47,765 nt of DNA, taken from the NCBI GenBank assembly GCA_014799505.1, contig JAAVHV010000001.1:63840-111604 (forward strand), given 5' to 3'. Source of the stretch: Clostridiales bacterium (lineage in GTDB: Bacteria > Bacillota > Clostridia > Oscillospirales > Oscillospiraceae). Positions 1 to 47,765 of this stretch are shown here, piece after piece; the first letter of the stretch is position 1; every line of letters begins with the position of its first letter. The notes under the pieces were generated by a model. That model had not been told where the DNA came from and did not search any database. It worked only from the letters and a program-made list of their open reading frames with translations. The translations under genes were made by a program, and so were the position numbers.

Positions 1-1
1 G

Positions 2-37
2 CGGCGGGACGGGGACGGGTTCAATTACGTGATCTGA
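2..37 (+). CDS. possible 3' end of an upstream gene (partial)
   Basis: One frame reads RRDGDGFNYVI and then stops with TGA at 35-37. The window edge cuts it off, so family and function cannot be told. It is placed here only because about 270 non-coding bases follow before the flagellin start. Confidence 0.25.
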   Translation, partial: RRDGDGFNYVI

Positions 38-88
38 CGCCGCTGAAAAACCCATGTGAAGAAATTAGAAAATTTTTTAGAAAACACT

Positions 89-115
89 TAATTTTCAAAT
101 TCTGCGGACGAATAT
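89..115 (+). promoter_or_regulatory. weak candidate sigma-28-type promoter for flagellin
   Basis: TAAT at 89-92, a 15-base spacer and GACGAATAT at 108-116 loosely resemble the flagellar sigma pattern TAAA-N15-GCCGATAT. A second weak candidate is GCCGGATAA at 191-199, which lacks a good upstream TAAA. Flagellin genes of Firmicutes normally use this sigma factor, but neither match is strong, so the true start site is uncertain. Confidence 0.25.
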
Positions 116-191
116 AAAAGTGTAAGCGAGAGAGACATCCGCTTGCACTGATTTCATTCGGTTCCGGGCCGGTTGAAATACCACCCCAGCG

Positions 192-237
192 CCGGATAAA
201 CTGAAACGCCCCGGCCAGGTCGTTTCAGGGACGCCGG
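192..237 (+). promoter_or_regulatory. flagellin 5' leader hairpin, possible CsrA target
   Basis: CTGAAACG at 201-208 pairs perfectly with CGTTTCAG at 221-228 around a 12-base loop, and CCGG at 192-195 can extend it with CCGG at 234-237. Directly 3' lies CAGGGACG, and the ribosome site is AAAAAGGAG at 291-299; both contain the GGA core that CsrA binds. In Bacillus subtilis CsrA represses flagellin translation through two such leader sites, so a similar role is plausible here. No csrA or fliW gene is in the window. The rest of 1-306 holds no other feature I can support. Confidence 0.4.
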
Positions 238-306
238 AAGTTCTAATGTGCGAAGGCAATGGATGGCCGAAGCACACAAAATAATTTATAAAAAGGAGTT
301 TATATC

Positions 307-2031
307 ATGCGTATTCAACACAACATTATGGCCATGAGCGCCTACCGCAACTACACCAACAACGTCTCCGCCATGAAGAAGAACCTGGAGAAGCTCTCCT
401 CTGGCTACAAGATCAACCGCGCCGGTGACGACGCCGCCGGTCTGGCCATTTCCGAGAAGATGCGCGCCCAGATCACCGGTCTGGAGACCGCTCAGAAGAA
501 CGCCAAGGACGGCATCAGCCTGGTGCAGACCGCTGAGGGCGCCCTGCAGGAAGTTCATGATATGCTCAACCGTATGGTCGAGCTGGCCACCCAGTCCGCC
601 AACGGCACCTACGAGGGCGACACCGACCGCGCTCAGCTCCAGAAGGAGATCACCCAGCTGAAGAGCGAGATCAACCGCATCGCTGACTCCGCCAACTTCA
701 ACGGCATCAAGCTGCTGAACGGCGACATGGACGGCAGCATGAAGCTGGGCACCCTGACGGATATCGCGGATGACATTACCCCCGTGGCCGATGGCGAGCA
801 GGCCGCTGTCACCGAGTCCAAGGCCGGCGTCTACGAGATCGACCTGAGCGATATGAAGCTCACCGGCGACGGTGCCCAGGATATTTCCATCACCAAGTTC
901 AAGATCGGCACTGCGGAGTTCATGAAGAGCGCTTCCACCGCTGTTGACCTCTCTACCCTTGATGATGCCGATGAGATCACCGGTGAGGCTCTCGCCACTG
1001 CGCTGAACGGCAGCACCATCACGCTGGACGGCATCAAGTACGATGTGAAGGGCGAGAACGGCAAGCTCACCCTCACCTCCACCGAGGTGCCTGATGACGA
1101 GAACGACCTCACCAAGAACTTCAAGGTAGACTTTGCCTATACCAACGCTGTGGACGGCACCAATGGCTGGGATCAGTCCGTCCATATCAAGGAGGCGGCC
1201 CAGGTTGCCGGCAGCAGCAAGCTGGCCCAGGGCGAGTTCACTCTGGACAACACCATCGTCAAGGACGGCGGCGTCCTCCAGATCGGCAAAGAGACCTACG
1301 TGTTCCAGGTGGGCAAGGACAGCAAGGTCACCGAGGGCACCGGCTATAAGGTCATCGATCTGAGCAAGTACGAGGCTGACGACGCCAACCTGGTACAGGC
1401 GGCGGCCACCAAGCTGAGCCAGCAGAACAACCCCGAGTTCCACATCACCACCAAGGGTGAGGGCGCTGCCAGCGTGACCATGCACCTGACCGAGAGGGCC
1501 GACGCCATCGACTACAGCAAGTCCGACTACGACCTGACCGGCGACAATGGCGGCTCCCTCAACGGTGACGGTAATGCGGACGCCACCTGGGCCAACGTGG
1601 TCAAGACCGGCACCATGAGCTCCGGCAACGGCAAGTCCCTGACCCTCCAGATCGGCGACACCGCCGCTGACTACAACCAGCTGAAGGTCAACATCAGCGA
1701 CTGCCACGCGGCCGCCATCGGCGTTGGCGATATCGACATCACCACCCAGGAGGGCGCGGCTGAGGCCATCGACAAGATCAAGGCCGCCATCAACTACGTG
1801 TCCGACGTCCGCGGCACCCTGGGCGCCACCCAGAACCGTCTGGACCACACCATCAACAACCTGTCCGTCATGACCGAGAACATCCAGGACGCCGAGAGCA
1901 CCATCCGCGACGTGGATATCGCCGAGGAAATGATGGCCTACACCAAGAACAACATCCTGATCCAGTCCGCCCAGGCGATGCTGGCCCAGGCCAACCAGGT
2001 GCCCCAGGGCGTCCTGCAGCTCCTGCAGTAA
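307..2031 (+). CDS. fliC: flagellin
   Basis: Flagellin is the filament subunit, exported by the flagellar type III system and polymerised outside the cell. The N-terminal D0/D1 region (residues 1-140, starting MRIQHNIMAMSAYRN) and the C-terminal D1/D0 region (about 480-574, ending QGVLQLLQ) are conserved. The middle 140-480 is a long variable domain rich in Thr, Ser, Asp and Gly, where glycans are normally attached. At 574 residues it is longer than minimal flagellins (about 270-400). The D1 motif LNRMVELATQSANGT (residues 87-101) keeps Arg89, and Glu114 is also present; these match the TLR5-contact positions in Salmonella flagellin. The start is preceded by a strong AAAAAGGAG site. It lies upstream of the modification island that probably acts on it. 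Confidence 0.97.
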   Translation: MRIQHNIMAMSAYRNYTNNVSAMKKNLEKLSSGYKINRAGDDAAGLAISEKMRAQITGLETAQKNAKDGISLVQTAEGALQEVHDMLNRMVELATQSANGTYEGDTDRAQLQKEITQLKSEINRIADSANFNGIKLLNGDMDGSMKLGTLTDIADDITPVADGEQAAVTESKAGVYEIDLSDMKLTGDGAQDISITKFKIGTAEFMKSASTAVDLSTLDDADEITGEALATALNGSTITLDGIKYDVKGENGKLTLTSTEVPDDENDLTKNFKVDFAYTNAVDGTNGWDQSVHIKEAAQVAGSSKLAQGEFTLDNTIVKDGGVLQIGKETYVFQVGKDSKVTEGTGYKVIDLSKYEADDANLVQAAATKLSQQNNPEFHITTKGEGAASVTMHLTERADAIDYSKSDYDLTGDNGGSLNGDGNADATWANVVKTGTMSSGNGKSLTLQIGDTAADYNQLKVNISDCHAAAIGVGDIDITTQEGAAEAIDKIKAAINYVSDVRGTLGATQNRLDHTINNLSVMTENIQDAESTIRDVDIAEEMMAYTKNNILIQSAQAMLAQANQVPQGVLQLLQ

Positions 2032-2069
2032 TTTGTTCTTGGCACAAACCGCATAGAGACCTGAATCAA

Positions 2070-2100
2070 GGGGGCGGGCTTTGGCCCGCCCCCATTCTTT
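2070..2100 (+). terminator. rho-independent terminator after flagellin
   Basis: A perfect 10-bp stem, GGGGGCGGGC (2070-2079) with GCCCGCCCCC (2084-2093), loop TTTG, is followed by ATTCTTT. The next gene starts 23 bases later with no room for its own promoter in the gap. Confidence 0.85.
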
Positions 2101-2122
2101 ATGAGAGAAAGGCGGCATCCCC

Positions 2123-3352
2123 ATGGCTGATCAGTCCCAGGCACTTCTGGTTCAATCCGATCTGCGTCCCGCGTATTATGACAGCTTCCAATGCCTGGCG
2201 GCGGACTGCCGCTACACCTGCTGTAATAAAGGATGGACGGTCTGTTTTGATAAAAAGGACTACATGCGCCTGAAGCAGTTGAAATGCTCCCCGGAGCTGG
2301 ACGCGACCTTGAAAAGGTGCCTGCGCCGCATCAAAAAAGGGCCGCTGGCGGAGAAATTCTATGGGCGGTTTGACATGACGGAGGGCTGTTTCCAGCGGGA
2401 GGACGGGCTTTGCGCCCTCCAGCTGGAGCAGGGCTTTGACGTTCTGCCCCGTGTTTGCAGAAAGTTCCCCCGGGCAGAGACATATCCGGTCTCGGGCTAT
2501 CTGGAGCGCTCCCTTTCCCCCGCCTGCGAGGGGGTGCTGGAGCTGCTGTGGAATCTGCCGGAGGGGGTGGACTTTGTGTCCGATCCCCTGCCGAGAGAAG
2601 GATGGAGACAAGTCCTCGGAAAGGAGCTTACCGGACTGCGCCGCCACTTTCAGGACATCCGCTCCCAGTGCATCGACTTTTTGCAGGACCGGCGGTACAC
2701 CCTGCCCCAGCGGATCCTGCTGATGGGGCTGGCGCTGAAGGAGCTGGCGGACGGGGAGCGGGATATCCCCGGCTGGCTGCTCCGGGCCCAGGCGCTGGCG
2801 GACGATCCGGAAACTGCCGGCCTGCTGTCCGGGGTGGGCGGAGGGGACGGCCTGCCCCTGTTTCTGACCAATAACATCAAAGTCCTGTGCAGGATAGACA
2901 ACAAAAACAGCGAGTTTGCCAATGTCCCGGATGAGCTGTGCGCCGCCCTTGGGTGCGAGTTCCGCGAGGAAACCGGCCGGGCCGTCATCCCCACCGCCCC
3001 CTACCTGGCCGCCCGGGCGCGGTATGAGGAGCAATTCGAGGGCCGGGAATATTTCATGGAAAATCTGATGGTTACCCTGTTTTTCAATATGCTTATGCCG
3101 GAGCTGGGCAGCGGGGAGGAGCTGTGGAAAAGCTATGTGCAGTTCTGCAACCTGTACTCCTTCTACCGCCTTATAGCGGTGATGTCCTGCCGGGACGGGG
3201 TGGAGGATACCAAGGCGGAGCTATTCCGCCTCATGGTGTGCGCCAGCCGGTCGTTGATTCATAACATGGCTCGGCGAGAACAGCTTCGGGACGAGCTGTT
3301 CCAGAACGACAGCACCACCCTGGCCCATATGGCTATCCTGTTGGGCGGATAG
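2123..3352 (+). CDS. fliB: flagellin lysine-N-methylase
   Basis: FliB methylates surface lysines of flagellin. The 409-residue product has the cysteine pattern of the family: C-x5-C-x3-CC near residues 25-35 (CLAADCRYTCC), EGCF at about 91, LCALQ at about 99, then LPRVCRKFPR near 113-122 and the SPACEG cluster near 138. These cysteines probably hold a metal or iron-sulfur cluster. The length fits FliB proteins of about 380-410 residues. The gene directly follows the flagellin terminator, which supports flagellin as substrate, and it opens a run of co-directional genes. Confidence 0.9.
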   Translation: MADQSQALLVQSDLRPAYYDSFQCLAADCRYTCCNKGWTVCFDKKDYMRLKQLKCSPELDATLKRCLRRIKKGPLAEKFYGRFDMTEGCFQREDGLCALQLEQGFDVLPRVCRKFPRAETYPVSGYLERSLSPACEGVLELLWNLPEGVDFVSDPLPREGWRQVLGKELTGLRRHFQDIRSQCIDFLQDRRYTLPQRILLMGLALKELADGERDIPGWLLRAQALADDPETAGLLSGVGGGDGLPLFLTNNIKVLCRIDNKNSEFANVPDELCAALGCEFREETGRAVIPTAPYLAARARYEEQFEGREYFMENLMVTLFFNMLMPELGSGEELWKSYVQFCNLYSFYRLIAVMSCRDGVEDTKAELFRLMVCASRSLIHNMARREQLRDELFQNDSTTLAHMAILLGG

Positions 3353-3370
3353 CGGAAAGGAGGCGGCCTG

Positions 3371-5377
3371 ATGGACGCCATAGAAATCGCCCGCCGCATG
3401 GCGGAGCTGGGAAGCGCTGAGGACGCCTGCCAGGCCTATACCCTTGCCCTCCGCGGCGGGACGCTCGCCCCGGAGGAGGAGATGGAGGCGGCAGTCTATA
3501 TTTTGCAGTCCGGCGGGGACTACAAGGTGGCGTACACCTGCTTCTGCGGCCTGTATGGGCGGGGTGTTTTCCGGGAGGACTGCCTGTCCATCATGACTGC
3601 GGCCTTTTATGAACCCAATATCAAGCTGCTGAAAGCCCGATATGAAAAGAATTGCCGGGCGCTCAGCAAATACCCGTACCTGTTCCGCAAGGACTTTCCC
3701 GCGTTTGAGGAGCTTCCCATCCGTTTTTATCCCTTCGACGACGACGGATACCTCCCCTTCTTTCCCCGGGAGGGGCGCTTTGGGGAGTACGTCAACTTCA
3801 AAAATCCGGTGATCGGCCGGAATTTCTTTCATGACTTGGAAAATCCCATCCTGGCTAAGGATGTTTACTCCCAGTATGAACTGGAATATTTGAACGACAA
3901 TGTGCGCAGAAGTGAGGATATTGCCCGGGAGAACCATATTTATCTCCATTACAGCGATTGGGCGGCCTTCTGCGCATATTTGCAGTGTCTGAACGTCCGG
4001 CGGCTGCTGAAGGACAAAAAGCTGGTCTTTTTGATCGGGGATGAGATCGAACAGTACCCCATTGATTTCAAGGCCCGCTTCGGCATCGACTACAGCGGCT
4101 TTGAGGTGAAGCCCATCGGCATCCGGGACGTGCACCGGTTGATCTGGCACACCCAGCTGGCTACCCATAACGGCGGCGACTTTTTCAACGAAGTGTTTGA
4201 CAGCCATCCCAATCTGGTGATCCTGCCCTCCGTCATGATGGGCGATGTGGAGACGGCGATCAACACCTACCGCAAGAACCTGGACGTCATCGGGGACGCA
4301 CGGACTGCGGAGGCCCTTTTGACCAAACTGAAACGGCCGGTGGCACGGGAGCTCTTCCAACTCCAGGACCGCACCGACAAGGACATCGCAGTGGCGATCT
4401 TTTTGAGCCTTCGGGACTACGCGGCGCAGCTGGACCACACGTCGCGCATCGCCCCCGCCCTGTTTTTCCAGCCCCACTTCCCCAATATCCTTTACGACCT
4501 GACCTTGGACGCCCGGGGGCGGGCGGTGTTGTCCTGCCCGCAGCTGGAGCAGATCCGCAATTCCCCCGTGTTCCGTGCTTTCAAGTATATCAAGACCTTC
4601 ACCCCCATGCGCCGTATCACCACCAGCTATGGGGCCTCGAACCGCTTTTTGGCGGCCATGGCAACGGTGCAAAGTGAAGAAGAGCGGGAGGGGCACGTCA
4701 CTTTCGACCATGTGGCCGGCAGGGTTCAGAACCGCAGCTATATGATCGACCCGGAGGATCGGCTGTACAAGGATAGTGTGCTGGTGCGGTTTGAGGACAG
4801 CAAATTGAACCCCAAAGCCACCTTTACCGCGTTGGCGGCCTTTTTGGACATCCCCTATACCGAGAGCATGACCTATTGCTCTACCGAGGGGGAGCGGGAT
4901 AAGACGACTCTTGGCAACGATATCGGATTCTCCACGGGCGCTGTTTACCGCACGTATGACGAGTACGCTACCGACGCGGAACGCTGCTATATTGAATACC
5001 TTATGCGGGACGCCTATGCGTATTACGGCTACGATTTCCAGTATTATGACGGCGGCCCCATGGACGAGGAGCGTGTTCGGGAGTTGATCCGCGGCTTCAC
5101 CGCCATGAACGGCCTTATGTGTGAATCCTGGCAGAAGAACATCCTGCCGAAGGCGCGGCTGCTCCGCGACGGCGAGGAGGTCGCTGACGACGAAATCGTG
5201 GCGGGACGTGCGGAGCTGTTGAACAGGATTATTGCACAGGCTGATGAAGACCGCTTGCGGATCGCAAAGCTGCTGTCCAAAGACCTGCATTTTGTGAACA
5301 AAAACGGCCAGCCTCTGCGCATGATGCCCAAACTGGAGCTTGACCCGGCACTGCTGGAGCAGCCGCTTTACCACTGA
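3371..5377 (+). CDS. large protein with helical N-terminus and sulfotransferase-like C-terminal half
   Basis: I do not recognise the full 668-residue protein. Residues 1-90 look like TPR-type helical repeats. Around 200-300 there is a strand-helix region beginning KKLVFLIGDE. The C-terminal half contains FKYIKTFTPMRRITTSYG (about 399-416), resembling the 3'-phosphate-binding R-x2-P-x4-S segment of sulfotransferases, and VRFEDSKLNP with FLDIP (about 478-500), resembling their YEDL...P...FLG.P segment. A canonical PAPS P-loop is not visible; LFFQPHFPNI (about 362-371) occupies the likely place. A PAPS-dependent or related transferase acting on flagellin or its glycan is inference, helped by the CysC-like kinase 200 bases downstream. 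A glycosyltransferase of the Maf type is an alternative. Confidence 0.5.
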   Translation: MDAIEIARRMAELGSAEDACQAYTLALRGGTLAPEEEMEAAVYILQSGGDYKVAYTCFCGLYGRGVFREDCLSIMTAAFYEPNIKLLKARYEKNCRALSKYPYLFRKDFPAFEELPIRFYPFDDDGYLPFFPREGRFGEYVNFKNPVIGRNFFHDLENPILAKDVYSQYELEYLNDNVRRSEDIARENHIYLHYSDWAAFCAYLQCLNVRRLLKDKKLVFLIGDEIEQYPIDFKARFGIDYSGFEVKPIGIRDVHRLIWHTQLATHNGGDFFNEVFDSHPNLVILPSVMMGDVETAINTYRKNLDVIGDARTAEALLTKLKRPVARELFQLQDRTDKDIAVAIFLSLRDYAAQLDHTSRIAPALFFQPHFPNILYDLTLDARGRAVLSCPQLEQIRNSPVFRAFKYIKTFTPMRRITTSYGASNRFLAAMATVQSEEEREGHVTFDHVAGRVQNRSYMIDPEDRLYKDSVLVRFEDSKLNPKATFTALAAFLDIPYTESMTYCSTEGERDKTTLGNDIGFSTGAVYRTYDEYATDAERCYIEYLMRDAYAYYGYDFQYYDGGPMDEERVRELIRGFTAMNGLMCESWQKNILPKARLLRDGEEVADDEIVAGRAELLNRIIAQADEDRLRIAKLLSKDLHFVNKNGQPLRMMPKLELDPALLEQPLYH

Positions 5378-5378
5378 G

Positions 5379-5579
5379 ATGGGTGACATGGAACGGGAAT
5401 TGGCGGCGCTGGACGAGATGGAATACCTGCTGGAGCGGATGCTGGATTTGGCAAAGTGCTCCGCCAGCGACAGATGCGATGATGCGCGCCGTGAGGATTT
5501 ACAAAAGGGCTTGGAGGTTTTGCGTGCCCTGCTGGACCATACCGTGGAAGAATACCAAAGAGGGAGAACGACTGAATGA
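5379..5579 (+). CDS. small acidic helical protein, unknown
   Basis: The 66-residue product starts MGDMEREL one base after the previous stop and overlaps the next gene by four bases (ATGA), so it is translationally coupled on both sides. It is predicted mostly helical, rich in Glu, Leu and Arg with heptad-like spacing, and could be a coiled-coil adaptor. A start at 5388 (MEREL) is equally possible. No family is recognised; the tight packing between two cassette genes is the main reason to call it real. Confidence 0.65.
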   Translation: MGDMERELAALDEMEYLLERMLDLAKCSASDRCDDARREDLQKGLEVLRALLDHTVEEYQRGRTTE

Positions 5580-6091
5580 TCGAAAAGGGAACGGTTTATT
5601 TCTTTACCGGCCTGGCCGGGGCTGGTAAGACTACTCTCGGCGGGCTGTTCTATCGGCGGCTGCGGGAGCGGAAACCCAACGTGTTCCTGGCGGACGGCGA
5701 CCAGGTGCGCAGCATTTTCGGCCGCTCCGGGTATTCCACTGAGGCCCGCAAGGACGCCGCACGGCGGGGGTTCCGCCTGTGGCGTGAGCTGGCGGAGCAG
5801 GGCATTGACGTGGTGGTGTGCAGCATCGCCATGTACGATGAGATCCGGGCCTGGAACCGGGAAAACATTGAGAATTATAAGGAAATCTACATCAAGGTGA
5901 CCCGTGAGACGCTGTACCGCCGGGATCAGAAGGGTTTGTATTCCTCCGGACGGAAGGAAGTGGTGGGTGTGGATCTGCCTTTTGACGAGCCGCGGAACGC
6001 GGATGTGATTGTAGAAAACGACGGCGCGGAAAGTCCTGAACTGATTGTGAGCAGGCTGGAAAAACAGTTTGAATTGGATCGTAACCTTTGA
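5576..6091 (+). CDS. APS-kinase-like (CysC family) nucleotide kinase
   Basis: The family phosphorylates the 3'-OH of adenosine 5'-phosphosulfate to make PAPS, the universal sulfate donor. Seen here: Walker A GLAGAGKTT (residues 12-20), the substrate loop DGDQVR (about 40-45), and the C-terminal RRDQKGLY (about 113-120) with LPFDEPRNADVIVEND, all typical of CysC. The length of 171 is normal for a stand-alone kinase. No ATP sulfurylase is present in the window. In surface-glycan loci, relatives such as Campylobacter Cj1415 phosphorylate CDP-linked substrates instead, and a cytidylyltransferase follows here, so the true substrate could be a CDP compound. Family call is firm, substrate is not. 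Confidence 0.8.
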   Translation: MIEKGTVYFFTGLAGAGKTTLGGLFYRRLRERKPNVFLADGDQVRSIFGRSGYSTEARKDAARRGFRLWRELAEQGIDVVVCSIAMYDEIRAWNRENIENYKEIYIKVTRETLYRRDQKGLYSSGRKEVVGVDLPFDEPRNADVIVENDGAESPELIVSRLEKQFELDRNL

Positions 6092-6105
6092 GAGGGTGAT
6101 CGTGC

Positions 6106-6822
6106 ATGAACATCGCGTTGATTATTGCCGGCGGCGTAGGCAATCGCATGAACCAGGACATCCCCAAGCAGTTTTTGAACGTATTTGATAAGCCGGTCAT
6201 CATCTATACGCTGGAGGGGTTCCAGCGGCACCCGGAAATCGACGCTATTGAAGTGGTCTGCCTGGACGGCTGGAGCGAGGTTTTGTGGGCATATGCCAGG
6301 CAGTTCAGCATCGACAAGCTGAAATGGGTGACGCCCAGCGGGAGCACAGCTCAGGAGTCCATACGAAACGGCGTTTTTGCCTTAAAAGACGTATGTTCTG
6401 AGAATGATATCATCGTCGTCCATGATGGGATACGCCCTATGGTGGAGGATTTCGTTTTGTCCGACGTCCTGATCAAGTGCAAAAAATACGGGAACGCCGT
6501 AACAGCGCTGCCCTACAATGAACAGATATTTGTGGCGGATGATGCAGAAACGACGACCCGGTATATTCCCAGAGACACCCTGCGCCGGGTTTCGACCCCA
6601 CAGGCATATACATACGGGAAGCTGCTGTGGGCCTATGAAAAGGCGTTTTCAGAGGGCATTGGAATCCAGGCGTCAACCTACGCGAATACGCTGATGGTAG
6701 ACTTAGGGGAGCGGCTCCATTTTGCGTCTGGTTCCGAGAAAAACATCAAGCTTACAACAAAGGACGATTTGGAGCTGTTCAAATGCTATATTAAAATGGA
6801 GAAGGACAGCTGGCTGAAGTAG
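6106..6822 (+). CDS. IspD/TarI-like cytidylyltransferase
   Basis: This 238-residue protein has the GT-A nucleotidyltransferase start MNIALIIAGGVGNRM and PKQFLNVFDKPVIIYTLE of the IspD/TarI family, followed by HDGIRPMV (about 106-113) and TPQAYTYGKL (about 165-174), where IspD has TPQ.F. Such enzymes make CDP-alditols or CDP-methylerythritol from CTP and a phosphate ester. An isolated copy inside a surface-modification locus points to a CDP-activated polyol or similar donor and not to the isoprenoid pathway, whose kinase ispE lies at 30.2 kb. No TarJ-type dehydrogenase is adjacent; an SDR epimerase follows 11 bases later. Confidence 0.8.
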   Translation: MNIALIIAGGVGNRMNQDIPKQFLNVFDKPVIIYTLEGFQRHPEIDAIEVVCLDGWSEVLWAYARQFSIDKLKWVTPSGSTAQESIRNGVFALKDVCSENDIIVVHDGIRPMVEDFVLSDVLIKCKKYGNAVTALPYNEQIFVADDAETTTRYIPRDTLRRVSTPQAYTYGKLLWAYEKAFSEGIGIQASTYANTLMVDLGERLHFASGSEKNIKLTTKDDLELFKCYIKMEKDSWLK

Positions 6823-6832
6823 GAGCAAACAT

Positions 6833-7915
6833 ATGAAGTTGATGGAATGCCCGAAATATCTGGGCAGCTTGAAAAGCCTGCATCAAAGCTTTCCCCATTG
6901 GGAGCGGCTGGACGGCAGGACTATCTTCATTTCCGGTATGTCTGGGATGATAGGGAGCTTTCTGGCGGATGCCATCATGCTGCGCAACGAAGGCCTGCCC
7001 CCAGAGAGATGGATCCGAATCATTGGTATGGGGCGGGACAAGGCTGCCGCCCAAGTGCGGTTTGGGCGCTGGGTAAATAATGAGGCGTTTGCTTTTATCG
7101 CAAATGACATCAGCAATCCGATAAATGATTTGCCGTTTGAGCCGGACTACTGGATCCATGCGGCGAGTACCACCCACCCAGTTGCGTACGCGTCGGAACC
7201 AATCAACACGATCCTGGCCAATGTTCTGGGCACACGCAGCTTGCTGGAGATGGCCGCCCGAAAAAGGAACAGCCGTTTTTTGCTGCTGTCCAGCGTTGAA
7301 ATATATGGGGAAAACCGCGGGGATACAGAGTATTTTACCGAGGATTATTGCGGTTATCTGGACTGTAACACCTTGAGAGCGGGCTACCCGGAGGCAAAGC
7401 GTACCAGTGAGGCGCTTTGTCAGGCGTATATTGAGCAGGAGGGTGTGGACGCTGCGATTCTCCGCCTCCCCCGGTGCTACGGCCCCACCATGCGGGGAAG
7501 CGATTCGAAAGCCGCCGCGCAGTTTATCAAAAAAGCGGTAAACAGAGAGGATATTGTGCTGAAAAGCGCGGGGACGCAGCTGTACTCTTACGCCCATGTC
7601 CATGACGCGGTTTTGGGCATTTTGTGGGTGCTTTGCGCGGGAGAGTGTGGACAAGCCTACAATCTGGGTGACAAGCGGTCAGATATCACGCTGAAAGCGC
7701 TTGCCGAAACTGCCGCTCGCTGCGCTGGGACAAGGGTCATATGCCAGCTGCCCGATGATGAGACGGAAAGAAAGGGGTATTCCACCGTGTCGAAGGCTTT
7801 GTTGGATGCGGGAAAGCTTAAGAAGCTGGGATGGACAGCCCACTATGATATCGCGGCCGGCATCAAGGAAACGATCGATATCCTTCGTGCGCTGGATCAA
7901 GAGGATAAGGTATGA
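6833..7915 (+). CDS. NAD-dependent epimerase/dehydratase (extended SDR)
   Basis: An extended short-chain dehydrogenase acting on nucleotide sugars. A 28-residue extension precedes the Rossmann glycine motif SGMSGMIGS (about 35-43). The catalytic set is visible as LLSSVEIYG (Ser, about 151-159) and AGYPEAKR (Tyr-x3-Lys, about 183-190). The product RLPRCYGP segment is typical of sugar-nucleotide dehydratases. Its position between an IspD-like cytidylyltransferase and the rest of the island suggests a CDP- or other NDP-linked substrate, but the exact sugar cannot be read. SD AGGAG lies 8-12 bases before the ATG. It overlaps the following PHP gene by four bases. Confidence 0.8.
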   Translation: MKLMECPKYLGSLKSLHQSFPHWERLDGRTIFISGMSGMIGSFLADAIMLRNEGLPPERWIRIIGMGRDKAAAQVRFGRWVNNEAFAFIANDISNPINDLPFEPDYWIHAASTTHPVAYASEPINTILANVLGTRSLLEMAARKRNSRFLLLSSVEIYGENRGDTEYFTEDYCGYLDCNTLRAGYPEAKRTSEALCQAYIEQEGVDAAILRLPRCYGPTMRGSDSKAAAQFIKKAVNREDIVLKSAGTQLYSYAHVHDAVLGILWVLCAGECGQAYNLGDKRSDITLKALAETAARCAGTRVICQLPDDETERKGYSTVSKALLDAGKLKKLGWTAHYDIAAGIKETIDILRALDQEDKV

Positions 7916-8751
7916 GCATACTGTCTGATCTGCATACCCACAGTACCGCCTCCGATGGGCAGTATACGCCGGCAGAGCTGGTCGGGCTTGCCAAGGAGCG
8001 CGGGCTAAATACATTGGCCGTTACAGACCATGATACGGTGGATGGGATTTGCGAGGCGGTTCTGGCTGGAAAAGAGTTGGGTGTGCGTGTGCTGCCGGGA
8101 ATTGAGTTGAGCGCCCTGGAATACCACACGTTCCACATTTTGGGCTATGGGATCGACCCGGAGAACCCCACGCTGGCCGAGCTGTGCCGCAGGATGAAAG
8201 CCCGGCGGAATGAGCGTACAGGCCGCCTGCTAGCTTTTTTACAGGAAAAGGGTGTGGCGCTCACTGCCGCTGAGGTGGAAGCGGCTGCCGGCGGCGAGAT
8301 CATCGGGCGGCCCCACTTTGCCCAGGCGATGGTACGGCGGGGCTGCGTGGCAACTAACCGGGAGGCATTTGACCGCTATCTGGATACGGAGGAATACTAC
8401 CAACGGGTGGAGCGGGGAAAGCCGCCTGTAAAAGAGTGCATCGCGGCCATCCGGGCTGCGGGCGGCATGGCGTCGCTGGCCCATCCGTATCAGATTGGGA
8501 TCGGCGATGATGCCCTGGAAAAGTTGGCAGCTGAGCTTGCCGGGCATGGGCTGGAGGCCATTGAATGCTATTATCCCAAGCATACGCCGGAACAGGAGGC
8601 ATTTTACCTGTATTTGGCGGAGAAATACAAGCTGTATATCACCGGTGGGAGTGATTTCCACGGGGAAAAGGTGAAGCCGGATGTTAAACTGGCGGCGCTG
8701 GAGCTGGATTTGGGCTGGATGACAAAAACAGCATGGTCAGGGGGTTGTTAA
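7912..8751 (+). CDS. PHP-domain phosphoesterase, YciV/RnaAM type
   Basis: This family hydrolyses 3'-phosphates of 3',5'-bisphosphonucleotides such as PAP, or short RNA. All metal-binding motifs are present: DLHTHSTASDG (residues 6-16), TDHDT (about 38-42), PGIELS (about 62-67), GRPHFAQAM (about 127-135), SLAHPY (about 184-189) and GGSDFHG (about 243-249). The length of 279 is usual. The start overlaps the upstream stop as ATGA. PAP is the inhibitory by-product of PAPS-dependent sulfation, so placement a few genes after a CysC-like kinase and a sulfotransferase-like protein suggests by-product clearance. That link is inference; the family call is firm. Confidence 0.85.
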   Translation: MSILSDLHTHSTASDGQYTPAELVGLAKERGLNTLAVTDHDTVDGICEAVLAGKELGVRVLPGIELSALEYHTFHILGYGIDPENPTLAELCRRMKARRNERTGRLLAFLQEKGVALTAAEVEAAAGGEIIGRPHFAQAMVRRGCVATNREAFDRYLDTEEYYQRVERGKPPVKECIAAIRAAGGMASLAHPYQIGIGDDALEKLAAELAGHGLEAIECYYPKHTPEQEAFYLYLAEKYKLYITGGSDFHGEKVKPDVKLAALELDLGWMTKTAWSGGC

Positions 8752-9720
8752 ATGGATTTGGAACGGGAAATTGATGTCAGCATCATCGTTTTAACCTATT
8801 TCCATGAAGCCTATATCTCCAAAGCATTGGACAGCATCCTGATGCAGGAAACGGACCTTCGGTATGAGGTGTTGGTTGGGGATGACGCATCCCAGGATCG
8901 GACGCCTCAAATTTTGCAAAGTTACGCAAATCGTCATCCTGAGCAAATCTTCCTCACCTTGCGGGAGAAAAACGTGGGGGCGAGCAGGAACGCGTTTGAT
9001 TTGTGCTCTCATGCGCGGGGGAAGTATATCGCGGCGTTGGAGGGAGACGATTTTTGGCTGGATCCCTGTAAACTGCAAAAGCAATGGGACTTTTTGGAGG
9101 AGCATCCGGAGTACATCGGCTGCTGCAGCAAATGCCTGGTAGTGGATCGCGACAACAGGCCGGATTACACAAAATCGCCCCATTTTGTATGGAATAAAAA
9201 GGAATTCCATTTGGAAGACCTGATCGAGCGGTGGGACTTGCCCGGACAAGCTGGGACGTGGATGTATCGCAATATCTATCTGAGTATGCGGCCCGGTGAG
9301 TTCGAAACCATGTGCCGGATGCACCCCAATGTTGCGGACAAAACGATTGCGCTGCTCCTGCTCAGCAAGGGCCCGATTTATTGCAGCAACGAGGTTCTGT
9401 CTTGCTATCGGAAGGTTGACCAAACGGGGGAGCGCAACTGGTTTTCCATTCACCACGCAAACCCATATCGCAATTATGATATGTTTATGTATCCGTGCAG
9501 GCTGGAGAGCTGGGCCAGAAGGGATCTGAACCTGGGGAAGCGGCTGGGGCGGCAGCATCTCGGAAAACGGGGTGAATACCGCTTCTGCCGGTTTGTGGAG
9601 GAGCTGGTGCGGGAGCCGTCCCTGAAACGGCTGCGGTACCTGGCGGATATGGTGGCGTACAGTCATCAGCCTGTGAAATACAGCTGGACGATCTTGAAAG
9701 CGCTGATCGAAATGGAATGA
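8752..9720 (+). CDS. family 2 glycosyltransferase
   Basis: A cytoplasmic GT-A inverting glycosyltransferase. The first 120 residues carry the GT2 fold: VSIIVLTYFHEAYISKALDS (about 8-27), EVLVGDDASQD (about 38-48, nucleotide-binding Asp pair) and ALEGDDFWLDP (about 95-105, the DxD-like motif). It starts directly at the base after the PHP stop (TAAATG). The C-terminal 200 residues are family-variable and probably fix the acceptor. In this locus it is the only clear glycosyltransferase, so it may transfer the island's sugar to flagellin or extend the chain. Confidence 0.88.
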   Translation: MDLEREIDVSIIVLTYFHEAYISKALDSILMQETDLRYEVLVGDDASQDRTPQILQSYANRHPEQIFLTLREKNVGASRNAFDLCSHARGKYIAALEGDDFWLDPCKLQKQWDFLEEHPEYIGCCSKCLVVDRDNRPDYTKSPHFVWNKKEFHLEDLIERWDLPGQAGTWMYRNIYLSMRPGEFETMCRMHPNVADKTIALLLLSKGPIYCSNEVLSCYRKVDQTGERNWFSIHHANPYRNYDMFMYPCRLESWARRDLNLGKRLGRQHLGKRGEYRFCRFVEELVREPSLKRLRYLADMVAYSHQPVKYSWTILKALIEME

Positions 9721-9758
9721 CAGCAGTAAACACACCTAAGCATTGAGGAGTGAGCCTA

Positions 9759-11156
9759 ATGAAGTTTTGTAAAATGCCGTTTACCTTTGCCTTTTTGACC
9801 GAGAAAGGCGAGGTATGGCCCTGTGCTTGGATGCATTACACCATTGGAAATCTCTATGAGCAGGATCTGGACGAGATCTGGCACAGCGAAGCGGCAGAGG
9901 CGGCACGCCAGACGATTTTGGATGGGTCGTTCAAGATGTGCAGGAAGCAGTCCTGCCCATACTTGGAGCGGGATGAATTGCCTGACCTGACCGAGGAAGA
10001 AATTCTGGAAAGGGCTGTGCCAACCCCGCTCCCAACCACTCTTAATGTGTGTAATGACCACACGTGCAATATCGCCTGCACCAACTGCCGCACCGGCCGC
10101 TACTGTGCGGAAGGGGATGAGCGGGAAAAAATCGACGACGCGTTGGCCCGCCTGCTCCCCTTTGCCAATCAGGCAGAACAGATCAGAATGAATGGCGGCG
10201 GAGAATTTCTGGCAATCCCAAGCTATATCAAGCTTCTGGAGAGGCTGCGCCCGGAGCGTGAGGATTTTAAAATTGTGCTTGAGTCAAACGGGGTGCTTTT
10301 TGACGAAAAGCACTGGGAACGTTTTTCCCGTCTGGCGAAATATGATATGTCAGTTACGATAACGGTCAACAGCCTGAAGCGGGAGGTATACCGCTATCTC
10401 ACCGGCGGCTTTGACCATTTGGAGCGGGTGCTGGACAATCTGCGTTTCCTCAGCAAGCTGCGTAGAGAGGGTGCGGTAAATAAGCTGTCCCTGTCCTTTG
10501 TGGTTCAGGAGACCAATTTCTGGGAGATTCCGGACTATATCCGAACCTTTACCCAGTCAGAGGACTTTGAGATTGACGAGTTCAGCATGAAACCCCTTTA
10601 CCGGTGGTGGCATATGGATGAGGAAACCTATTGGCGCAAAAATATCCTCAACCCGCTCCATCCATACCATCAGGCACACCTCAAAATATTGGCGGATGAC
10701 TGCTGGAACAACCCCAAGGTATTCGACTGGGGATGCCACAACATCCGGGAGGCCGTACCGTCTCCGTTTGAGCAGGAGAAGATTTATAACCGCCTGCTGC
10801 TGGACATTTTCCAGAACGACAAGGGCCTTTCTCCGTCGGAATTTCTCCGGGACTGCGCCAAGCGCGCAGGGGCTGGGCGCGTCGGGTATTACGGCAAGAA
10901 TGAGTTTTCCAAGAAGTTTGTCCGGATGCTGCGGGATGCCGGGGTGGACGTGGTGTTCCAGTTGACTTGGGCGGTAGAATGCAGTGATGGGGGGCTCCCG
11001 AAGGTGGCGAAGCAAGAGCTGCGTCCCGATATGGCGGATATGATCCTGGTGATCGACTTCTTCAAGGGCGGTTATTGGTTTACGGACCTGCCCGCCATAG
11101 GTTTTCAAGGGCCGGTCCTCTCCCTTGAGCAGTTTATTGAGGGCACGGAGCAGTGA
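9759..11156 (+). CDS. radical SAM protein with N-terminal SPASM-like segment
   Basis: The radical SAM cluster motif is CNIACTNC (C-x3-C-x2-C, about residue 104-111), followed by NGGGEFL, the usual GGE-like SAM-binding motif. Unusually, cysteines typical of a SPASM domain come first: WPCAWMHYTIGNLYEQ and MCRKQSCPY (about 20-75), where GNL..EDL.EIW is the standard SPASM end. The C-terminal 100 residues (GRVGYYGKNEFSKKFVRML) look like a Rossmann half. I chose ATG at 9759, eight bases after GAGGAG, over GTG at 9750. Radical SAM enzymes in such loci epimerise, dehydrogenate or methylate sugars; the reaction here is unknown. Confidence 0.8.
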   Translation: MKFCKMPFTFAFLTEKGEVWPCAWMHYTIGNLYEQDLDEIWHSEAAEAARQTILDGSFKMCRKQSCPYLERDELPDLTEEEILERAVPTPLPTTLNVCNDHTCNIACTNCRTGRYCAEGDEREKIDDALARLLPFANQAEQIRMNGGGEFLAIPSYIKLLERLRPEREDFKIVLESNGVLFDEKHWERFSRLAKYDMSVTITVNSLKREVYRYLTGGFDHLERVLDNLRFLSKLRREGAVNKLSLSFVVQETNFWEIPDYIRTFTQSEDFEIDEFSMKPLYRWWHMDEETYWRKNILNPLHPYHQAHLKILADDCWNNPKVFDWGCHNIREAVPSPFEQEKIYNRLLLDIFQNDKGLSPSEFLRDCAKRAGAGRVGYYGKNEFSKKFVRMLRDAGVDVVFQLTWAVECSDGGLPKVAKQELRPDMADMILVIDFFKGGYWFTDLPAIGFQGPVLSLEQFIEGTEQ

Positions 11157-11677
11157 GGCGGCGGATACTGGTTCCCGCGGTCCTTTTGGGCGCGGTTGGC
11201 GGCGGTATGTTGGTTAAAAGGCTGTGGCTGGAAAAATACCGTCAACAAAAAGAGGAACTGAACCGCGCCGAGCAGGAACGGGATCTGCTCCATACCTGGC
11301 TGCTGGTGGAGCAGCGGGGCGCACAGGTATCCGAGTATTTCACAGCGCATAATTATCACAGTGTGGCCATTTTCGGGATGGGGCCCATGGGTCGGCGCAC
11401 AGCAGACGCGCTGGGCGAGCTGGCTGCCTACGGTGTGGAACTGGACAACCTGGGCGCGGTGCATGAGCGGCTGACGGTCTACCGGCTGGGGGATGATCCC
11501 TTGCCCCCGGCGGACTGCATGGTGATTTGTGATGCCGCGCAGGCGGAGGAAAAGGAGGGGGCTGCCCGCCAGGAGTTCCCGGGCCAAATGATATCCCTGG
11601 GCAAGGTCATGGATTGGCTGTTGGAGCAGCATGGCGTTGGCTTGAACGAAACCGTTTGGAAGGCGGGAAGGCGATGA
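11153..11677 (+). CDS. membrane-anchored Rossmann-like protein, unknown
   Basis: The 174-residue product starts at a GTG that overlaps the previous stop. Residues 5-24 form one transmembrane segment (ILVPAVLLGAVGGGMLV), followed by a charged helical stretch (25-60) and a small nucleotide-binding-like unit with VAIFGMGPMGRRTADAL (about 70-86). The last part resembles the C-terminal lobe of the preceding radical SAM protein, so the two may share a partner or ligand. No named family is recognised. Confidence 0.6.
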   Translation: MRRRILVPAVLLGAVGGGMLVKRLWLEKYRQQKEELNRAEQERDLLHTWLLVEQRGAQVSEYFTAHNYHSVAIFGMGPMGRRTADALGELAAYGVELDNLGAVHERLTVYRLGDDPLPPADCMVICDAAQAEEKEGAARQEFPGQMISLGKVMDWLLEQHGVGLNETVWKAGRR

Positions 11678-12375
11678 AGCTGGGGATCATGCAGCCGTAC
11701 TTTTTCCCGTATATCGGTTACTGGCAGCTCATCAGCGCGGTGGACGAATATGTCGTTTTCAATGATGTCAATTACATCAACCGTGGATGGATCAACCGCA
11801 ACCGCATTTTGTGCCAGGGCAGGCCAATGTATATCAATATTCTTTTAAGTAAAGCGAGCCAAAACAAGAAAATCAACGAAATCGATGTACTCCAGGATGA
11901 ACGGCACACTGCAAAGCTGTTGCGTACCCTGCATGACTGCTACCATAAAGCGCCGCACTTTGGGGAAACATTTGAACTCGTATCGGACATTCTCGCCTCA
12001 AGTGCTGAAAGGCGGCTGGATCTGTACCTGCTCGACATTGTGCAGAGAGTTTGCGGTTGCTTGGGTATTACAACGCCTCTGGTCCTTTCGTCAGAAATTC
12101 CGCAAAAACCCGATCTGAGGGGGGAAGCGCGCATCATAGATCTATGCAAAACGTTGGGCGCGGACGAGTACTATAATGCGGTCGGAGGGCAGTCTCTGTA
12201 CAACCGGGAGCATTTCCAGCAGGAAGGAATTAGCCTCCGCTTTCTGAAAACAAATCCCATTGTCTACCGGCAATTTCAAAACGATTTTATAGCAAATTTA
12301 TCGATTTTGGATGTAATGATGTTCTGCTCTCCGGAAGAAATCCGGGGACTGTTGGGATCATATACGCTGCTATGA
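11674..12375 (+). CDS. WbqC-like family protein
   Basis: WbqC-like proteins occur in O-antigen and flagellin glycosylation loci and are thought to act on amino sugars, but their reaction is not settled. The start MKLGIMQPYFFPYIGYWQLI (residues 1-20), FNDVNYINRGWINRNR (about 28-43) and YYNAVGGQSLY are family hallmarks. I placed the start at 11674, overlapping the previous stop as ATGA; this gives 233 residues, the normal family size. The presence of an amino-sugar pathway downstream fits. Confidence 0.85.
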   Translation: MKLGIMQPYFFPYIGYWQLISAVDEYVVFNDVNYINRGWINRNRILCQGRPMYINILLSKASQNKKINEIDVLQDERHTAKLLRTLHDCYHKAPHFGETFELVSDILASSAERRLDLYLLDIVQRVCGCLGITTPLVLSSEIPQKPDLRGEARIIDLCKTLGADEYYNAVGGQSLYNREHFQQEGISLRFLKTNPIVYRQFQNDFIANLSILDVMMFCSPEEIRGLLGSYTLL

Positions 12376-12438
12376 CCCATGCCCAGCGGTGTGAAACGGC
12401 GTTTAAAGGGCAATAAAGAGCGTAATGGGGAGGGAACC

Positions 12439-13170
12439 ATGGACGGACAAAATGCGTTAAATGGCGTAACGGTCTATACAGAGCAGAATATATACGATTT
12501 TGATAATCAAATTATGCTCCACTACTATCCACGGAGAATTTTGGAATTTGTTGACAACCCAAAGGAATTATCCCTGCTGGATCTGGGCTTGGGGCATGGA
12601 TATTCTGCAATCGAATTTTCCGGAAAATTTAAAGAACACACCATTTTAGAGGGGAACCCCGAAATTATTCAGCAGTTTAAGGAGAGATATAACAGCAGCG
12701 GAATGCATATTATACAAACTTGGTTTGAAGAGTATGAACCGGACGATAAATTTGATATTATCGTTATCGGCTTTGTGCTGGAGCACGTAGATGATCCGTT
12801 ACAGTTATTAAAAAAATACCGCGCCTTTTTAAAAGAAGGCGGTTCCCTTTTTCTCGCATCTCCCAATGCGGAGACTTTAAATCGAAGGATCGGGCACGCC
12901 GCGGGACTCTTGCCCGATATGCTGCAGTTATCAGAACACGATTTCCTGTGTGGCCACAAAAGGTATTTTACCCACCACAGCTTAAATGAGCTGTGCAGAA
13001 ACGCTGGTCTGAACGTTGTAAAAGAGGAAGGCTTGTATCTCAAGCCGCTTACCACGAGGCAAATGATTTCGCTGAATCTGGATCAATCCATTCTGGACGC
13101 ATTGTGCATTGTTGGCCAGAATTATCCAGAGCTGTCCTTAGGGATTCTGATGGAATGCAAATTGAAATGA
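12439..13170 (+). CDS. class I SAM-dependent methyltransferase
   Basis: Motif I is LLDLGLGHGYSAIEF (about residue 40-54), followed by the acidic TILEGNP and the FDIIVIGFVLEHVDDP region (about 100-115) that marks small-molecule methyltransferases. Length 243. The start at 12439 follows GGGGAGGG by 6-8 bases; an upstream ATG at 12379 adds 20 basic residues unlike the family. It may methylate the sugar amine or hydroxyl. From here to about 15.8 kb base composition is clearly more AT-rich than in the neighbours. Confidence 0.8.
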   Translation: MDGQNALNGVTVYTEQNIYDFDNQIMLHYYPRRILEFVDNPKELSLLDLGLGHGYSAIEFSGKFKEHTILEGNPEIIQQFKERYNSSGMHIIQTWFEEYEPDDKFDIIVIGFVLEHVDDPLQLLKKYRAFLKEGGSLFLASPNAETLNRRIGHAAGLLPDMLQLSEHDFLCGHKRYFTHHSLNELCRNAGLNVVKEEGLYLKPLTTRQMISLNLDQSILDALCIVGQNYPELSLGILMECKLK

Positions 13171-13206
13171 TGAACCAATTGATAAGTGATATGGGGGTTA
13201 ACCACT

Positions 13207-13773
13207 ATGCCAAGCGCCGTGAGTGCCCGTGTTTATTTGCGTGCAATGGAGTATTCCGATTTGGATTTCTTGAATCGAATGCATAACGATGAAGATATCA
13301 ACCGGAACACCGCAGGAAATAAATTCTTTGTATCCTCCGAATATGATCGAAAATGGCTGGAAAACAAGATGATGGACAATCAGAAGCAGATTTACCTGAT
13401 GGTCTGCTTAAAAGAAACCAACCAGGCAATTGGTTACACTTCTCTGTCCGATATTGATCATTGGAATAAAAAAATTTTTCTGAGCGGCTACACCATCTCT
13501 TCCGAGTTTACAGGAAAAGGGTATGCTACCGAAGGCGCAAAGCTTACTATCCAATATGCCTTTGAGGAGTTAGGCATGAATCGCATTGAGGGGCGCTTTT
13601 TGGATGATAACATTGCCTCCCAGCGTGTGGGAGACAAGCTGGGATATGTTCGGGATGGAGTTCTCCGGGATTATGTGTTTAAGAATGGCCGGTATCACGA
13701 TGTCATATTCAGCAGCATTTTGCGCAGCGACTATGAGAAGCTGAAGGAGCAGGGTATTTATCCCATAAAATGA
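13207..13773 (+). CDS. GNAT family N-acetyltransferase
   Basis: RimJ/RimL-type GNAT of 188 residues. Seen: the acetyl-CoA loop SSEFTGKGYATEGAKL (about 93-108, variant of Q/RxxGxG/A), and NRIEGRFLDDNIASQRVGDKLG (about 122-143, split here for reading: NRIEG, DDNIASQ, KLGY), the typical Asn-x-Ser helix. A GTG at 13186 would add seven residues; ATG 13207 with GGGGG at 13192-13196 is preferred. In a dTDP-4-amino-sugar locus it may acylate the amine as VioB or PseH do, but a protein substrate cannot be excluded. Confidence 0.8.
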   Translation: MPSAVSARVYLRAMEYSDLDFLNRMHNDEDINRNTAGNKFFVSSEYDRKWLENKMMDNQKQIYLMVCLKETNQAIGYTSLSDIDHWNKKIFLSGYTISSEFTGKGYATEGAKLTIQYAFEELGMNRIEGRFLDDNIASQRVGDKLGYVRDGVLRDYVFKNGRYHDVIFSSILRSDYEKLKEQGIYPIK

Positions 13774-13852
13774 GATTAAAAGGATTGCCTATATTTTTGT
13801 CGTCATTACATTGTACCGCAGTACCGTAGATTGCCCTGTGGGGGGAGCGTAT

Positions 13853-15097
13853 ATGCATCCAAAAACAGTCGTTGTCATCCCCGGGAATTACTGGCAAATA
13901 CCCTTGGTTCAAAAAAGTAAGTCCATGGGGTTCCGTACCCTTGTTATAAACCCTTATCCGGATTCGGCGGCCTTTCCATATGCAGATGGTTACCTCCAAA
14001 GCGATATTTTTGACACTGAAAATGTAATTAAATATTGCCGCGAACAGAAGGTAAACGCTATTGTTTCAGATGTAAGTGATATTGCCATACCGGTGATGGC
14101 AGAGCTTGGATATAAATTGTCTTTGAAGACACTAAATGCGGAAAGTGCGCAGCTATTTACGAATAAACATGCCATGCGCTGCTTTTGCAAAATCCACGAA
14201 ATACCGATTCCGGAATATCAACTATGCGAAACTGTGGAACAGGCAGAGTCTTTTTTTGATGCCACGCATGATCAGATAGTAATCAAACCGCTGGACTGTA
14301 ACGGCAGCCGTGGTGTATATACAATTAGTCAGCGAGATATGGTGTGTGCTTTATTTAATAAGGCACTTGAGTTTAGCAGAACACAAAAAGCAGTATTGGC
14401 GGAACGCTATATTGATGGAACGGAGTTTACTGTTGACGGAATCAAGACGCCAGAAAGACATTTTACACTTGCAATTTCCGAGAAGAAACATTTCGCTCAC
14501 AATCCGAATATTGCATGTGAGCTTTATTTTTCAGGATACAACAGCCGCTATAATTATGAGGCGCTTGCGCTTCAAAACGATAGGCTCATAGAGCAGTCAC
14601 CGCTGGAATTTGGTCTGACACACGCCGAATATAAGTATGAAAATGGAACATTTTATCTTATTGAAGTTGCGGCAAGAGGCGGTGGCAGTCTGATTTCATC
14701 GCATATCGTTCCATTTTTATCAGGAGTAGACAACTATCAATATTTGATAGAATATTCACTTGGCATGGTTAAATGTTCCGACTTCACAGTACCAAAACGA
14801 TATGAAAATCGCTGCGCTGTACTTCACTTCTTTGATGTGCCAAGGGATGGGGGCGTAGTAAGCGGCATTGAAGGCCTGGATTTGCTTGCCCATAACACAA
14901 ATATTGTTAAGTATCAGTTTAACATCAAAGCTGGCGATACGGTTGCAGATGCTACCAGTGATGCAGATCGGGCGGGGTTCTACATCGCATGCTGTGAAAA
15001 TCAAAATGAACTGGATGCACTAATGCTGGAAATACAAAACAACGTTCGGATTATCTGCAAACCAAGCGCAGCAGAGAATGAAATTTCATTGGCATAG
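13853..15097 (+). CDS. ATP-grasp ligase
   Basis: Carbamoyl-phosphate-synthase-like ATP-grasp fold of 414 residues. The N-terminal pre-ATP-grasp domain begins KTVVVIPGNYWQIPLVQKS (about 4-22). The ATP-binding part includes IVIKPLDCNGSRGV (about 142-155), ERYIDGTEFTVDG (about 183-195), and the metal-binding FYLIEVAARGGG (about 265-276). Start at 13853 follows GGGGGGAG. Such enzymes join a carboxylate to an amine via an acyl phosphate. Given the amino-sugar genes, it may add an amino acid or other acid to the sugar nitrogen; this is inference. Confidence 0.85.
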   Translation: MHPKTVVVIPGNYWQIPLVQKSKSMGFRTLVINPYPDSAAFPYADGYLQSDIFDTENVIKYCREQKVNAIVSDVSDIAIPVMAELGYKLSLKTLNAESAQLFTNKHAMRCFCKIHEIPIPEYQLCETVEQAESFFDATHDQIVIKPLDCNGSRGVYTISQRDMVCALFNKALEFSRTQKAVLAERYIDGTEFTVDGIKTPERHFTLAISEKKHFAHNPNIACELYFSGYNSRYNYEALALQNDRLIEQSPLEFGLTHAEYKYENGTFYLIEVAARGGGSLISSHIVPFLSGVDNYQYLIEYSLGMVKCSDFTVPKRYENRCAVLHFFDVPRDGGVVSGIEGLDLLAHNTNIVKYQFNIKAGDTVADATSDADRAGFYIACCENQNELDALMLEIQNNVRIICKPSAAENEISLA

Positions 15098-15112
15098 AGA
15101 AGGTTATCTGCA

Positions 15113-15778
15113 ATGATTTATGATGCGCATCTTCATAGGAAAAATCTTGAAACAGGGGGATTCCTCATCGGGTTGGAGGGATTGCCTCTTTTCAAAGAGA
15201 AAGTTTTGAGTAATACAGAAGCATTATCGCTTCATGATCCGAATAAGCACTATGTTGCATTCTATTACGTATCAAAGCACGAGTGTGAAACAGTGACTAT
15301 TTCTCATAAGTATTTAAAATATCATCCCAAAAGAGAACAGTATACCCCGCTCCAAGTTATTGCTTCAATAAGAAGAAATAGCCCTAAAGCAGTTATCATT
15401 GATACGCTGAATGAACCATATTGGCGGCCATATGATTATTGGGAAGTGGCTCAGGAATTTCCAGAACTGCCCTTTGTCTTCGCGCATTCTGGAGGATATT
15501 CCATAAATGATTTTGTTAAGATATGTCACCTGCAAAAAAATGTTTGGATTGACTTCTCCCTGACCCATGCGACTTTGGGCAATTATGGAAGCCCAGAAAA
15601 GGGGTTGCCCTATGTGGAACAGGCAATCAAATATTCATTGAATTCACCATTTAAAAGCCGCGTACTCCTCGCTTCAGATTTCCCCTTTTTCTCTCAAGCC
15701 GAGGTGTTTCAATACTACGCTGAATATATTGATCAGCTGAACAACAATTTCCTGGAGCTTTTTCATCAAATAGTATGA
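15113..15778 (+). CDS. amidohydrolase-like TIM-barrel protein
   Basis: Metal-dependent hydrolase of the amidohydrolase-2 type, 221 residues, shorter than most members (about 280). It has the N-terminal YDAHLH (residues 3-8), FVFAHSGG (about 122-129) and the C-terminal LASDFPF (about 186-192) that supply metal ligands. The section between is reduced. It lies between the ATP-grasp and the RraA-like gene and probably acts with them. AT-rich like its neighbours. Confidence 0.7.
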   Translation: MIYDAHLHRKNLETGGFLIGLEGLPLFKEKVLSNTEALSLHDPNKHYVAFYYVSKHECETVTISHKYLKYHPKREQYTPLQVIASIRRNSPKAVIIDTLNEPYWRPYDYWEVAQEFPELPFVFAHSGGYSINDFVKICHLQKNVWIDFSLTHATLGNYGSPEKGLPYVEQAIKYSLNSPFKSRVLLASDFPFFSQAEVFQYYAEYIDQLNNNFLELFHQIV

Positions 15779-15821
15779 AAGCAGGTCTGTGCTGCGGAAG
15801 TCGGAAAGGTATTATGCTGAA

Positions 15822-16484
15822 ATGGAGATAAAGGAAAAAATTATAAATTACATTAAGAGAAACCGCGTCTCCACAACAGAGGTCGCGGACTGCCTGGGAA
15901 AATCAGGTGTCCTGGAAGGGCTTTTGCCGCTGAATCCCAGACATTTTGCGGTGGGGGAGATCCGATACCTCTATGCAATTCAGGAATCAAATTGGCCCGT
16001 CCACGAAGCGCTGGACAGGGACCCCGTAACCGATCAAGTGGTCTTCATCGATGGCATTGACGTCAATAACCGGGCCATTATCGGCGATATCGTTTCAAAG
16101 TATATCCTGCTGTATTTGGGCAACCGGGCTATCATATGCTCCGGGAAAATGCGGGATGCGCACATTCTGCTGAAAGAAAATTATCCAATCTGGTGCGGCG
16201 GCGTGTCCCCGGTCGGGTGTTTTAACACGCCGGTGGACGAGACGGAATTTGCGCGGACGATAGCGGAACGCAGGGACGAATTACAGGGTTCCGTGGCCGT
16301 CTGCGATGACTCCGGGGTCGTTGTGATTCCGAAACAGATGCTGACAGAAGAATTTTATCAGAAACTGGTCGCAATCGAGGAGCAGGAGGATATCTGGTAT
16401 GACTGTGTGGATCGAAGAAAATGGAGCACCTACAAAACGATCTGTTTGAAGGACTATTTGAAAGAGAAAGCAGGCCATGAATAA
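15822..16484 (+). CDS. RraA-like family protein
   Basis: The RraA fold includes true RNase E regulators and 4-hydroxy-4-methyl-2-oxoglutarate aldolases. Here the core SGKMRDAHIL (Arg111, Asp112) and the following PIWCGGVSPVG (about 122-132) match the aldolase active-site loop, with an N-terminal helical region (1-45) that could be a small winged-helix-like part. A start at GTG 15789 is possible; ATG 15822 follows GGAAAGG. It may make or break a keto acid used in glycan decoration. The end overlaps the aminotransferase start by eight bases. Confidence 0.75.
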   Translation: MEIKEKIINYIKRNRVSTTEVADCLGKSGVLEGLLPLNPRHFAVGEIRYLYAIQESNWPVHEALDRDPVTDQVVFIDGIDVNNRAIIGDIVSKYILLYLGNRAIICSGKMRDAHILLKENYPIWCGGVSPVGCFNTPVDETEFARTIAERRDELQGSVAVCDDSGVVVIPKQMLTEEFYQKLVAIEEQEDIWYDCVDRRKWSTYKTICLKDYLKEKAGHE

Positions 16485-17583
16485 CATTAACGTCACCCGT
16501 TCCTCTATGCCCCCGTTTGAGGAATACTGCGAGGAGATCAAAGACCTGTGGGACAGCCGCTGGCTTACGCATGAGGGGGCAAAAAACAAACAGCTGCAAG
16601 CTGAGCTGGAGCACTACTTAGGGGCAGAACATATTGAACTGCTGGTCAACGGCCACATGGCCATCGAGCTTTCCCTGCAGGCGTTTGGGCTTGAGGGAGA
16701 GGTGATCACCACACCATTCACGTTTGCCTCTACTACCCAGGCGATTATCCGCAGCGGCCTGACGCCGGTCTTCTGCGACATTGATCCGGTCACCTTTGAT
16801 CTCGACCCAGCGGAAATTGAGACCTTGATCACCCCGCGCACCTGCGCCATCGTACCGGTTCACGTCTATGGAACCGTCTGTGATGTAGAGGCAATCGATC
16901 GGATCGCAAAAAAGCATGGCCTGAAAGTGATCTATGACGCCGCCCACGCTTTTGGCGTGACCTACAAGGGCTGCGGAATCGGCTCTTTCGGTGACGCGGC
17001 CTGTTTCAGTTTTCATGCCACAAAGGTATTCCATTCGATTGAGGGCGGCGGGGCCTGCTTCCATGACAAGGAATTTGGCGAAAAACTATACCGGCTCAAG
17101 TTCTATGGCCAGAGCGGCCCGGAGGCTGTGGTGGACGTGGGAACTAACGCGAAAATGCACGAGTTTTCCGCCGCAATGGGCCTGTGCAATCTGCGCCATG
17201 TGGACGAGGAGATCGAAAAGCGGAGGCTGGTGGCACAGCGCTATGACGAACATTTGAAAAGCGTACCAGGCATCCAGCTTAAGGCCGCCCAGGAAGCCGT
17301 GCGATCCAATTATGCCTATTACCCTGTCGTGTTTGATGGGGAAATTTTCGGCGCTGACAGGGACGCGGTTCAAGCCGCGCTGAAGGGACATAACATCATG
17401 GCCCGTAAATATTTTTATCCGCTGACCAGTGCCTTTGCGTGCTATCATAACAGGTTTGACCCGGCACAGACGCCCATCGCCCAGCGGATCAGCCAGCAGG
17501 TATTGACCTTACCGCTGTACCCTGACCTGCCGCTGGAAATGGTGGATCGTATTTGCGAAATCGTGGTGAATTGCAAAGTATGA
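16477..17583 (+). CDS. DegT/DnrJ/EryC1-type sugar aminotransferase, VioA-like
   Basis: PLP enzyme that aminates a keto-sugar nucleotide using glutamate. VIYDAAHAFG (about 151-160) holds the PLP-pyridine Asp, and SFHATKVFHSIEGG (about 178-191) holds the Schiff-base Lys183. The N-terminal DSRWLTHEG and VITTPFTFASTTQAI are close to VioA and FdtB-type enzymes, which aminate C4 or C3 of dTDP-6-deoxy-keto sugars. Length 368 is normal. Together with rfbA and rfbB 3 kb downstream it supports a dTDP-amino-6-deoxyhexose. Position of amination (C4 favoured) is inference. Confidence 0.9.
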   Translation: MNNINVTRSSMPPFEEYCEEIKDLWDSRWLTHEGAKNKQLQAELEHYLGAEHIELLVNGHMAIELSLQAFGLEGEVITTPFTFASTTQAIIRSGLTPVFCDIDPVTFDLDPAEIETLITPRTCAIVPVHVYGTVCDVEAIDRIAKKHGLKVIYDAAHAFGVTYKGCGIGSFGDAACFSFHATKVFHSIEGGGACFHDKEFGEKLYRLKFYGQSGPEAVVDVGTNAKMHEFSAAMGLCNLRHVDEEIEKRRLVAQRYDEHLKSVPGIQLKAAQEAVRSNYAYYPVVFDGEIFGADRDAVQAALKGHNIMARKYFYPLTSAFACYHNRFDPAQTPIAQRISQQVLTLPLYPDLPLEMVDRICEIVVNCKV

Positions 17584-18968
17584 ACACAACGCTGCTATCG
17601 ATTGCCAAAAGCTGGCATACGGCTGACAGCACGGTAAATGCCACGGCCGAACTGATTTCCTGGGTTAGGCAGCGCAATTGTGAAGTTGAGGTCAATGTGC
17701 GAAAAGCCCGACTGGAGGACGACAAGTTTTGGTTTTACGATGGGCAGGAAGGCTGCATTCGCAACCAAAGCCGAAGCTTCTTCACGATCACGGGTTTCCG
17801 GCAGACAGGGCCGGATGGCAGCATACAAACCCAACCCATCATTGTCCAACCCGAGATCGGTTACTTAGGGATCGTCTGTCAGGAAATAGACGGTATCATG
17901 CATTTTCTCATGCAGGCAAAAATCGAACCCGGCAATGTGAACAAAATTCAAATCTCACCCACGCTCCAAGCAACCAAGAGTAATTTTACCTTGGCGCATG
18001 GCGGCGCCACGCCCCCCTATCTGGATTACTTTTTGAATGCGGGCAAATATGAGATTGTTGTGGATCAGCTCCAATCGGAACAAGCCTCCAGATTCTACAA
18101 AAAGCGGAACCGGAACATTTTGATCCGGGTAGACGAGGATATCCCCGTACTGCCAACCCACCGCTGGATGACGCTGGGGCAGCTCAAGGCGCTGATGCGC
18201 ATGGACAATTTGGTGAACATGGATACCCGCACCATCCTCTCCTGTATCCCCTATGCCCAATTGCATTTACCTCTCCCTCAAATGCAGGAGCTGTCAAATG
18301 GGTTTCGCGATGCCGCGCTGTTCCGCTCTGTTTTTGCTGACTCCGGTCACGATGCAATCCCAGGCATTTATCAATACTTGAATCATTGGAAAATGTTTTC
18401 TGAGACGCACAGCCAATTTGTGCCGCTGCATCAGTTAGAGGATTGGGAAATGCGGGACGGCGAATTTGTATGCAAACGCCCGTATCCATTCAAAGTAGCC
18501 TTCTACGATATCACCATCGCCGGCAGGGAGGTCACCCACTGGACACAGCCGCTGTTTGAGGCGATTGGGCCGGCCACCTTCGGATTGATTTGCTGTGAAA
18601 TAGATGGCGTCCTGAAGTTTTTGGTGAAAGCCATGCCGGAAATTGGCAGCTTCGATGGGCTTGAGCTCGGCCCAACCATCCAGCGCGAGGCGGCGGCCTT
18701 CAGCGAAGATGATGCCATCACCAGCTTTTTCATGAAACGGCTGGAGGGAGATAAGAATGTGATGTTCGACCATCTCCTGTCGGAGGAGGGAGGCCGGTTC
18801 TATCACGAACAAAACCGAAATGTTTTGCTGAAGGTTTCCCCGGAGGAACTGCCCCCGCTGCCAAGCGGATATTTTCTGCTGGACTATCGGACGCTGAATC
18901 GGCTTGTGCAGACTAACAATACGCTGAATATTCAGCTGAGGAACCTTTTATCACTGCTGGAGGCGTGA
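17580..18968 (+). CDS. NDP-hexose 2,3-dehydratase
   Basis: This family (EvaA, TylX3, SpnO) removes water from dTDP-4-keto-6-deoxyglucose to start 2-deoxygenation. The protein is 462 residues and made of two related halves, as in the family. Half one has SRSFFTITG (about 64-72) and QTQPIIVQPEIGYLGIVCQE (about 83-102), then QISPTLQATKSNF (about 124-136). Half two repeats this as HWTQPLFEA, FGLICCEIDG and LELGPTIQ (about 315-365). The start overlaps the aminotransferase stop (ATGA) and the end overlaps the ketoreductase start. It is best known from antibiotic clusters, so its presence beside flagellin is notable. Confidence 0.88.
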   Translation: MNTTLLSIAKSWHTADSTVNATAELISWVRQRNCEVEVNVRKARLEDDKFWFYDGQEGCIRNQSRSFFTITGFRQTGPDGSIQTQPIIVQPEIGYLGIVCQEIDGIMHFLMQAKIEPGNVNKIQISPTLQATKSNFTLAHGGATPPYLDYFLNAGKYEIVVDQLQSEQASRFYKKRNRNILIRVDEDIPVLPTHRWMTLGQLKALMRMDNLVNMDTRTILSCIPYAQLHLPLPQMQELSNGFRDAALFRSVFADSGHDAIPGIYQYLNHWKMFSETHSQFVPLHQLEDWEMRDGEFVCKRPYPFKVAFYDITIAGREVTHWTQPLFEAIGPATFGLICCEIDGVLKFLVKAMPEIGSFDGLELGPTIQREAAAFSEDDAITSFFMKRLEGDKNVMFDHLLSEEGGRFYHEQNRNVLLKVSPEELPPLPSGYFLLDYRTLNRLVQTNNTLNIQLRNLLSLLEA

Positions 18969-19921
18969 AGATGAGACTTGGCATTTTAGGTGCGGCGGAC
19001 ATTGCCTTCCGGCGTTTTCTTCCGGCGCTGCGCAAGTGCCCCAATATCACATATGCCGGTGTTGCCTCAAGAACGCCTGAAAAGGCGGCCCGTTTTTTAG
19101 AGACCTATGGCGGGCAGTTCTACCCGTCATATGATGCGCTTTTGGCCGATCGGAGCATCGACGCGGTATATGTTCCGCTTCCGCCCGCGCTGCACTATGC
19201 TTGGGGAAAAAAGGCGCTGGACGCTGGTAAGCATTTGTTTCTGGAAAAACCCTTTACAATCAGCGCGGAACAGACAAAGGCCCTGATTGCTGCCGCTCAG
19301 GAGCGAGACCTGATGGTGTACGAAAATTATGCGTTCGTCCATCACGCGCAGCTGGCGAAGATCAAGGGAATGATAGCGGACGGTACCTTGGGTGAGCTGC
19401 GGCTTCTGCGCGCGGGTTTTGGCTTCCCCAAGCGGAGCGAAGGCGATTTCCGCTTTTGCAAAGCCCTTGGCGGCGGGGCCTTGCTTGATTGCGGCGGATA
19501 TCCGCTCAGGCTTGCGCTGGAATTGCTGGGGGACACGGCGCAAGTGGTGCATTCCACACTGGCTCAGCCCGAAAATTATGAGGTGGATCTGTATGGATCC
19601 GCTGTACTGGCAAACGAAGACGGGCTTTGTATGCAGGCCGCATTCGGAATGGACAATGCATATCAATGCCAGCTCGAGGTGTGGGGCAGCAAGATGCTTT
19701 TGATCGCGCCCAGAATATTTACAGCTGGAGCAGAGTTCCGCCCCAGCTTGATTCTGCGCTCCTCCGTGGATGAGCAGCGTATGGAACTGGAGGCCGACGA
19801 CCAATTTTTACACGCAATCAAGTTTTTTGCGTCAGGAACATTGGACAAAGGTATACGCGGGCAGACGATGCGCAACATTGCCCGGCAGGCGGAATTGACA
19901 TCGGGTATCCGTCATAATTGA
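18965..19921 (+). CDS. Gfo/Idh/MocA-type sugar 3-ketoreductase
   Basis: NAD(P)-dependent oxidoreductase. [13 protein letters not shown] (about residue 6-18) is the Rossmann start and LFLEKPF (about 91-97) the family EKP motif with the active-site Lys. [20 protein letters not shown] (about 168-187) carries the usual D-x-G-x-Y/H segment. Members such as SpnN, TylC1 and KijD10 reduce the 3-keto group right after the 2,3-dehydratase, matching gene order here. Start GTG 18965 overlaps the upstream stop; ATG 18971 is the alternative. Confidence 0.88.
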
Positions 19922-19944
19922 AACGCGAAAGGTATGATGATACG

Positions 19945-20829
19945 GTGAGAGGCATCATTCTGGCAGGGGGATCTGGCTCAAGGCTGTATCCGCTCACAAG
20001 GGTTATTTCAAAGCAGCTTCTGCCTATCTATGACAAACCCATGATCTACTACCCCCTTTCCACGCTGATGCTGGCGGGTATCCGGGATATTCTGCTGATT
20101 TCAACCCCTGATGACGCGCCCCAGTTTGTCAAGCTGCTGGGGGACGGCAGCCAATTCGGCATCCAGCTGTCCTACGCTGTACAGGAAAAACCCGCAGGGC
20201 TGGCCCAGGCTTTTCTGATTGGAGAGGACTTCCTTGCCGGGGAGTCCTGTGCTATGATTTTGGGGGACAACCTCTTTTATGGCGGCTGGTTCCGCAGGAA
20301 CCTGCAGGAGGCAATTATCAATGCGTCAGAGGGCTGCGCGACGGTTTTTGGCTATTACGTAAAGGATCCGGAGCGCTTTGGCATTATGGAACTGGATCAC
20401 GATAAGAACGTGCTGTCGGTGGAGGAAAAGCCGGCGCATCCAAAATCAAACTACTGCATTACCGGACTGTATGTTTACGATGGCAGGGTCTCGGAGTTTG
20501 CGAAGCAGTTGAAGCCGTCCAGCCGGAATGAACTGGAAATTACCGACTTGAACCGGCTGTATCTGGAGGACGGAACACTGAGGGCGCAGGTTTTGGGCCG
20601 GGGGTTTGCCTGGATGGATATGGGTACGGTGGACAGCTTAATGGAGGCAGCGGTCTTTGTGGAGACAGTGCAGAACCGGCAGGGCGTTGTGATCTCCGCC
20701 CCGGAGGAGATTGCCTACCACGAAAAGTGGATTGGCCGCGAGGAGCTTTTGGTGGCGGCGGCTCGGTATGGAAATTCTCCCTATGGTGAACACCTGCGGA
20801 GGGTGTCGGAAGACAGATTTTTGGTTTGA
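19945..20829 (+). CDS. rfbA: glucose-1-phosphate thymidylyltransferase
   Basis: RmlA makes dTDP-glucose from dTTP and glucose-1-phosphate, the first step of the dTDP-sugar path. Nucleotide loop [16 protein letters not shown] lies at residues 3-18, followed by [25 protein letters not shown] and the EEKP segment. GTG 19945 gives 294 residues starting (M)RGIILAGG, the usual family start; an upstream TTG at 19918 that overlaps the previous stop would add nine residues. It is paired with rfbB while rfbC and rfbD are missing. Confidence 0.95.
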
Positions 20830-20842
20830 GGGGGTCAGCCAT

Positions 20843-21820
20843 ATGACGCTGATCATAACTGGCGGAGCCGGGTTTATCGGCTCAAACTTCATCTTTTACA
20901 TGGTGGAGCATCACCCGGAGGATCGGATCGTCTGCTTGGACAAGCTAACCTACGCAGGCCGCATAGACACCCTCAAATCGGTGATGGATCTGCCAAATTT
21001 TCGCTTTGTACAGGCAGATATCTGCGACCGGGAAGCGGTAGGCGGGTTGTTTGATGAGGAACGCCCTGATGCTGTGGTGAACTTCGCGGCGGAGAGCCAT
21101 GTAGATCGCTCCATTGACGCCCCGGAGGTATTTCTAAAGACAAATATCCTGGGAACGGCAGTGTTGATGGATGCCTGTCGGGAGCACGGTCTGACCCGCT
21201 TTCATCAGGTCTCTACTGACGAGGTCTATGGGGATCTGCCCCTGGACAGGCCCGACCTGTTTTTTACGGAGGAAAGCCCAATCTGTGCCAGCTCGCCGTA
21301 CAGCGCTTCCAAGGCGTCTGCGGATCTGCTGGCGCTGGCCTATCACCGCACTTATGGCCTGCCGGTGACGATTTCCCGGTGTTCCAATAACTATGGGCCG
21401 TATCAATTTACAGAGAAGCTGATTCCGCTGATGATATCCCATGCGCAGGAGGACAAACCTTTGCCGGTATATGGGCAGGGGCTGAATGTGCGGGATTGGC
21501 TGTATGTGGAAGACCACTGCCGTGCCGTCGATCTGATTCTGCGCTGTGGACAGCCTGGGCAAGTCTACAATATAGGCGGGCATAATGAATTGCGCAACAT
21601 CGACATCGTGAAGCTGATCTGCCGGGAGCTTGGGAAACCAGAAAGCCTGATTACCTATGTGGAGGATCGGAAGGGCCACGATTTGCGGTACGCCATCGAC
21701 CCATCCAAAATCCGGAGGGAGCTGGGCTGGGCGCCGGAGACGGATTTTGCCCAAGGAATTAAGAAAACGATCCACTGGTATTTGGAGCATCAAAATTGGT
21801 GGAAGGAGAAAACTCCATAA
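20843..21820 (+). CDS. rfbB: dTDP-glucose 4,6-dehydratase
   Basis: RmlB converts dTDP-glucose to dTDP-4-keto-6-deoxyglucose, the branch point for amino and deoxy sugars. TGGAGFIGSN is at residues 6-15, the dehydratase signature STDEVYGDL near 130, and YSASKASADLL with the catalytic Tyr-x3-Lys near 153. The protein has 325 residues. Start 20843 follows GAGGGGG by eight bases. It is the last clear gene of the island; downstream the strand stays the same but a new promoter appears at 21915. Confidence 0.95.
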   Translation: MTLIITGGAGFIGSNFIFYMVEHHPEDRIVCLDKLTYAGRIDTLKSVMDLPNFRFVQADICDREAVGGLFDEERPDAVVNFAAESHVDRSIDAPEVFLKTNILGTAVLMDACREHGLTRFHQVSTDEVYGDLPLDRPDLFFTEESPICASSPYSASKASADLLALAYHRTYGLPVTISRCSNNYGPYQFTEKLIPLMISHAQEDKPLPVYGQGLNVRDWLYVEDHCRAVDLILRCGQPGQVYNIGGHNELRNIDIVKLICRELGKPESLITYVEDRKGHDLRYAIDPSKIRRELGWAPETDFAQGIKKTIHWYLEHQNWWKEKTP

Positions 21821-21894
21821 CTACCCCCATCCCTGGCCACCCGTACCAGACGGGGCTTTCGGACGAAGAGCTGGACTGGCTGTTGAATGGGTGA
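21799..21894 (+). pseudogene. possible C-terminal remnant overlapping rfbB end
   Basis: A second frame, from GTG 21799, continues past the rfbB stop and reads ITTPIPGHPYQTG then LSDEELDWLLNG before TGA at 21892-21894. The stretch looks like a real protein tail but has no ribosome site of its own. It may be what is left of a removed gene or of a frameshifted extension. Weak evidence. Confidence 0.2.
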
Positions 21895-21914
21895 GGCGCC
21901 TGCTCTTTTGCGCC

Positions 21915-21943
21915 TTGACAGGGCGCCTTCATGCTGGTACAAT
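21915..21943 (+). promoter_or_regulatory. sigma-A promoter for the ECF transporter
   Basis: TTGACA (21915-21920), exactly 17 bases, TACAAT (21938-21943). The expected start near 21950 leaves a leader of about 170 bases before the coding start, containing a terminator. Confidence 0.8.
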
Positions 21944-21949
21944 ATGCTC

Positions 21950-22120
21950 ATAATGGCCGGCAGGAAGCCGGCCCCGGCGTGCCGAAGCACCCCCTTGCCG
22001 CCCGTATATCCCATTGCGCTGAATTGTGTGCCATGAAGGCGCGCGCTTTCTCCCAGAGAAAGGGCGTGCCTTTTTCCGCGCTTTGGCGGGCAGATTTCGA
22101 TCAACAAGGAGGAATCCCCA
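21950..22120 (+). promoter_or_regulatory. structured 5' leader of the ECF transporter, possible riboswitch
   Basis: The leader starts with a strong hairpin (GCCGGC, about 21957-21962, with GCCGGC, about 21967-21972) and ends with the terminator described separately, then an AAGGAGG site before ATG 22121. S components of ECF transporters are often riboswitch-controlled. I could not match the first 80 bases to the TPP, FMN, THF, preQ1 or cobalamin consensus, so the ligand is open. Confidence 0.45.
22036..22075 (+). terminator. terminator inside the ECF transporter leader (attenuator)
   Basis: Arms 22036-22052 and 22056-22072 pair at 16 of 17 positions (one G-U, one mismatch) with loop CCA, followed by a T run at 22071-22075. 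It lies between the promoter and the gene, so full transcription needs antitermination. Confidence 0.7.
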
Positions 22121-22683
22121 TGTCGTCTGTCAAAAAGCTCACCCTTTGTGCTGTCTGTATCGCCCTGTGCGTTGTGCTGCCCCCCGTGTTCCATATGCTG
22201 GCCCTGGGCAGCATCCTCTCACCCATGCACATCCCCGTGCTGCTGTGCGGCCTGGCCTGCGGCTGGCCCTACGGCGCGTTCTGCGGCCTGGCCGGGCCCC
22301 TGGCCGCCCACCTGATCAACGGAGCGCCTGGCGCCGCCATGCTGGTCTCCATGATTCCGGAGCTGATCGTGTACGGCCTTGTCTGCGGCCTGTTGATGAA
22401 GCTGATTCATACCGGGAAGCTGTATGCCGACCTATACAGTGCCCTGATCCCTGCCATGCTGCTGGGGCGGATCGTGGGCGGTATCGCCCAGGCCATTTTC
22501 CTGACCTCCAACGGCCAGTCCTATTCCCTGGCCCTGTGGGCGGGAGCGTATCTGGTGAAGGCTGTCCCCGGCATCATCCTGCATCTGGTGCTGATCCCGA
22601 CACTGGTGGTGGTGCTGGCCCAAGCGAGGCTGATCCCCGCCCGTTATCCCAAGTCCCCGGCAGAGGAGAGCGCGGCGGCGTAA
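22121..22683 (+). CDS. ECF-type transporter S component
   Basis: The S component is the membrane protein that binds a vitamin or similar solute and docks onto a shared ECF energising module (EcfT and two ATPases, not in this window). The 187 residues form about five to six hydrophobic segments. The N-terminal LTLCAVCIALCVVLPPVF and the MHIPVLLCGLACGWPYGAFC segment match a Clostridia family usually annotated without a substrate. Start at 22121 has AAGGAGG seven bases upstream. Controlled by a leader terminator. Confidence 0.82.
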
Positions 22684-22717
22684 ACGTCAAAACGATCCAC
22701 AATCAGGAGGGATTTCT

Positions 22718-23320
22718 ATGTGTCGGGAACCGCAGCAGATACCCGCCATCCATATGCGGGGACTTGCTTCGCTGACAGAGGCGGTGGAGGCGCTGAGCAC
22801 CAGGCAGGGCCGGGTCATCGTGGCTCTGGACGGCCGGTGCGCCTCGGGCAAGACCACCTTGGCCGCTGGGCTGGGGGAGCGGTACGGCTGGAGCGTAGTC
22901 CACATGGATCACTTCTTTCCCCGCCCTGAGCAGCGTACCCTGGAGCGGTATGCGCGGCCTGGGGGCAACGTGGATCATGAGCGCTTCCTGGAGGAGGTGC
23001 TGCTCCCCCTGCGCCGGGGGGAGAGGCCGGTGTACCGGCCCTTTGACTGCCGCACCCAGACGCTGCTGGAGCCCATCCCCTTTGAGCCGGGCCCGGTGGT
23101 GCTGGTGGAGGGATCCTACTCCTGTCACCCCGCCCTGTGGGAGTACTACGACCTGCGGGCCTTCCTCACCATCAACCCAGAACGGCAGATGGAACGCGTT
23201 GCCGCCCGGGAGGGGGAGGAGCGGGCCCGGGCGTTCCGGGAGAGGTGGATCCCCCTGGAGGAGAAATACTTTTCCGCCTACGAGGTGGAGCGCCGGTGTG
23301 AATTCCGGCTGGAAGGATGA
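22718..23320 (+). CDS. uridine-kinase-like P-loop kinase
   Basis: A 200-residue P-loop protein with Walker A GRCASGKTT (about 39-47), a following HMDHFFPRPE (about 62-71) as in uridine and phosphoribulokinase-type kinases, and the VVLVEGSYSCHP (about 127-138) segment with the second acidic strand. The substrate is probably a nucleoside or vitamin-like alcohol. It lies 34 bases after the ECF transporter and may phosphorylate the imported compound, which would trap it; this is inference. Confidence 0.78.
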   Translation: MCREPQQIPAIHMRGLASLTEAVEALSTRQGRVIVALDGRCASGKTTLAAGLGERYGWSVVHMDHFFPRPEQRTLERYARPGGNVDHERFLEEVLLPLRRGERPVYRPFDCRTQTLLEPIPFEPGPVVLVEGSYSCHPALWEYYDLRAFLTINPERQMERVAAREGEERARAFRERWIPLEEKYFSAYEVERRCEFRLEG

Positions 23321-23354
23321 AAAAAGCCCGTCTGCCAAGCAGACGGGCTTTTTT
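23320..23354. terminator. bidirectional terminator
   Basis: Sixteen-base arms (23320-23335 and 23339-23354) pair perfectly around CAA, with A and T runs on either side, between two convergent genes. Confidence 0.92.
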
Positions 23355-23357
23355 ATA

Positions 23358-24125
23358 TTACAGTGTCCGAAGCACGTCCACCACCCGCTCACAGTGGTTG
23401 GGGAAGCGTTCCCTCAATGCGGGGGCGGCGTCCGCCATGATCCAGGGCTGGCCCGCGATAGACAGCATGGACTCGTCGTTGAAGTTGTCGCCAAAGGCCA
23501 TCACCTCGTCTAGGCCGATGCCCAGGGCGGCGCACAGCTGGGTCAGGCCCACCCCCTTGTCCGCCAGGGTGAAGTCCAGCCACTCTGCCCCCGCGATAGC
23601 GGCGTGGAAAATCCCGCCCCATTGGGGGAGCAGGAGCCGCTCCGCCGTCTCTGGCCCACGGGGGTCGAAGGCGGCGATCTTCACGATGTCCTCGGGCACG
23701 TCCTCCGGGCGGGGCAGGAGGACGATGTTGTTGCCCTTGCTCTGCATCAGCGGGAGGATCTCGTCCCCCTTGGGGCACAGGTAGCTGGTGTCCTCGCCAG
23801 AGATGAGCACGTCCAGCCCCGGCGCGTCCACGATGTCCCGGCACAGGGCCACGGCCCGTTCCTGCCCCATCACCGTCTTGCCCAGCACCGGACCGGGGGA
23901 GCCGGGGCCGAACACCACCGCCCCGTTTTCGCACAGGAAGGGGATCTTGTCCGCCACCGGGGCAAACAGACTGCGCATACTGGTGTACTGCCGCCCACTG
24001 GCGGGGCAGAACAGGATGCCTTTGCGCTCCAGGCGGTGGATTTCCTCGAACACCTCGCCTGGGATGGTATGCTCCCCATAAGGGAGCAAGGTGCCGTCGA
24101 TGTCGCTGGCGATAAGACGGATCAT
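23358..24125 (-). CDS. Cof-type HAD-IIB phosphatase
   Basis: HAD-superfamily sugar-phosphate phosphatase. It starts MIRLIASDIDGTLL with the nucleophile Asp8 and Asp10. Motif II is FCPASGRQYTSM (about 40-51), and the C-terminal MAFGDNFNDESML (about 207-219) supplies the metal ligands. Length 255 is typical of the Cof family. The start at 24125 follows AAGGAGAG; longer upstream frames lack family features. Physiological substrate unknown. Confidence 0.9.
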   Translation of the reverse strand: MIRLIASDIDGTLLPYGEHTIPGEVFEEIHRLERKGILFCPASGRQYTSMRSLFAPVADKIPFLCENGAVVFGPGSPGPVLGKTVMGQERAVALCRDIVDAPGLDVLISGEDTSYLCPKGDEILPLMQSKGNNIVLLPRPEDVPEDIVKIAAFDPRGPETAERLLLPQWGGIFHAAIAGAEWLDFTLADKGVGLTQLCAALGIGLDEVMAFGDNFNDESMLSIAGQPWIMADAAPALRERFPNHCERVVDVLRTL

Positions 24126-24162
24126 GGCAATCTCTCCTTTACCTGCTGCTTTTCTGCGCACT

Positions 24163-24192
24163 ATTTTAACAGGACGGCGGCCCTGTTGTAAA
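24163..24192 (-). promoter_or_regulatory. candidate sigma-A promoter for the HAD gene
   Basis: On the minus strand, TTTACA (24187-24192), 18 bases, TAAAAT (24163-24168), about 40 bases before the HAD start. Confidence 0.5.
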
Positions 24193-24248
24193 GTCCTGAG
24201 CGCGAAAAACAGCAGAGGGTACAAGGCCCGCCCCACATAAGGGCGACA

Positions 24249-24287
24249 ACAAAAGGAGAGATCCCGTAAGCCGCGGGGTCTCTCCTT
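24249..24287 (-). terminator. terminator after sortase
   Basis: Arms 24253-24265 and 24275-24287 pair over 13 bases with one G-U. On the minus strand the stem is followed by TTTTGTTGT. The stem overlaps the sortase stop codon. Confidence 0.75.
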
Positions 24288-25101
24288 ACTGCTTTTGCGC
24301 CGGATATATCTCCTCCAGCCGCGCCTGAACCACCCAGCGGGTCTCATGGCCGCTCTCCGTGCAGGTGGAGAGGGTCAGCAGCTTGTCCTCCGGGCCGGGG
24401 ATCACCCCCGTGTCAATCACGGAGCCGCGCAGGCACTGGTCTATCATCTCCCGCCGCGCCTCCTCGCTGTCCAGGTTTTGCGCGTAGACCGCGCTGGTGA
24501 CACTGGGCTCCCAGGCGGCGAAGATCTGATAGCGGCGCACGCACTTGCCGTCCGTGATATAGACATAGGGGTGCTCCGTCCAGAAGTCCTGCTCCGCGTA
24601 CCGGTGCAGGGGGCCGAACATGGTGTCGTTGCGCATCCGATGGCCGTAGATGATGGTATGGAATCCCTCGAAGTCCGGGCTGCTGCGCCAGTCCAGGAAG
24701 ATGGCCCCGCCGCCGTTCCACTTCTTCTCCCAGGTATGATGCAGATAGTAGTCGTTGTCCGGGCCCTGGAGGATCGGGTGGGAGATGTCCGCGCCGGGGA
24801 CGGTGAGCCAGGCCACCACGTCCGGGTTGACCGCCCGCAGGGCGGCCAGATCCAGGCACGACAGCTCATTCACCACAGGGTCCGTGGATACGGGCTCCGT
24901 GGCCGGGTCCTGACCCGGCGCGGCGGGGGTGTCCCCCTGTTCCGCCGGCGGCGCGGCGTTGGCGTGGGCGATCTCCACCGCCCGTTCCGTGGCCTTGGCG
25001 CTGTCCCGCCACTGGAGCCGCTGCCGCAACAGGACCCCGGCGCAGACCAGCGCCGCTAGGATCAGCACCGTATTCAACATCACGCGAAGCCGCCTGCTCA
25101 T
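24286..25101 (-). CDS. srtB: class B sortase
   Basis: Sortases cleave a sorting motif near the C-terminus of surface proteins and join them to cell-wall peptide. Residues 8-26 form the membrane anchor, 30-80 a Pro/Ala-rich spacer, and the catalytic triad is His154 (YGHRM), Cys247 (LTLSTCT) and Arg255 (ETRWVV). The helix-rich N-terminal part and TLSTC fit class B. Start at 25101 follows GAGGAGGTG. It lies 51 bases after a gene encoding a VPQTG-anchored surface protein, which is its probable substrate. Confidence 0.92.
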   Translation of the reverse strand: MSRRLRVMLNTVLILAALVCAGVLLRQRLQWRDSAKATERAVEIAHANAAPPAEQGDTPAAPGQDPATEPVSTDPVVNELSCLDLAALRAVNPDVVAWLTVPGADISHPILQGPDNDYYLHHTWEKKWNGGGAIFLDWRSSPDFEGFHTIIYGHRMRNDTMFGPLHRYAEQDFWTEHPYVYITDGKCVRRYQIFAAWEPSVTSAVYAQNLDSEEARREMIDQCLRGSVIDTGVIPGPEDKLLTLSTCTESGHETRWVVQARLEEIYPAQKQ

Positions 25102-25120
25102 GGCGCACCTCCTCGAAACA

Positions 25121-25145
25121 GGGGGCCCGGAAGATCCGGGCCCCC
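25121..25145 (-). terminator. intercistronic GC-rich hairpin between surface protein and sortase
   Basis: GGGGGCCCGG (25121-25130) and CCGGGCCCCC (25136-25145) pair perfectly with a five-base loop. On the minus strand no good T run follows, so it may slow or partly stop transcription and protect the upstream mRNA, letting less sortase than substrate be made. Confidence 0.5.
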
Positions 25146-25152
25146 TTTGTCG

Positions 25153-27045
25153 TTACGCGTTTTCCTTGCGCTTGCCGGTGTTCACATACACCAGACCCAT
25201 GCCGCAGGCCAGCAATACCGCCAGCCACATCGCGGTGGACGCCTCGCCGGTCTGGGGCACATCGCCCAGGGGAACGGCGGGGGCGTCGATCTCCACAGTC
25301 CCGTCAGGCACCCCGGGCAGTTCGGCCAGGGGCACGTCAGGCTCGTCGATCTCTACAGCCTCGTCGGGTACCTCGGGCAGGTCGCTCAGGGGTACGTCGG
25401 GCACGTCGATCTCCACGGTGGGATCGGTGGGATCAATGGGATCGGTGGGATCAGTTGGATTGGTCGGGTTGGTGGGGTCAGTGGGATCGGTGGGGTCGGT
25501 GGGATCAATCGGGTTGGTCGGATTAGTCGGGTTGGTCGGATCAGTCGGGTCAGTGGGGTTGGTCGGGTTGGTCGGCTCCACGGGCAGGGCGGGGATGGGC
25601 TTGGTCTCGATGTGGCTGTCGTCCCGCGCACAGACGCGGGTCTCCTCGCCTTCCACGCCGGGGCCCGCCTCCTTGGTCACTTCCCACTCGCCCCAGTCGT
25701 GGCCCAGGGCGGGGATCTCCTCTGTGACTTCCTGCCCGCAAATGCACCCGCTGGATACCTTCTCGCCCGGTTCCATGCAGGTGGGTTCCTTCGTGGTTGT
25801 GAACGTGTGCTCGTGGTGTCTTAAGTCGTAGTTATTTCTGTTGGAGCTCAGTTCCTCCCCTGAATACACGCGATTGGTATCGCCCCCATGGCACCACACA
25901 TCGTCATTCTCCCACAGCGAATCCTTGGGGAGGTCGAGCGAGGTTTGATACGTACAACTAATCTCATTGCCTATATTCCCAGCCTCGTTGCCGCTGATCG
26001 TACCGCCGGTCATGGTCAAGCTGCCAGTACTGGTGTCACCGAGCATGACTTTCACGCCGCCGCCGGTATAGCTGGCCGTATTGCCCTCAATCGTACCGCC
26101 ATTCATGATGAACTCACTGCTTGTAACCACGCCGCCGCCGTTCCCGGCCGAATTGTTCGCGATCGTACCGCCCTCCATGGTGAACTTGCTGCCCAGACCA
26201 CCGCTCGCCACGCCGCCGCCGTTAGTGGCGGTCGCATTGCCCACAATGGAGCCGTCCGTCATGGTAAACGTACCGTGGTTATTCACGCCGCCGCCATTAT
26301 AAGCCGAATTGCCCGCAATCGTACCGCCGTGCATCTCGAACGTGCCATCGTTGCGCACACCGCCGCCGTAACCGGCGGACCAGTTCTTCTCAATCGCGCC
26401 GCCATTCATGATGAACGTACCTTCGTTTTGGACACCGCCGGCGCCGGTACTGTTGAGCGTGTTGCCCTTAATTGCGCCGCCCTCCATGGTGAACGTGCCC
26501 GTGTTATACACTCCGCCGGCGCCCCTGTTGGAATAGTTATCCGCGATTGCGCCGTCCTCCATGGTGAACGTGCCGGCGTTATACACGCCGCCGCCGTAGC
26601 CGATGTCCGTATTATTACCACCGGTGATCGCGCCGGACACATGGATCTCGTTCCCGTCCTCATCTGTCTCCGTGTGGGCGGCGCCGTCCGTCAGGGTCAA
26701 CTCGCCGCCCGCTTTGATCTCCACCACGAACCCGGAGGACTTGCCATTGCCGTCAATGTCGTTGCCGTTCAGGTCGATGGTAACGTTGTTACCACTATTG
26801 ATGGTGAGGGTTCGGTCTCCGTTCTCATACTCGACGTCCTCGTGGAGCTTGACGCTGACCACGCCGGTCTCCTCGTCCTTGGACGCCTCGATCTTATAGG
26901 TGATTCCATCCTCGTGATATACGGAGTCGCCGGTATCAATGGCATTCTGCAAATCGGCGAAGCTCGCCGCGAACGCGGGGGCCACCATGCTGGCGCACAT
27001 GACCAGGGACAGGCCTACAGACAAAATCTTGCTCAATTTCTTCAT
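25153..27045 (-). CDS. sortase-anchored surface protein with beta-helix repeats
   Basis: 630 residues: signal peptide 1-27 (cleavage after AFA), a beta-rich region 28-140, about nine repeats of the type GGGVYNAGTFTMEDGAI (149-357) predicted to form a right-handed beta-helix, a two-cysteine-pair module (413-487) containing ALGHDWGEWEVTK and ending KPIPAL, a Pro-Thr-Asn/Asp linker (490-543), three repeats VEID-P-VPL (544-595), then VPQTG (596-600), a hydrophobic span and the KRKENA tail. This is a complete cell-wall sorting signal. The protein is probably an adhesin or matrix protein. Its mRNA carries two c-di-GMP-I aptamers, and a class B sortase lies immediately downstream. Confidence 0.92.
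   Translation of the reverse strand: MKKLSKILSVGLSLVMCASMVAPAFAASFADLQNAIDTGDSVYHEDGITYKIEASKDEETGVVSVKLHEDVEYENGDRTLTINSGNNVTIDLNGNDIDGNGKSSGFVVEIKAGGELTLTDGAAHTETDEDGNEIHVSGAITGGNNTDIGYGGGVYNAGTFTMEDGAIADNYSNRGAGGVYNTGTFTMEGGAIKGNTLNSTGAGGVQNEGTFIMNGGAIEKNWSAGYGGGVRNDGTFEMHGGTIAGNSAYNGGGVNNHGTFTMTDGSIVGNATATNGGGVASGGLGSKFTMEGGTIANNSAGNGGGVVTSSEFIMNGGTIEGNTASYTGGGVKVMLGDTSTGSLTMTGGTISGNEAGNIGNEISCTYQTSLDLPKDSLWENDDVWCHGGDTNRVYSGEELSSNRNNYDLRHHEHTFTTTKEPTCMEPGEKVSSGCICGQEVTEEIPALGHDWGEWEVTKEAGPGVEGEETRVCARDDSHIETKPIPALPVEPTNPTNPTDPTDPTNPTNPTNPIDPTDPTDPTDPTNPTNPTDPTDPIDPTDPTVEIDVPDVPLSDLPEVPDEAVEIDEPDVPLAELPGVPDGTVEIDAPAVPLGDVPQTGEASTAMWLAVLLACGMGLVYVNTGKRKENA
25417..25578. repeat. short tandem repeat encoding the Pro-Thr linker
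   Basis: About 160 bases built from 9-base units reading P-T-N, P-T-D or I-D on the minus strand. Such arrays slip easily, so linker length probably varies between strains. Confidence 0.85.
25975..26601 (-). repeat. beta-helix coding repeats
   Basis: Imperfect units of roughly 22-27 codons with the core GGGV-N-GTF-M-GG-I-GN. Codon choice differs between units, so the array is old and held by selection on protein shape. Confidence 0.75.
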
Positions 27046-27080
27046 GTTTTTTCTTCCTTTCTTTGCAGTTTCGGACGCAA

Positions 27081-27200
27081 AGGTATCCGGTAACCGAACG
27101 AGCTTAGGGCGTCGCTTCAGCTTCTCCTGCTATGGGAGCCAGAAGGCCAGCGCGCCCCTTAGCCTCTGGTTTTGCGTCTTACGGTTTCCCGTAATTTGCC
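27081..27200 (-). ncRNA. cyclic-di-GMP-I riboswitch aptamer, second (gene-proximal)
   Basis: Minus strand. The GGCAAA segment (27200-27195) is followed by a hairpin with TTACGG and CCGTAA arms and a GAAA loop, then GACGCAAAACC, GGCTAAGGGG and the closing GGTTACCGG near 27085-27093. These match the GEMM-I consensus. The third stem is extended (about 27107-27160), unlike the short loop in most examples. The 3' end lies about 40 bases before the start codon; CTTTGC (27074-27079) can pair with GCAAAG (27061-27066) just before the AAAGGAAG ribosome site, offering a translational control element. Confidence 0.85.
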
Positions 27201-27285
27201 GTGCAACCGGTCGAGCATAAGGCTTAATGCCTTTTAGCACCTGGCTTTGCGTCCCATTGTTTCCAATGGTTTGCCCGCGCCCAGT
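27201..27285 (-). ncRNA. cyclic-di-GMP-I riboswitch aptamer, first
   Basis: Minus strand. GCGGGCAAACC, a stem CCATTG/CAATGG with GAAA tetraloop, then GGGACGCAAAGCCAGG, and a short hairpin AAGGC-ATTAA-GCCTT flanked by CTAA and TATG (a tetraloop-receptor-like pair), ending CCGGTTGCACGG. This is a textbook GEMM-I aptamer. The G before CAAA, which favours c-di-GMP over cGAMP, is kept in both aptamers. It abuts the second aptamer with no linker. Confidence 0.92.
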
Positions 27286-27289
27286 CTGT

Positions 27290-27377
27290 TCCACCCGCCG
27301 CCCCGGCGCATCTGGCGGCGGATAATTGTGTGGAGTCCCTCCCTTCGCCGGTGAATCTGCCGCTTCGGGCGCGATCC
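27290..27377 (-). promoter_or_regulatory. GC-rich hairpin upstream of the riboswitches
   Basis: CCGCCGCC and GGCGGCGG (about 27293-27320) pair around an 11-base loop, without a T run. No convincing promoter is seen between the AP2 gene and the aptamers; TTCACC and CACAAT with a 19-base spacer (minus strand, near 27328-27358) is the best weak candidate. Confidence 0.3.
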
Positions 27378-27722
27378 CTACGGTCTTGCCATGGATCGCC
27401 CGTTTTGCTCGTCAAATTCACGCAGAAATTTGTCGTGGAGGTCCTCCTCTCCCCGTTTTCGGGCCTTGACGGCGTCCTCGAAGCGGGCGTAGCTGCCCAG
27501 GTAGTGGCGCTTCCCTTTGAAGCAAATGCTGGCGCGCCAGCGCTGGGTGGACTTCCGCCACTCCACGCCGGGCACGCCGCTGGTGTTGTTGCTGCGCACC
27601 GTCTTGGCCCGCAGCATCTCCACGCAGGTCCCGTCGATATAGGTCAGGCTGGCCCGGCCGATTTCGGCGGGGGATTGCCCGTGGAGGGGGCTGTGGTTCT
27701 CCTGTTCTTCCGTGGTATCCAC
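27378..27722 (-). CDS. AP2-domain protein (short)
   Basis: A 114-residue protein starting at GTG. The C-terminal half SGVPGVEWRKSTQRWRASI (about 48-66) and KGKRHYLGSYARFEDAV (about 69-85) is an AP2/integrase-type DNA-binding domain as found in phage and mobile-element proteins of Firmicutes. YIDGTCVEML precedes it, as in full-length relatives, which normally begin with another cysteine-rich part of about 70-90 residues. This copy is probably N-terminally truncated. Whether it still binds DNA is unknown. Confidence 0.65.
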   Translation of the reverse strand: MDTTEEQENHSPLHGQSPAEIGRASLTYIDGTCVEMLRAKTVRSNNTSGVPGVEWRKSTQRWRASICFKGKRHYLGSYARFEDAVKARKRGEEDLHDKFLREFDEQNGRSMARP

Positions 27723-27814
27723 CGCCTTTCGAGATTCGTCCCTCTACTACATTTAGCGTTGGGGACCTAGCGATTTTGGACACCTGGTTTGAAAATTTTT
27801 AAAAATTTTTTGGG

Positions 27815-28489
27815 TCACTCTTCCGCCCGCACGCTCTCCGCCACGCGGATCAAGTCCTCCTCCTCAAAGGGCGCGGACAGCCAGAAAGACACCCCGGCCG
27901 TTTCGTCGCGCCAGAACAGCTCGTTGAGCTCCTCCTTGTTCTCTCCCAGCAGGAGCCTCCCGGTCCCATCCCCCACAGCGACCTCCTTGCCCTCGGCCCC
28001 CATATCCGCGCCGGTGAGGTCGTAGAGGAACACGGCCTCCGTGCCGTCTGTGGCGCGGTAGACGATCATGCCCTCGTTCTCATATAGCGCCTCCCGGTCC
28101 CACTCGCAGCCCTCCGGCAGCCAGGTGGGGCGGTAAACGATGGCCCGCGCCGTAGATTCCGGCCCCTGGGATTCCGCCGGCGGGGATGACGGCTCCGCGG
28201 AGGCGGTGGAAGCCGGCCTTTCCGTGCGCGGGGGCGGCTCTTTTACATAGACCTGTTTCGCCGGCAGCATGGCGGCGGCCAATCCCACGGCCAGCAGCGC
28301 CAGCAGGAGCCCAAGCAGCCAGGGCAGCCAGTACCGGACCGGATGGTCCGTTCGGAGGATCAGCTTTTTCATTTTGCGCTCAAAGTCCGGCGAGAAGGCG
28401 GCCTCGCAGTCCTCCGGCTCCGGCAGGGCGCGCAGCAGGGCTTTTTCGTACCGCCGCGCCGCCTCCCGCAATTCCTTGTCCGAAATCAC
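27815..28489 (-). CDS. anti-sigma-like membrane protein
   Basis: 224 residues starting at GTG 28489 with AAGGAGGGG upstream; the start overlaps the sigma gene stop by four bases. The N-terminal 55 residues are cytoplasmic and charged, residues about 58-79 (YWLPWLLGLLLALLAVGLAA) cross the membrane, then a Pro/Ser-rich linker, and an extracytoplasmic domain resembling DUF4367 (TWLPEGCEWDREALYENEGM, about 125-144). It probably holds the sigma factor until an envelope signal is sensed. Ends in an A/T-rich palindrome at about 27793-27812 that may terminate transcription. Confidence 0.75.
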   Translation of the reverse strand: MISDKELREAARRYEKALLRALPEPEDCEAAFSPDFERKMKKLILRTDHPVRYWLPWLLGLLLALLAVGLAAAMLPAKQVYVKEPPPRTERPASTASAEPSSPPAESQGPESTARAIVYRPTWLPEGCEWDREALYENEGMIVYRATDGTEAVFLYDLTGADMGAEGKEVAVGDGTGRLLLGENKEELNELFWRDETAGVSFWLSAPFEEEDLIRVAESVRAEE

Positions 28490-29004
28490 AGAAGCCCCTC
28501 CTTTTCGCACAGTTCTTTCAGTCTGGCCTTCGCCCGCTGGTCCAGCTTGCTGGCCGCGTTGAAGGATATTCCCAAGATAGAGGCGATCTCCCTGGTGGTG
28601 TATCCGTGGCTGTATTTCAGCAGGATGACCTCCTGATACCGGGGCGGCAGCCGGGAGATGCACCAGGCCAGGTCCTGCTCCTCATCGATAACCGGGGCGT
28701 AGAGAGGCTGGCCCTCGTCCAGCGGCTCCTCCGGCTCCCGCCGCTTCCGCTCCCGGAGAATATCAATTGCCTTGTTCTCGGTCACGATATAGAGGAACCC
28801 CCGCAGCTTGAGAGAATCCAGTTCGGGAACAAGCTTCATATTTTTCGCCAGGCTCATAAAGGCATTATGTACGGCGTCCTCCGCGTCCTGATCTCCCCGC
28901 AGGATACGGGAGGCAGCCTTGAGCATAAAGCCCCGGTACTTATCATAAAGCTCCTCAAATTTGATTTTTTCCTCTGGGCTCTCTATGGTGCTGAGATAAA
29001 TCAT
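28486..29004 (-). CDS. ECF-type sigma-70 family RNA polymerase sigma factor
   Basis: Region 2 covers FEELYDKYRGFMLKAASRIL and AEDAVHNAFM (about 14-50), and region 4 is CISRLPPRYQEVILLKYSHG with a helix-turn-helix TTREIASILGISFNAASKL (about 115-155). 172 residues from ATG 29004 (MIYLS); starts at 29016 or GTG 29010 near GGAGG are also possible. Coupled to the membrane anti-sigma gene. Targets unknown. Confidence 0.88.
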   Translation of the reverse strand: MIYLSTIESPEEKIKFEELYDKYRGFMLKAASRILRGDQDAEDAVHNAFMSLAKNMKLVPELDSLKLRGFLYIVTENKAIDILRERKRREPEEPLDEGQPLYAPVIDEEQDLAWCISRLPPRYQEVILLKYSHGYTTREIASILGISFNAASKLDQRAKARLKELCEKEGLL

Positions 29005-29135
29005 TACCACCGGCATCACCTCCAAAACGCGCTTTCGAGCGGGCAAATCCCCACAAAGGCACAGAAACTCCTCGGAAAATCAAGGGGGACGGCAAGCGAT
29101 CCTCTCCTCGCTCCGCCGAACTAGATGTCGCTACA

Positions 29136-29164
29136 AGTTTAGCAGTTCTCCGCCATTTCGTCAA
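29136..29164 (-). promoter_or_regulatory. promoter of the sigma/anti-sigma operon
   Basis: On the minus strand TTGACG (29159-29164), 17 bases, TAAACT (29136-29141). It leaves a leader of about 120 bases, without clear structure. Confidence 0.65.
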
Positions 29165-29207
29165 CCGCGCAGACATCTCTCCATTTTTTCCTTTCCGCAC
29201 AAGGAAA

Positions 29208-29245
29208 GCCCCGGCAGGAACTCTCAGCGTAATTCCTGCCGGGGC
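29208..29245 (-). terminator. terminator after spoIIR
   Basis: Thirteen-base perfect arms (29208-29220, 29233-29245) with a 12-base loop; on the minus strand TTTCCTT follows. Confidence 0.7.
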
Positions 29246-29304
29246 GCTTCCCCGAATTGTAGATACCTCTGTGAGGGGCAGGCCAAGCCCCCACGGTTTT
29301 GTAT

Positions 29305-29937
29305 TCATTTTCCGCCCATCAGCTCCTGCCACCACTCGATGAGCCGGAATTTCAGCACATAACCGCCGTCCTGCTCGGTGATGAGGGCTACCTGATCCTC
29401 GCTCAGCACGCCCTCCGCCGCCGACTCCACGCTCCGCTCCGACACCGAGGCCAGACATAGGGGCGGGAACACCACGCACCACCAGTTTTGGCCCTTGCCC
29501 TCGCCGATGGTCACCTTCAGCTCCCGGTACTGTCCGGCGGGCAGGGAAAAGCCGTCGTACTCCTTGGTGGGGAACCACTGGTCGGCCAGGGTGACGCGCA
29601 CCGGGTCAGACCGTCCCGTCCGGGCCAGGGCCTCCTCCCCCGCCTGGGCCAGCTCTTCCAGATGGGGGGCCAGGGCGGCCTCCGCGTCCCTGCGGTCAGA
29701 GACACCCTCCAGGATCTGGGCCGCCTCGGCCAGCACCGCGTCCCGCACCAGCAGTTTCCTGGCCTGGTCGGAGTCAGAATCGGAGTTGGCGATGACGTGG
29801 AGCCGCAGCACCCGGTCGGCCAGGGCGCCCTCGCTGGCGGAAGCCCACACGCCCACGGTGAGGGTCAGGCTGAAGGCCAGCAGCAGCGCGGCCTCCCACA
29901 GGCGGAGCCTGGAAGAAGAAAGAGCGGAAAATTTCAT
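29305..29937 (-). CDS. spoIIR: stage II sporulation protein R
   Basis: SpoIIR is secreted from the forespore and triggers cleavage of pro-sigma-E by SpoIIGA in the mother cell. The 210-residue protein has an N-terminal hydrophobic segment (12-33), then RLHVIANSDS (about 44-53), LLVRDAVL (about 62-69) and the diagnostic GQNWWCVVFPPLC (about 148-160) with the preceding PTKEYDGFSLPAGQY. It shows the organism can sporulate. Its start codon lies just outside a long hairpin that hides the ribosome site. Confidence 0.95.
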   Translation of the reverse strand: MKFSALSSSRLRLWEAALLLAFSLTLTVGVWASASEGALADRVLRLHVIANSDSDSDQARKLLVRDAVLAEAAQILEGVSDRRDAEAALAPHLEELAQAGEEALARTGRSDPVRVTLADQWFPTKEYDGFSLPAGQYRELKVTIGEGKGQNWWCVVFPPLCLASVSERSVESAAEGVLSEDQVALITEQDGGYVLKFRLIEWWQELMGGK

Positions 29938-30009
29938 AAAAACACCGTCCTATGTAGCTTTTTGACATCCCCGTTTTGCGGGTGTGGCTACAGTATGGAC
30001 GGCGTTTTT
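29938..30009 (-). promoter_or_regulatory. long inverted repeat hiding the spoIIR ribosome site
   Basis: Thirteen bases at 29938-29950 pair with 29997-30009 (one G-U), and TGTAGC (29953-29958) pairs with GCTACA (29987-29992); an inner CCCG/CGGG stem caps it. The arm next to ATG contains the only SD-like sequence, AGGACGG. Translation would need the hairpin to be opened or the mRNA to start inside it. Confidence 0.65.
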
Positions 30010-30039
30010 GGCTTTTATACCGCTGATGAAAATTTATAG

Positions 30040-30126
30040 TCAAAGCGGTTCAAAAGAAGCATTTGCTTCTTTTGAACTCTGCGGCGATTCTCACCGCAGG
30101 AGGCCGCATAAGCGGCCTCGCTTTGA
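30040..30126. repeat. three-hairpin module 1
   Basis: TCAAAGCG (30040-30047) pairs with CGCTTTGA (30119-30126) and encloses three hairpins: 30049-30060 with 30065-30076 (12 bp, perfect), 30079-30084 with 30094-30099 (6 bp), and 30100-30107 with 30112-30119 (8 bp, perfect; the shared base 30119 means the closing pair trades with the outer stem). No coding potential. Confidence 0.75.
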
Positions 30127-30136
30127 ACTTCATAGG

Positions 30137-30220
30137 CAGCGCTTGCGCACAATGTGCGCCCCAGTGGGCCATCGGCCCACTGGATGAAAAAACGCAATTT
30201 GCGTTTTTTCAACTGCGCTG
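30137..30220. repeat. three-hairpin module 2, with terminator-like last hairpin
   Basis: CAGCGC (30137-30142) pairs with GCGCTG (30215-30220) and encloses GCGCAC/GTGCGC (30145-30159), CCAGTGGGCC/GGCCCACTGG (30161-30183) and a 12-bp stem 30185-30196 with 30200-30211 containing A and T runs. The last hairpin probably terminates ispE transcription on the minus strand; the ispE stop lies inside the module. Confidence 0.75.
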
Positions 30221-31081
30221 ACTATATTGCGCGCCCGCCGGCCCGCACAGAAACACGTCCCGATAGCTCTCCCGCAGGCGCTCACAGGCGGCCTGGGCGC
30301 TGTCCAAATCGTCGAACAGCCCGAACACCGACGGCCCGCTGCCCGACATGGACGCCCCCAGCGCCCCGCAGTCGATGAGCGCGGCCTTGATGGCGGCGAT
30401 CTGGTCAAAGCGGCGGCGCTCCAGCACGTCCTCGAATACGTTGTACATCCGCCTTGCCACCCCGGCCAGGTCGCCCGCGTCCAGGGCGGCCATCACCCCG
30501 GCGGTGTCCGGGCGGCGGACGATCTTGCGCACGTTCACCCGGGAGAAGAGCTGGGGGGTGGAGATGGAGAAGGGAGGTTTGCAGATGACGATGTGGCAGG
30601 GGGGGAGCGGAGAGAGCGGTGTGAGCATTTCCCCCCGGCCCTCGGCCAGGGCGGTGCCGCCCAGCACGCAGAAGGGCACGTCGGAGCCAACTGTTTCCCC
30701 GATCTTCGCCAGCTGGTTGGGGGACAGCCCCGCCCCGGTGAGCTCATTCATGGCCCGCAGCACGGCAGCAGCGTCGGCGCTGCCCCCGGCCAGCCCCGCG
30801 CACACGGGGACGCGCTTTTGGATGGTCACGTCCACCTCGTCCCCCAGGCCGGTGGTCTGACGGAAGGCGGCGGCGGCCATCTGGGCCAGATTTTTGCCGC
30901 CGGTGGGCAGGAAGTGGAGGTCGGACGACGCCTGCCCCTCCGCCCCCCGGGCGGGGGCGACGGTGAGCGTGTCCGCCAGGGTGACGGCCTGCATGACCAT
31001 CTGGAGGTCGTGGTAGCCATCCTCCCGGCGGCGGAGAATATCCAGGGTGAGGTTGATTTTCGCGTTGGCGGAAAGCTCCAT
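30209..31081 (-). CDS. ispE: 4-diphosphocytidyl-2-C-methyl-D-erythritol kinase
   Basis: IspE phosphorylates CDP-methylerythritol in the non-mevalonate isoprenoid path. GHMP-kinase fold: start MELSANAKINLTLDI with DGYHDLQMV (about 21-29), the ATP loop PVCAGLAGGSADAAAVL (about 91-107) and the C-terminal GASMSGSGPSVFGLF (about 241-255). 290 residues, normal length. SD AAGGAG six bases upstream. Placement next to spoIIR is common in Clostridia. Confidence 0.95.
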   Translation of the reverse strand: MELSANAKINLTLDILRRREDGYHDLQMVMQAVTLADTLTVAPARGAEGQASSDLHFLPTGGKNLAQMAAAAFRQTTGLGDEVDVTIQKRVPVCAGLAGGSADAAAVLRAMNELTGAGLSPNQLAKIGETVGSDVPFCVLGGTALAEGRGEMLTPLSPLPPCHIVICKPPFSISTPQLFSRVNVRKIVRRPDTAGVMAALDAGDLAGVARRMYNVFEDVLERRRFDQIAAIKAALIDCGALGASMSGSGPSVFGLFDDLDSAQAACERLRESYRDVFLCGPAGAQYSQRS

Positions 31082-31091
31082 AGCCGTCTCC

Positions 31092-32036
31092 TTATCTGTT
31101 CAGAAAGTCCTTGATCTCTGCGGCGATGCGCTCATATTCGAAGTCGTGGACATAATGGCCGCAGTCCAGCTCGATGAGCTGGGCGTCCGCGCACTCCGCG
31201 GCGAATTCAGACTGAATGGCCCGCCAGTCCTCCTTGGAGAACCCGGTGCCGCCGCTCCCGTCGGAGCAGAACAGCAGGAAGGGAACGTTGGGCATCTGGC
31301 CCTGAGCCACCATTTTTGCACTATCCTTGATGCATTGAGTCTCATTTACCATGTCCTGGGTCATGGTTCGGCGGTAGAATATGGCGCGATAGATGTCCTT
31401 TTCGTCCTCTGACAGTGTGCCATGCTGGATGGCATCGCTCTCCGAAATGCCGGGGATCAGCCGCGTGATGCCCGCGGAGGCGGCAAACTGGAGCAGCCGC
31501 AGAAGGGGCCCGCTGATTTTCAGCTCCTCATAGGCGGCTGGGGTAGACATATCCAGTCCCACGATGGCGGACACCTCGTCCGGGTATTTCTGCGCCCAGT
31601 ACAGCGCCTCGATCCCGGACATGGAGTGGGGACACAGGATGTAGGGTGGCTCCAGCCCCACCGCCGTCAGCGCGGCCCGGGTCTGTTCCAGCATAGCGTC
31701 AATGTCCCGGCTTTTGCCTGTAATATCGCTGAATCCATAGCCGAATTTTTCCACCACCGCGATTTGGCAGGTGTCGGTGAGCAGGGAGTACAGGGACTTG
31801 AAGTCCAAAATGGGAGAGCAGGTGCCGCCGCCGGACAGGAACACGAGGGTGTCCTCACCTTCACCCTCCATATAGACGCTCATGCGTCCGCCGTCCACCT
31901 CCACCATCTCCCCCAGGGGAGAGATGAGCGGCTCCTCCCGCTTAAGCTGGATCTGGTGGTTGACTGCGGATACCGCCAGCAGCAGTACAAAGGCCAAGCC
32001 GATAGCCGCAATGATGATTAGGACTCTTTTTGTCAT
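31092..32036 (-). CDS. membrane-anchored alpha/beta hydrolase
   Basis: An N-terminal membrane segment (4-24) anchors an alpha/beta-hydrolase domain. Oxyanion region VFLSGGGTCSP (about 65-75), nucleophile elbow CPHSMSGIEAL (Ser about 138), and catalytic His in CGHYVHDFE (about 296-304). 314 residues. The nucleophile elbow is H-S-M-S-G, a common variant of G-H-S-M-G. Substrate unknown; it lies 12 bases downstream of aroE and could be read through from the aro operon. Confidence 0.82.
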   Translation of the reverse strand: MTKRVLIIIAAIGLAFVLLLAVSAVNHQIQLKREEPLISPLGEMVEVDGGRMSVYMEGEGEDTLVFLSGGGTCSPILDFKSLYSLLTDTCQIAVVEKFGYGFSDITGKSRDIDAMLEQTRAALTAVGLEPPYILCPHSMSGIEALYWAQKYPDEVSAIVGLDMSTPAAYEELKISGPLLRLLQFAASAGITRLIPGISESDAIQHGTLSEDEKDIYRAIFYRRTMTQDMVNETQCIKDSAKMVAQGQMPNVPFLLFCSDGSGGTGFSKEDWRAIQSEFAAECADAQLIELDCGHYVHDFEYERIAAEIKDFLNR

Positions 32037-32048
32037 GGGTTTCCCTCC

Positions 32049-32888
32049 TCAGTGCTCCGCTATGGCCGCGGTCGCCGCCCCGGCCATTTCCCCCCGGTCC
32101 AGCGGCCGGTTCAAAAAGTGTTCCAGGGCCAGCACCGCCTGCCACACCAGCATGGGCAGGCCGTTCAGCGTTTTCAGCCCCCGGCGGCGGGCCTGGGAGA
32201 GCAGCTCCGTCTCGGCGGGGTGGTAGATGAGGTCGAACACCCCGGCGTCCGGGGGCAGGGCGTCCAGGAAGGAGAAGTCATCAAACTGGTGGGGGCAGCC
32301 CTCCATGCCTAAGTTGGTGCAGTTGACCAGCAGCCGGGACTGCCCCGCCATCCGGCACAGGGTGTCCGGGTCAAACCCGGCGGGGGCCAGCCGCCCCAGG
32401 GGATCGTGGGCGCACAGCTCCTGGGCCCGGGCGAGGGTGCGGTTGCATACAAAAACCCGCTCCGCCCCCGCCTGGGACAGCGCCAGGGCCACCGCCTTGG
32501 CCGCGCCTCCCGCCCCCAGCAGGGTGACGGTCAGACCGGCGGGGTCAACGCTCAGGCCGTCTTTCAGCGCCGCCACCGCGCCGGCCCCATCGGTGTTGAA
32601 GCCCACCCACTTCCCGTCCCGGAGGCAGACGGTGTTCACCGCGCCCACAATCTCGGCGGCGGGGTCGATTTTGTCCAGCAGGGGGAGCAGATCCTCCTTG
32701 TGGGGCATGGTGGCGTTGAAGCCGATGACGCCGTTTTCCCTGGCCCAGGCCAAGTACTGGGGCAGCTCCCCACGGCGCACCACATGGGCGGTGTAGTCGA
32801 TGTCCAGCCCCAGCAGCCCCAGCATGGCCCCGTGGATGACGGGGGACTTGGAGTGGAGCACCGGGTCGCCGATCACCTGCAAGCTCAT
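32049..32888 (-). CDS. aroE: shikimate dehydrogenase
   Basis: AroE reduces 3-dehydroshikimate to shikimate with NADPH. Substrate motif LHSKSPVIHGAM (about 11-22), catalytic Lys in NATMPHKEDL (about 58-67), NADP loop GAGGAAKAVALAL (about 125-137). 279 residues. The start overlaps the aroQ stop by four bases. Confidence 0.95.
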   Translation of the reverse strand: MSLQVIGDPVLHSKSPVIHGAMLGLLGLDIDYTAHVVRRGELPQYLAWARENGVIGFNATMPHKEDLLPLLDKIDPAAEIVGAVNTVCLRDGKWVGFNTDGAGAVAALKDGLSVDPAGLTVTLLGAGGAAKAVALALSQAGAERVFVCNRTLARAQELCAHDPLGRLAPAGFDPDTLCRMAGQSRLLVNCTNLGMEGCPHQFDDFSFLDALPPDAGVFDLIYHPAETELLSQARRRGLKTLNGLPMLVWQAVLALEHFLNRPLDRGEMAGAATAAIAEH

Positions 32889-33316
32889 TTGCCGCCCTCC
32901 AGAAAGTAGTCCATGGCCATGAGGTAGCCGTCAAACCCGTGGCCGTAGAGCTGGCCCACGCAGGCGGGGGCGGTGACGGACACGGCCCGGAAGGGCTCCC
33001 GCTGGTCGATGTGGCTGATGTGCACCTCGTAGGCGGGCACGTCCACCGCCTTCAGCGCGTCCAAAATGGCGTAGCTGTAGTGGGTGTACGCCCCGGGGTT
33101 GATGACGATGGCGTCGTACACCCCGTCGGCGGCGTGGATCTCATCGATGATGGCCCCCTCGTGGTTGGACTGGAAGCAGTCGGCGGTGGAGCCGTGGGCG
33201 GCGGCGTGATCCCGGATGAGGGCGCACAGGGCCTCATAGCTCTGATCGCCGTAGATGCCCGGTTCCCGTTTGCCCAGCAGGTTCAGGTTGGGGCCGTTGA
33301 TGATGAGGAATTTCAT
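32885..33316 (-). CDS. aroQ: type II 3-dehydroquinate dehydratase
   Basis: AroQ removes water from 3-dehydroquinate. NGPNLNLLGKREPGIYG (about 7-23) holds the lid Arg and Tyr; QSNHEGAIID (about 48-57), NPGAYTHYSYAI (about 73-84) and the His in EVHISHIDQRE (about 97-107) complete the site. 143 residues, as usual for the dodecameric type. Overlaps both neighbours by four bases. Confidence 0.96.
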   Translation of the reverse strand: MKFLIINGPNLNLLGKREPGIYGDQSYEALCALIRDHAAAHGSTADCFQSNHEGAIIDEIHAADGVYDAIVINPGAYTHYSYAILDALKAVDVPAYEVHISHIDQREPFRAVSVTAPACVGQLYGHGFDGYLMAMDYFLEGGK

Positions 33317-33819
33317 GATTGGGTCGCCTCCGTATAAATGGTGGAAATGCGGGCCTCGGCAGCTTGAGGGCTTTCCGGCCTTATGATGAAAAAGTCCGCC
33401 CAGCGGTGGTAAATGGGGGAACGGGCGGCGTAGCGCGCCAAAAAGTCATCCCTGCCCGCCTGGGCCAAGGGGCGGCCCGATAGATCCAGACCGTAGTAGG
33501 TTTCTCCCGGGTCGCGGTCCAGCCAGAACACCAGGCCGTTTTCTTTCAGCGCGGCAATGGCCCCGTCCTGGGTGGGCAGTCCGCCGCCGCAGGCGATGAC
33601 CAGGCCCTCCCGCCCGGACAGCTCCCGGCACAGCGCCAGCTCCAGGGCGCGGAAATGGGCTTCGCCCTCCTGGGCAAAAATGTCCGGGATGGAGCGGCCC
33701 TCGCGTTCCTCGATGAGGGCGTCGGTGTCCACCAGCTCCCGGCCCAGGCGGCGGGCCAGCAGCCTGCCCACAGTGCTTTTCCCGCAGCCCATCATGCCGA
33801 TGAGTACAATGTTTTTCAA
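33313..33819 (-). CDS. aroK: shikimate kinase
   Basis: Phosphorylates shikimate at O3. Start chosen at TTG 33819, eight bases after AAGGAGGG, giving (M)KNIVLIGMMGCGKSTVG; an ATG at 33846 would put the SD inside the gene. Walker A GMMGCGKST, DTDALIEE with the metal Asp, ACGGGLP for shikimate, and the lid Arg in LSGRPLA. 168 residues. Confidence 0.94.
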   Translation of the reverse strand: MKNIVLIGMMGCGKSTVGRLLARRLGRELVDTDALIEEREGRSIPDIFAQEGEAHFRALELALCRELSGREGLVIACGGGLPTQDGAIAALKENGLVFWLDRDPGETYYGLDLSGRPLAQAGRDDFLARYAARSPIYHRWADFFIIRPESPQAAEARISTIYTEATQS

Positions 33820-33867
33820 ACTTGGTTCCCTCCTTAGGGCAGACATATGCGGGCCGTCCGCTATCCC

Positions 33868-35022
33868 TCAGTCCAAATTTGAGCGGAACCACCCCAGCAC
33901 CCGGAACTCCCCGGTGGTCTGGGCCAGCTCGTGGAGGGCGTCGCCCACCGCCGGGTCGTCCGGAGCGCCGGTGAACTCCAGGAAGAACATATACTGCCAG
34001 CTCCGCTCGGGCAGGGGCCGGGACTCCAGCTTCACCATATTCAGCCCGTGGACGGCAAACACGGTCAAGACCTCGTGCAGCGACCCCGCCTCGTGGGGCA
34101 GGACGAACAGGGTGCTGATCTTGTCCGCGCCGGGGCGCAGCTCCAGCCGGGGGGACACCACCACAAACCGGGTGGTGTTCTGTGTATTGTGGTTGATGCC
34201 GCGGGCCAGGATGGTCAGCCCGTACAGCTCCGCCGCCCGGGCGGAGCAGATGGCGGCTTTGGTCATGTCGCCGCTGTCCGCCACCATCTGGGCCGACCCG
34301 GCGGTGTCCGCCTGGGGCACCTGCTTCCACTCCGGGTGGGCATTCAGGTAGCGTTCGCACTGGAACAGCCCCTGTTCATGGGAGTAGACGTGGGTGATGG
34401 TGTCCAGCGTGGCACCGGGGAGGGCCATCAGGCAGTGCTCCACCCGCACCGTGGTTTCCCCCACCATGTAGCACTCGTACTGGGTGAGCAGATCATAGAT
34501 CTGTCTAATGGCCCCGGTAGAGCTGTTTTCAATGGGCAGCACGGCGTAGTCCGCCCGTCCCTCCCGCAGGGCAAGAAAACAGTCCTCGAACTGCTCCAGG
34601 CCGGAGGTATTTGCGCCCTCTCCGAAGAAGTTCAGCGCGGCCTGCTCGCTGTAGGCCCCCGGCACGCCCTGATATACCACCCGGGGGGCGGATACGGGCT
34701 GGCGCTGGGCGGCTTTGGCGTCCAGCCAATGCTGGATGCCCGGATTATCCTGCCCCTGGCCCATGAGATCCCGCTGCTGCCGCCGGGACAGGGCCATGAC
34801 GGTCTGGAACAGGGTGATGACGGCGGGGCGCAGCTCCTCACCGGCCAGCTCGCCCTTGTTTTGCAGTACCTGGCGCTCCCGCTCCTGATCCAGCACGGGG
34901 ATGCCGCTGGCCTTTTTATACTCGCCCACCCGGCGGGTCACGTCCATGCGCTGCTTGAACAGTTCCACCAGCTGGCGGTCAATGGCGTCGATGTCCTGGC
35001 GCAGGGATTGCAGATCGTCCAT
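33868..35022 (-). CDS. pheA: chorismate mutase / prephenate dehydratase
   Basis: Bifunctional P-protein leading to phenylpyruvate. Residues 1-90 are an AroQ-type chorismate mutase (LRQDIDAIDRQLVELF). Residues 113-290 are prephenate dehydratase with ENSSTGAI and the NTTRFVVV motif holding the catalytic Thr-Arg-Phe. An ACT domain follows (about 300-384) with the Phe-binding ESRP motif (KLESRPLPER), so feedback by phenylalanine is expected. 384 residues. The start overlaps the previous stop by one base. It is the only branch gene here; no tyrosine or tryptophan gene is present. Confidence 0.96.
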   Translation of the reverse strand: MDDLQSLRQDIDAIDRQLVELFKQRMDVTRRVGEYKKASGIPVLDQERERQVLQNKGELAGEELRPAVITLFQTVMALSRRQQRDLMGQGQDNPGIQHWLDAKAAQRQPVSAPRVVYQGVPGAYSEQAALNFFGEGANTSGLEQFEDCFLALREGRADYAVLPIENSSTGAIRQIYDLLTQYECYMVGETTVRVEHCLMALPGATLDTITHVYSHEQGLFQCERYLNAHPEWKQVPQADTAGSAQMVADSGDMTKAAICSARAAELYGLTILARGINHNTQNTTRFVVVSPRLELRPGADKISTLFVLPHEAGSLHEVLTVFAVHGLNMVKLESRPLPERSWQYMFFLEFTGAPDDPAVGDALHELAQTTGEFRVLGWFRSNLD

Positions 35023-35510
35023 CAGCGGTACGCCTCCTTCAGTTCGATATAGTGCTCTGCGTTTTCCCGCAGACCGGTGATTTCTTTGTCAGTGAGGGGG
35101 CGGATGACGCGGGCGGGATTTCCCACCAGCAGGGAGCCGTCGGGGGCGTCCGTTTTGCCGGTGACCAGAGCCCCGGCCCCTACCATGCAGTTTTGGCCGA
35201 TTTTCGCGCCATTGAGAACAATAGCACCCATGCCCACCACGGTGTTGTCCCCCACGGCGCAGCCGTGGACGATGGCCCCGTGGCCCACGGTGACGCGGTC
35301 CCCCAGCACGGTGGGGGATACGTCGGAGTGGAGGACGGCGCAGTCCTGGACATTGCAGCCCCGGCCCAGGGAGATGGGCTTGCCATCCCCCCGAATCACG
35401 GCGTTGAACCACACCGAGCAGTCCGGCCCGAAGGTGACATCCCCCGTCACGGCAGCGCCGGGGAGGATGACCACGTCTCCATCTGTTTGACGCAGAGTTT
35501 TTAAATCCAT
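35022..35510 (-). CDS. gamma-class carbonic anhydrase-like hexapeptide protein
   Basis: 162 residues of left-handed beta-helix hexapeptide repeats with the gamma carbonic anhydrase pattern: VWFNAVIRGD (about 32-41, Arg-Asp), QDCAVLHSD (His about 61), and VGHGAIVHGCAVGDN (His pair about 75-85). These three His bind zinc. Such proteins are widespread; their activity varies. It is coupled to pheA inside the shikimate operon although it has no known role there. Confidence 0.88.
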   Translation of the reverse strand: MDLKTLRQTDGDVVILPGAAVTGDVTFGPDCSVWFNAVIRGDGKPISLGRGCNVQDCAVLHSDVSPTVLGDRVTVGHGAIVHGCAVGDNTVVGMGAIVLNGAKIGQNCMVGAGALVTGKTDAPDGSLLVGNPARVIRPLTDKEITGLRENAEHYIELKEAYR

Positions 35511-35529
35511 AGATAATTCCTCGTTGTTT

Positions 35530-36576
35530 TCAAATCCCTATCAGTTCGCAGGCGGCAAGTGCCGCCGCCGCCTCGATGACGGGCACCGCCCGGTGCACCA
35601 CGCAGGGGTCGTGGCGGCCTTGCAGCTCCAACTCGGCGTTTACCCCCTTCGCCATGTCCACGGTGAACTGCCGGCGGGCGATGGAGGGGGTGGGCCGCAT
35701 AGTCACCTCAAACACCAGCGGCATCCCGTTGGTGATGCCGCCGTTGATGCCGCCGGCGCAGTTCTGCTCTGCCTTGACGGAGCCGTCGCCGTCCACATAC
35801 AGCGGGTCGTTGGCCTCGGAGCCCCGCATCAGGGCGAAAGCCGTCCCCGCCCCAAAGCCCACCGCCTTCACCGCCGGGACGGCGAACAGATACTGGGAGA
35901 AAATGCCCTCGGCGTTTTGACCGAAATCGGGAGCCCCCAGTCCGGCGGGCAGGCCGAACACCCCGCACTCAATGGAGCCGCCCACGGAGTCCTGCTCGTT
36001 TTTGGCCTCTAAAATGGCGGCCCGCATCTCCTCCCCGGCGGCATCGTTGAGCACCGGGAAGTCCTTGGCGGCGCAGGCCCGCAGGGACTCCCAGTCCTCC
36101 AAAGCGTCGTCGTTGATGCCGTAGATGGTGGCGATGTGCGCCCCCACCCGCGCACCCTTTTGTGCCAGGAGCTGCTTGGCTACCCCGCCGGCAAACACCA
36201 GCGGCGCGGTGAGCCGCCCGGAGAAGTGCCCGCCGCCCCGGTAATCGTTGAACCCGCCGTAGCGCACATGGGCGGCGTAGTCGGCGTGACCGGGGCGGGC
36301 CAGGTCTTTCGTGCGGGAATAGTCCTTCGAGCGGGTGTCCGTGTTCTCAATGACGGCGCACAGCGGCGCGCCGGTGGTGCGGCCCTCAAACACGCCGGAC
36401 AGGATACGGGGCTCGTCGGCCTCCCTCCGGGCGGTGGACAGGGCGTTTTTGCCGGGGGCGCGGCGGCTGAGGTCAAAGCGGATGGCCTCTAAGTCCAGCT
36501 CCAGCCCGGCGGGGACGCCCTCCAGCACCACGCCGATGGCAGGGCCGTGGGACTCACCGAAAATGGAATATTTCAT
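35530..36576 (-). CDS. aroC: chorismate synthase
   Basis: Converts EPSP to chorismate with reduced FMN. The start FGESHGPAIGVVLEGVPAG (about 5-23), RRAPGKNALSTAR (about 38-50), and GHADYAAHVRYG with the FMN-binding His and following DYRGGGHFSGR (about 118-128) are all signature motifs. 348 residues. SD GGGAGG nine bases upstream. Confidence 0.97.
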   Translation of the reverse strand: MKYSIFGESHGPAIGVVLEGVPAGLELDLEAIRFDLSRRAPGKNALSTARREADEPRILSGVFEGRTTGAPLCAVIENTDTRSKDYSRTKDLARPGHADYAAHVRYGGFNDYRGGGHFSGRLTAPLVFAGGVAKQLLAQKGARVGAHIATIYGINDDALEDWESLRACAAKDFPVLNDAAGEEMRAAILEAKNEQDSVGGSIECGVFGLPAGLGAPDFGQNAEGIFSQYLFAVPAVKAVGFGAGTAFALMRGSEANDPLYVDGDGSVKAEQNCAGGINGGITNGMPLVFEVTMRPTPSIARRQFTVDMAKGVNAELELQGRHDPCVVHRAVPVIEAAAALAACELIGI

Positions 36577-36596
36577 AGTGTTTTGCCTCCCTGTTA

Positions 36597-37835
36597 TCAG
36601 CCAAATCTTCGGATCACAGCACCCAGCCGCTCATACTCCTCCCAGAAATTGGGGTAGGACTTGGCCACGCACTGGGCCCCAGCGACGGTCACCGGCCTCT
36701 CGCACCGGGCGGCGGCGATGGCGGTCATCATGGCGATGCGGTGGTCGTTGAAGGCGTCCACCTTTACACCGCCTGCCAGCATTTCCTTTCCCCGGATGGT
36801 CAGGGAGTCGGGACCTTCGGTGACATCCGCGCCCAAAGCGTTGAGCGCCTGGGTCACGGCGGCAAGCCGGTCGCTCTCCTTGATGCGCAGGCGGGCGGCG
36901 TTGACCAAGTAGGTGGTCTGCCCCGCCCGCAGCGCCGCCATGGCGGCCAGGGGCGGCACCAGGTCGGGGCAGTCGGACACGTCGATGTCCACGTCCCCGG
37001 GCTGGGACAGCTCCCGGATCTGGGTTTGGACGGCCGCGTCCCCCTGGGCGGAGCTGGGGTCCATGCCGCCCACCTCCACCGGACTGCCCAGCCATTTTGC
37101 GGCGTACCAGAACGCCGCCTGGGACCAGTCGGCCTCAACGATGAAGTCCTGGGGCTCATAAACCCGGTTTCCGGGGATGAAGAAGCCGCTTTCCCGCGCC
37201 TCCGGGTAGATGCCGAACAGCCCCAGGGCGTCCAGCGTCATATCCACATAGCCCCGGCTCTCCAGCGGGGAGGTGAGGACGATCTCGCTGTCCCCGTCCC
37301 GCAGGGACAGGGCGTACAGCAGGCCGGTGACGAACTGGGAGGACACGTTCCCCGGCAGGCGGTACTCCCCGGGGGGCAGCGTTCCCGTGACGGTGAGCAC
37401 ACCGTCCTTTTGCTCATAAAAGATGCCCTTCTCGTCAAACAGGTCGAAGTAGGGTTTCTGGGGCCGCTCCATCAGCCGCCCCCGGCCGGTGAAAATGCCG
37501 CCCCCCCGCACCGCCAGGGCGATGGGGATCAGGAAGCGCAGGGTGGAGCCGCTTTCCCCGCAGTCCAGGCGGGGGTAGGCCAGCCGCCGCAGGGGGGACA
37601 TGGCGCTGGCCGCCATGCCCCGGACGATCAGCTCCGGCCCCTCCCAGGAAAATTCCGCGCCCAGCCCGGAAAGGCAGTCGATGGTGGCCTGGATGTCCTG
37701 GGAGAGGGCAAGGTTATCAAGGCGGCTCACCCCGTCCGCCAGGGCGGCGGCGATGAGCAGGCGGTGGGCCTGACTTTTGGACGGCGGCGGGAAGACGGTC
37801 CCGGCCAATCTGGCCGGCGTAATGGTAATATCCAT
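36597..37835 (-). CDS. aroA: EPSP synthase (3-phosphoshikimate 1-carboxyvinyltransferase)
   Basis: Transfers enolpyruvate to shikimate-3-phosphate. SKSQAHR (about 19-25) holds the PEP/S3P Lys, CGESGSTLRFLIP (about 92-104) the phosphate loop, ESDRLAAV (about 327-334) and DHRIAMM (about 374-380) the C-terminal active-site residues. 412 residues. SD GGGAGG before the ATG. Confidence 0.97.
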   Translation of the reverse strand: MDITITPARLAGTVFPPPSKSQAHRLLIAAALADGVSRLDNLALSQDIQATIDCLSGLGAEFSWEGPELIVRGMAASAMSPLRRLAYPRLDCGESGSTLRFLIPIALAVRGGGIFTGRGRLMERPQKPYFDLFDEKGIFYEQKDGVLTVTGTLPPGEYRLPGNVSSQFVTGLLYALSLRDGDSEIVLTSPLESRGYVDMTLDALGLFGIYPEARESGFFIPGNRVYEPQDFIVEADWSQAAFWYAAKWLGSPVEVGGMDPSSAQGDAAVQTQIRELSQPGDVDIDVSDCPDLVPPLAAMAALRAGQTTYLVNAARLRIKESDRLAAVTQALNALGADVTEGPDSLTIRGKEMLAGGVKVDAFNDHRIAMMTAIAAARCERPVTVAGAQCVAKSYPNFWEEYERLGAVIRRFG

Positions 37836-37860
37836 GAAAATACCTCCCGAAGAATACGGG

Positions 37861-38943
37861 TCAGGGAACCTTATTGAAAGAGTTCAGCAGCCGCACCAGC
37901 TGCGCCTTGGGCATTTTGTGCGGGACGGCGTGGCCAATTTTGTCCAGCAGGATGACGGTGACGTCCGCGCCTGTCCCCTTTTTGTCCCGGCCTACGGCGG
38001 CGGCGTAGGTGGCCGCGTCGCAGGAAATCGAGGTGGGCAGGCCCAGGCTTGCCAGCGCGTCCTCCAGCTTTGCGGGAAGTTCCTCAGGGGTGATGCCCAG
38101 TGCCACCCCCAGTTTGGCCGCGGCGCACATACCCGCTGCCACCGCCTCGCCGTGGCTCCACTCCACGTAGTGCCCCGCCAGCTCGTACGCGTGGCCCAGG
38201 GTGTGACCGAAGTTCAGAATCATCCGCAGGCCGGTGTCCAGCTCATCGTCCATAACCACCTGCCGTTTAATATCGCAACAAGTATACAAAATGTGTTCAA
38301 TATCCACCATCAGTTCTCCCCGGGAGGGGCGGGCGGCCAGGAAGTCAAAGAAGTCCGCATCCCAGATGCAGCCGTACTTGACCACCTCTGCCATCCCCGC
38401 CATGAACACGGGCAGGGGGAGGGTGTCCAGCACGTCCGGATCCATAAGCACCAGCTTAGGCTGGTAGAAAGCCCCGGCGAGATTCTTTCCCGCCTTCAGA
38501 TCTACAGCCACCTTGCCGCCCACAGAGGAGTCCACCTGGGCCAGCAGGGTGGTGGGGATCTGTACGAGGGCCACCCCCCGCAGGATGGTGGCGGCGGCAA
38601 AGCCCGCCAGGTCGCCCACCACGCCGCCGCCCAGGGCGACTACGCCATCGGTGCGGGTGAGGCCGAACTCCATGAAGCCCTCCCAGAGCTGGGCAAGCTG
38701 GGCGGCGTTTTTGCTCTCCTCCCCGGCGGGGATGACCGCGCCCCAGCACTCGAACCCGGCGGCGGTCAGGCTGGCTTTCAGCTGATCGTAATAGAGGGGG
38801 TGCACGTTGGTGTCGGTGACCACGGCCAGCTTGGAGGCCCGGGGCAGGACCGCCCGGATGCGCTCCCCGGCCTGGTCCAGCAGGCCCCGCTCGATGAGGA
38901 TGTCGTATTCCCGGCCCGGCAGGGCCACGGTGAGGGTCTTCAT
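37861..38943 (-). CDS. aroB: 3-dehydroquinate synthase
   Basis: Closes DAHP to dehydroquinate with NAD and zinc. GGGVVGDLAGFAA (about 103-115) and VDSSVGGKVAVD (about 137-148) are the NAD and substrate loops; EVVKYG and NFGHTLGHAYE plus WSHGEAVAAG supply the zinc ligands. 360 residues. SD AAGGAGG. Confidence 0.97.
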   Translation of the reverse strand: MKTLTVALPGREYDILIERGLLDQAGERIRAVLPRASKLAVVTDTNVHPLYYDQLKASLTAAGFECWGAVIPAGEESKNAAQLAQLWEGFMEFGLTRTDGVVALGGGVVGDLAGFAAATILRGVALVQIPTTLLAQVDSSVGGKVAVDLKAGKNLAGAFYQPKLVLMDPDVLDTLPLPVFMAGMAEVVKYGCIWDADFFDFLAARPSRGELMVDIEHILYTCCDIKRQVVMDDELDTGLRMILNFGHTLGHAYELAGHYVEWSHGEAVAAGMCAAAKLGVALGITPEELPAKLEDALASLGLPTSISCDAATYAAAVGRDKKGTGADVTVILLDKIGHAVPHKMPKAQLVRLLNSFNKVP

Positions 38944-38955
38944 TTGGCCGCCTCC

Positions 38956-39288
38956 TTACAATTTGTCCACAATGCCCCGGAGCGTATCCAGAAATGCTTC
39001 CTCGCCCCAGGTGTTGATTTTGAAGAACATGGCCTGGCTGCCCCCGGCGGTCATGGCGGTGAGGCGGAGGTTTTCCCCCTCCCCTACCAGGGTGAGGCAC
39101 AGGGCCACCCGGTTGCTGCCGGTCCAGCTGTACCGTTCGTACATCCGCACGGCCACCCGGGTGTCCCTCATGGTGAAGGAGGCGGTGTCCTCCAGGGAGG
39201 CGGACATACTGCCATTGAGCACGCCCTGATCCAAACGGGCCAGCACCAAGTCAAAATCGCCGGTGAACGTGCGCTCTAATTTAGCCAT
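38956..39288 (-). CDS. DUF6054-like protein
   Basis: A 110-residue protein starting MAKLERTFTGDFD; the start at 39288 follows GAGG and AAAGG sites, while TTG 39297 is also possible. LNGSMSASLED, RVAVRMYERYS and GGSQAMFFKINTWGE are strongly conserved-looking segments that match a small family of unknown function in Clostridia. Position between aroF and aroB is likely chance or loose co-regulation; no catalytic motif is seen. Confidence 0.7.
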   Translation of the reverse strand: MAKLERTFTGDFDLVLARLDQGVLNGSMSASLEDTASFTMRDTRVAVRMYERYSWTGSNRVALCLTLVGEGENLRLTAMTAGGSQAMFFKINTWGEEAFLDTLRGIVDKL

Positions 39289-39314
39289 GAACCTCAATCC
39301 TTTCTATTCAACGT

Positions 39315-39392
39315 TTATACCAAAGTCTTGCCCATCTCGTCGGGGCAAAGTCCATTCCACGGCAAACGTCCTTCGGGTATTTGCCGGTTCAT
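39315..39392 (-). CDS. possible small peptide with strong ribosome site
   Basis: A 25-residue frame reads MNRQIPEGRLPWNG then LCPDEMGKTLV and stops. AGGAGGGG lies seven bases before ATG, immediately after a 12-bp hairpin (39410-39440). Its last residues, MGKTLV plus stop, match the end of aroF in both protein and DNA, so it may be a relic of duplicated sequence or an intergenic repeat, and not a working gene. Confidence 0.35.
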   Translation of the reverse strand: MNRQIPEGRLPWNGLCPDEMGKTLV

Positions 39393-39409
39393 TTCCTTGC
39401 CCCTCCTCT

Positions 39410-39440
39410 CCCCATAAAGCCAGAAGGCGGCTTTATGGGG
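39410..39440 (-). repeat. hairpin between aroF and the small peptide
   Basis: CCCCATAAAGCC (39410-39421) pairs perfectly with GGCTTTATGGGG (39429-39440). No T run follows on the minus strand, so it is more likely an mRNA-stabilising or processing hairpin than a terminator. Confidence 0.6.
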
Positions 39441-39448
39441 GCCCCGAT

Positions 39449-40471
39449 TTACACTAAAGTTTTGCCCATCAGTTCAATCAGAGGATTCAGCCTGCCCATC
39501 AGGTGCCGGAACTTCTCCGGGGTGAGGGACTGGGCCCCGTCGCACTTAGCGTGGGGCGGATCATTGTGCACCTCCACCATCAGGCCGTCCGCGCCCACCG
39601 CCACGGCGGCCATGGCCAGCGGCTCCACCATCCAGTACATCCCGGCGGCGTGGGAGGGATCCACCACGATGGGCAGATGGCTCATCTGCCGGATGGCGGG
39701 GATAGCGGACAGATCCAGGGTGTTGCGGGTGTAGGTCTCAAAGGTGCGTACCCCCCGCTCACACAAGATCACATTTTCATTGCCCGCGGCCATGATGTAC
39801 TCCGCCGACATGATCCACTCCTCGTAGGTGTTGGAGAGACCCCGCTTGAGCAGGACGGGCTTGGACAGCTTGCCCACCTCCTTCAAGAGGTCGAAGTTCT
39901 GCATATTCCGGGCGCCCACCTGTACCAAATCCACCTTTTCCTCGAACAGCTCGCAGTAGCGGGGGGCCATGATCTCGGATACGATGGGCAGGCCGGTGGC
40001 GGCCTTGGCCTCCAGCAGCAGCTCCAATCCGTCGGTGCCCAGCCCCTGGAAGGAGTAGGGGGAGGTGCGGGGCTTGAACGCACCGCCCCGGAGCAGGGCG
40101 GCCCCGGCCCCCTTCACGTCCCGGGCCACGCCGATGATCTGCTCCTCGCTCTCCACGGAGCAGGGCCCGGCGATGACGGTAAATTTGTTCCCGCCGCCGA
40201 TGGGCACGCCGGACACGTCCACCACGCTGTCCTCCGGGTGGAACTTGCGGTTGGCCTTCTTATAGGGCTCCTGCACCCGCATGACCCGCTCCACGTCGTC
40301 GTTCCAGGACAGCTTGTCCATGTCGATGTGGGCGGTGTCGCCCACCAGCCCCAGGATGGAGCAGCCAATGCCGTTGGTGATGCTGGCGGTGACGCCGTGG
40401 TCGCGCTCCAGCTGGTGTACAAGGGCCTGGATCTTTTCCTGGCTGACGCCGGGCTTCATGACAATAACCAT
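39449..40471 (-). CDS. aroF: 3-deoxy-7-phosphoheptulonate (DAHP) synthase
   Basis: First step of the shikimate path, joining PEP and erythrose-4-phosphate. The start MVIVMKPGVSQEKIQ follows GAGAGG; a ferredoxin-like regulatory domain covers about 1-65, then the TIM barrel with IAGPCSVES (about 101-109), RGGAFKPRTSPYSFQG (about 128-143), the DPSHAAG motif and the metal His/Glu/Asp. This is the Thermotoga/Bacillus type, usually inhibited through the N-terminal domain. 340 residues. It is first in the operon, behind the aromatic leader peptide. Confidence 0.96.
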   Translation of the reverse strand: MVIVMKPGVSQEKIQALVHQLERDHGVTASITNGIGCSILGLVGDTAHIDMDKLSWNDDVERVMRVQEPYKKANRKFHPEDSVVDVSGVPIGGGNKFTVIAGPCSVESEEQIIGVARDVKGAGAALLRGGAFKPRTSPYSFQGLGTDGLELLLEAKAATGLPIVSEIMAPRYCELFEEKVDLVQVGARNMQNFDLLKEVGKLSKPVLLKRGLSNTYEEWIMSAEYIMAAGNENVILCERGVRTFETYTRNTLDLSAIPAIRQMSHLPIVVDPSHAAGMYWMVEPLAMAAVAVGADGLMVEVHNDPPHAKCDGAQSLTPEKFRHLMGRLNPLIELMGKTLV

Positions 40472-40489
40472 AATAAAAACCTCTCTTTT

Positions 40490-40535
40490 TGAAAATATAA
40501 AGAAGCCCACAGACCGCACGCGATCCATGAGCTTC
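40490..40535 (-). terminator. attenuator terminator before aroF
   Basis: On the minus strand, arms 40525-40535 and 40502-40512 pair over 11 bases (three G-U) around a 12-base loop, followed by TTTATATTTTC. The 3' arm can instead pair with CTGTGGGC's partner inside the leader peptide frame (plus 40650-40657 with 40505-40512, 8 bp perfect), a competing structure. Confidence 0.7.
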
Positions 40536-40576
40536 CCGATGATACACAAATTCAGGCGGGGCCTGCCGCCCCTCAC

Positions 40577-40672
40577 TCACGCGCCGCGTTTCTCCATGCC
40601 AAAATAGCCGAACCCGCTAAATCGAGTCCAGCCATAGGTAAAGGTGAAGCTGTGGGCGGTGGAGAGGGTCAT
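40577..40672 (-). CDS. aro operon leader peptide
   Basis: A 31-residue frame starting MTLSTAHSFTFTYGW and continuing TRFSGFGYFGMEKRGA, with five Phe, two Tyr and one Trp, all clustered at positions 9-24. GAGG lies nine bases before ATG. It sits between a strong promoter and a terminator, directly upstream of DAHP synthase. This is the classical layout of ribosome-mediated attenuation, in which scarcity of charged aromatic tRNAs stalls the ribosome and changes the downstream RNA fold. Confidence 0.8.
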   Translation of the reverse strand: MTLSTAHSFTFTYGWTRFSGFGYFGMEKRGA

Positions 40673-40703
40673 GAAAGGATACCTCGCAGATTTGATTGGG
40701 GAC

Positions 40704-40732
40704 ATTATATACTTTACTGAGATAAAAAGCAA
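40704..40732 (-). promoter_or_regulatory. sigma-A promoter of the aro operon
   Basis: Minus strand TTGCTT (40727-40732), 17 bases, TATAAT (40704-40709). Transcription should start near 40697, about 25 bases before the leader peptide. Confidence 0.85.
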
Positions 40733-40749
40733 GAGCTTTTTTCCCCGTC

Positions 40750-40779
40750 TTGACAGGTCAGGTGCTGTGGGAATAAAAT
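40750..40779 (+). promoter_or_regulatory. sigma-A promoter for cinA
   Basis: TTGACA (40750-40755), 18 bases, TAAAAT (40774-40779), about 30 bases before the cinA start. It is back to back with the aro promoter; the -35 elements lie only 17 bases apart. Confidence 0.75.
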
Positions 40780-40809
40780 AAGGAAAGAAATTTCAAGGAG
40801 GCCGCAATC

Positions 40810-42078
40810 ATGAGCCACACGGTGGAAATCTTATCGGTGGGCACCGAGCTGCTGCTGGGCAGCATCGTCAACTCGGATGCCCAGGCCCTCAGCCGGGAGC
40901 TGACCTCCCTGGGGCTGAACGTGCTGTACCACTCTGTTGTGGGGGACAATCCGGGGCGGCTGCGCGCGGCGGTGGAGCTGGCGAAGAGCCGGGCGGACGT
41001 GATCGTCACCACCGGCGGGCTGGGCCCCACCTGCGACGACCTGACCAAGCAGACCCTGGCGGAGTGCTTTGGCAAACAGCTGGTGTTCCACCCCGAGTGC
41101 GCCGAAGGGATTAAATGCTTCTTTCACCGGCAGGGCCGCGAGATGACGGACAACAACCTCCAGCAGGCGTATCTTCCCGAGGGCTGCGACGTGTTGGACA
41201 ACGCCTGGGGCACCGCCCCCGGCTGTGCCTTTGAGGGGTCGGGGACCTACGTGGTCATGCTTCCCGGCCCGCCCAGCGAATGCCTGCCCATGTTCCGGGA
41301 GCGCGCCCTGCCCTGGCTTGCCCGCTTAAGCGAGGGAATCATCCGCTCCCGCACCCTGCGGGTGTTCGGCCTGGGGGAGTCGGCGGTGGAGGCCATGCTC
41401 AGGGACCGAATGAACGAGCTGACCAACCCCACCCTGGCCCCCTACGCCAAGGAAGGCGAGGTGGAGCTGCGCATCACCGCCAAGGCGGACACGGCTAGCG
41501 AGGCGGACGCCCTCATCGCCCCGGTGGAGGTGGAGGTGCGGGCCCTGCTGGGCGGCCTGGTGTATGGCGCGGACGTGTCTGGGCTGGAGCAGGTGGTGCT
41601 GGACGGCCTGCGGGAGCGGGGCCTTACCCTGGGCACCGCGGAGAGCTGCACCGGGGGCCTCATTGCCAAGCGCATCACCGATGTGCCGGGGTCGGCGTCG
41701 GTGTTCAAGGGCGGCGTGGTGAGCTATCACTGCGAGGTAAAAGCGGGTGTGCTGGGGGTGTCCCAGACCCTGCTGGACGAGAAGGGCGCGGTGTGCGCCG
41801 AAGTGGCGGAGCAGATGGCCCAGGGGGCCAGAAAGGTGCTGGGCTGCGACGTGGCGGTGTCCGCCACCGGCGTGGCGGGACCCGACCCGGATGACCGGGG
41901 CAACCCAGTGGGGCTGGTGTTCACCGCGCTGGCCACAACCGACGGCGTCTGGGTGAAGGAGCTGAACCTGGCCAGCCAGAGCGCCCGACGGGATCGCACC
42001 CGCAATTTGGCCGCCAACCACGCCCTGGATATGGTTAGACGATGGATAGCGGGATTGGATCCCGCCGGAATGGCGTGA
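40810..42078 (+). CDS. cinA: CinA-family protein (nicotinamide-nucleotide amidase)
   Basis: Two-domain CinA: an N-terminal molybdopterin-binding-like domain (1-170, starting VEILSVGTELLLGSIVNSD) with ADP-ribose pyrophosphatase activity in some species, and a C-terminal NMN deamidase domain (about 258-422) with GTAESCTGGLIAKRIT (catalytic Ser) and SATGVAGPDPDD. It recycles nicotinamide nucleotides. 422 residues, full length. SD AAGGAGG. Confidence 0.94.
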   Translation: MSHTVEILSVGTELLLGSIVNSDAQALSRELTSLGLNVLYHSVVGDNPGRLRAAVELAKSRADVIVTTGGLGPTCDDLTKQTLAECFGKQLVFHPECAEGIKCFFHRQGREMTDNNLQQAYLPEGCDVLDNAWGTAPGCAFEGSGTYVVMLPGPPSECLPMFRERALPWLARLSEGIIRSRTLRVFGLGESAVEAMLRDRMNELTNPTLAPYAKEGEVELRITAKADTASEADALIAPVEVEVRALLGGLVYGADVSGLEQVVLDGLRERGLTLGTAESCTGGLIAKRITDVPGSASVFKGGVVSYHCEVKAGVLGVSQTLLDEKGAVCAEVAEQMAQGARKVLGCDVAVSATGVAGPDPDDRGNPVGLVFTALATTDGVWVKELNLASQSARRDRTRNLAANHALDMVRRWIAGLDPAGMA

Positions 42079-42105
42079 CAACATAACGAGAAAGGGAGTG
42101 ACAGC

Positions 42106-43242
42106 ATGAGACGCTGGAAGAAGGGCCTGCTGGCGGCAGTGCTGCTGGCAGCGCTGGTGCTGGGTATGACCGGCCCCGCGTTCGGTTCCGGCTCCAACGC
42201 CGAAGTGAACCTGATGGCGGTGAACGAGACGGTGCTGGTGGAGCTCACCACCGAGAATATGCCCCGCACGGTGGGCGGGGTGCTGTACGTGCCCTATACC
42301 ATGCTGTCCAACCTGTCCACCGGCATAGATTTGGGAATAAGCTCCCTGTACAGTACCACCCGGCGCATGGTCGTGGTGACGAACCGGGGGCGGAAGGGAA
42401 TTGTTTTTGACCTCCAGACCAACACTGCCGAGGATTTGGACGGCAATCCGGTGTCCGCCAGGGCTATGGTGCGCAACAACACTGTTTTCGTGCCTATCGA
42501 CTGGCTGTGCCAGTATTTCGGCACGATCAGCTGCTCCCGGACGCCAACCCCGTACGGCACCCTGATCCGGGTGACCAACGCCAACGTGATCCTCAGTGAC
42601 CAGAGTTTTGTGGACGCGGCGGACAGTCTTTTGGCAAGCAGTCTGAGCCACTATCTGGAGTCTGCTGGCAGCGCCAATGCCCAGCCCTCCTCCTCCGGCG
42701 GAGTGCAGACCTCCGAGCCCCCCAGCGGGGCGGAGCTGTACCTGGCGTTCCGCTGCGGGGCCGAGGGGGAGGAGTGCGCCCGGCTGGTGGAAGGCCGGGC
42801 GCTGCGCTCGCTGTTCCTCTTCACACCAGAGCAGCTGGAAGAGTATGACGACCTGGTCCGCCGCCTGGTGGGGGCGGGCCATACGGTGGGGCTGCTCCTG
42901 ACGGATGAGAACACGGAGGACTGCCTGGGCCAGGGGGCGGAAGGGGCGGCGCTGCTGGCCGCCATTGCCCGGTACCCCGCACTGGTGGTCAGCGCTCCCA
43001 ATCTGGACGAACCGGGCCGGGAGGAGCTGGCGGAAGTGGGCTACGCGCTGTGGGACGCCGACGTGTTTGAGGAGGACTATCCCTCCGGCTCCGCCCTGGT
43101 GCGGGGGCTGTCCCCCCAGCGGATGAGCTATGTGGAGCTGGACTGCGGCTCCGGGGGCGCGGCCTTCCTGCGGGATGTGCTGAGCGCCATGGAGGAGGAA
43201 GCGTGTCAGGCGTACCAGCCCACCGCGCCGGCGCTGGCATAA
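42106..43242 (+). CDS. secreted protein with stalk-like N-terminal domain, unknown
   Basis: 378 residues with a signal peptide (1-27, cleavage near AFG-SG). Residues 30-165 resemble the copper-amine-oxidase N-terminal-like domain common in secreted Clostridia proteins (VGGVLYVPYTML, NNTVFVPIDWLCQYFG). A Ser/Pro-rich linker (about 185-205) leads to a C-terminal domain (about 206-365) with RSLFLFTPEQLEEYDDL and GHTVGLLL that looks like a worn polysaccharide-deacetylase barrel lacking the usual metal His and Asp. No function assigned. Confidence 0.7.
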   Translation: MRRWKKGLLAAVLLAALVLGMTGPAFGSGSNAEVNLMAVNETVLVELTTENMPRTVGGVLYVPYTMLSNLSTGIDLGISSLYSTTRRMVVVTNRGRKGIVFDLQTNTAEDLDGNPVSARAMVRNNTVFVPIDWLCQYFGTISCSRTPTPYGTLIRVTNANVILSDQSFVDAADSLLASSLSHYLESAGSANAQPSSSGGVQTSEPPSGAELYLAFRCGAEGEECARLVEGRALRSLFLFTPEQLEEYDDLVRRLVGAGHTVGLLLTDENTEDCLGQGAEGAALLAAIARYPALVVSAPNLDEPGREELAEVGYALWDADVFEEDYPSGSALVRGLSPQRMSYVELDCGSGGAAFLRDVLSAMEEEACQAYQPTAPALA

Positions 43243-43246
43243 AAAG

Positions 43247-43281
43247 AAAGTGTCCGCCCTGGAAAGGGGCGGGCACTTTTT
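43247..43281 (+). terminator. terminator after the secreted protein gene
   Basis: Arms 43247-43259 and 43267-43279 pair over 13 bases (one G-U), followed by a T run to 43281. Confidence 0.85.
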
Positions 43282-43319
43282 CACCCTCTGCGAGAGGGGA
43301 CGGCCTTCGGCGGGGCCCT

Positions 43320-43376
43320 GCCGGGGGCGTTACTTTTCCCACGTGGGAAAAGTAACCAAAAGGACGCTTAGGGGGT
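43320..43376 (-). repeat. intergenic palindrome, copy A
   Basis: A perfect 28-base palindrome at 43329-43356 (arm GTTACTTTTCCCAC), flanked by CCAAAAGGACGCTTAGGGGG. Read on the minus strand it aligns over about 50 bases with copy B at 44358-44430. The remaining bases from 43377 to 43636 are GC-rich with further short inverted repeats and no gene I can support. Confidence 0.7.
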
Positions 43377-43636
43377 ATGGGCCGGTTCGGCTTCGGGAGC
43401 CAAGGGCGCTCCCTCGCTCACAGGCCCCGTCCCCCCTAAGAACCCCCCCTTTTTAAGGGCACGCCGCTTTTTCATGGGTGGTTTCCTTCCGGCTTGCGCG
43501 TCTGACGCATGGAACCCACTTCGCTTTCCGGCCCACAGGGGCCTGAATGTCCTTGAAATGCCCTGCCGGAAGCTCTCCTGGGAACGCCTCCATGCTGCGC
43601 CGCCCACCGCCAGCGCCTGGAGAGAGGGGCGACGGA

Positions 43637-43864
43637 TCACACGCCGTCCCCTTCATCCGCCTCCTCCGTGCGGCCCAGCAGATAATCCGTTGTTACCTCA
43701 AGATAGTCGGCGATTGCAACCAAAGTCTCATAGTCAGGACGGCGGCGGCCACCTTCATAATACTGATATGCACGTGGCGTCATTTTTAAATATTCCGCAA
43801 CTTCTTTTTGCATGAGCCCTTTTTTTGAGCGCGCTTCTCTCAATCGATCCGCAAATGGCACCAT
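43637..43864 (-). CDS. XRE-family transcriptional regulator
   Basis: A 75-residue Cro/CI-type helix-turn-helix protein: FADRLREARSKKGLMQKEVA, MTPRAYQYYEGGRRRPDYET and VAIADYLEVTTDYLLGRTEE match the usual five-helix pattern with the C-terminal LLG. The start at ATG 43864 follows GAGGG by ten bases. It is divergent from a small protein gene, and the region between holds a strong promoter and an inverted repeat that it probably binds. Confidence 0.9.
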   Translation of the reverse strand: MVPFADRLREARSKKGLMQKEVAEYLKMTPRAYQYYEGGRRRPDYETLVAIADYLEVTTDYLLGRTEEADEGDGV

Positions 43865-43879
43865 AATTTTCAATCCCTC

Positions 43880-43928
43880 TTGACACAGTCAGTTTGTTCT
43901 TGTATAATTGAAGCGAACAAAATGACTG
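43880..43928 (+). promoter_or_regulatory. consensus promoter embedded in an operator-like inverted repeat
   Basis: TTGACA (43880-43885), 17 bases, TATAAT (43903-43908): a full consensus match. The arms CAGTCAGTTTGTTC (43886-43899) and GAACAAAATGACTG (43915-43928) are inverted repeats matching at 13 of 14 positions, and the -10 box lies in the 15-base spacer. Binding here would block the promoter and probably also the regulator's own. Confidence 0.85.
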
Positions 43929-43956
43929 TCTACGTTGTTTTAAAGGAGTGTTCTCA

Positions 43957-44211
43957 ATGACCGCCCTGATGGAAATTCTCTATTGCTACGCGCAGGACCA
44001 TGAGGCAGAAGCCCTCTTGGCCCTGGACGATGAGTACAAGGAGTGTGCCCGCTGTACGCGGAAGCAGGAGGTACGCCTTCGGGCCTCGCTGGATAAGGCG
44101 TCTGAAGATATTCTGAATGAGTTTTTGGATGAGCAGAAGCTGCTTCAGTATAAGGAAGAGGGAGCCTATTTCCGCGCCGGCTTTCGGATGGCGCTGGAAC
44201 TGACGCGGTGA
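43957..44211 (+). CDS. small protein, DUF6809-like
   Basis: 84 residues from ATG 43957, eight bases after AGGAG. It is highly charged and helical (LLALDDEYKECARCTRKQEV, then FLDEQKLLQYKEEGAYFRAG), resembling small proteins found beside XRE regulators and in mobile regions of Clostridia. Its promoter is the consensus one above, so it is probably strongly expressed when the regulator is off. Function unknown. Confidence 0.7.
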   Translation: MTALMEILYCYAQDHEAEALLALDDEYKECARCTRKQEVRLRASLDKASEDILNEFLDEQKLLQYKEEGAYFRAGFRMALELTR

Positions 44212-44357
44212 GGGGGCCGACCCATCCAGGCGCAGGCCGTGGGCCGCGTCATATTCAGTGAGTGGACATCGGCGGCAGTGCAAATAGGGGGAAATCCGTG
44301 CGAAAGCCCTACGCGCCGGAAGGGTCACCGTCCTTTGGCAAGCGGAGGCTGGGGATA

Positions 44358-44430
44358 CCTAAGGGGCGGGAGCCCCTTAGGCGCGCTCTTTGGTCACTTT
44401 CTCTCGCGTGAGAGAAAGTGACCCGCCGGA
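44358..44430 (+). repeat. intergenic palindrome, copy B
   Basis: Two perfect hairpins: CCTAAGGGGC with GCCCCTTAGG (44358-44381) and GGTCACTTTCTCTC with GAGAGAAAGTGACC (44392-44423, loop GCGT). It aligns with copy A in the opposite orientation (CCCCT-AG-CG, TTTGGT-ACTTT, GTGA/GTAAC, CCGG). The rest of 44212-44357 shows nothing I can name. Confidence 0.7.
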
Positions 44431-44455
44431 GGCACACCCCCTTGGGGGCAGGGGG

Positions 44456-45628
44456 TTACAGGTCGAGCATGACCCGTTCGATATTGTTGACCGCCTCGTC
44501 CACCAGGCCGTCAACATCAAGGGCCTTCTCGGCCTCCTCCAGCTCCTCCAGCTTCGGTTTGGTGCGGGGGTGCTTGGGGGTGAACACGGTGCAGCAGTCC
44601 TCATAGGGCAGGATGGAGGTCTCAAAGGTGCCGATCTTCCGGGACACCCGGACGATCTCCTCCTTGTCCATGCCCACCAGCGGGCGCAGGACGGGGACGG
44701 TACACACCGCGTCGGTGCATACCATGGCCTCCAGGGTCTGGCTGGCCACCTGGCCCACCGATTCGCCGGTGACCAGGGCATGGATGTCATTCTTTTCCGC
44801 CACCCGGCAGGCAATGCGCATCATGAACCGCCGCATGAGGATGGTGAACAGTTCCTCCGGGCAGGAGCGGCGCAGTTCCTCCTGGATCTTGGTAAAGGGC
44901 ACCACATGGACGCACTGCTTGCCGGTGTAGGGCACCAGCAGGCGGGCCAGCTCCAGCACCTTCTCCTTGGCCTCCGGGGAGGTGTAGGGGTAGGAGTAGT
45001 AGTGGATCATGTCCACGATGACGCCCCGCTTGGCGACCATATAAGAGGACACCGGGGAGTCGATGCCGCCGGACAGCAGGGACAGCGCGCGGCCCCCCAT
45101 GCCCACGGGCAGGCCGCCCGCCCCCGGCTCCGGATCGGCGTGGATGTAGGCGTCGAAGTCCCGAACCTCCACGTGGACGGTCAACTCCGGGTGGTGCATA
45201 TCCGCCGTCAGGTGGGGATATTTGTCGTGGAGCTCGCCTCCCACATACTGGGAGAGCTGGATGGAGGTCATGGGGAAGGTCTTGTCCGCCCGCTTGGACT
45301 CCACCTTGAAGGAGCGGGCCGCTTGCAGCTTGTCCCCCAGGTAGTCCACGGCGCAGGCCACAATGGCGTCCTTGTCCTTGGGGCAGGCCCGGGCGCGGCA
45401 GATGCCCACCGCGCCGAACAGCTTGCCCATGGCCTCCCAGGCGCCCTCGAAGTCGCAGGAGTCGTCCAGGGGCTCCACGTAGGTGGTGGACTGGCGGGTG
45501 TAGACCTTGAACGAACCGTATTTTTTCAGCCGCCGCTTGGCGTTGCCCATCATTTTTTCCTCAAAGCCCCGGCGGTTCAGGCCCTTGAGCACCATCTCTC
45601 CCTGCTTGAGCAGGATGATCTCTTGCAT
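44456..45628 (-). CDS. thiI: tRNA 4-thiouridine sulfurtransferase
   Basis: ThiI adenylates uridine-8 of tRNA and inserts sulfur supplied by a cysteine desulfurase. N-terminal ferredoxin-like and THUMP domains (1-165), then the PP-loop SLLSGGIDSPVSSYM (about 183-197) and GESVGQVASQTLEAM (about 289-303). 390 residues, without the rhodanese extension of enterobacteria. The DCCTVFTPKHPRTKP end motif is typical for Firmicutes. Confidence 0.95.
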   Translation of the reverse strand: MQEIILLKQGEMVLKGLNRRGFEEKMMGNAKRRLKKYGSFKVYTRQSTTYVEPLDDSCDFEGAWEAMGKLFGAVGICRARACPKDKDAIVACAVDYLGDKLQAARSFKVESKRADKTFPMTSIQLSQYVGGELHDKYPHLTADMHHPELTVHVEVRDFDAYIHADPEPGAGGLPVGMGGRALSLLSGGIDSPVSSYMVAKRGVIVDMIHYYSYPYTSPEAKEKVLELARLLVPYTGKQCVHVVPFTKIQEELRRSCPEELFTILMRRFMMRIACRVAEKNDIHALVTGESVGQVASQTLEAMVCTDAVCTVPVLRPLVGMDKEEIVRVSRKIGTFETSILPYEDCCTVFTPKHPRTKPKLEELEEAEKALDVDGLVDEAVNNIERVMLDL

Positions 45629-45661
45629 AACATTCCCTTGCTTTCCGTTTTTTGTCCTCCT

Positions 45662-45690
45662 ATTTTACAGGGACAACAGGCGGCTGTCAA
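45662..45690 (-). promoter_or_regulatory. sigma-A promoter for thiI
   Basis: Minus strand TTGACA (45685-45690), 17 bases, TAAAAT (45662-45667), about 30 bases before the start. Confidence 0.8.
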
Positions 45691-45736
45691 GGGCGGGAGC
45701 GCGGCGGCAGGTGCGCAGGAGATTTTTCTTGCCCCC

Positions 45737-45765
45737 TTGCCCAAGCCGTCGAATTGTGTTAAAAT
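45737..45765 (+). promoter_or_regulatory. candidate promoter for the DUF1846 gene
   Basis: TTGCCC (45737-45742), 17 bases, TAAAAT (45760-45765), about 36 bases before the GTG start. Confidence 0.55.
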
Positions 45766-45801
45766 CTGGGGAGTGTACGCAAAGAGAGAGGGGGAGGGGC
45801 C

Positions 45802-47316
45802 GTGTCGGGAGCGCGGCCTCAAAATCATATGCCAAACAGGATCGGATTTGACAATCAGCGTTATCTGGACACCCAGTCCGCCCACATCCGGGAGCGCATC
45901 GCCCAGTTCGGCGGCAAGCTGTACCTGGAATTCGGCGGAAAGCTGTTCGACGACTACCACGCCGCCCGGGTGCTGCCCGGCTTCGCCCCGGACAGCAAGA
46001 TCAGGATGCTCCTGGAGCTGCGGGACAGCGTGGAGATCGTCATGGCCATCAACGCCGCCGACATCGAGCAGAACAAGGTCCGGGGCGATCTGGGCATCAC
46101 CTACGGCGAGGATGTGCTGCGGCTCATCGACACCTTCCGGGGGGAGGGGCTGTACGTGGGCAGCGTGGCCATCACCCGGTACGCCGCCCAGCCCGCGGCG
46201 GACGCCTTCAAGCGCCGCCTGGAGAACCTGGGGGTGAAGGTATACCTCCACTACCCCATCCCCGGCTACCCCCACGACGTGGCGCGCATCGTGTCCGAGG
46301 AGGGCTTTGGCCGCAGCGACTACATCGAGACCACCCGGCCCCTGGTGGTGGTCACCGCCCCCGGCCCCGGCTCGGGGAAGATGGCCACCTGCCTGTCCCA
46401 GCTCTACCACCATCACGTCCGGGGCGAGCGGGCGGGATACGCCAAGTTTGAGACCTTCCCCATTTGGAATCTGCCCCTAAAACACCCGGTGAATCTGGCC
46501 TATGAGGCGGCCACGGCGGATCTCAACGACGTGAACATGATCGACCCCTTCCACCTCCAGGCCTATGGGGAGACCACGGTGAACTACAACCGGGACGTGG
46601 AGGTGTTCCCGGTGCTCCAGGCCATCTTCGAGCAGATCATGGGGGAGAGCCCCTATAAGTCGCCCACCGACATGGGGGTGAACATGGCGGGCAACTGTGT
46701 CGTGGACGACGAGGCGGTGTGCGCCGCCGCCCGGCAGGAGATCATCCGGCGGTACTACACAGCCCTATGCGACCGCCGCCGGGGTCAGGGCAGCGATGAG
46801 ATCGTGTACAAGCTGGAGCTGCTGATGAAGCAGGCCCAGGCCAGCCCCGAGCTGTGTCCCGTCATTGCCGCCGCCGAGGGGCGGGAGGGGGAGACAGGGG
46901 AGCCCGCCGCCGCCATCCGGCTGTCCGACGGCAGGGTGATCACAGGGGGCACCTCCGAGCTGATGGGGGCTGCCGCCGCGGCTCTGCTCAACGCCCTGAA
47001 GGCCCTGGCGGGCATCGACCAGAAAGAACACCTCATCGCCCGGGAGGCCATCGAGCCCATCCAGGCGCTGAAGGTGGATCATTTGGGCAGCCGCAACCCC
47101 CGCCTGCACAGCGACGAGGTCCTCATTGCCCTGGCCATCTCCACCGCCACGGTGCCCCTGGCGGCCCAGGCGCTGGAAAGCCTGGACAAGCTGCGGGACT
47201 GCGAGGCCCACTCGTCCGTCATCCTCACCGCCGCCGACAGCGGGACATACTCCAAGCTGGGCCTGCGCCTGACCTGCACCCCCCGCTACCAGGGCAGCCA
47301 GCTCTACCACAAGTAA
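45802..47316 (+). CDS. DUF1846 domain protein
   Basis: A 504-residue protein of a conserved Firmicutes family of unknown role. RIGFDNQRYLDTQSAHIRER near the start, APGPGSGKMATCLSQLYH (about 190-207, a P-loop-like glycine stretch) and the ending RLTCTPRYQGSQLYHK are characteristic. GTG 45802 with GGGGGAGGGG upstream is chosen; ATG 45829 has no good ribosome site. No catalytic function is established that I can state. Confidence 0.9.
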   Translation: MSGARPQNHMPNRIGFDNQRYLDTQSAHIRERIAQFGGKLYLEFGGKLFDDYHAARVLPGFAPDSKIRMLLELRDSVEIVMAINAADIEQNKVRGDLGITYGEDVLRLIDTFRGEGLYVGSVAITRYAAQPAADAFKRRLENLGVKVYLHYPIPGYPHDVARIVSEEGFGRSDYIETTRPLVVVTAPGPGSGKMATCLSQLYHHHVRGERAGYAKFETFPIWNLPLKHPVNLAYEAATADLNDVNMIDPFHLQAYGETTVNYNRDVEVFPVLQAIFEQIMGESPYKSPTDMGVNMAGNCVVDDEAVCAAARQEIIRRYYTALCDRRRGQGSDEIVYKLELLMKQAQASPELCPVIAAAEGREGETGEPAAAIRLSDGRVITGGTSELMGAAAAALLNALKALAGIDQKEHLIAREAIEPIQALKVDHLGSRNPRLHSDEVLIALAISTATVPLAAQALESLDKLRDCEAHSSVILTAADSGTYSKLGLRLTCTPRYQGSQLYHK

Positions 47317-47338
47317 AACCGGGCCGCAAAAAAAGAGC

Positions 47339-47367
47339 TTGCAATCCGGGACGGCCTGTGGTATCAT
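47339..47367 (+). promoter_or_regulatory. sigma-A promoter for secG
   Basis: TTGCAA (47339-47344), 17 bases, TATCAT (47362-47367). It leaves a leader of about 57 bases before secG. Confidence 0.7.
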
Positions 47368-47431
47368 ACTTGTTACCTGTGCGGGCCAAGCCCGCTGAAT
47401 CGAAGCCATTACCGAAAGGATTTGAGTCAAA

Positions 47432-47689
47432 ATGACCACCGTTCAGATCGTCGTATCCATCATTTATTTTATCGTGGCGCTGGCCCTCATCGCCGTGGTG
47501 ATGCTCCAGTCCGGCAAGAGCGCCGGCCTGTCCGGCGCCATCGCCGGCGGCGCGGACACCTTCCTGTCCAAGAACAAGGCCAAGTCCGCCGACGCCCGTC
47601 TGGCCAAGATGACCAAGTGGGTGGCCATTGTGTTCATGGTCCTCACCCTGGTGCTGTGCCTGCTGCCCGGTGCGTCCACCGCGGCCTGA
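47432..47689 (+). CDS. secG: preprotein translocase subunit SecG
   Basis: Small membrane subunit of the SecYEG channel. The 85-residue protein has two membrane segments (about 6-24 and 62-81) separated by the polar, Gly-rich loop MLQSGKSAGLSGAIAGGAD with DTFLSKNKAK, the family signature. In Clostridia secG usually precedes rnr and smpB; the window ends before that could be seen, and a terminator follows directly here. Confidence 0.95.
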   Translation: MTTVQIVVSIIYFIVALALIAVVMLQSGKSAGLSGAIAGGADTFLSKNKAKSADARLAKMTKWVAIVFMVLTLVLCLLPGASTAA

Positions 47690-47699
47690 GACAAGCGAG

Positions 47700-47732
47700 A
47701 AAAATCCCCTGTCCATTGGACAGGGGATTTTT
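47700..47732 (+). terminator. terminator after secG
   Basis: Fifteen-base perfect arms (47700-47714, 47718-47732) with loop ATT and a T run. Confidence 0.93.
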
Positions 47733-47765
47733 TTATGCGCGCAAATGCTCGGGCGGGCGGTATTG

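Follow-up and report, generated by a model that had tools for sequence, protein, structure and literature searches.

The window (the whole 47,765-nucleotide stretch analysed) carries a flagellin gene (fliC), a FliB gene and a five-gene sugar cassette, which lie on one strand and span 21.5 kb. The cassette genes, all on the + strand within 16477-21820, have open reading frames and follow the order aminotransferase, 2,3-dehydratase, Gfo/Idh reductase, rmlA and rmlB. The sequence-only reading had described these five genes as one overlapping run; all five are indeed present, with family scores far above chance, but its gene order differs from the one we found, and overlap is confined to the first three junctions, at 4 bases apiece, while a 13-base gap separates rmlA from rmlB. 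The 21 island genes that we scanned, from fliC to rmlB, are as follows.

307..2031, + strand: flagellin fliC, 574 aa, the putative glycan acceptor (PF00669 154.8 bits, PF00700 99.8 bits)
2123..3352, + strand: flagellin lysine N-methylase FliB (NF038110 148 bits, cut-off 85)
3371..5377, + strand: conserved island marker gene, no Pfam/NCBIfam match, at best weakly sulfotransferase-like (CurM sulfotransferase profile, E=0.084)
5576..6091, + strand: adenylyl-sulfate (APS) kinase-like (PF01583 90 bits; NF004041 160 bits, cut-off 127)
6106..6822, + strand: IspD-family cytidylyltransferase (PF01128 122 bits; every NCBIfam model below cut-off)
6833..7915, + strand: extended SDR sugar-nucleotide enzyme (PF01370 133 bits; every NCBIfam model below cut-off)
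7912..8751, + strand: PHP phosphoesterase (PF02811)
8752..9720, + strand: family 2 glycosyltransferase (PF00535)
9750..11156, + strand: radical SAM/SPASM protein (PF04055, PF13186)
11153..11677, + strand: protein without a Pfam/NCBIfam match
11674..12375, + strand: WbqC family protein, possible decoration enzyme (PF08889 234 bits)
12379..13170, + strand: methyltransferase, possible decoration enzyme (PF13489)
13186..13773, + strand: GNAT acetyltransferase, possible N-acylation (PF13302)
13811..15097, + strand: ATP-grasp ligase carrying LAL_C2, which may attach an aminoacyl/peptidyl cap (PF13535, PF18603; L-amino acid ligase 3vot, E=8.8e-12)
15113..15778, + strand: amidohydrolase-like (PF04909)
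15789..16484, + strand: RraA-like (PF03737)
16477..17583, + strand: DegT-family sugar 4-aminotransferase, DesI type (PF01041 336 bits, cut-off 19.8)
17580..18968, + strand: NDP-hexose 2,3-dehydratase, EvaA type (PF03559 412 bits, cut-off 25)
18965..19921, + strand: sugar 3-ketoreductase, KijD10 type, Gfo/Idh (best match 'Sugar 3-ketoreductase' 3rbv, E=1.2e-65)
19918..20829, + strand: RmlA/RfbA glucose-1-phosphate thymidylyltransferase (TIGR01207 441 bits, cut-off 361)
20843..21820, + strand: RmlB/RfbB dTDP-glucose 4,6-dehydratase (TIGR01181 492 bits, cut-off 365)

A strong terminator-like hairpin follows fliC at 2070-2093, and an FHIPEP (FlhA) family match is found elsewhere in the genome (770 bits). 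GC content is below 0.56 in 15 of the 17 genes after the APS kinase gene and 0.637 in the downstream part of the window; the upstream 15.9 kb are likewise low (0.504), so that the contrast is one-sided.

The cassette enzymes keep the residues expected for their families. The aminotransferase has Lys183 within the motif SFHATK, and among solved structures it best matches 2po3 (named '4-dehydrase', E=4.6e-62), which we take to be DesI. It groups with 2po3 with support 100/99, 2po3 itself being a long branch flagged by the program, while 7b0d and the L105 enzyme, which resemble QdtB, presumably a 3-aminotransferase, stand away from this clade. Behind the PLP lysine, the window's enzyme, 2po3 and PerA share the motif EGG, where QdtB and 7b0d have GDGG. 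Catalytic lysine and clade thus both place the enzyme in the DesI type, and the best NCBIfam model is also that of DesI (TIGR04427, 304 bits), although below its equivalog cut-off of 650; the enzyme would work like DesI, and we do not file it as a DesI equivalog. The earlier label 'VioA-like' is fair as to kind. In the reductase, Lys95 and Tyr179 are kept; they align with the positions that carry mutations in 3rc9/3rcb and 3rc7, presumably K102 and Y186. In the dehydratase, the PF03559 domain is duplicated and covers the full length in two stretches, both of which match EvaA (E=9.9e-86); Glu116 and Glu167 align with E139 and E190 of EvaA, so that both catalytic glutamates, mutation of which is described in the excerpted text of PMC8987622 as abolishing activity, are kept.

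These families and residues support the reading of the cassette as a pathway to a 2-deoxy, 4-amino dTDP sugar. RmlA would form dTDP-glucose and RmlB its 4-keto-6-deoxy form, the EvaA-type dehydratase would remove the C2 oxygen to give a 3,4-diketo-2,6-dideoxy sugar, the KijD10-type enzyme would reduce C3, and the DesI-type aminotransferase would place nitrogen onto C4; we infer each step, and their order, from the enzyme families. RmlC (PF00908) had no match in the window's own genome, which is 65% complete, and for this reason C5 should stay in the D configuration and a rhamnose (rml) operon was rejected. On the rmlB gene, the NCBIfam model for rmlD scored far below that for RmlB, and it was not listed for the SDR gene at 6833-7915. 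We also rejected a forosamine (spinosyn) type 2,3,4,6-tetradeoxy route, as there is no SpnQ-like 3-dehydratase with His replacing the PLP lysine: of the 21 genes scanned, just one encodes a DegT enzyme, and it keeps Lys183.

The flagellin setting is strengthened by related islands. A search with the marker gene at 3371-5377, which lies behind fliC and FliB, gave 19 matches in 12 of the 42 genomes; 16 of the 18 outside the window (all except G696:C83 and G695:C208) were examined with their surroundings, eight as 19.9 kb loci showing much of the cargo and eight as shorter loci of 4.6-12 kb, truncated by choice or where the contig ends, and in all 16 the marker gene follows a flagellin gene. The cargo behind it differs across four loci (L174, L205, L211 and L214), for each of which the scan covered part of the cargo genes; in L211, PseB, C, F, G and I score above their equivalog cut-offs, making up five of the six pseudaminic acid enzymes. 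Sugar and transferase genes thus lie beside a flagellin gene, with other cargo in relatives, as in a flagellin glycosylation island. The dehydratase family occurs in none of the other 11 genomes of the genus having the marker gene, so that the set was not found in any further flagellin island.

We place slightly better than even confidence in the reading that this island serves to modify flagellin and that its sugar cassette, an exchangeable one, would lead to D-configured dTDP-4-amino-2,4,6-trideoxyhexose. No flippase or polymerase family occurs among the 21 genes scanned, which suggests that the family 2 glycosyltransferase would transfer the sugar to flagellin directly, in the cytoplasm. 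Both its sugar and its acceptor are predictions, and the gene at 8752-9720 is the strongest candidate for transferring the amino sugar: relatives scoring at least 80 bits occur in 6 of the 15 loci with this aminotransferase and in 0 of the 71 without it. These 86 loci include at least four contigs twice, all among the 71 (L033/L106, L028/L109, L034/L102 and L036/L110), and one genome contributes both L165 and L166. The eight dehydratase-free loci came from an aminotransferase search within the window's own family, which may favour similar glycosyltransferase genes, but three of the six loci with the relatives (L044, L097 and L098) did not come from that search. The WbqC gene is likewise found in 3 of the 15 aminotransferase loci and in none of the 71 others. 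Together with the ATP-grasp ligase, the GNAT protein and the methyltransferase, the WbqC protein would probably decorate the 4-amino group, compare the cap in Clostridioides difficile type B.

In C. difficile type B, flagellin carries Fuc3N, whose amino group is capped with taurine-Ala-Gly (PMC5207245, PMC5207246). According to the accessible parts of these papers, its island resembles the window's in that fliC is followed by amino-sugar genes and by genes of the PF13535 ATP-grasp family, but the sugar is a 3-amino-3,6-dideoxy one with a C2 oxygen, there are three glycosyltransferases, the rml genes are placed apart, upstream of fliC, and a 2,3-dehydratase is not mentioned. The viosamine glycan of Pseudomonas syringae flagellin is likewise a 4-amino-4,6-dideoxy hexose whose amino group is decorated, whereas the window has two extra enzymes that should remove the C2 oxygen; the earlier statement that the Pseudomonas glycans keep the 2-OH agrees with the 2-O-methyl group given in the portion consulted of PMC3958885. 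Clostridium pseudaminic and legionaminic acid islands share with the window's island the exchangeable cassettes near flagellin, and FliB is present in one C. butyricum island (excerpts of PMC13317340); in a congener of the window's organism, the five Pse genes occupy the corresponding position. However, those islands make nonulosonic acids from UDP- or GDP-linked GlcNAc precursors, while a 2-deoxy dTDP sugar is predicted here. The literature searched contained no description of a 2-deoxy sugar on flagellin.

The sequence-only reading had called the pathway antibiotic in type, which the dehydratase tree does not bear out, and we rejected such an origin. The window's dehydratase belongs to a clade of 59 rows, mostly Bacillota, split with support 100/100 from 11 others, which include all seven actinomycete rows, themselves 32-35% identical to the window's enzyme; the dehydratases of plasmid records are all distant (85 of 85 below 60% identity, 75 of them from Streptomyces). 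The EvaA, SpnO and TylX3 routes of actinomycete antibiotics resemble the window in the EvaA-family dehydratase with both glutamates, the KijD10-type 3-ketoreductase and the dTDP sugars, but the window differs in its separate dehydratase clade, the flagellin setting, and the absence of antibiotic scaffold genes and of the SpnQ step. The claim that this exact order gives 4-amino-2,4,6-trideoxyhexose in spinosyn- and tylosin-type clusters is also inexact, as the 2,3-dehydratase of tylosin serves mycarose, a neutral sugar. Kedarosamine-type antibiotic sugars show the 4-amino-2,4,6-trideoxy pattern predicted here, but belong to the L series, are N-methylated and occur in an antibiotic setting; we found no paper on kedarosamine and an aminotransferase in the literature searched. 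Saccharopolyspora spinosa has SpnQ as an additional 3-dehydratase (available text of PMC8987622).

The enzyme set looks recombined, since the nearest relatives of the window's aminotransferase are found in loci and genomes without a dehydratase match. On the dehydratase tree, the eight rows bearing the aminotransferase need 8 changes, and while some rows scored as lacking it are short contigs, among them L026 and L068, which are nearest to the window's, keeping only the 43 such rows with 5 kb on both sides once more gives 8. Nor is the dehydratase generally tied to flagella. Using blastp with the window's flagellin, no flagellin match was found beside the dehydratase in 62 related loci or 15 further loci. 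Among 34 dehydratase genomes searched, a subset of those encountered, only 12 have a flagellin match, counting the window's genome, Ca. Butyricicoccus avistercoris twice (G138 and G663) and two weak matches (G656 and G667). The 22 without a match include several incomplete MAGs; they indicate that the sugar is not flagellin-specific. Two loci examined closely look like surface-polysaccharide loci, with YfhO and a CDP-glycerol glycerophosphotransferase in L029 (from the same genome as L070) and YfhO in L064.

The sugar might accordingly be destined for a cell-wall or capsular polymer, its position behind flagellin being incidental, an alternative that we consider unlikely: L029 and L064, and the flippase genes near the aminotransferase in L160 and L161, speak for it, but the 21 island genes contain no flippase or polymerase family, FliB lies within the island, and in the congener this position is taken by pseudaminic acid genes. 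A little less probable again is that the aminotransferase makes ordinary dTDP-viosamine (4-amino-4,6-dideoxyglucose) for flagellin, with the dehydratase and 3-ketoreductase yielding a side product or another sugar of the 2-deoxy kind. The nearest aminotransferases (52-64% identity) do come from genomes without a dehydratase match (G013, G252, G337, G459, G469 and G504), such enzymes adjoin rmlA and rmlB in L160, L161, L162, L164 and L165, and a neutral sugar could in principle have its 4-ketoreductase in the SDR at 6833-7915. Against this, the overlapping run contains no 4-ketoreductase, only one recognised glycosyltransferase occurs among the 21 genes, and this aminotransferase clade accompanies the dehydratase and ketoreductase in seven other loci.

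In the vancosamine route, the product of the EvaA-type enzyme is aminated at C3 by EvaB, and a similar amination of the 3,4-diketo intermediate, with the Gfo/Idh enzyme reducing C4, would give a 3-amino-2,3,6-trideoxy sugar. We regard this as very improbable: the clade with 2po3 and the EGG motif, on which we rejected a 3-amino sugar, and the closeness of the reductase to solved sugar 3-ketoreductases argue against it. The 3-ketoreductase is moreover present in all seven other loci with both the dehydratase and this aminotransferase, favouring the 4-amino route, as C3-amination should not need it. Least credible of all is a small-molecule, antibiotic-like pathway, or a set of inactive passengers; although the 2,3-dehydratases named in the text seen of the review PMC8987622 come from antibiotic clusters, no polyketide or peptide synthetase family is found among the 21 genes from fliC to rmlB, the frames are open and the catalytic residues are kept.

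These flagella probably bear a type of sugar that is known above all from antibiotics. More tentatively, the flagellin may carry an aminoacyl-capped, perhaps sulfated, 4-amino-2,4,6-trideoxyhexose, and EvaA-type dehydratases may mark an undescribed class of 2-deoxy sugars of surface glycans in gut Firmicutes, put together by shuffling of dehydratase/ketoreductase and aminotransferase modules. Such a residue would make this flagellin the first with a 2-deoxy sugar. The glycosidic bonds of 2-deoxy sugars are weak, and most of the known examples come from antibiotics; the flagellin-island setting and the broad, mostly Bacillota clade, whose examined loci look surface-glycan-like, suggest that such chemistry may have a further use, on the cell surfaces that hosts and phages encounter. 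The reading names enzymes for making 2-deoxy-4-amino sugars and gives a clear flagellin mass to seek, the calculated residue mass of the 4-amino-2,4,6-trideoxyhexose being 129.08 (C6H11NO2, more with a cap) and that of viosamine 145.07. Sulfation is a lead that comes from the marker, APS kinase and PHP genes; ATP sulfurylase (PF01747) was not found in the 65% complete genome, and the L205 homologue of the PHP gene resembles 3',5'-nucleoside bisphosphate phosphatase (NF041577 177 bits, cut-off 400).

The five enzymes that the sequence-only reading had assembled into a 2-deoxy 4-amino sugar pathway are all borne out in 16477-21820 by structure matches and NCBIfam equivalogs. They form the end of a 21-gene island in the window (G000:C1:63840-111604) that opens with flagellin:

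307-2031, flagellin gene fliC, on the same strand as the next 20 genes
16477-17583, same strand, aminotransferase, best solved match 2po3 (E=4.6e-62)
17580-18968, same strand, 2,3-dehydratase, matching EvaA across both halves (E=9.9e-86)
18965-19921, same strand, reductase, matching the sugar 3-ketoreductase 3rbv (E=1.2e-65)
up to 21820, same strand, rmlA and then rmlB, both products above NCBIfam equivalog cut-offs

Tyr179 and Lys95 of the reductase align with the positions (chain positions 204 and 120) at which 3rbv, the KijD10 entry, differs from 3rc7, 3rc9 and 3rcb, numbered Y186 and K102. Glu116 and Glu167 of the dehydratase align with E139 and E190 of EvaA, described as its catalytic residues (PMC8987622). 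The first three gene junctions of this cassette each overlap by 4 bases.

The established chemistry of these enzyme families suggests the order of steps, by which dTDP-glucose would be converted through dTDP-4-keto-6-deoxyglucose to dTDP-3,4-diketo-2,6-dideoxyhexose, and this through dTDP-4-keto-2,6-dideoxyhexose to dTDP-4-amino-2,4,6-trideoxyhexose. Since no RmlC was found in the window's genome (65% complete), a sugar of the D series is expected. Amination at C4 is suggested by three observations: 2po3, on a long branch, and 16 aminotransferases form one clade (100/99) with 7b0d and the L105 enzyme outside; the motif after the PLP lysine is EGG in the window's enzyme, 2po3 and PerA, and GDGG in 7b0d and QdtB; and a 3-ketoreductase occurs in all seven other loci holding both the dehydratase and this type of aminotransferase. 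A 3-ketoreductase is also present in 74 of the 78 dehydratase loci compared, some of them counted twice. Viosamine is a possible alternative product, as rmlA and rmlB adjoin this aminotransferase, a set for viosamine, in five loci (L160, L161, L162, L164 and L165).

The predicted 2-deoxy amino sugar pathway lies in what appears from gene order to be a flagellin-modification slot with exchangeable cargo, because the marker gene (3371-5377 in the window) tracks flagellin and the genes behind it vary. Relatives of the marker occur in 12 of the 42 genus genomes and follow flagellin in all 16 fetched loci, with FliB intervening in L174; FliB (NF038110) likewise sits between fliC and the rest of the window's island, and a second FliB family gene lies elsewhere in this genome (G000:C7:134654-135655, 166 bits). 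In the four congener loci whose cargo was scanned, L211 (1201-8521) carries pseudaminic acid genes, the five tested, PseB, PseC, PseF, PseG and PseI, all being above equivalog cut-offs; L205 (8620-14829) carries an ornithine cyclodeaminase-like gene, and phosphonopyruvate decarboxylase (466 bits, cut-off 312.5) together with a nucleotidyltransferase-like gene, these two possibly for a phosphonate on flagellin; L214 carries a methyltransferase, a pyruvyltransferase and a single protein fusing cytidylyltransferase-like and Gfo/Idh domains (10530-11879); and L174 carries methyltransferase, PEP-utilising, peptidase C26 and nucleotidyltransferase genes. The dehydratase is absent from all 11 other genomes having the slot. 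An APS-kinase-like gene follows the marker relative in 14 of the 16 loci, the two others (L210 and L213) stopping at a contig edge, and in L174 it follows a second, related gene; a PHP gene recurs in 7 of the 16. This set behind flagellin (window 3371-8751; L174, L202-L216), in which the first gene is at best weakly sulfotransferase-like and the PHP phosphoesterase resembles PAP phosphatase, hints at sulfated flagellin in the genus.

The acceptor might conceivably be the cell wall instead of flagellin. In favour of flagellin, no flippase or polymerase family was found among the 21 island genes scanned, and the window's genome has an FHIPEP (FlhA) gene. A strong terminator-like hairpin with 10 G-C pairs lies directly behind fliC (2070-2093), so fliC and the cargo may or may not be expressed together. 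The cargo is low in GC (15 of 17 genes below 0.56, versus 0.637 downstream), as are the 15.9 kb upstream (0.504), and GC content by itself is therefore no guide to where the island begins and ends. Phage-type integrase and reverse transcriptase genes lie 9-12 kb upstream of fliC (L088:3784-7093).

The dehydratase family is rare: 12 of the 394 genomes searched from the order have it, as do 7 of 300 from the family and 3 of 42 from the genus (overlapping draws, each including the window's own genome), and the 14 control genomes all lack it. Scanning named genomes yielded 62 dehydratase loci, many of which, judging by title, come from gut or rumen MAGs. In a tree of 70 rows the window falls inside a mostly Bacillota clade of EvaA-like 2,3-dehydratases (L026-L087) with 59 rows: 41 Bacillota, 11 relatives from the window's order, the window, two without phylum and four from other phyla. 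The remaining 11 rows (7 actinomycetes, 2 Bacteroides, 1 Verrucomicrobiota and 1 Lachnospiraceae MAG) stand apart at 100/100. Flagellin had no match in any fetched dehydratase stretch except the window, nor anywhere in 22 of the 34 dehydratase genomes searched. Among large neighbours scanned in L029 and L064, YfhO occurs in both and CDP-glycerol glycerophosphotransferase in L029, and these two look like surface-polysaccharide loci. The sequence-only reading knew of no described flagellin glycan of this kind, and among the papers listed from the literature searched, mostly outside subscription journals and including PMC8987622, PMC3958885 and PMC13317340, neither a 2-deoxy flagellin sugar nor gut loci with such dehydratases turned up.

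Of the 15 loci that carry this aminotransferase, 6 have a relative of the island GT2 (at least 80 bits); three of the six also have the dehydratase and three lack it. None of the 71 dehydratase loci lacking the aminotransferase has such a relative (p=1.1e-5 for the contrast; the 71 include at least four duplicates). Because GT2 relatives thus accompany this aminotransferase, the GT2 is likely the amino-sugar transferase. WbqC shows the same pattern (3 of 15 versus 0 of 71), and ATP-grasp genes also accompany the aminotransferase, adjoining it in L160 and L162 and lying nearby in L161. The Fuc3N on type B flagellin of C. difficile is reported to carry taurine-Ala-Gly at its amino group (PMC5207245), and a PF13535 ATP-grasp mutant is reported to have a glycan without extension past the trisaccharide (PMC5207246). 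By analogy, the 4-amino group of the sugar predicted here may be capped. The radical SAM/SPASM gene with an unknown gene (9750-11677) and the amidohydrolase-like and RraA-like genes (15113-16484) have no relative of at least 80 bits in the 86 loci compared.

The window's aminotransferase groups (98/94) with those of five genomes (G013, G337, G459, G469 and G504), and a search of all five gave no dehydratase match. Besides rmlA and rmlB, L160 and L161 have a flippase-family gene. The nearest dehydratases, in L026 and L068 (68%), both on short contigs, show no such aminotransferase. The eight aminotransferase-bearing rows need eight state changes on the dehydratase tree, the maximum possible, and again eight when the other rows are restricted to the 43 having 5 kb on both sides. 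Therefore, the dehydratase/ketoreductase and 4-aminotransferase modules seem to have joined or parted repeatedly, the count covering gain and loss alike.
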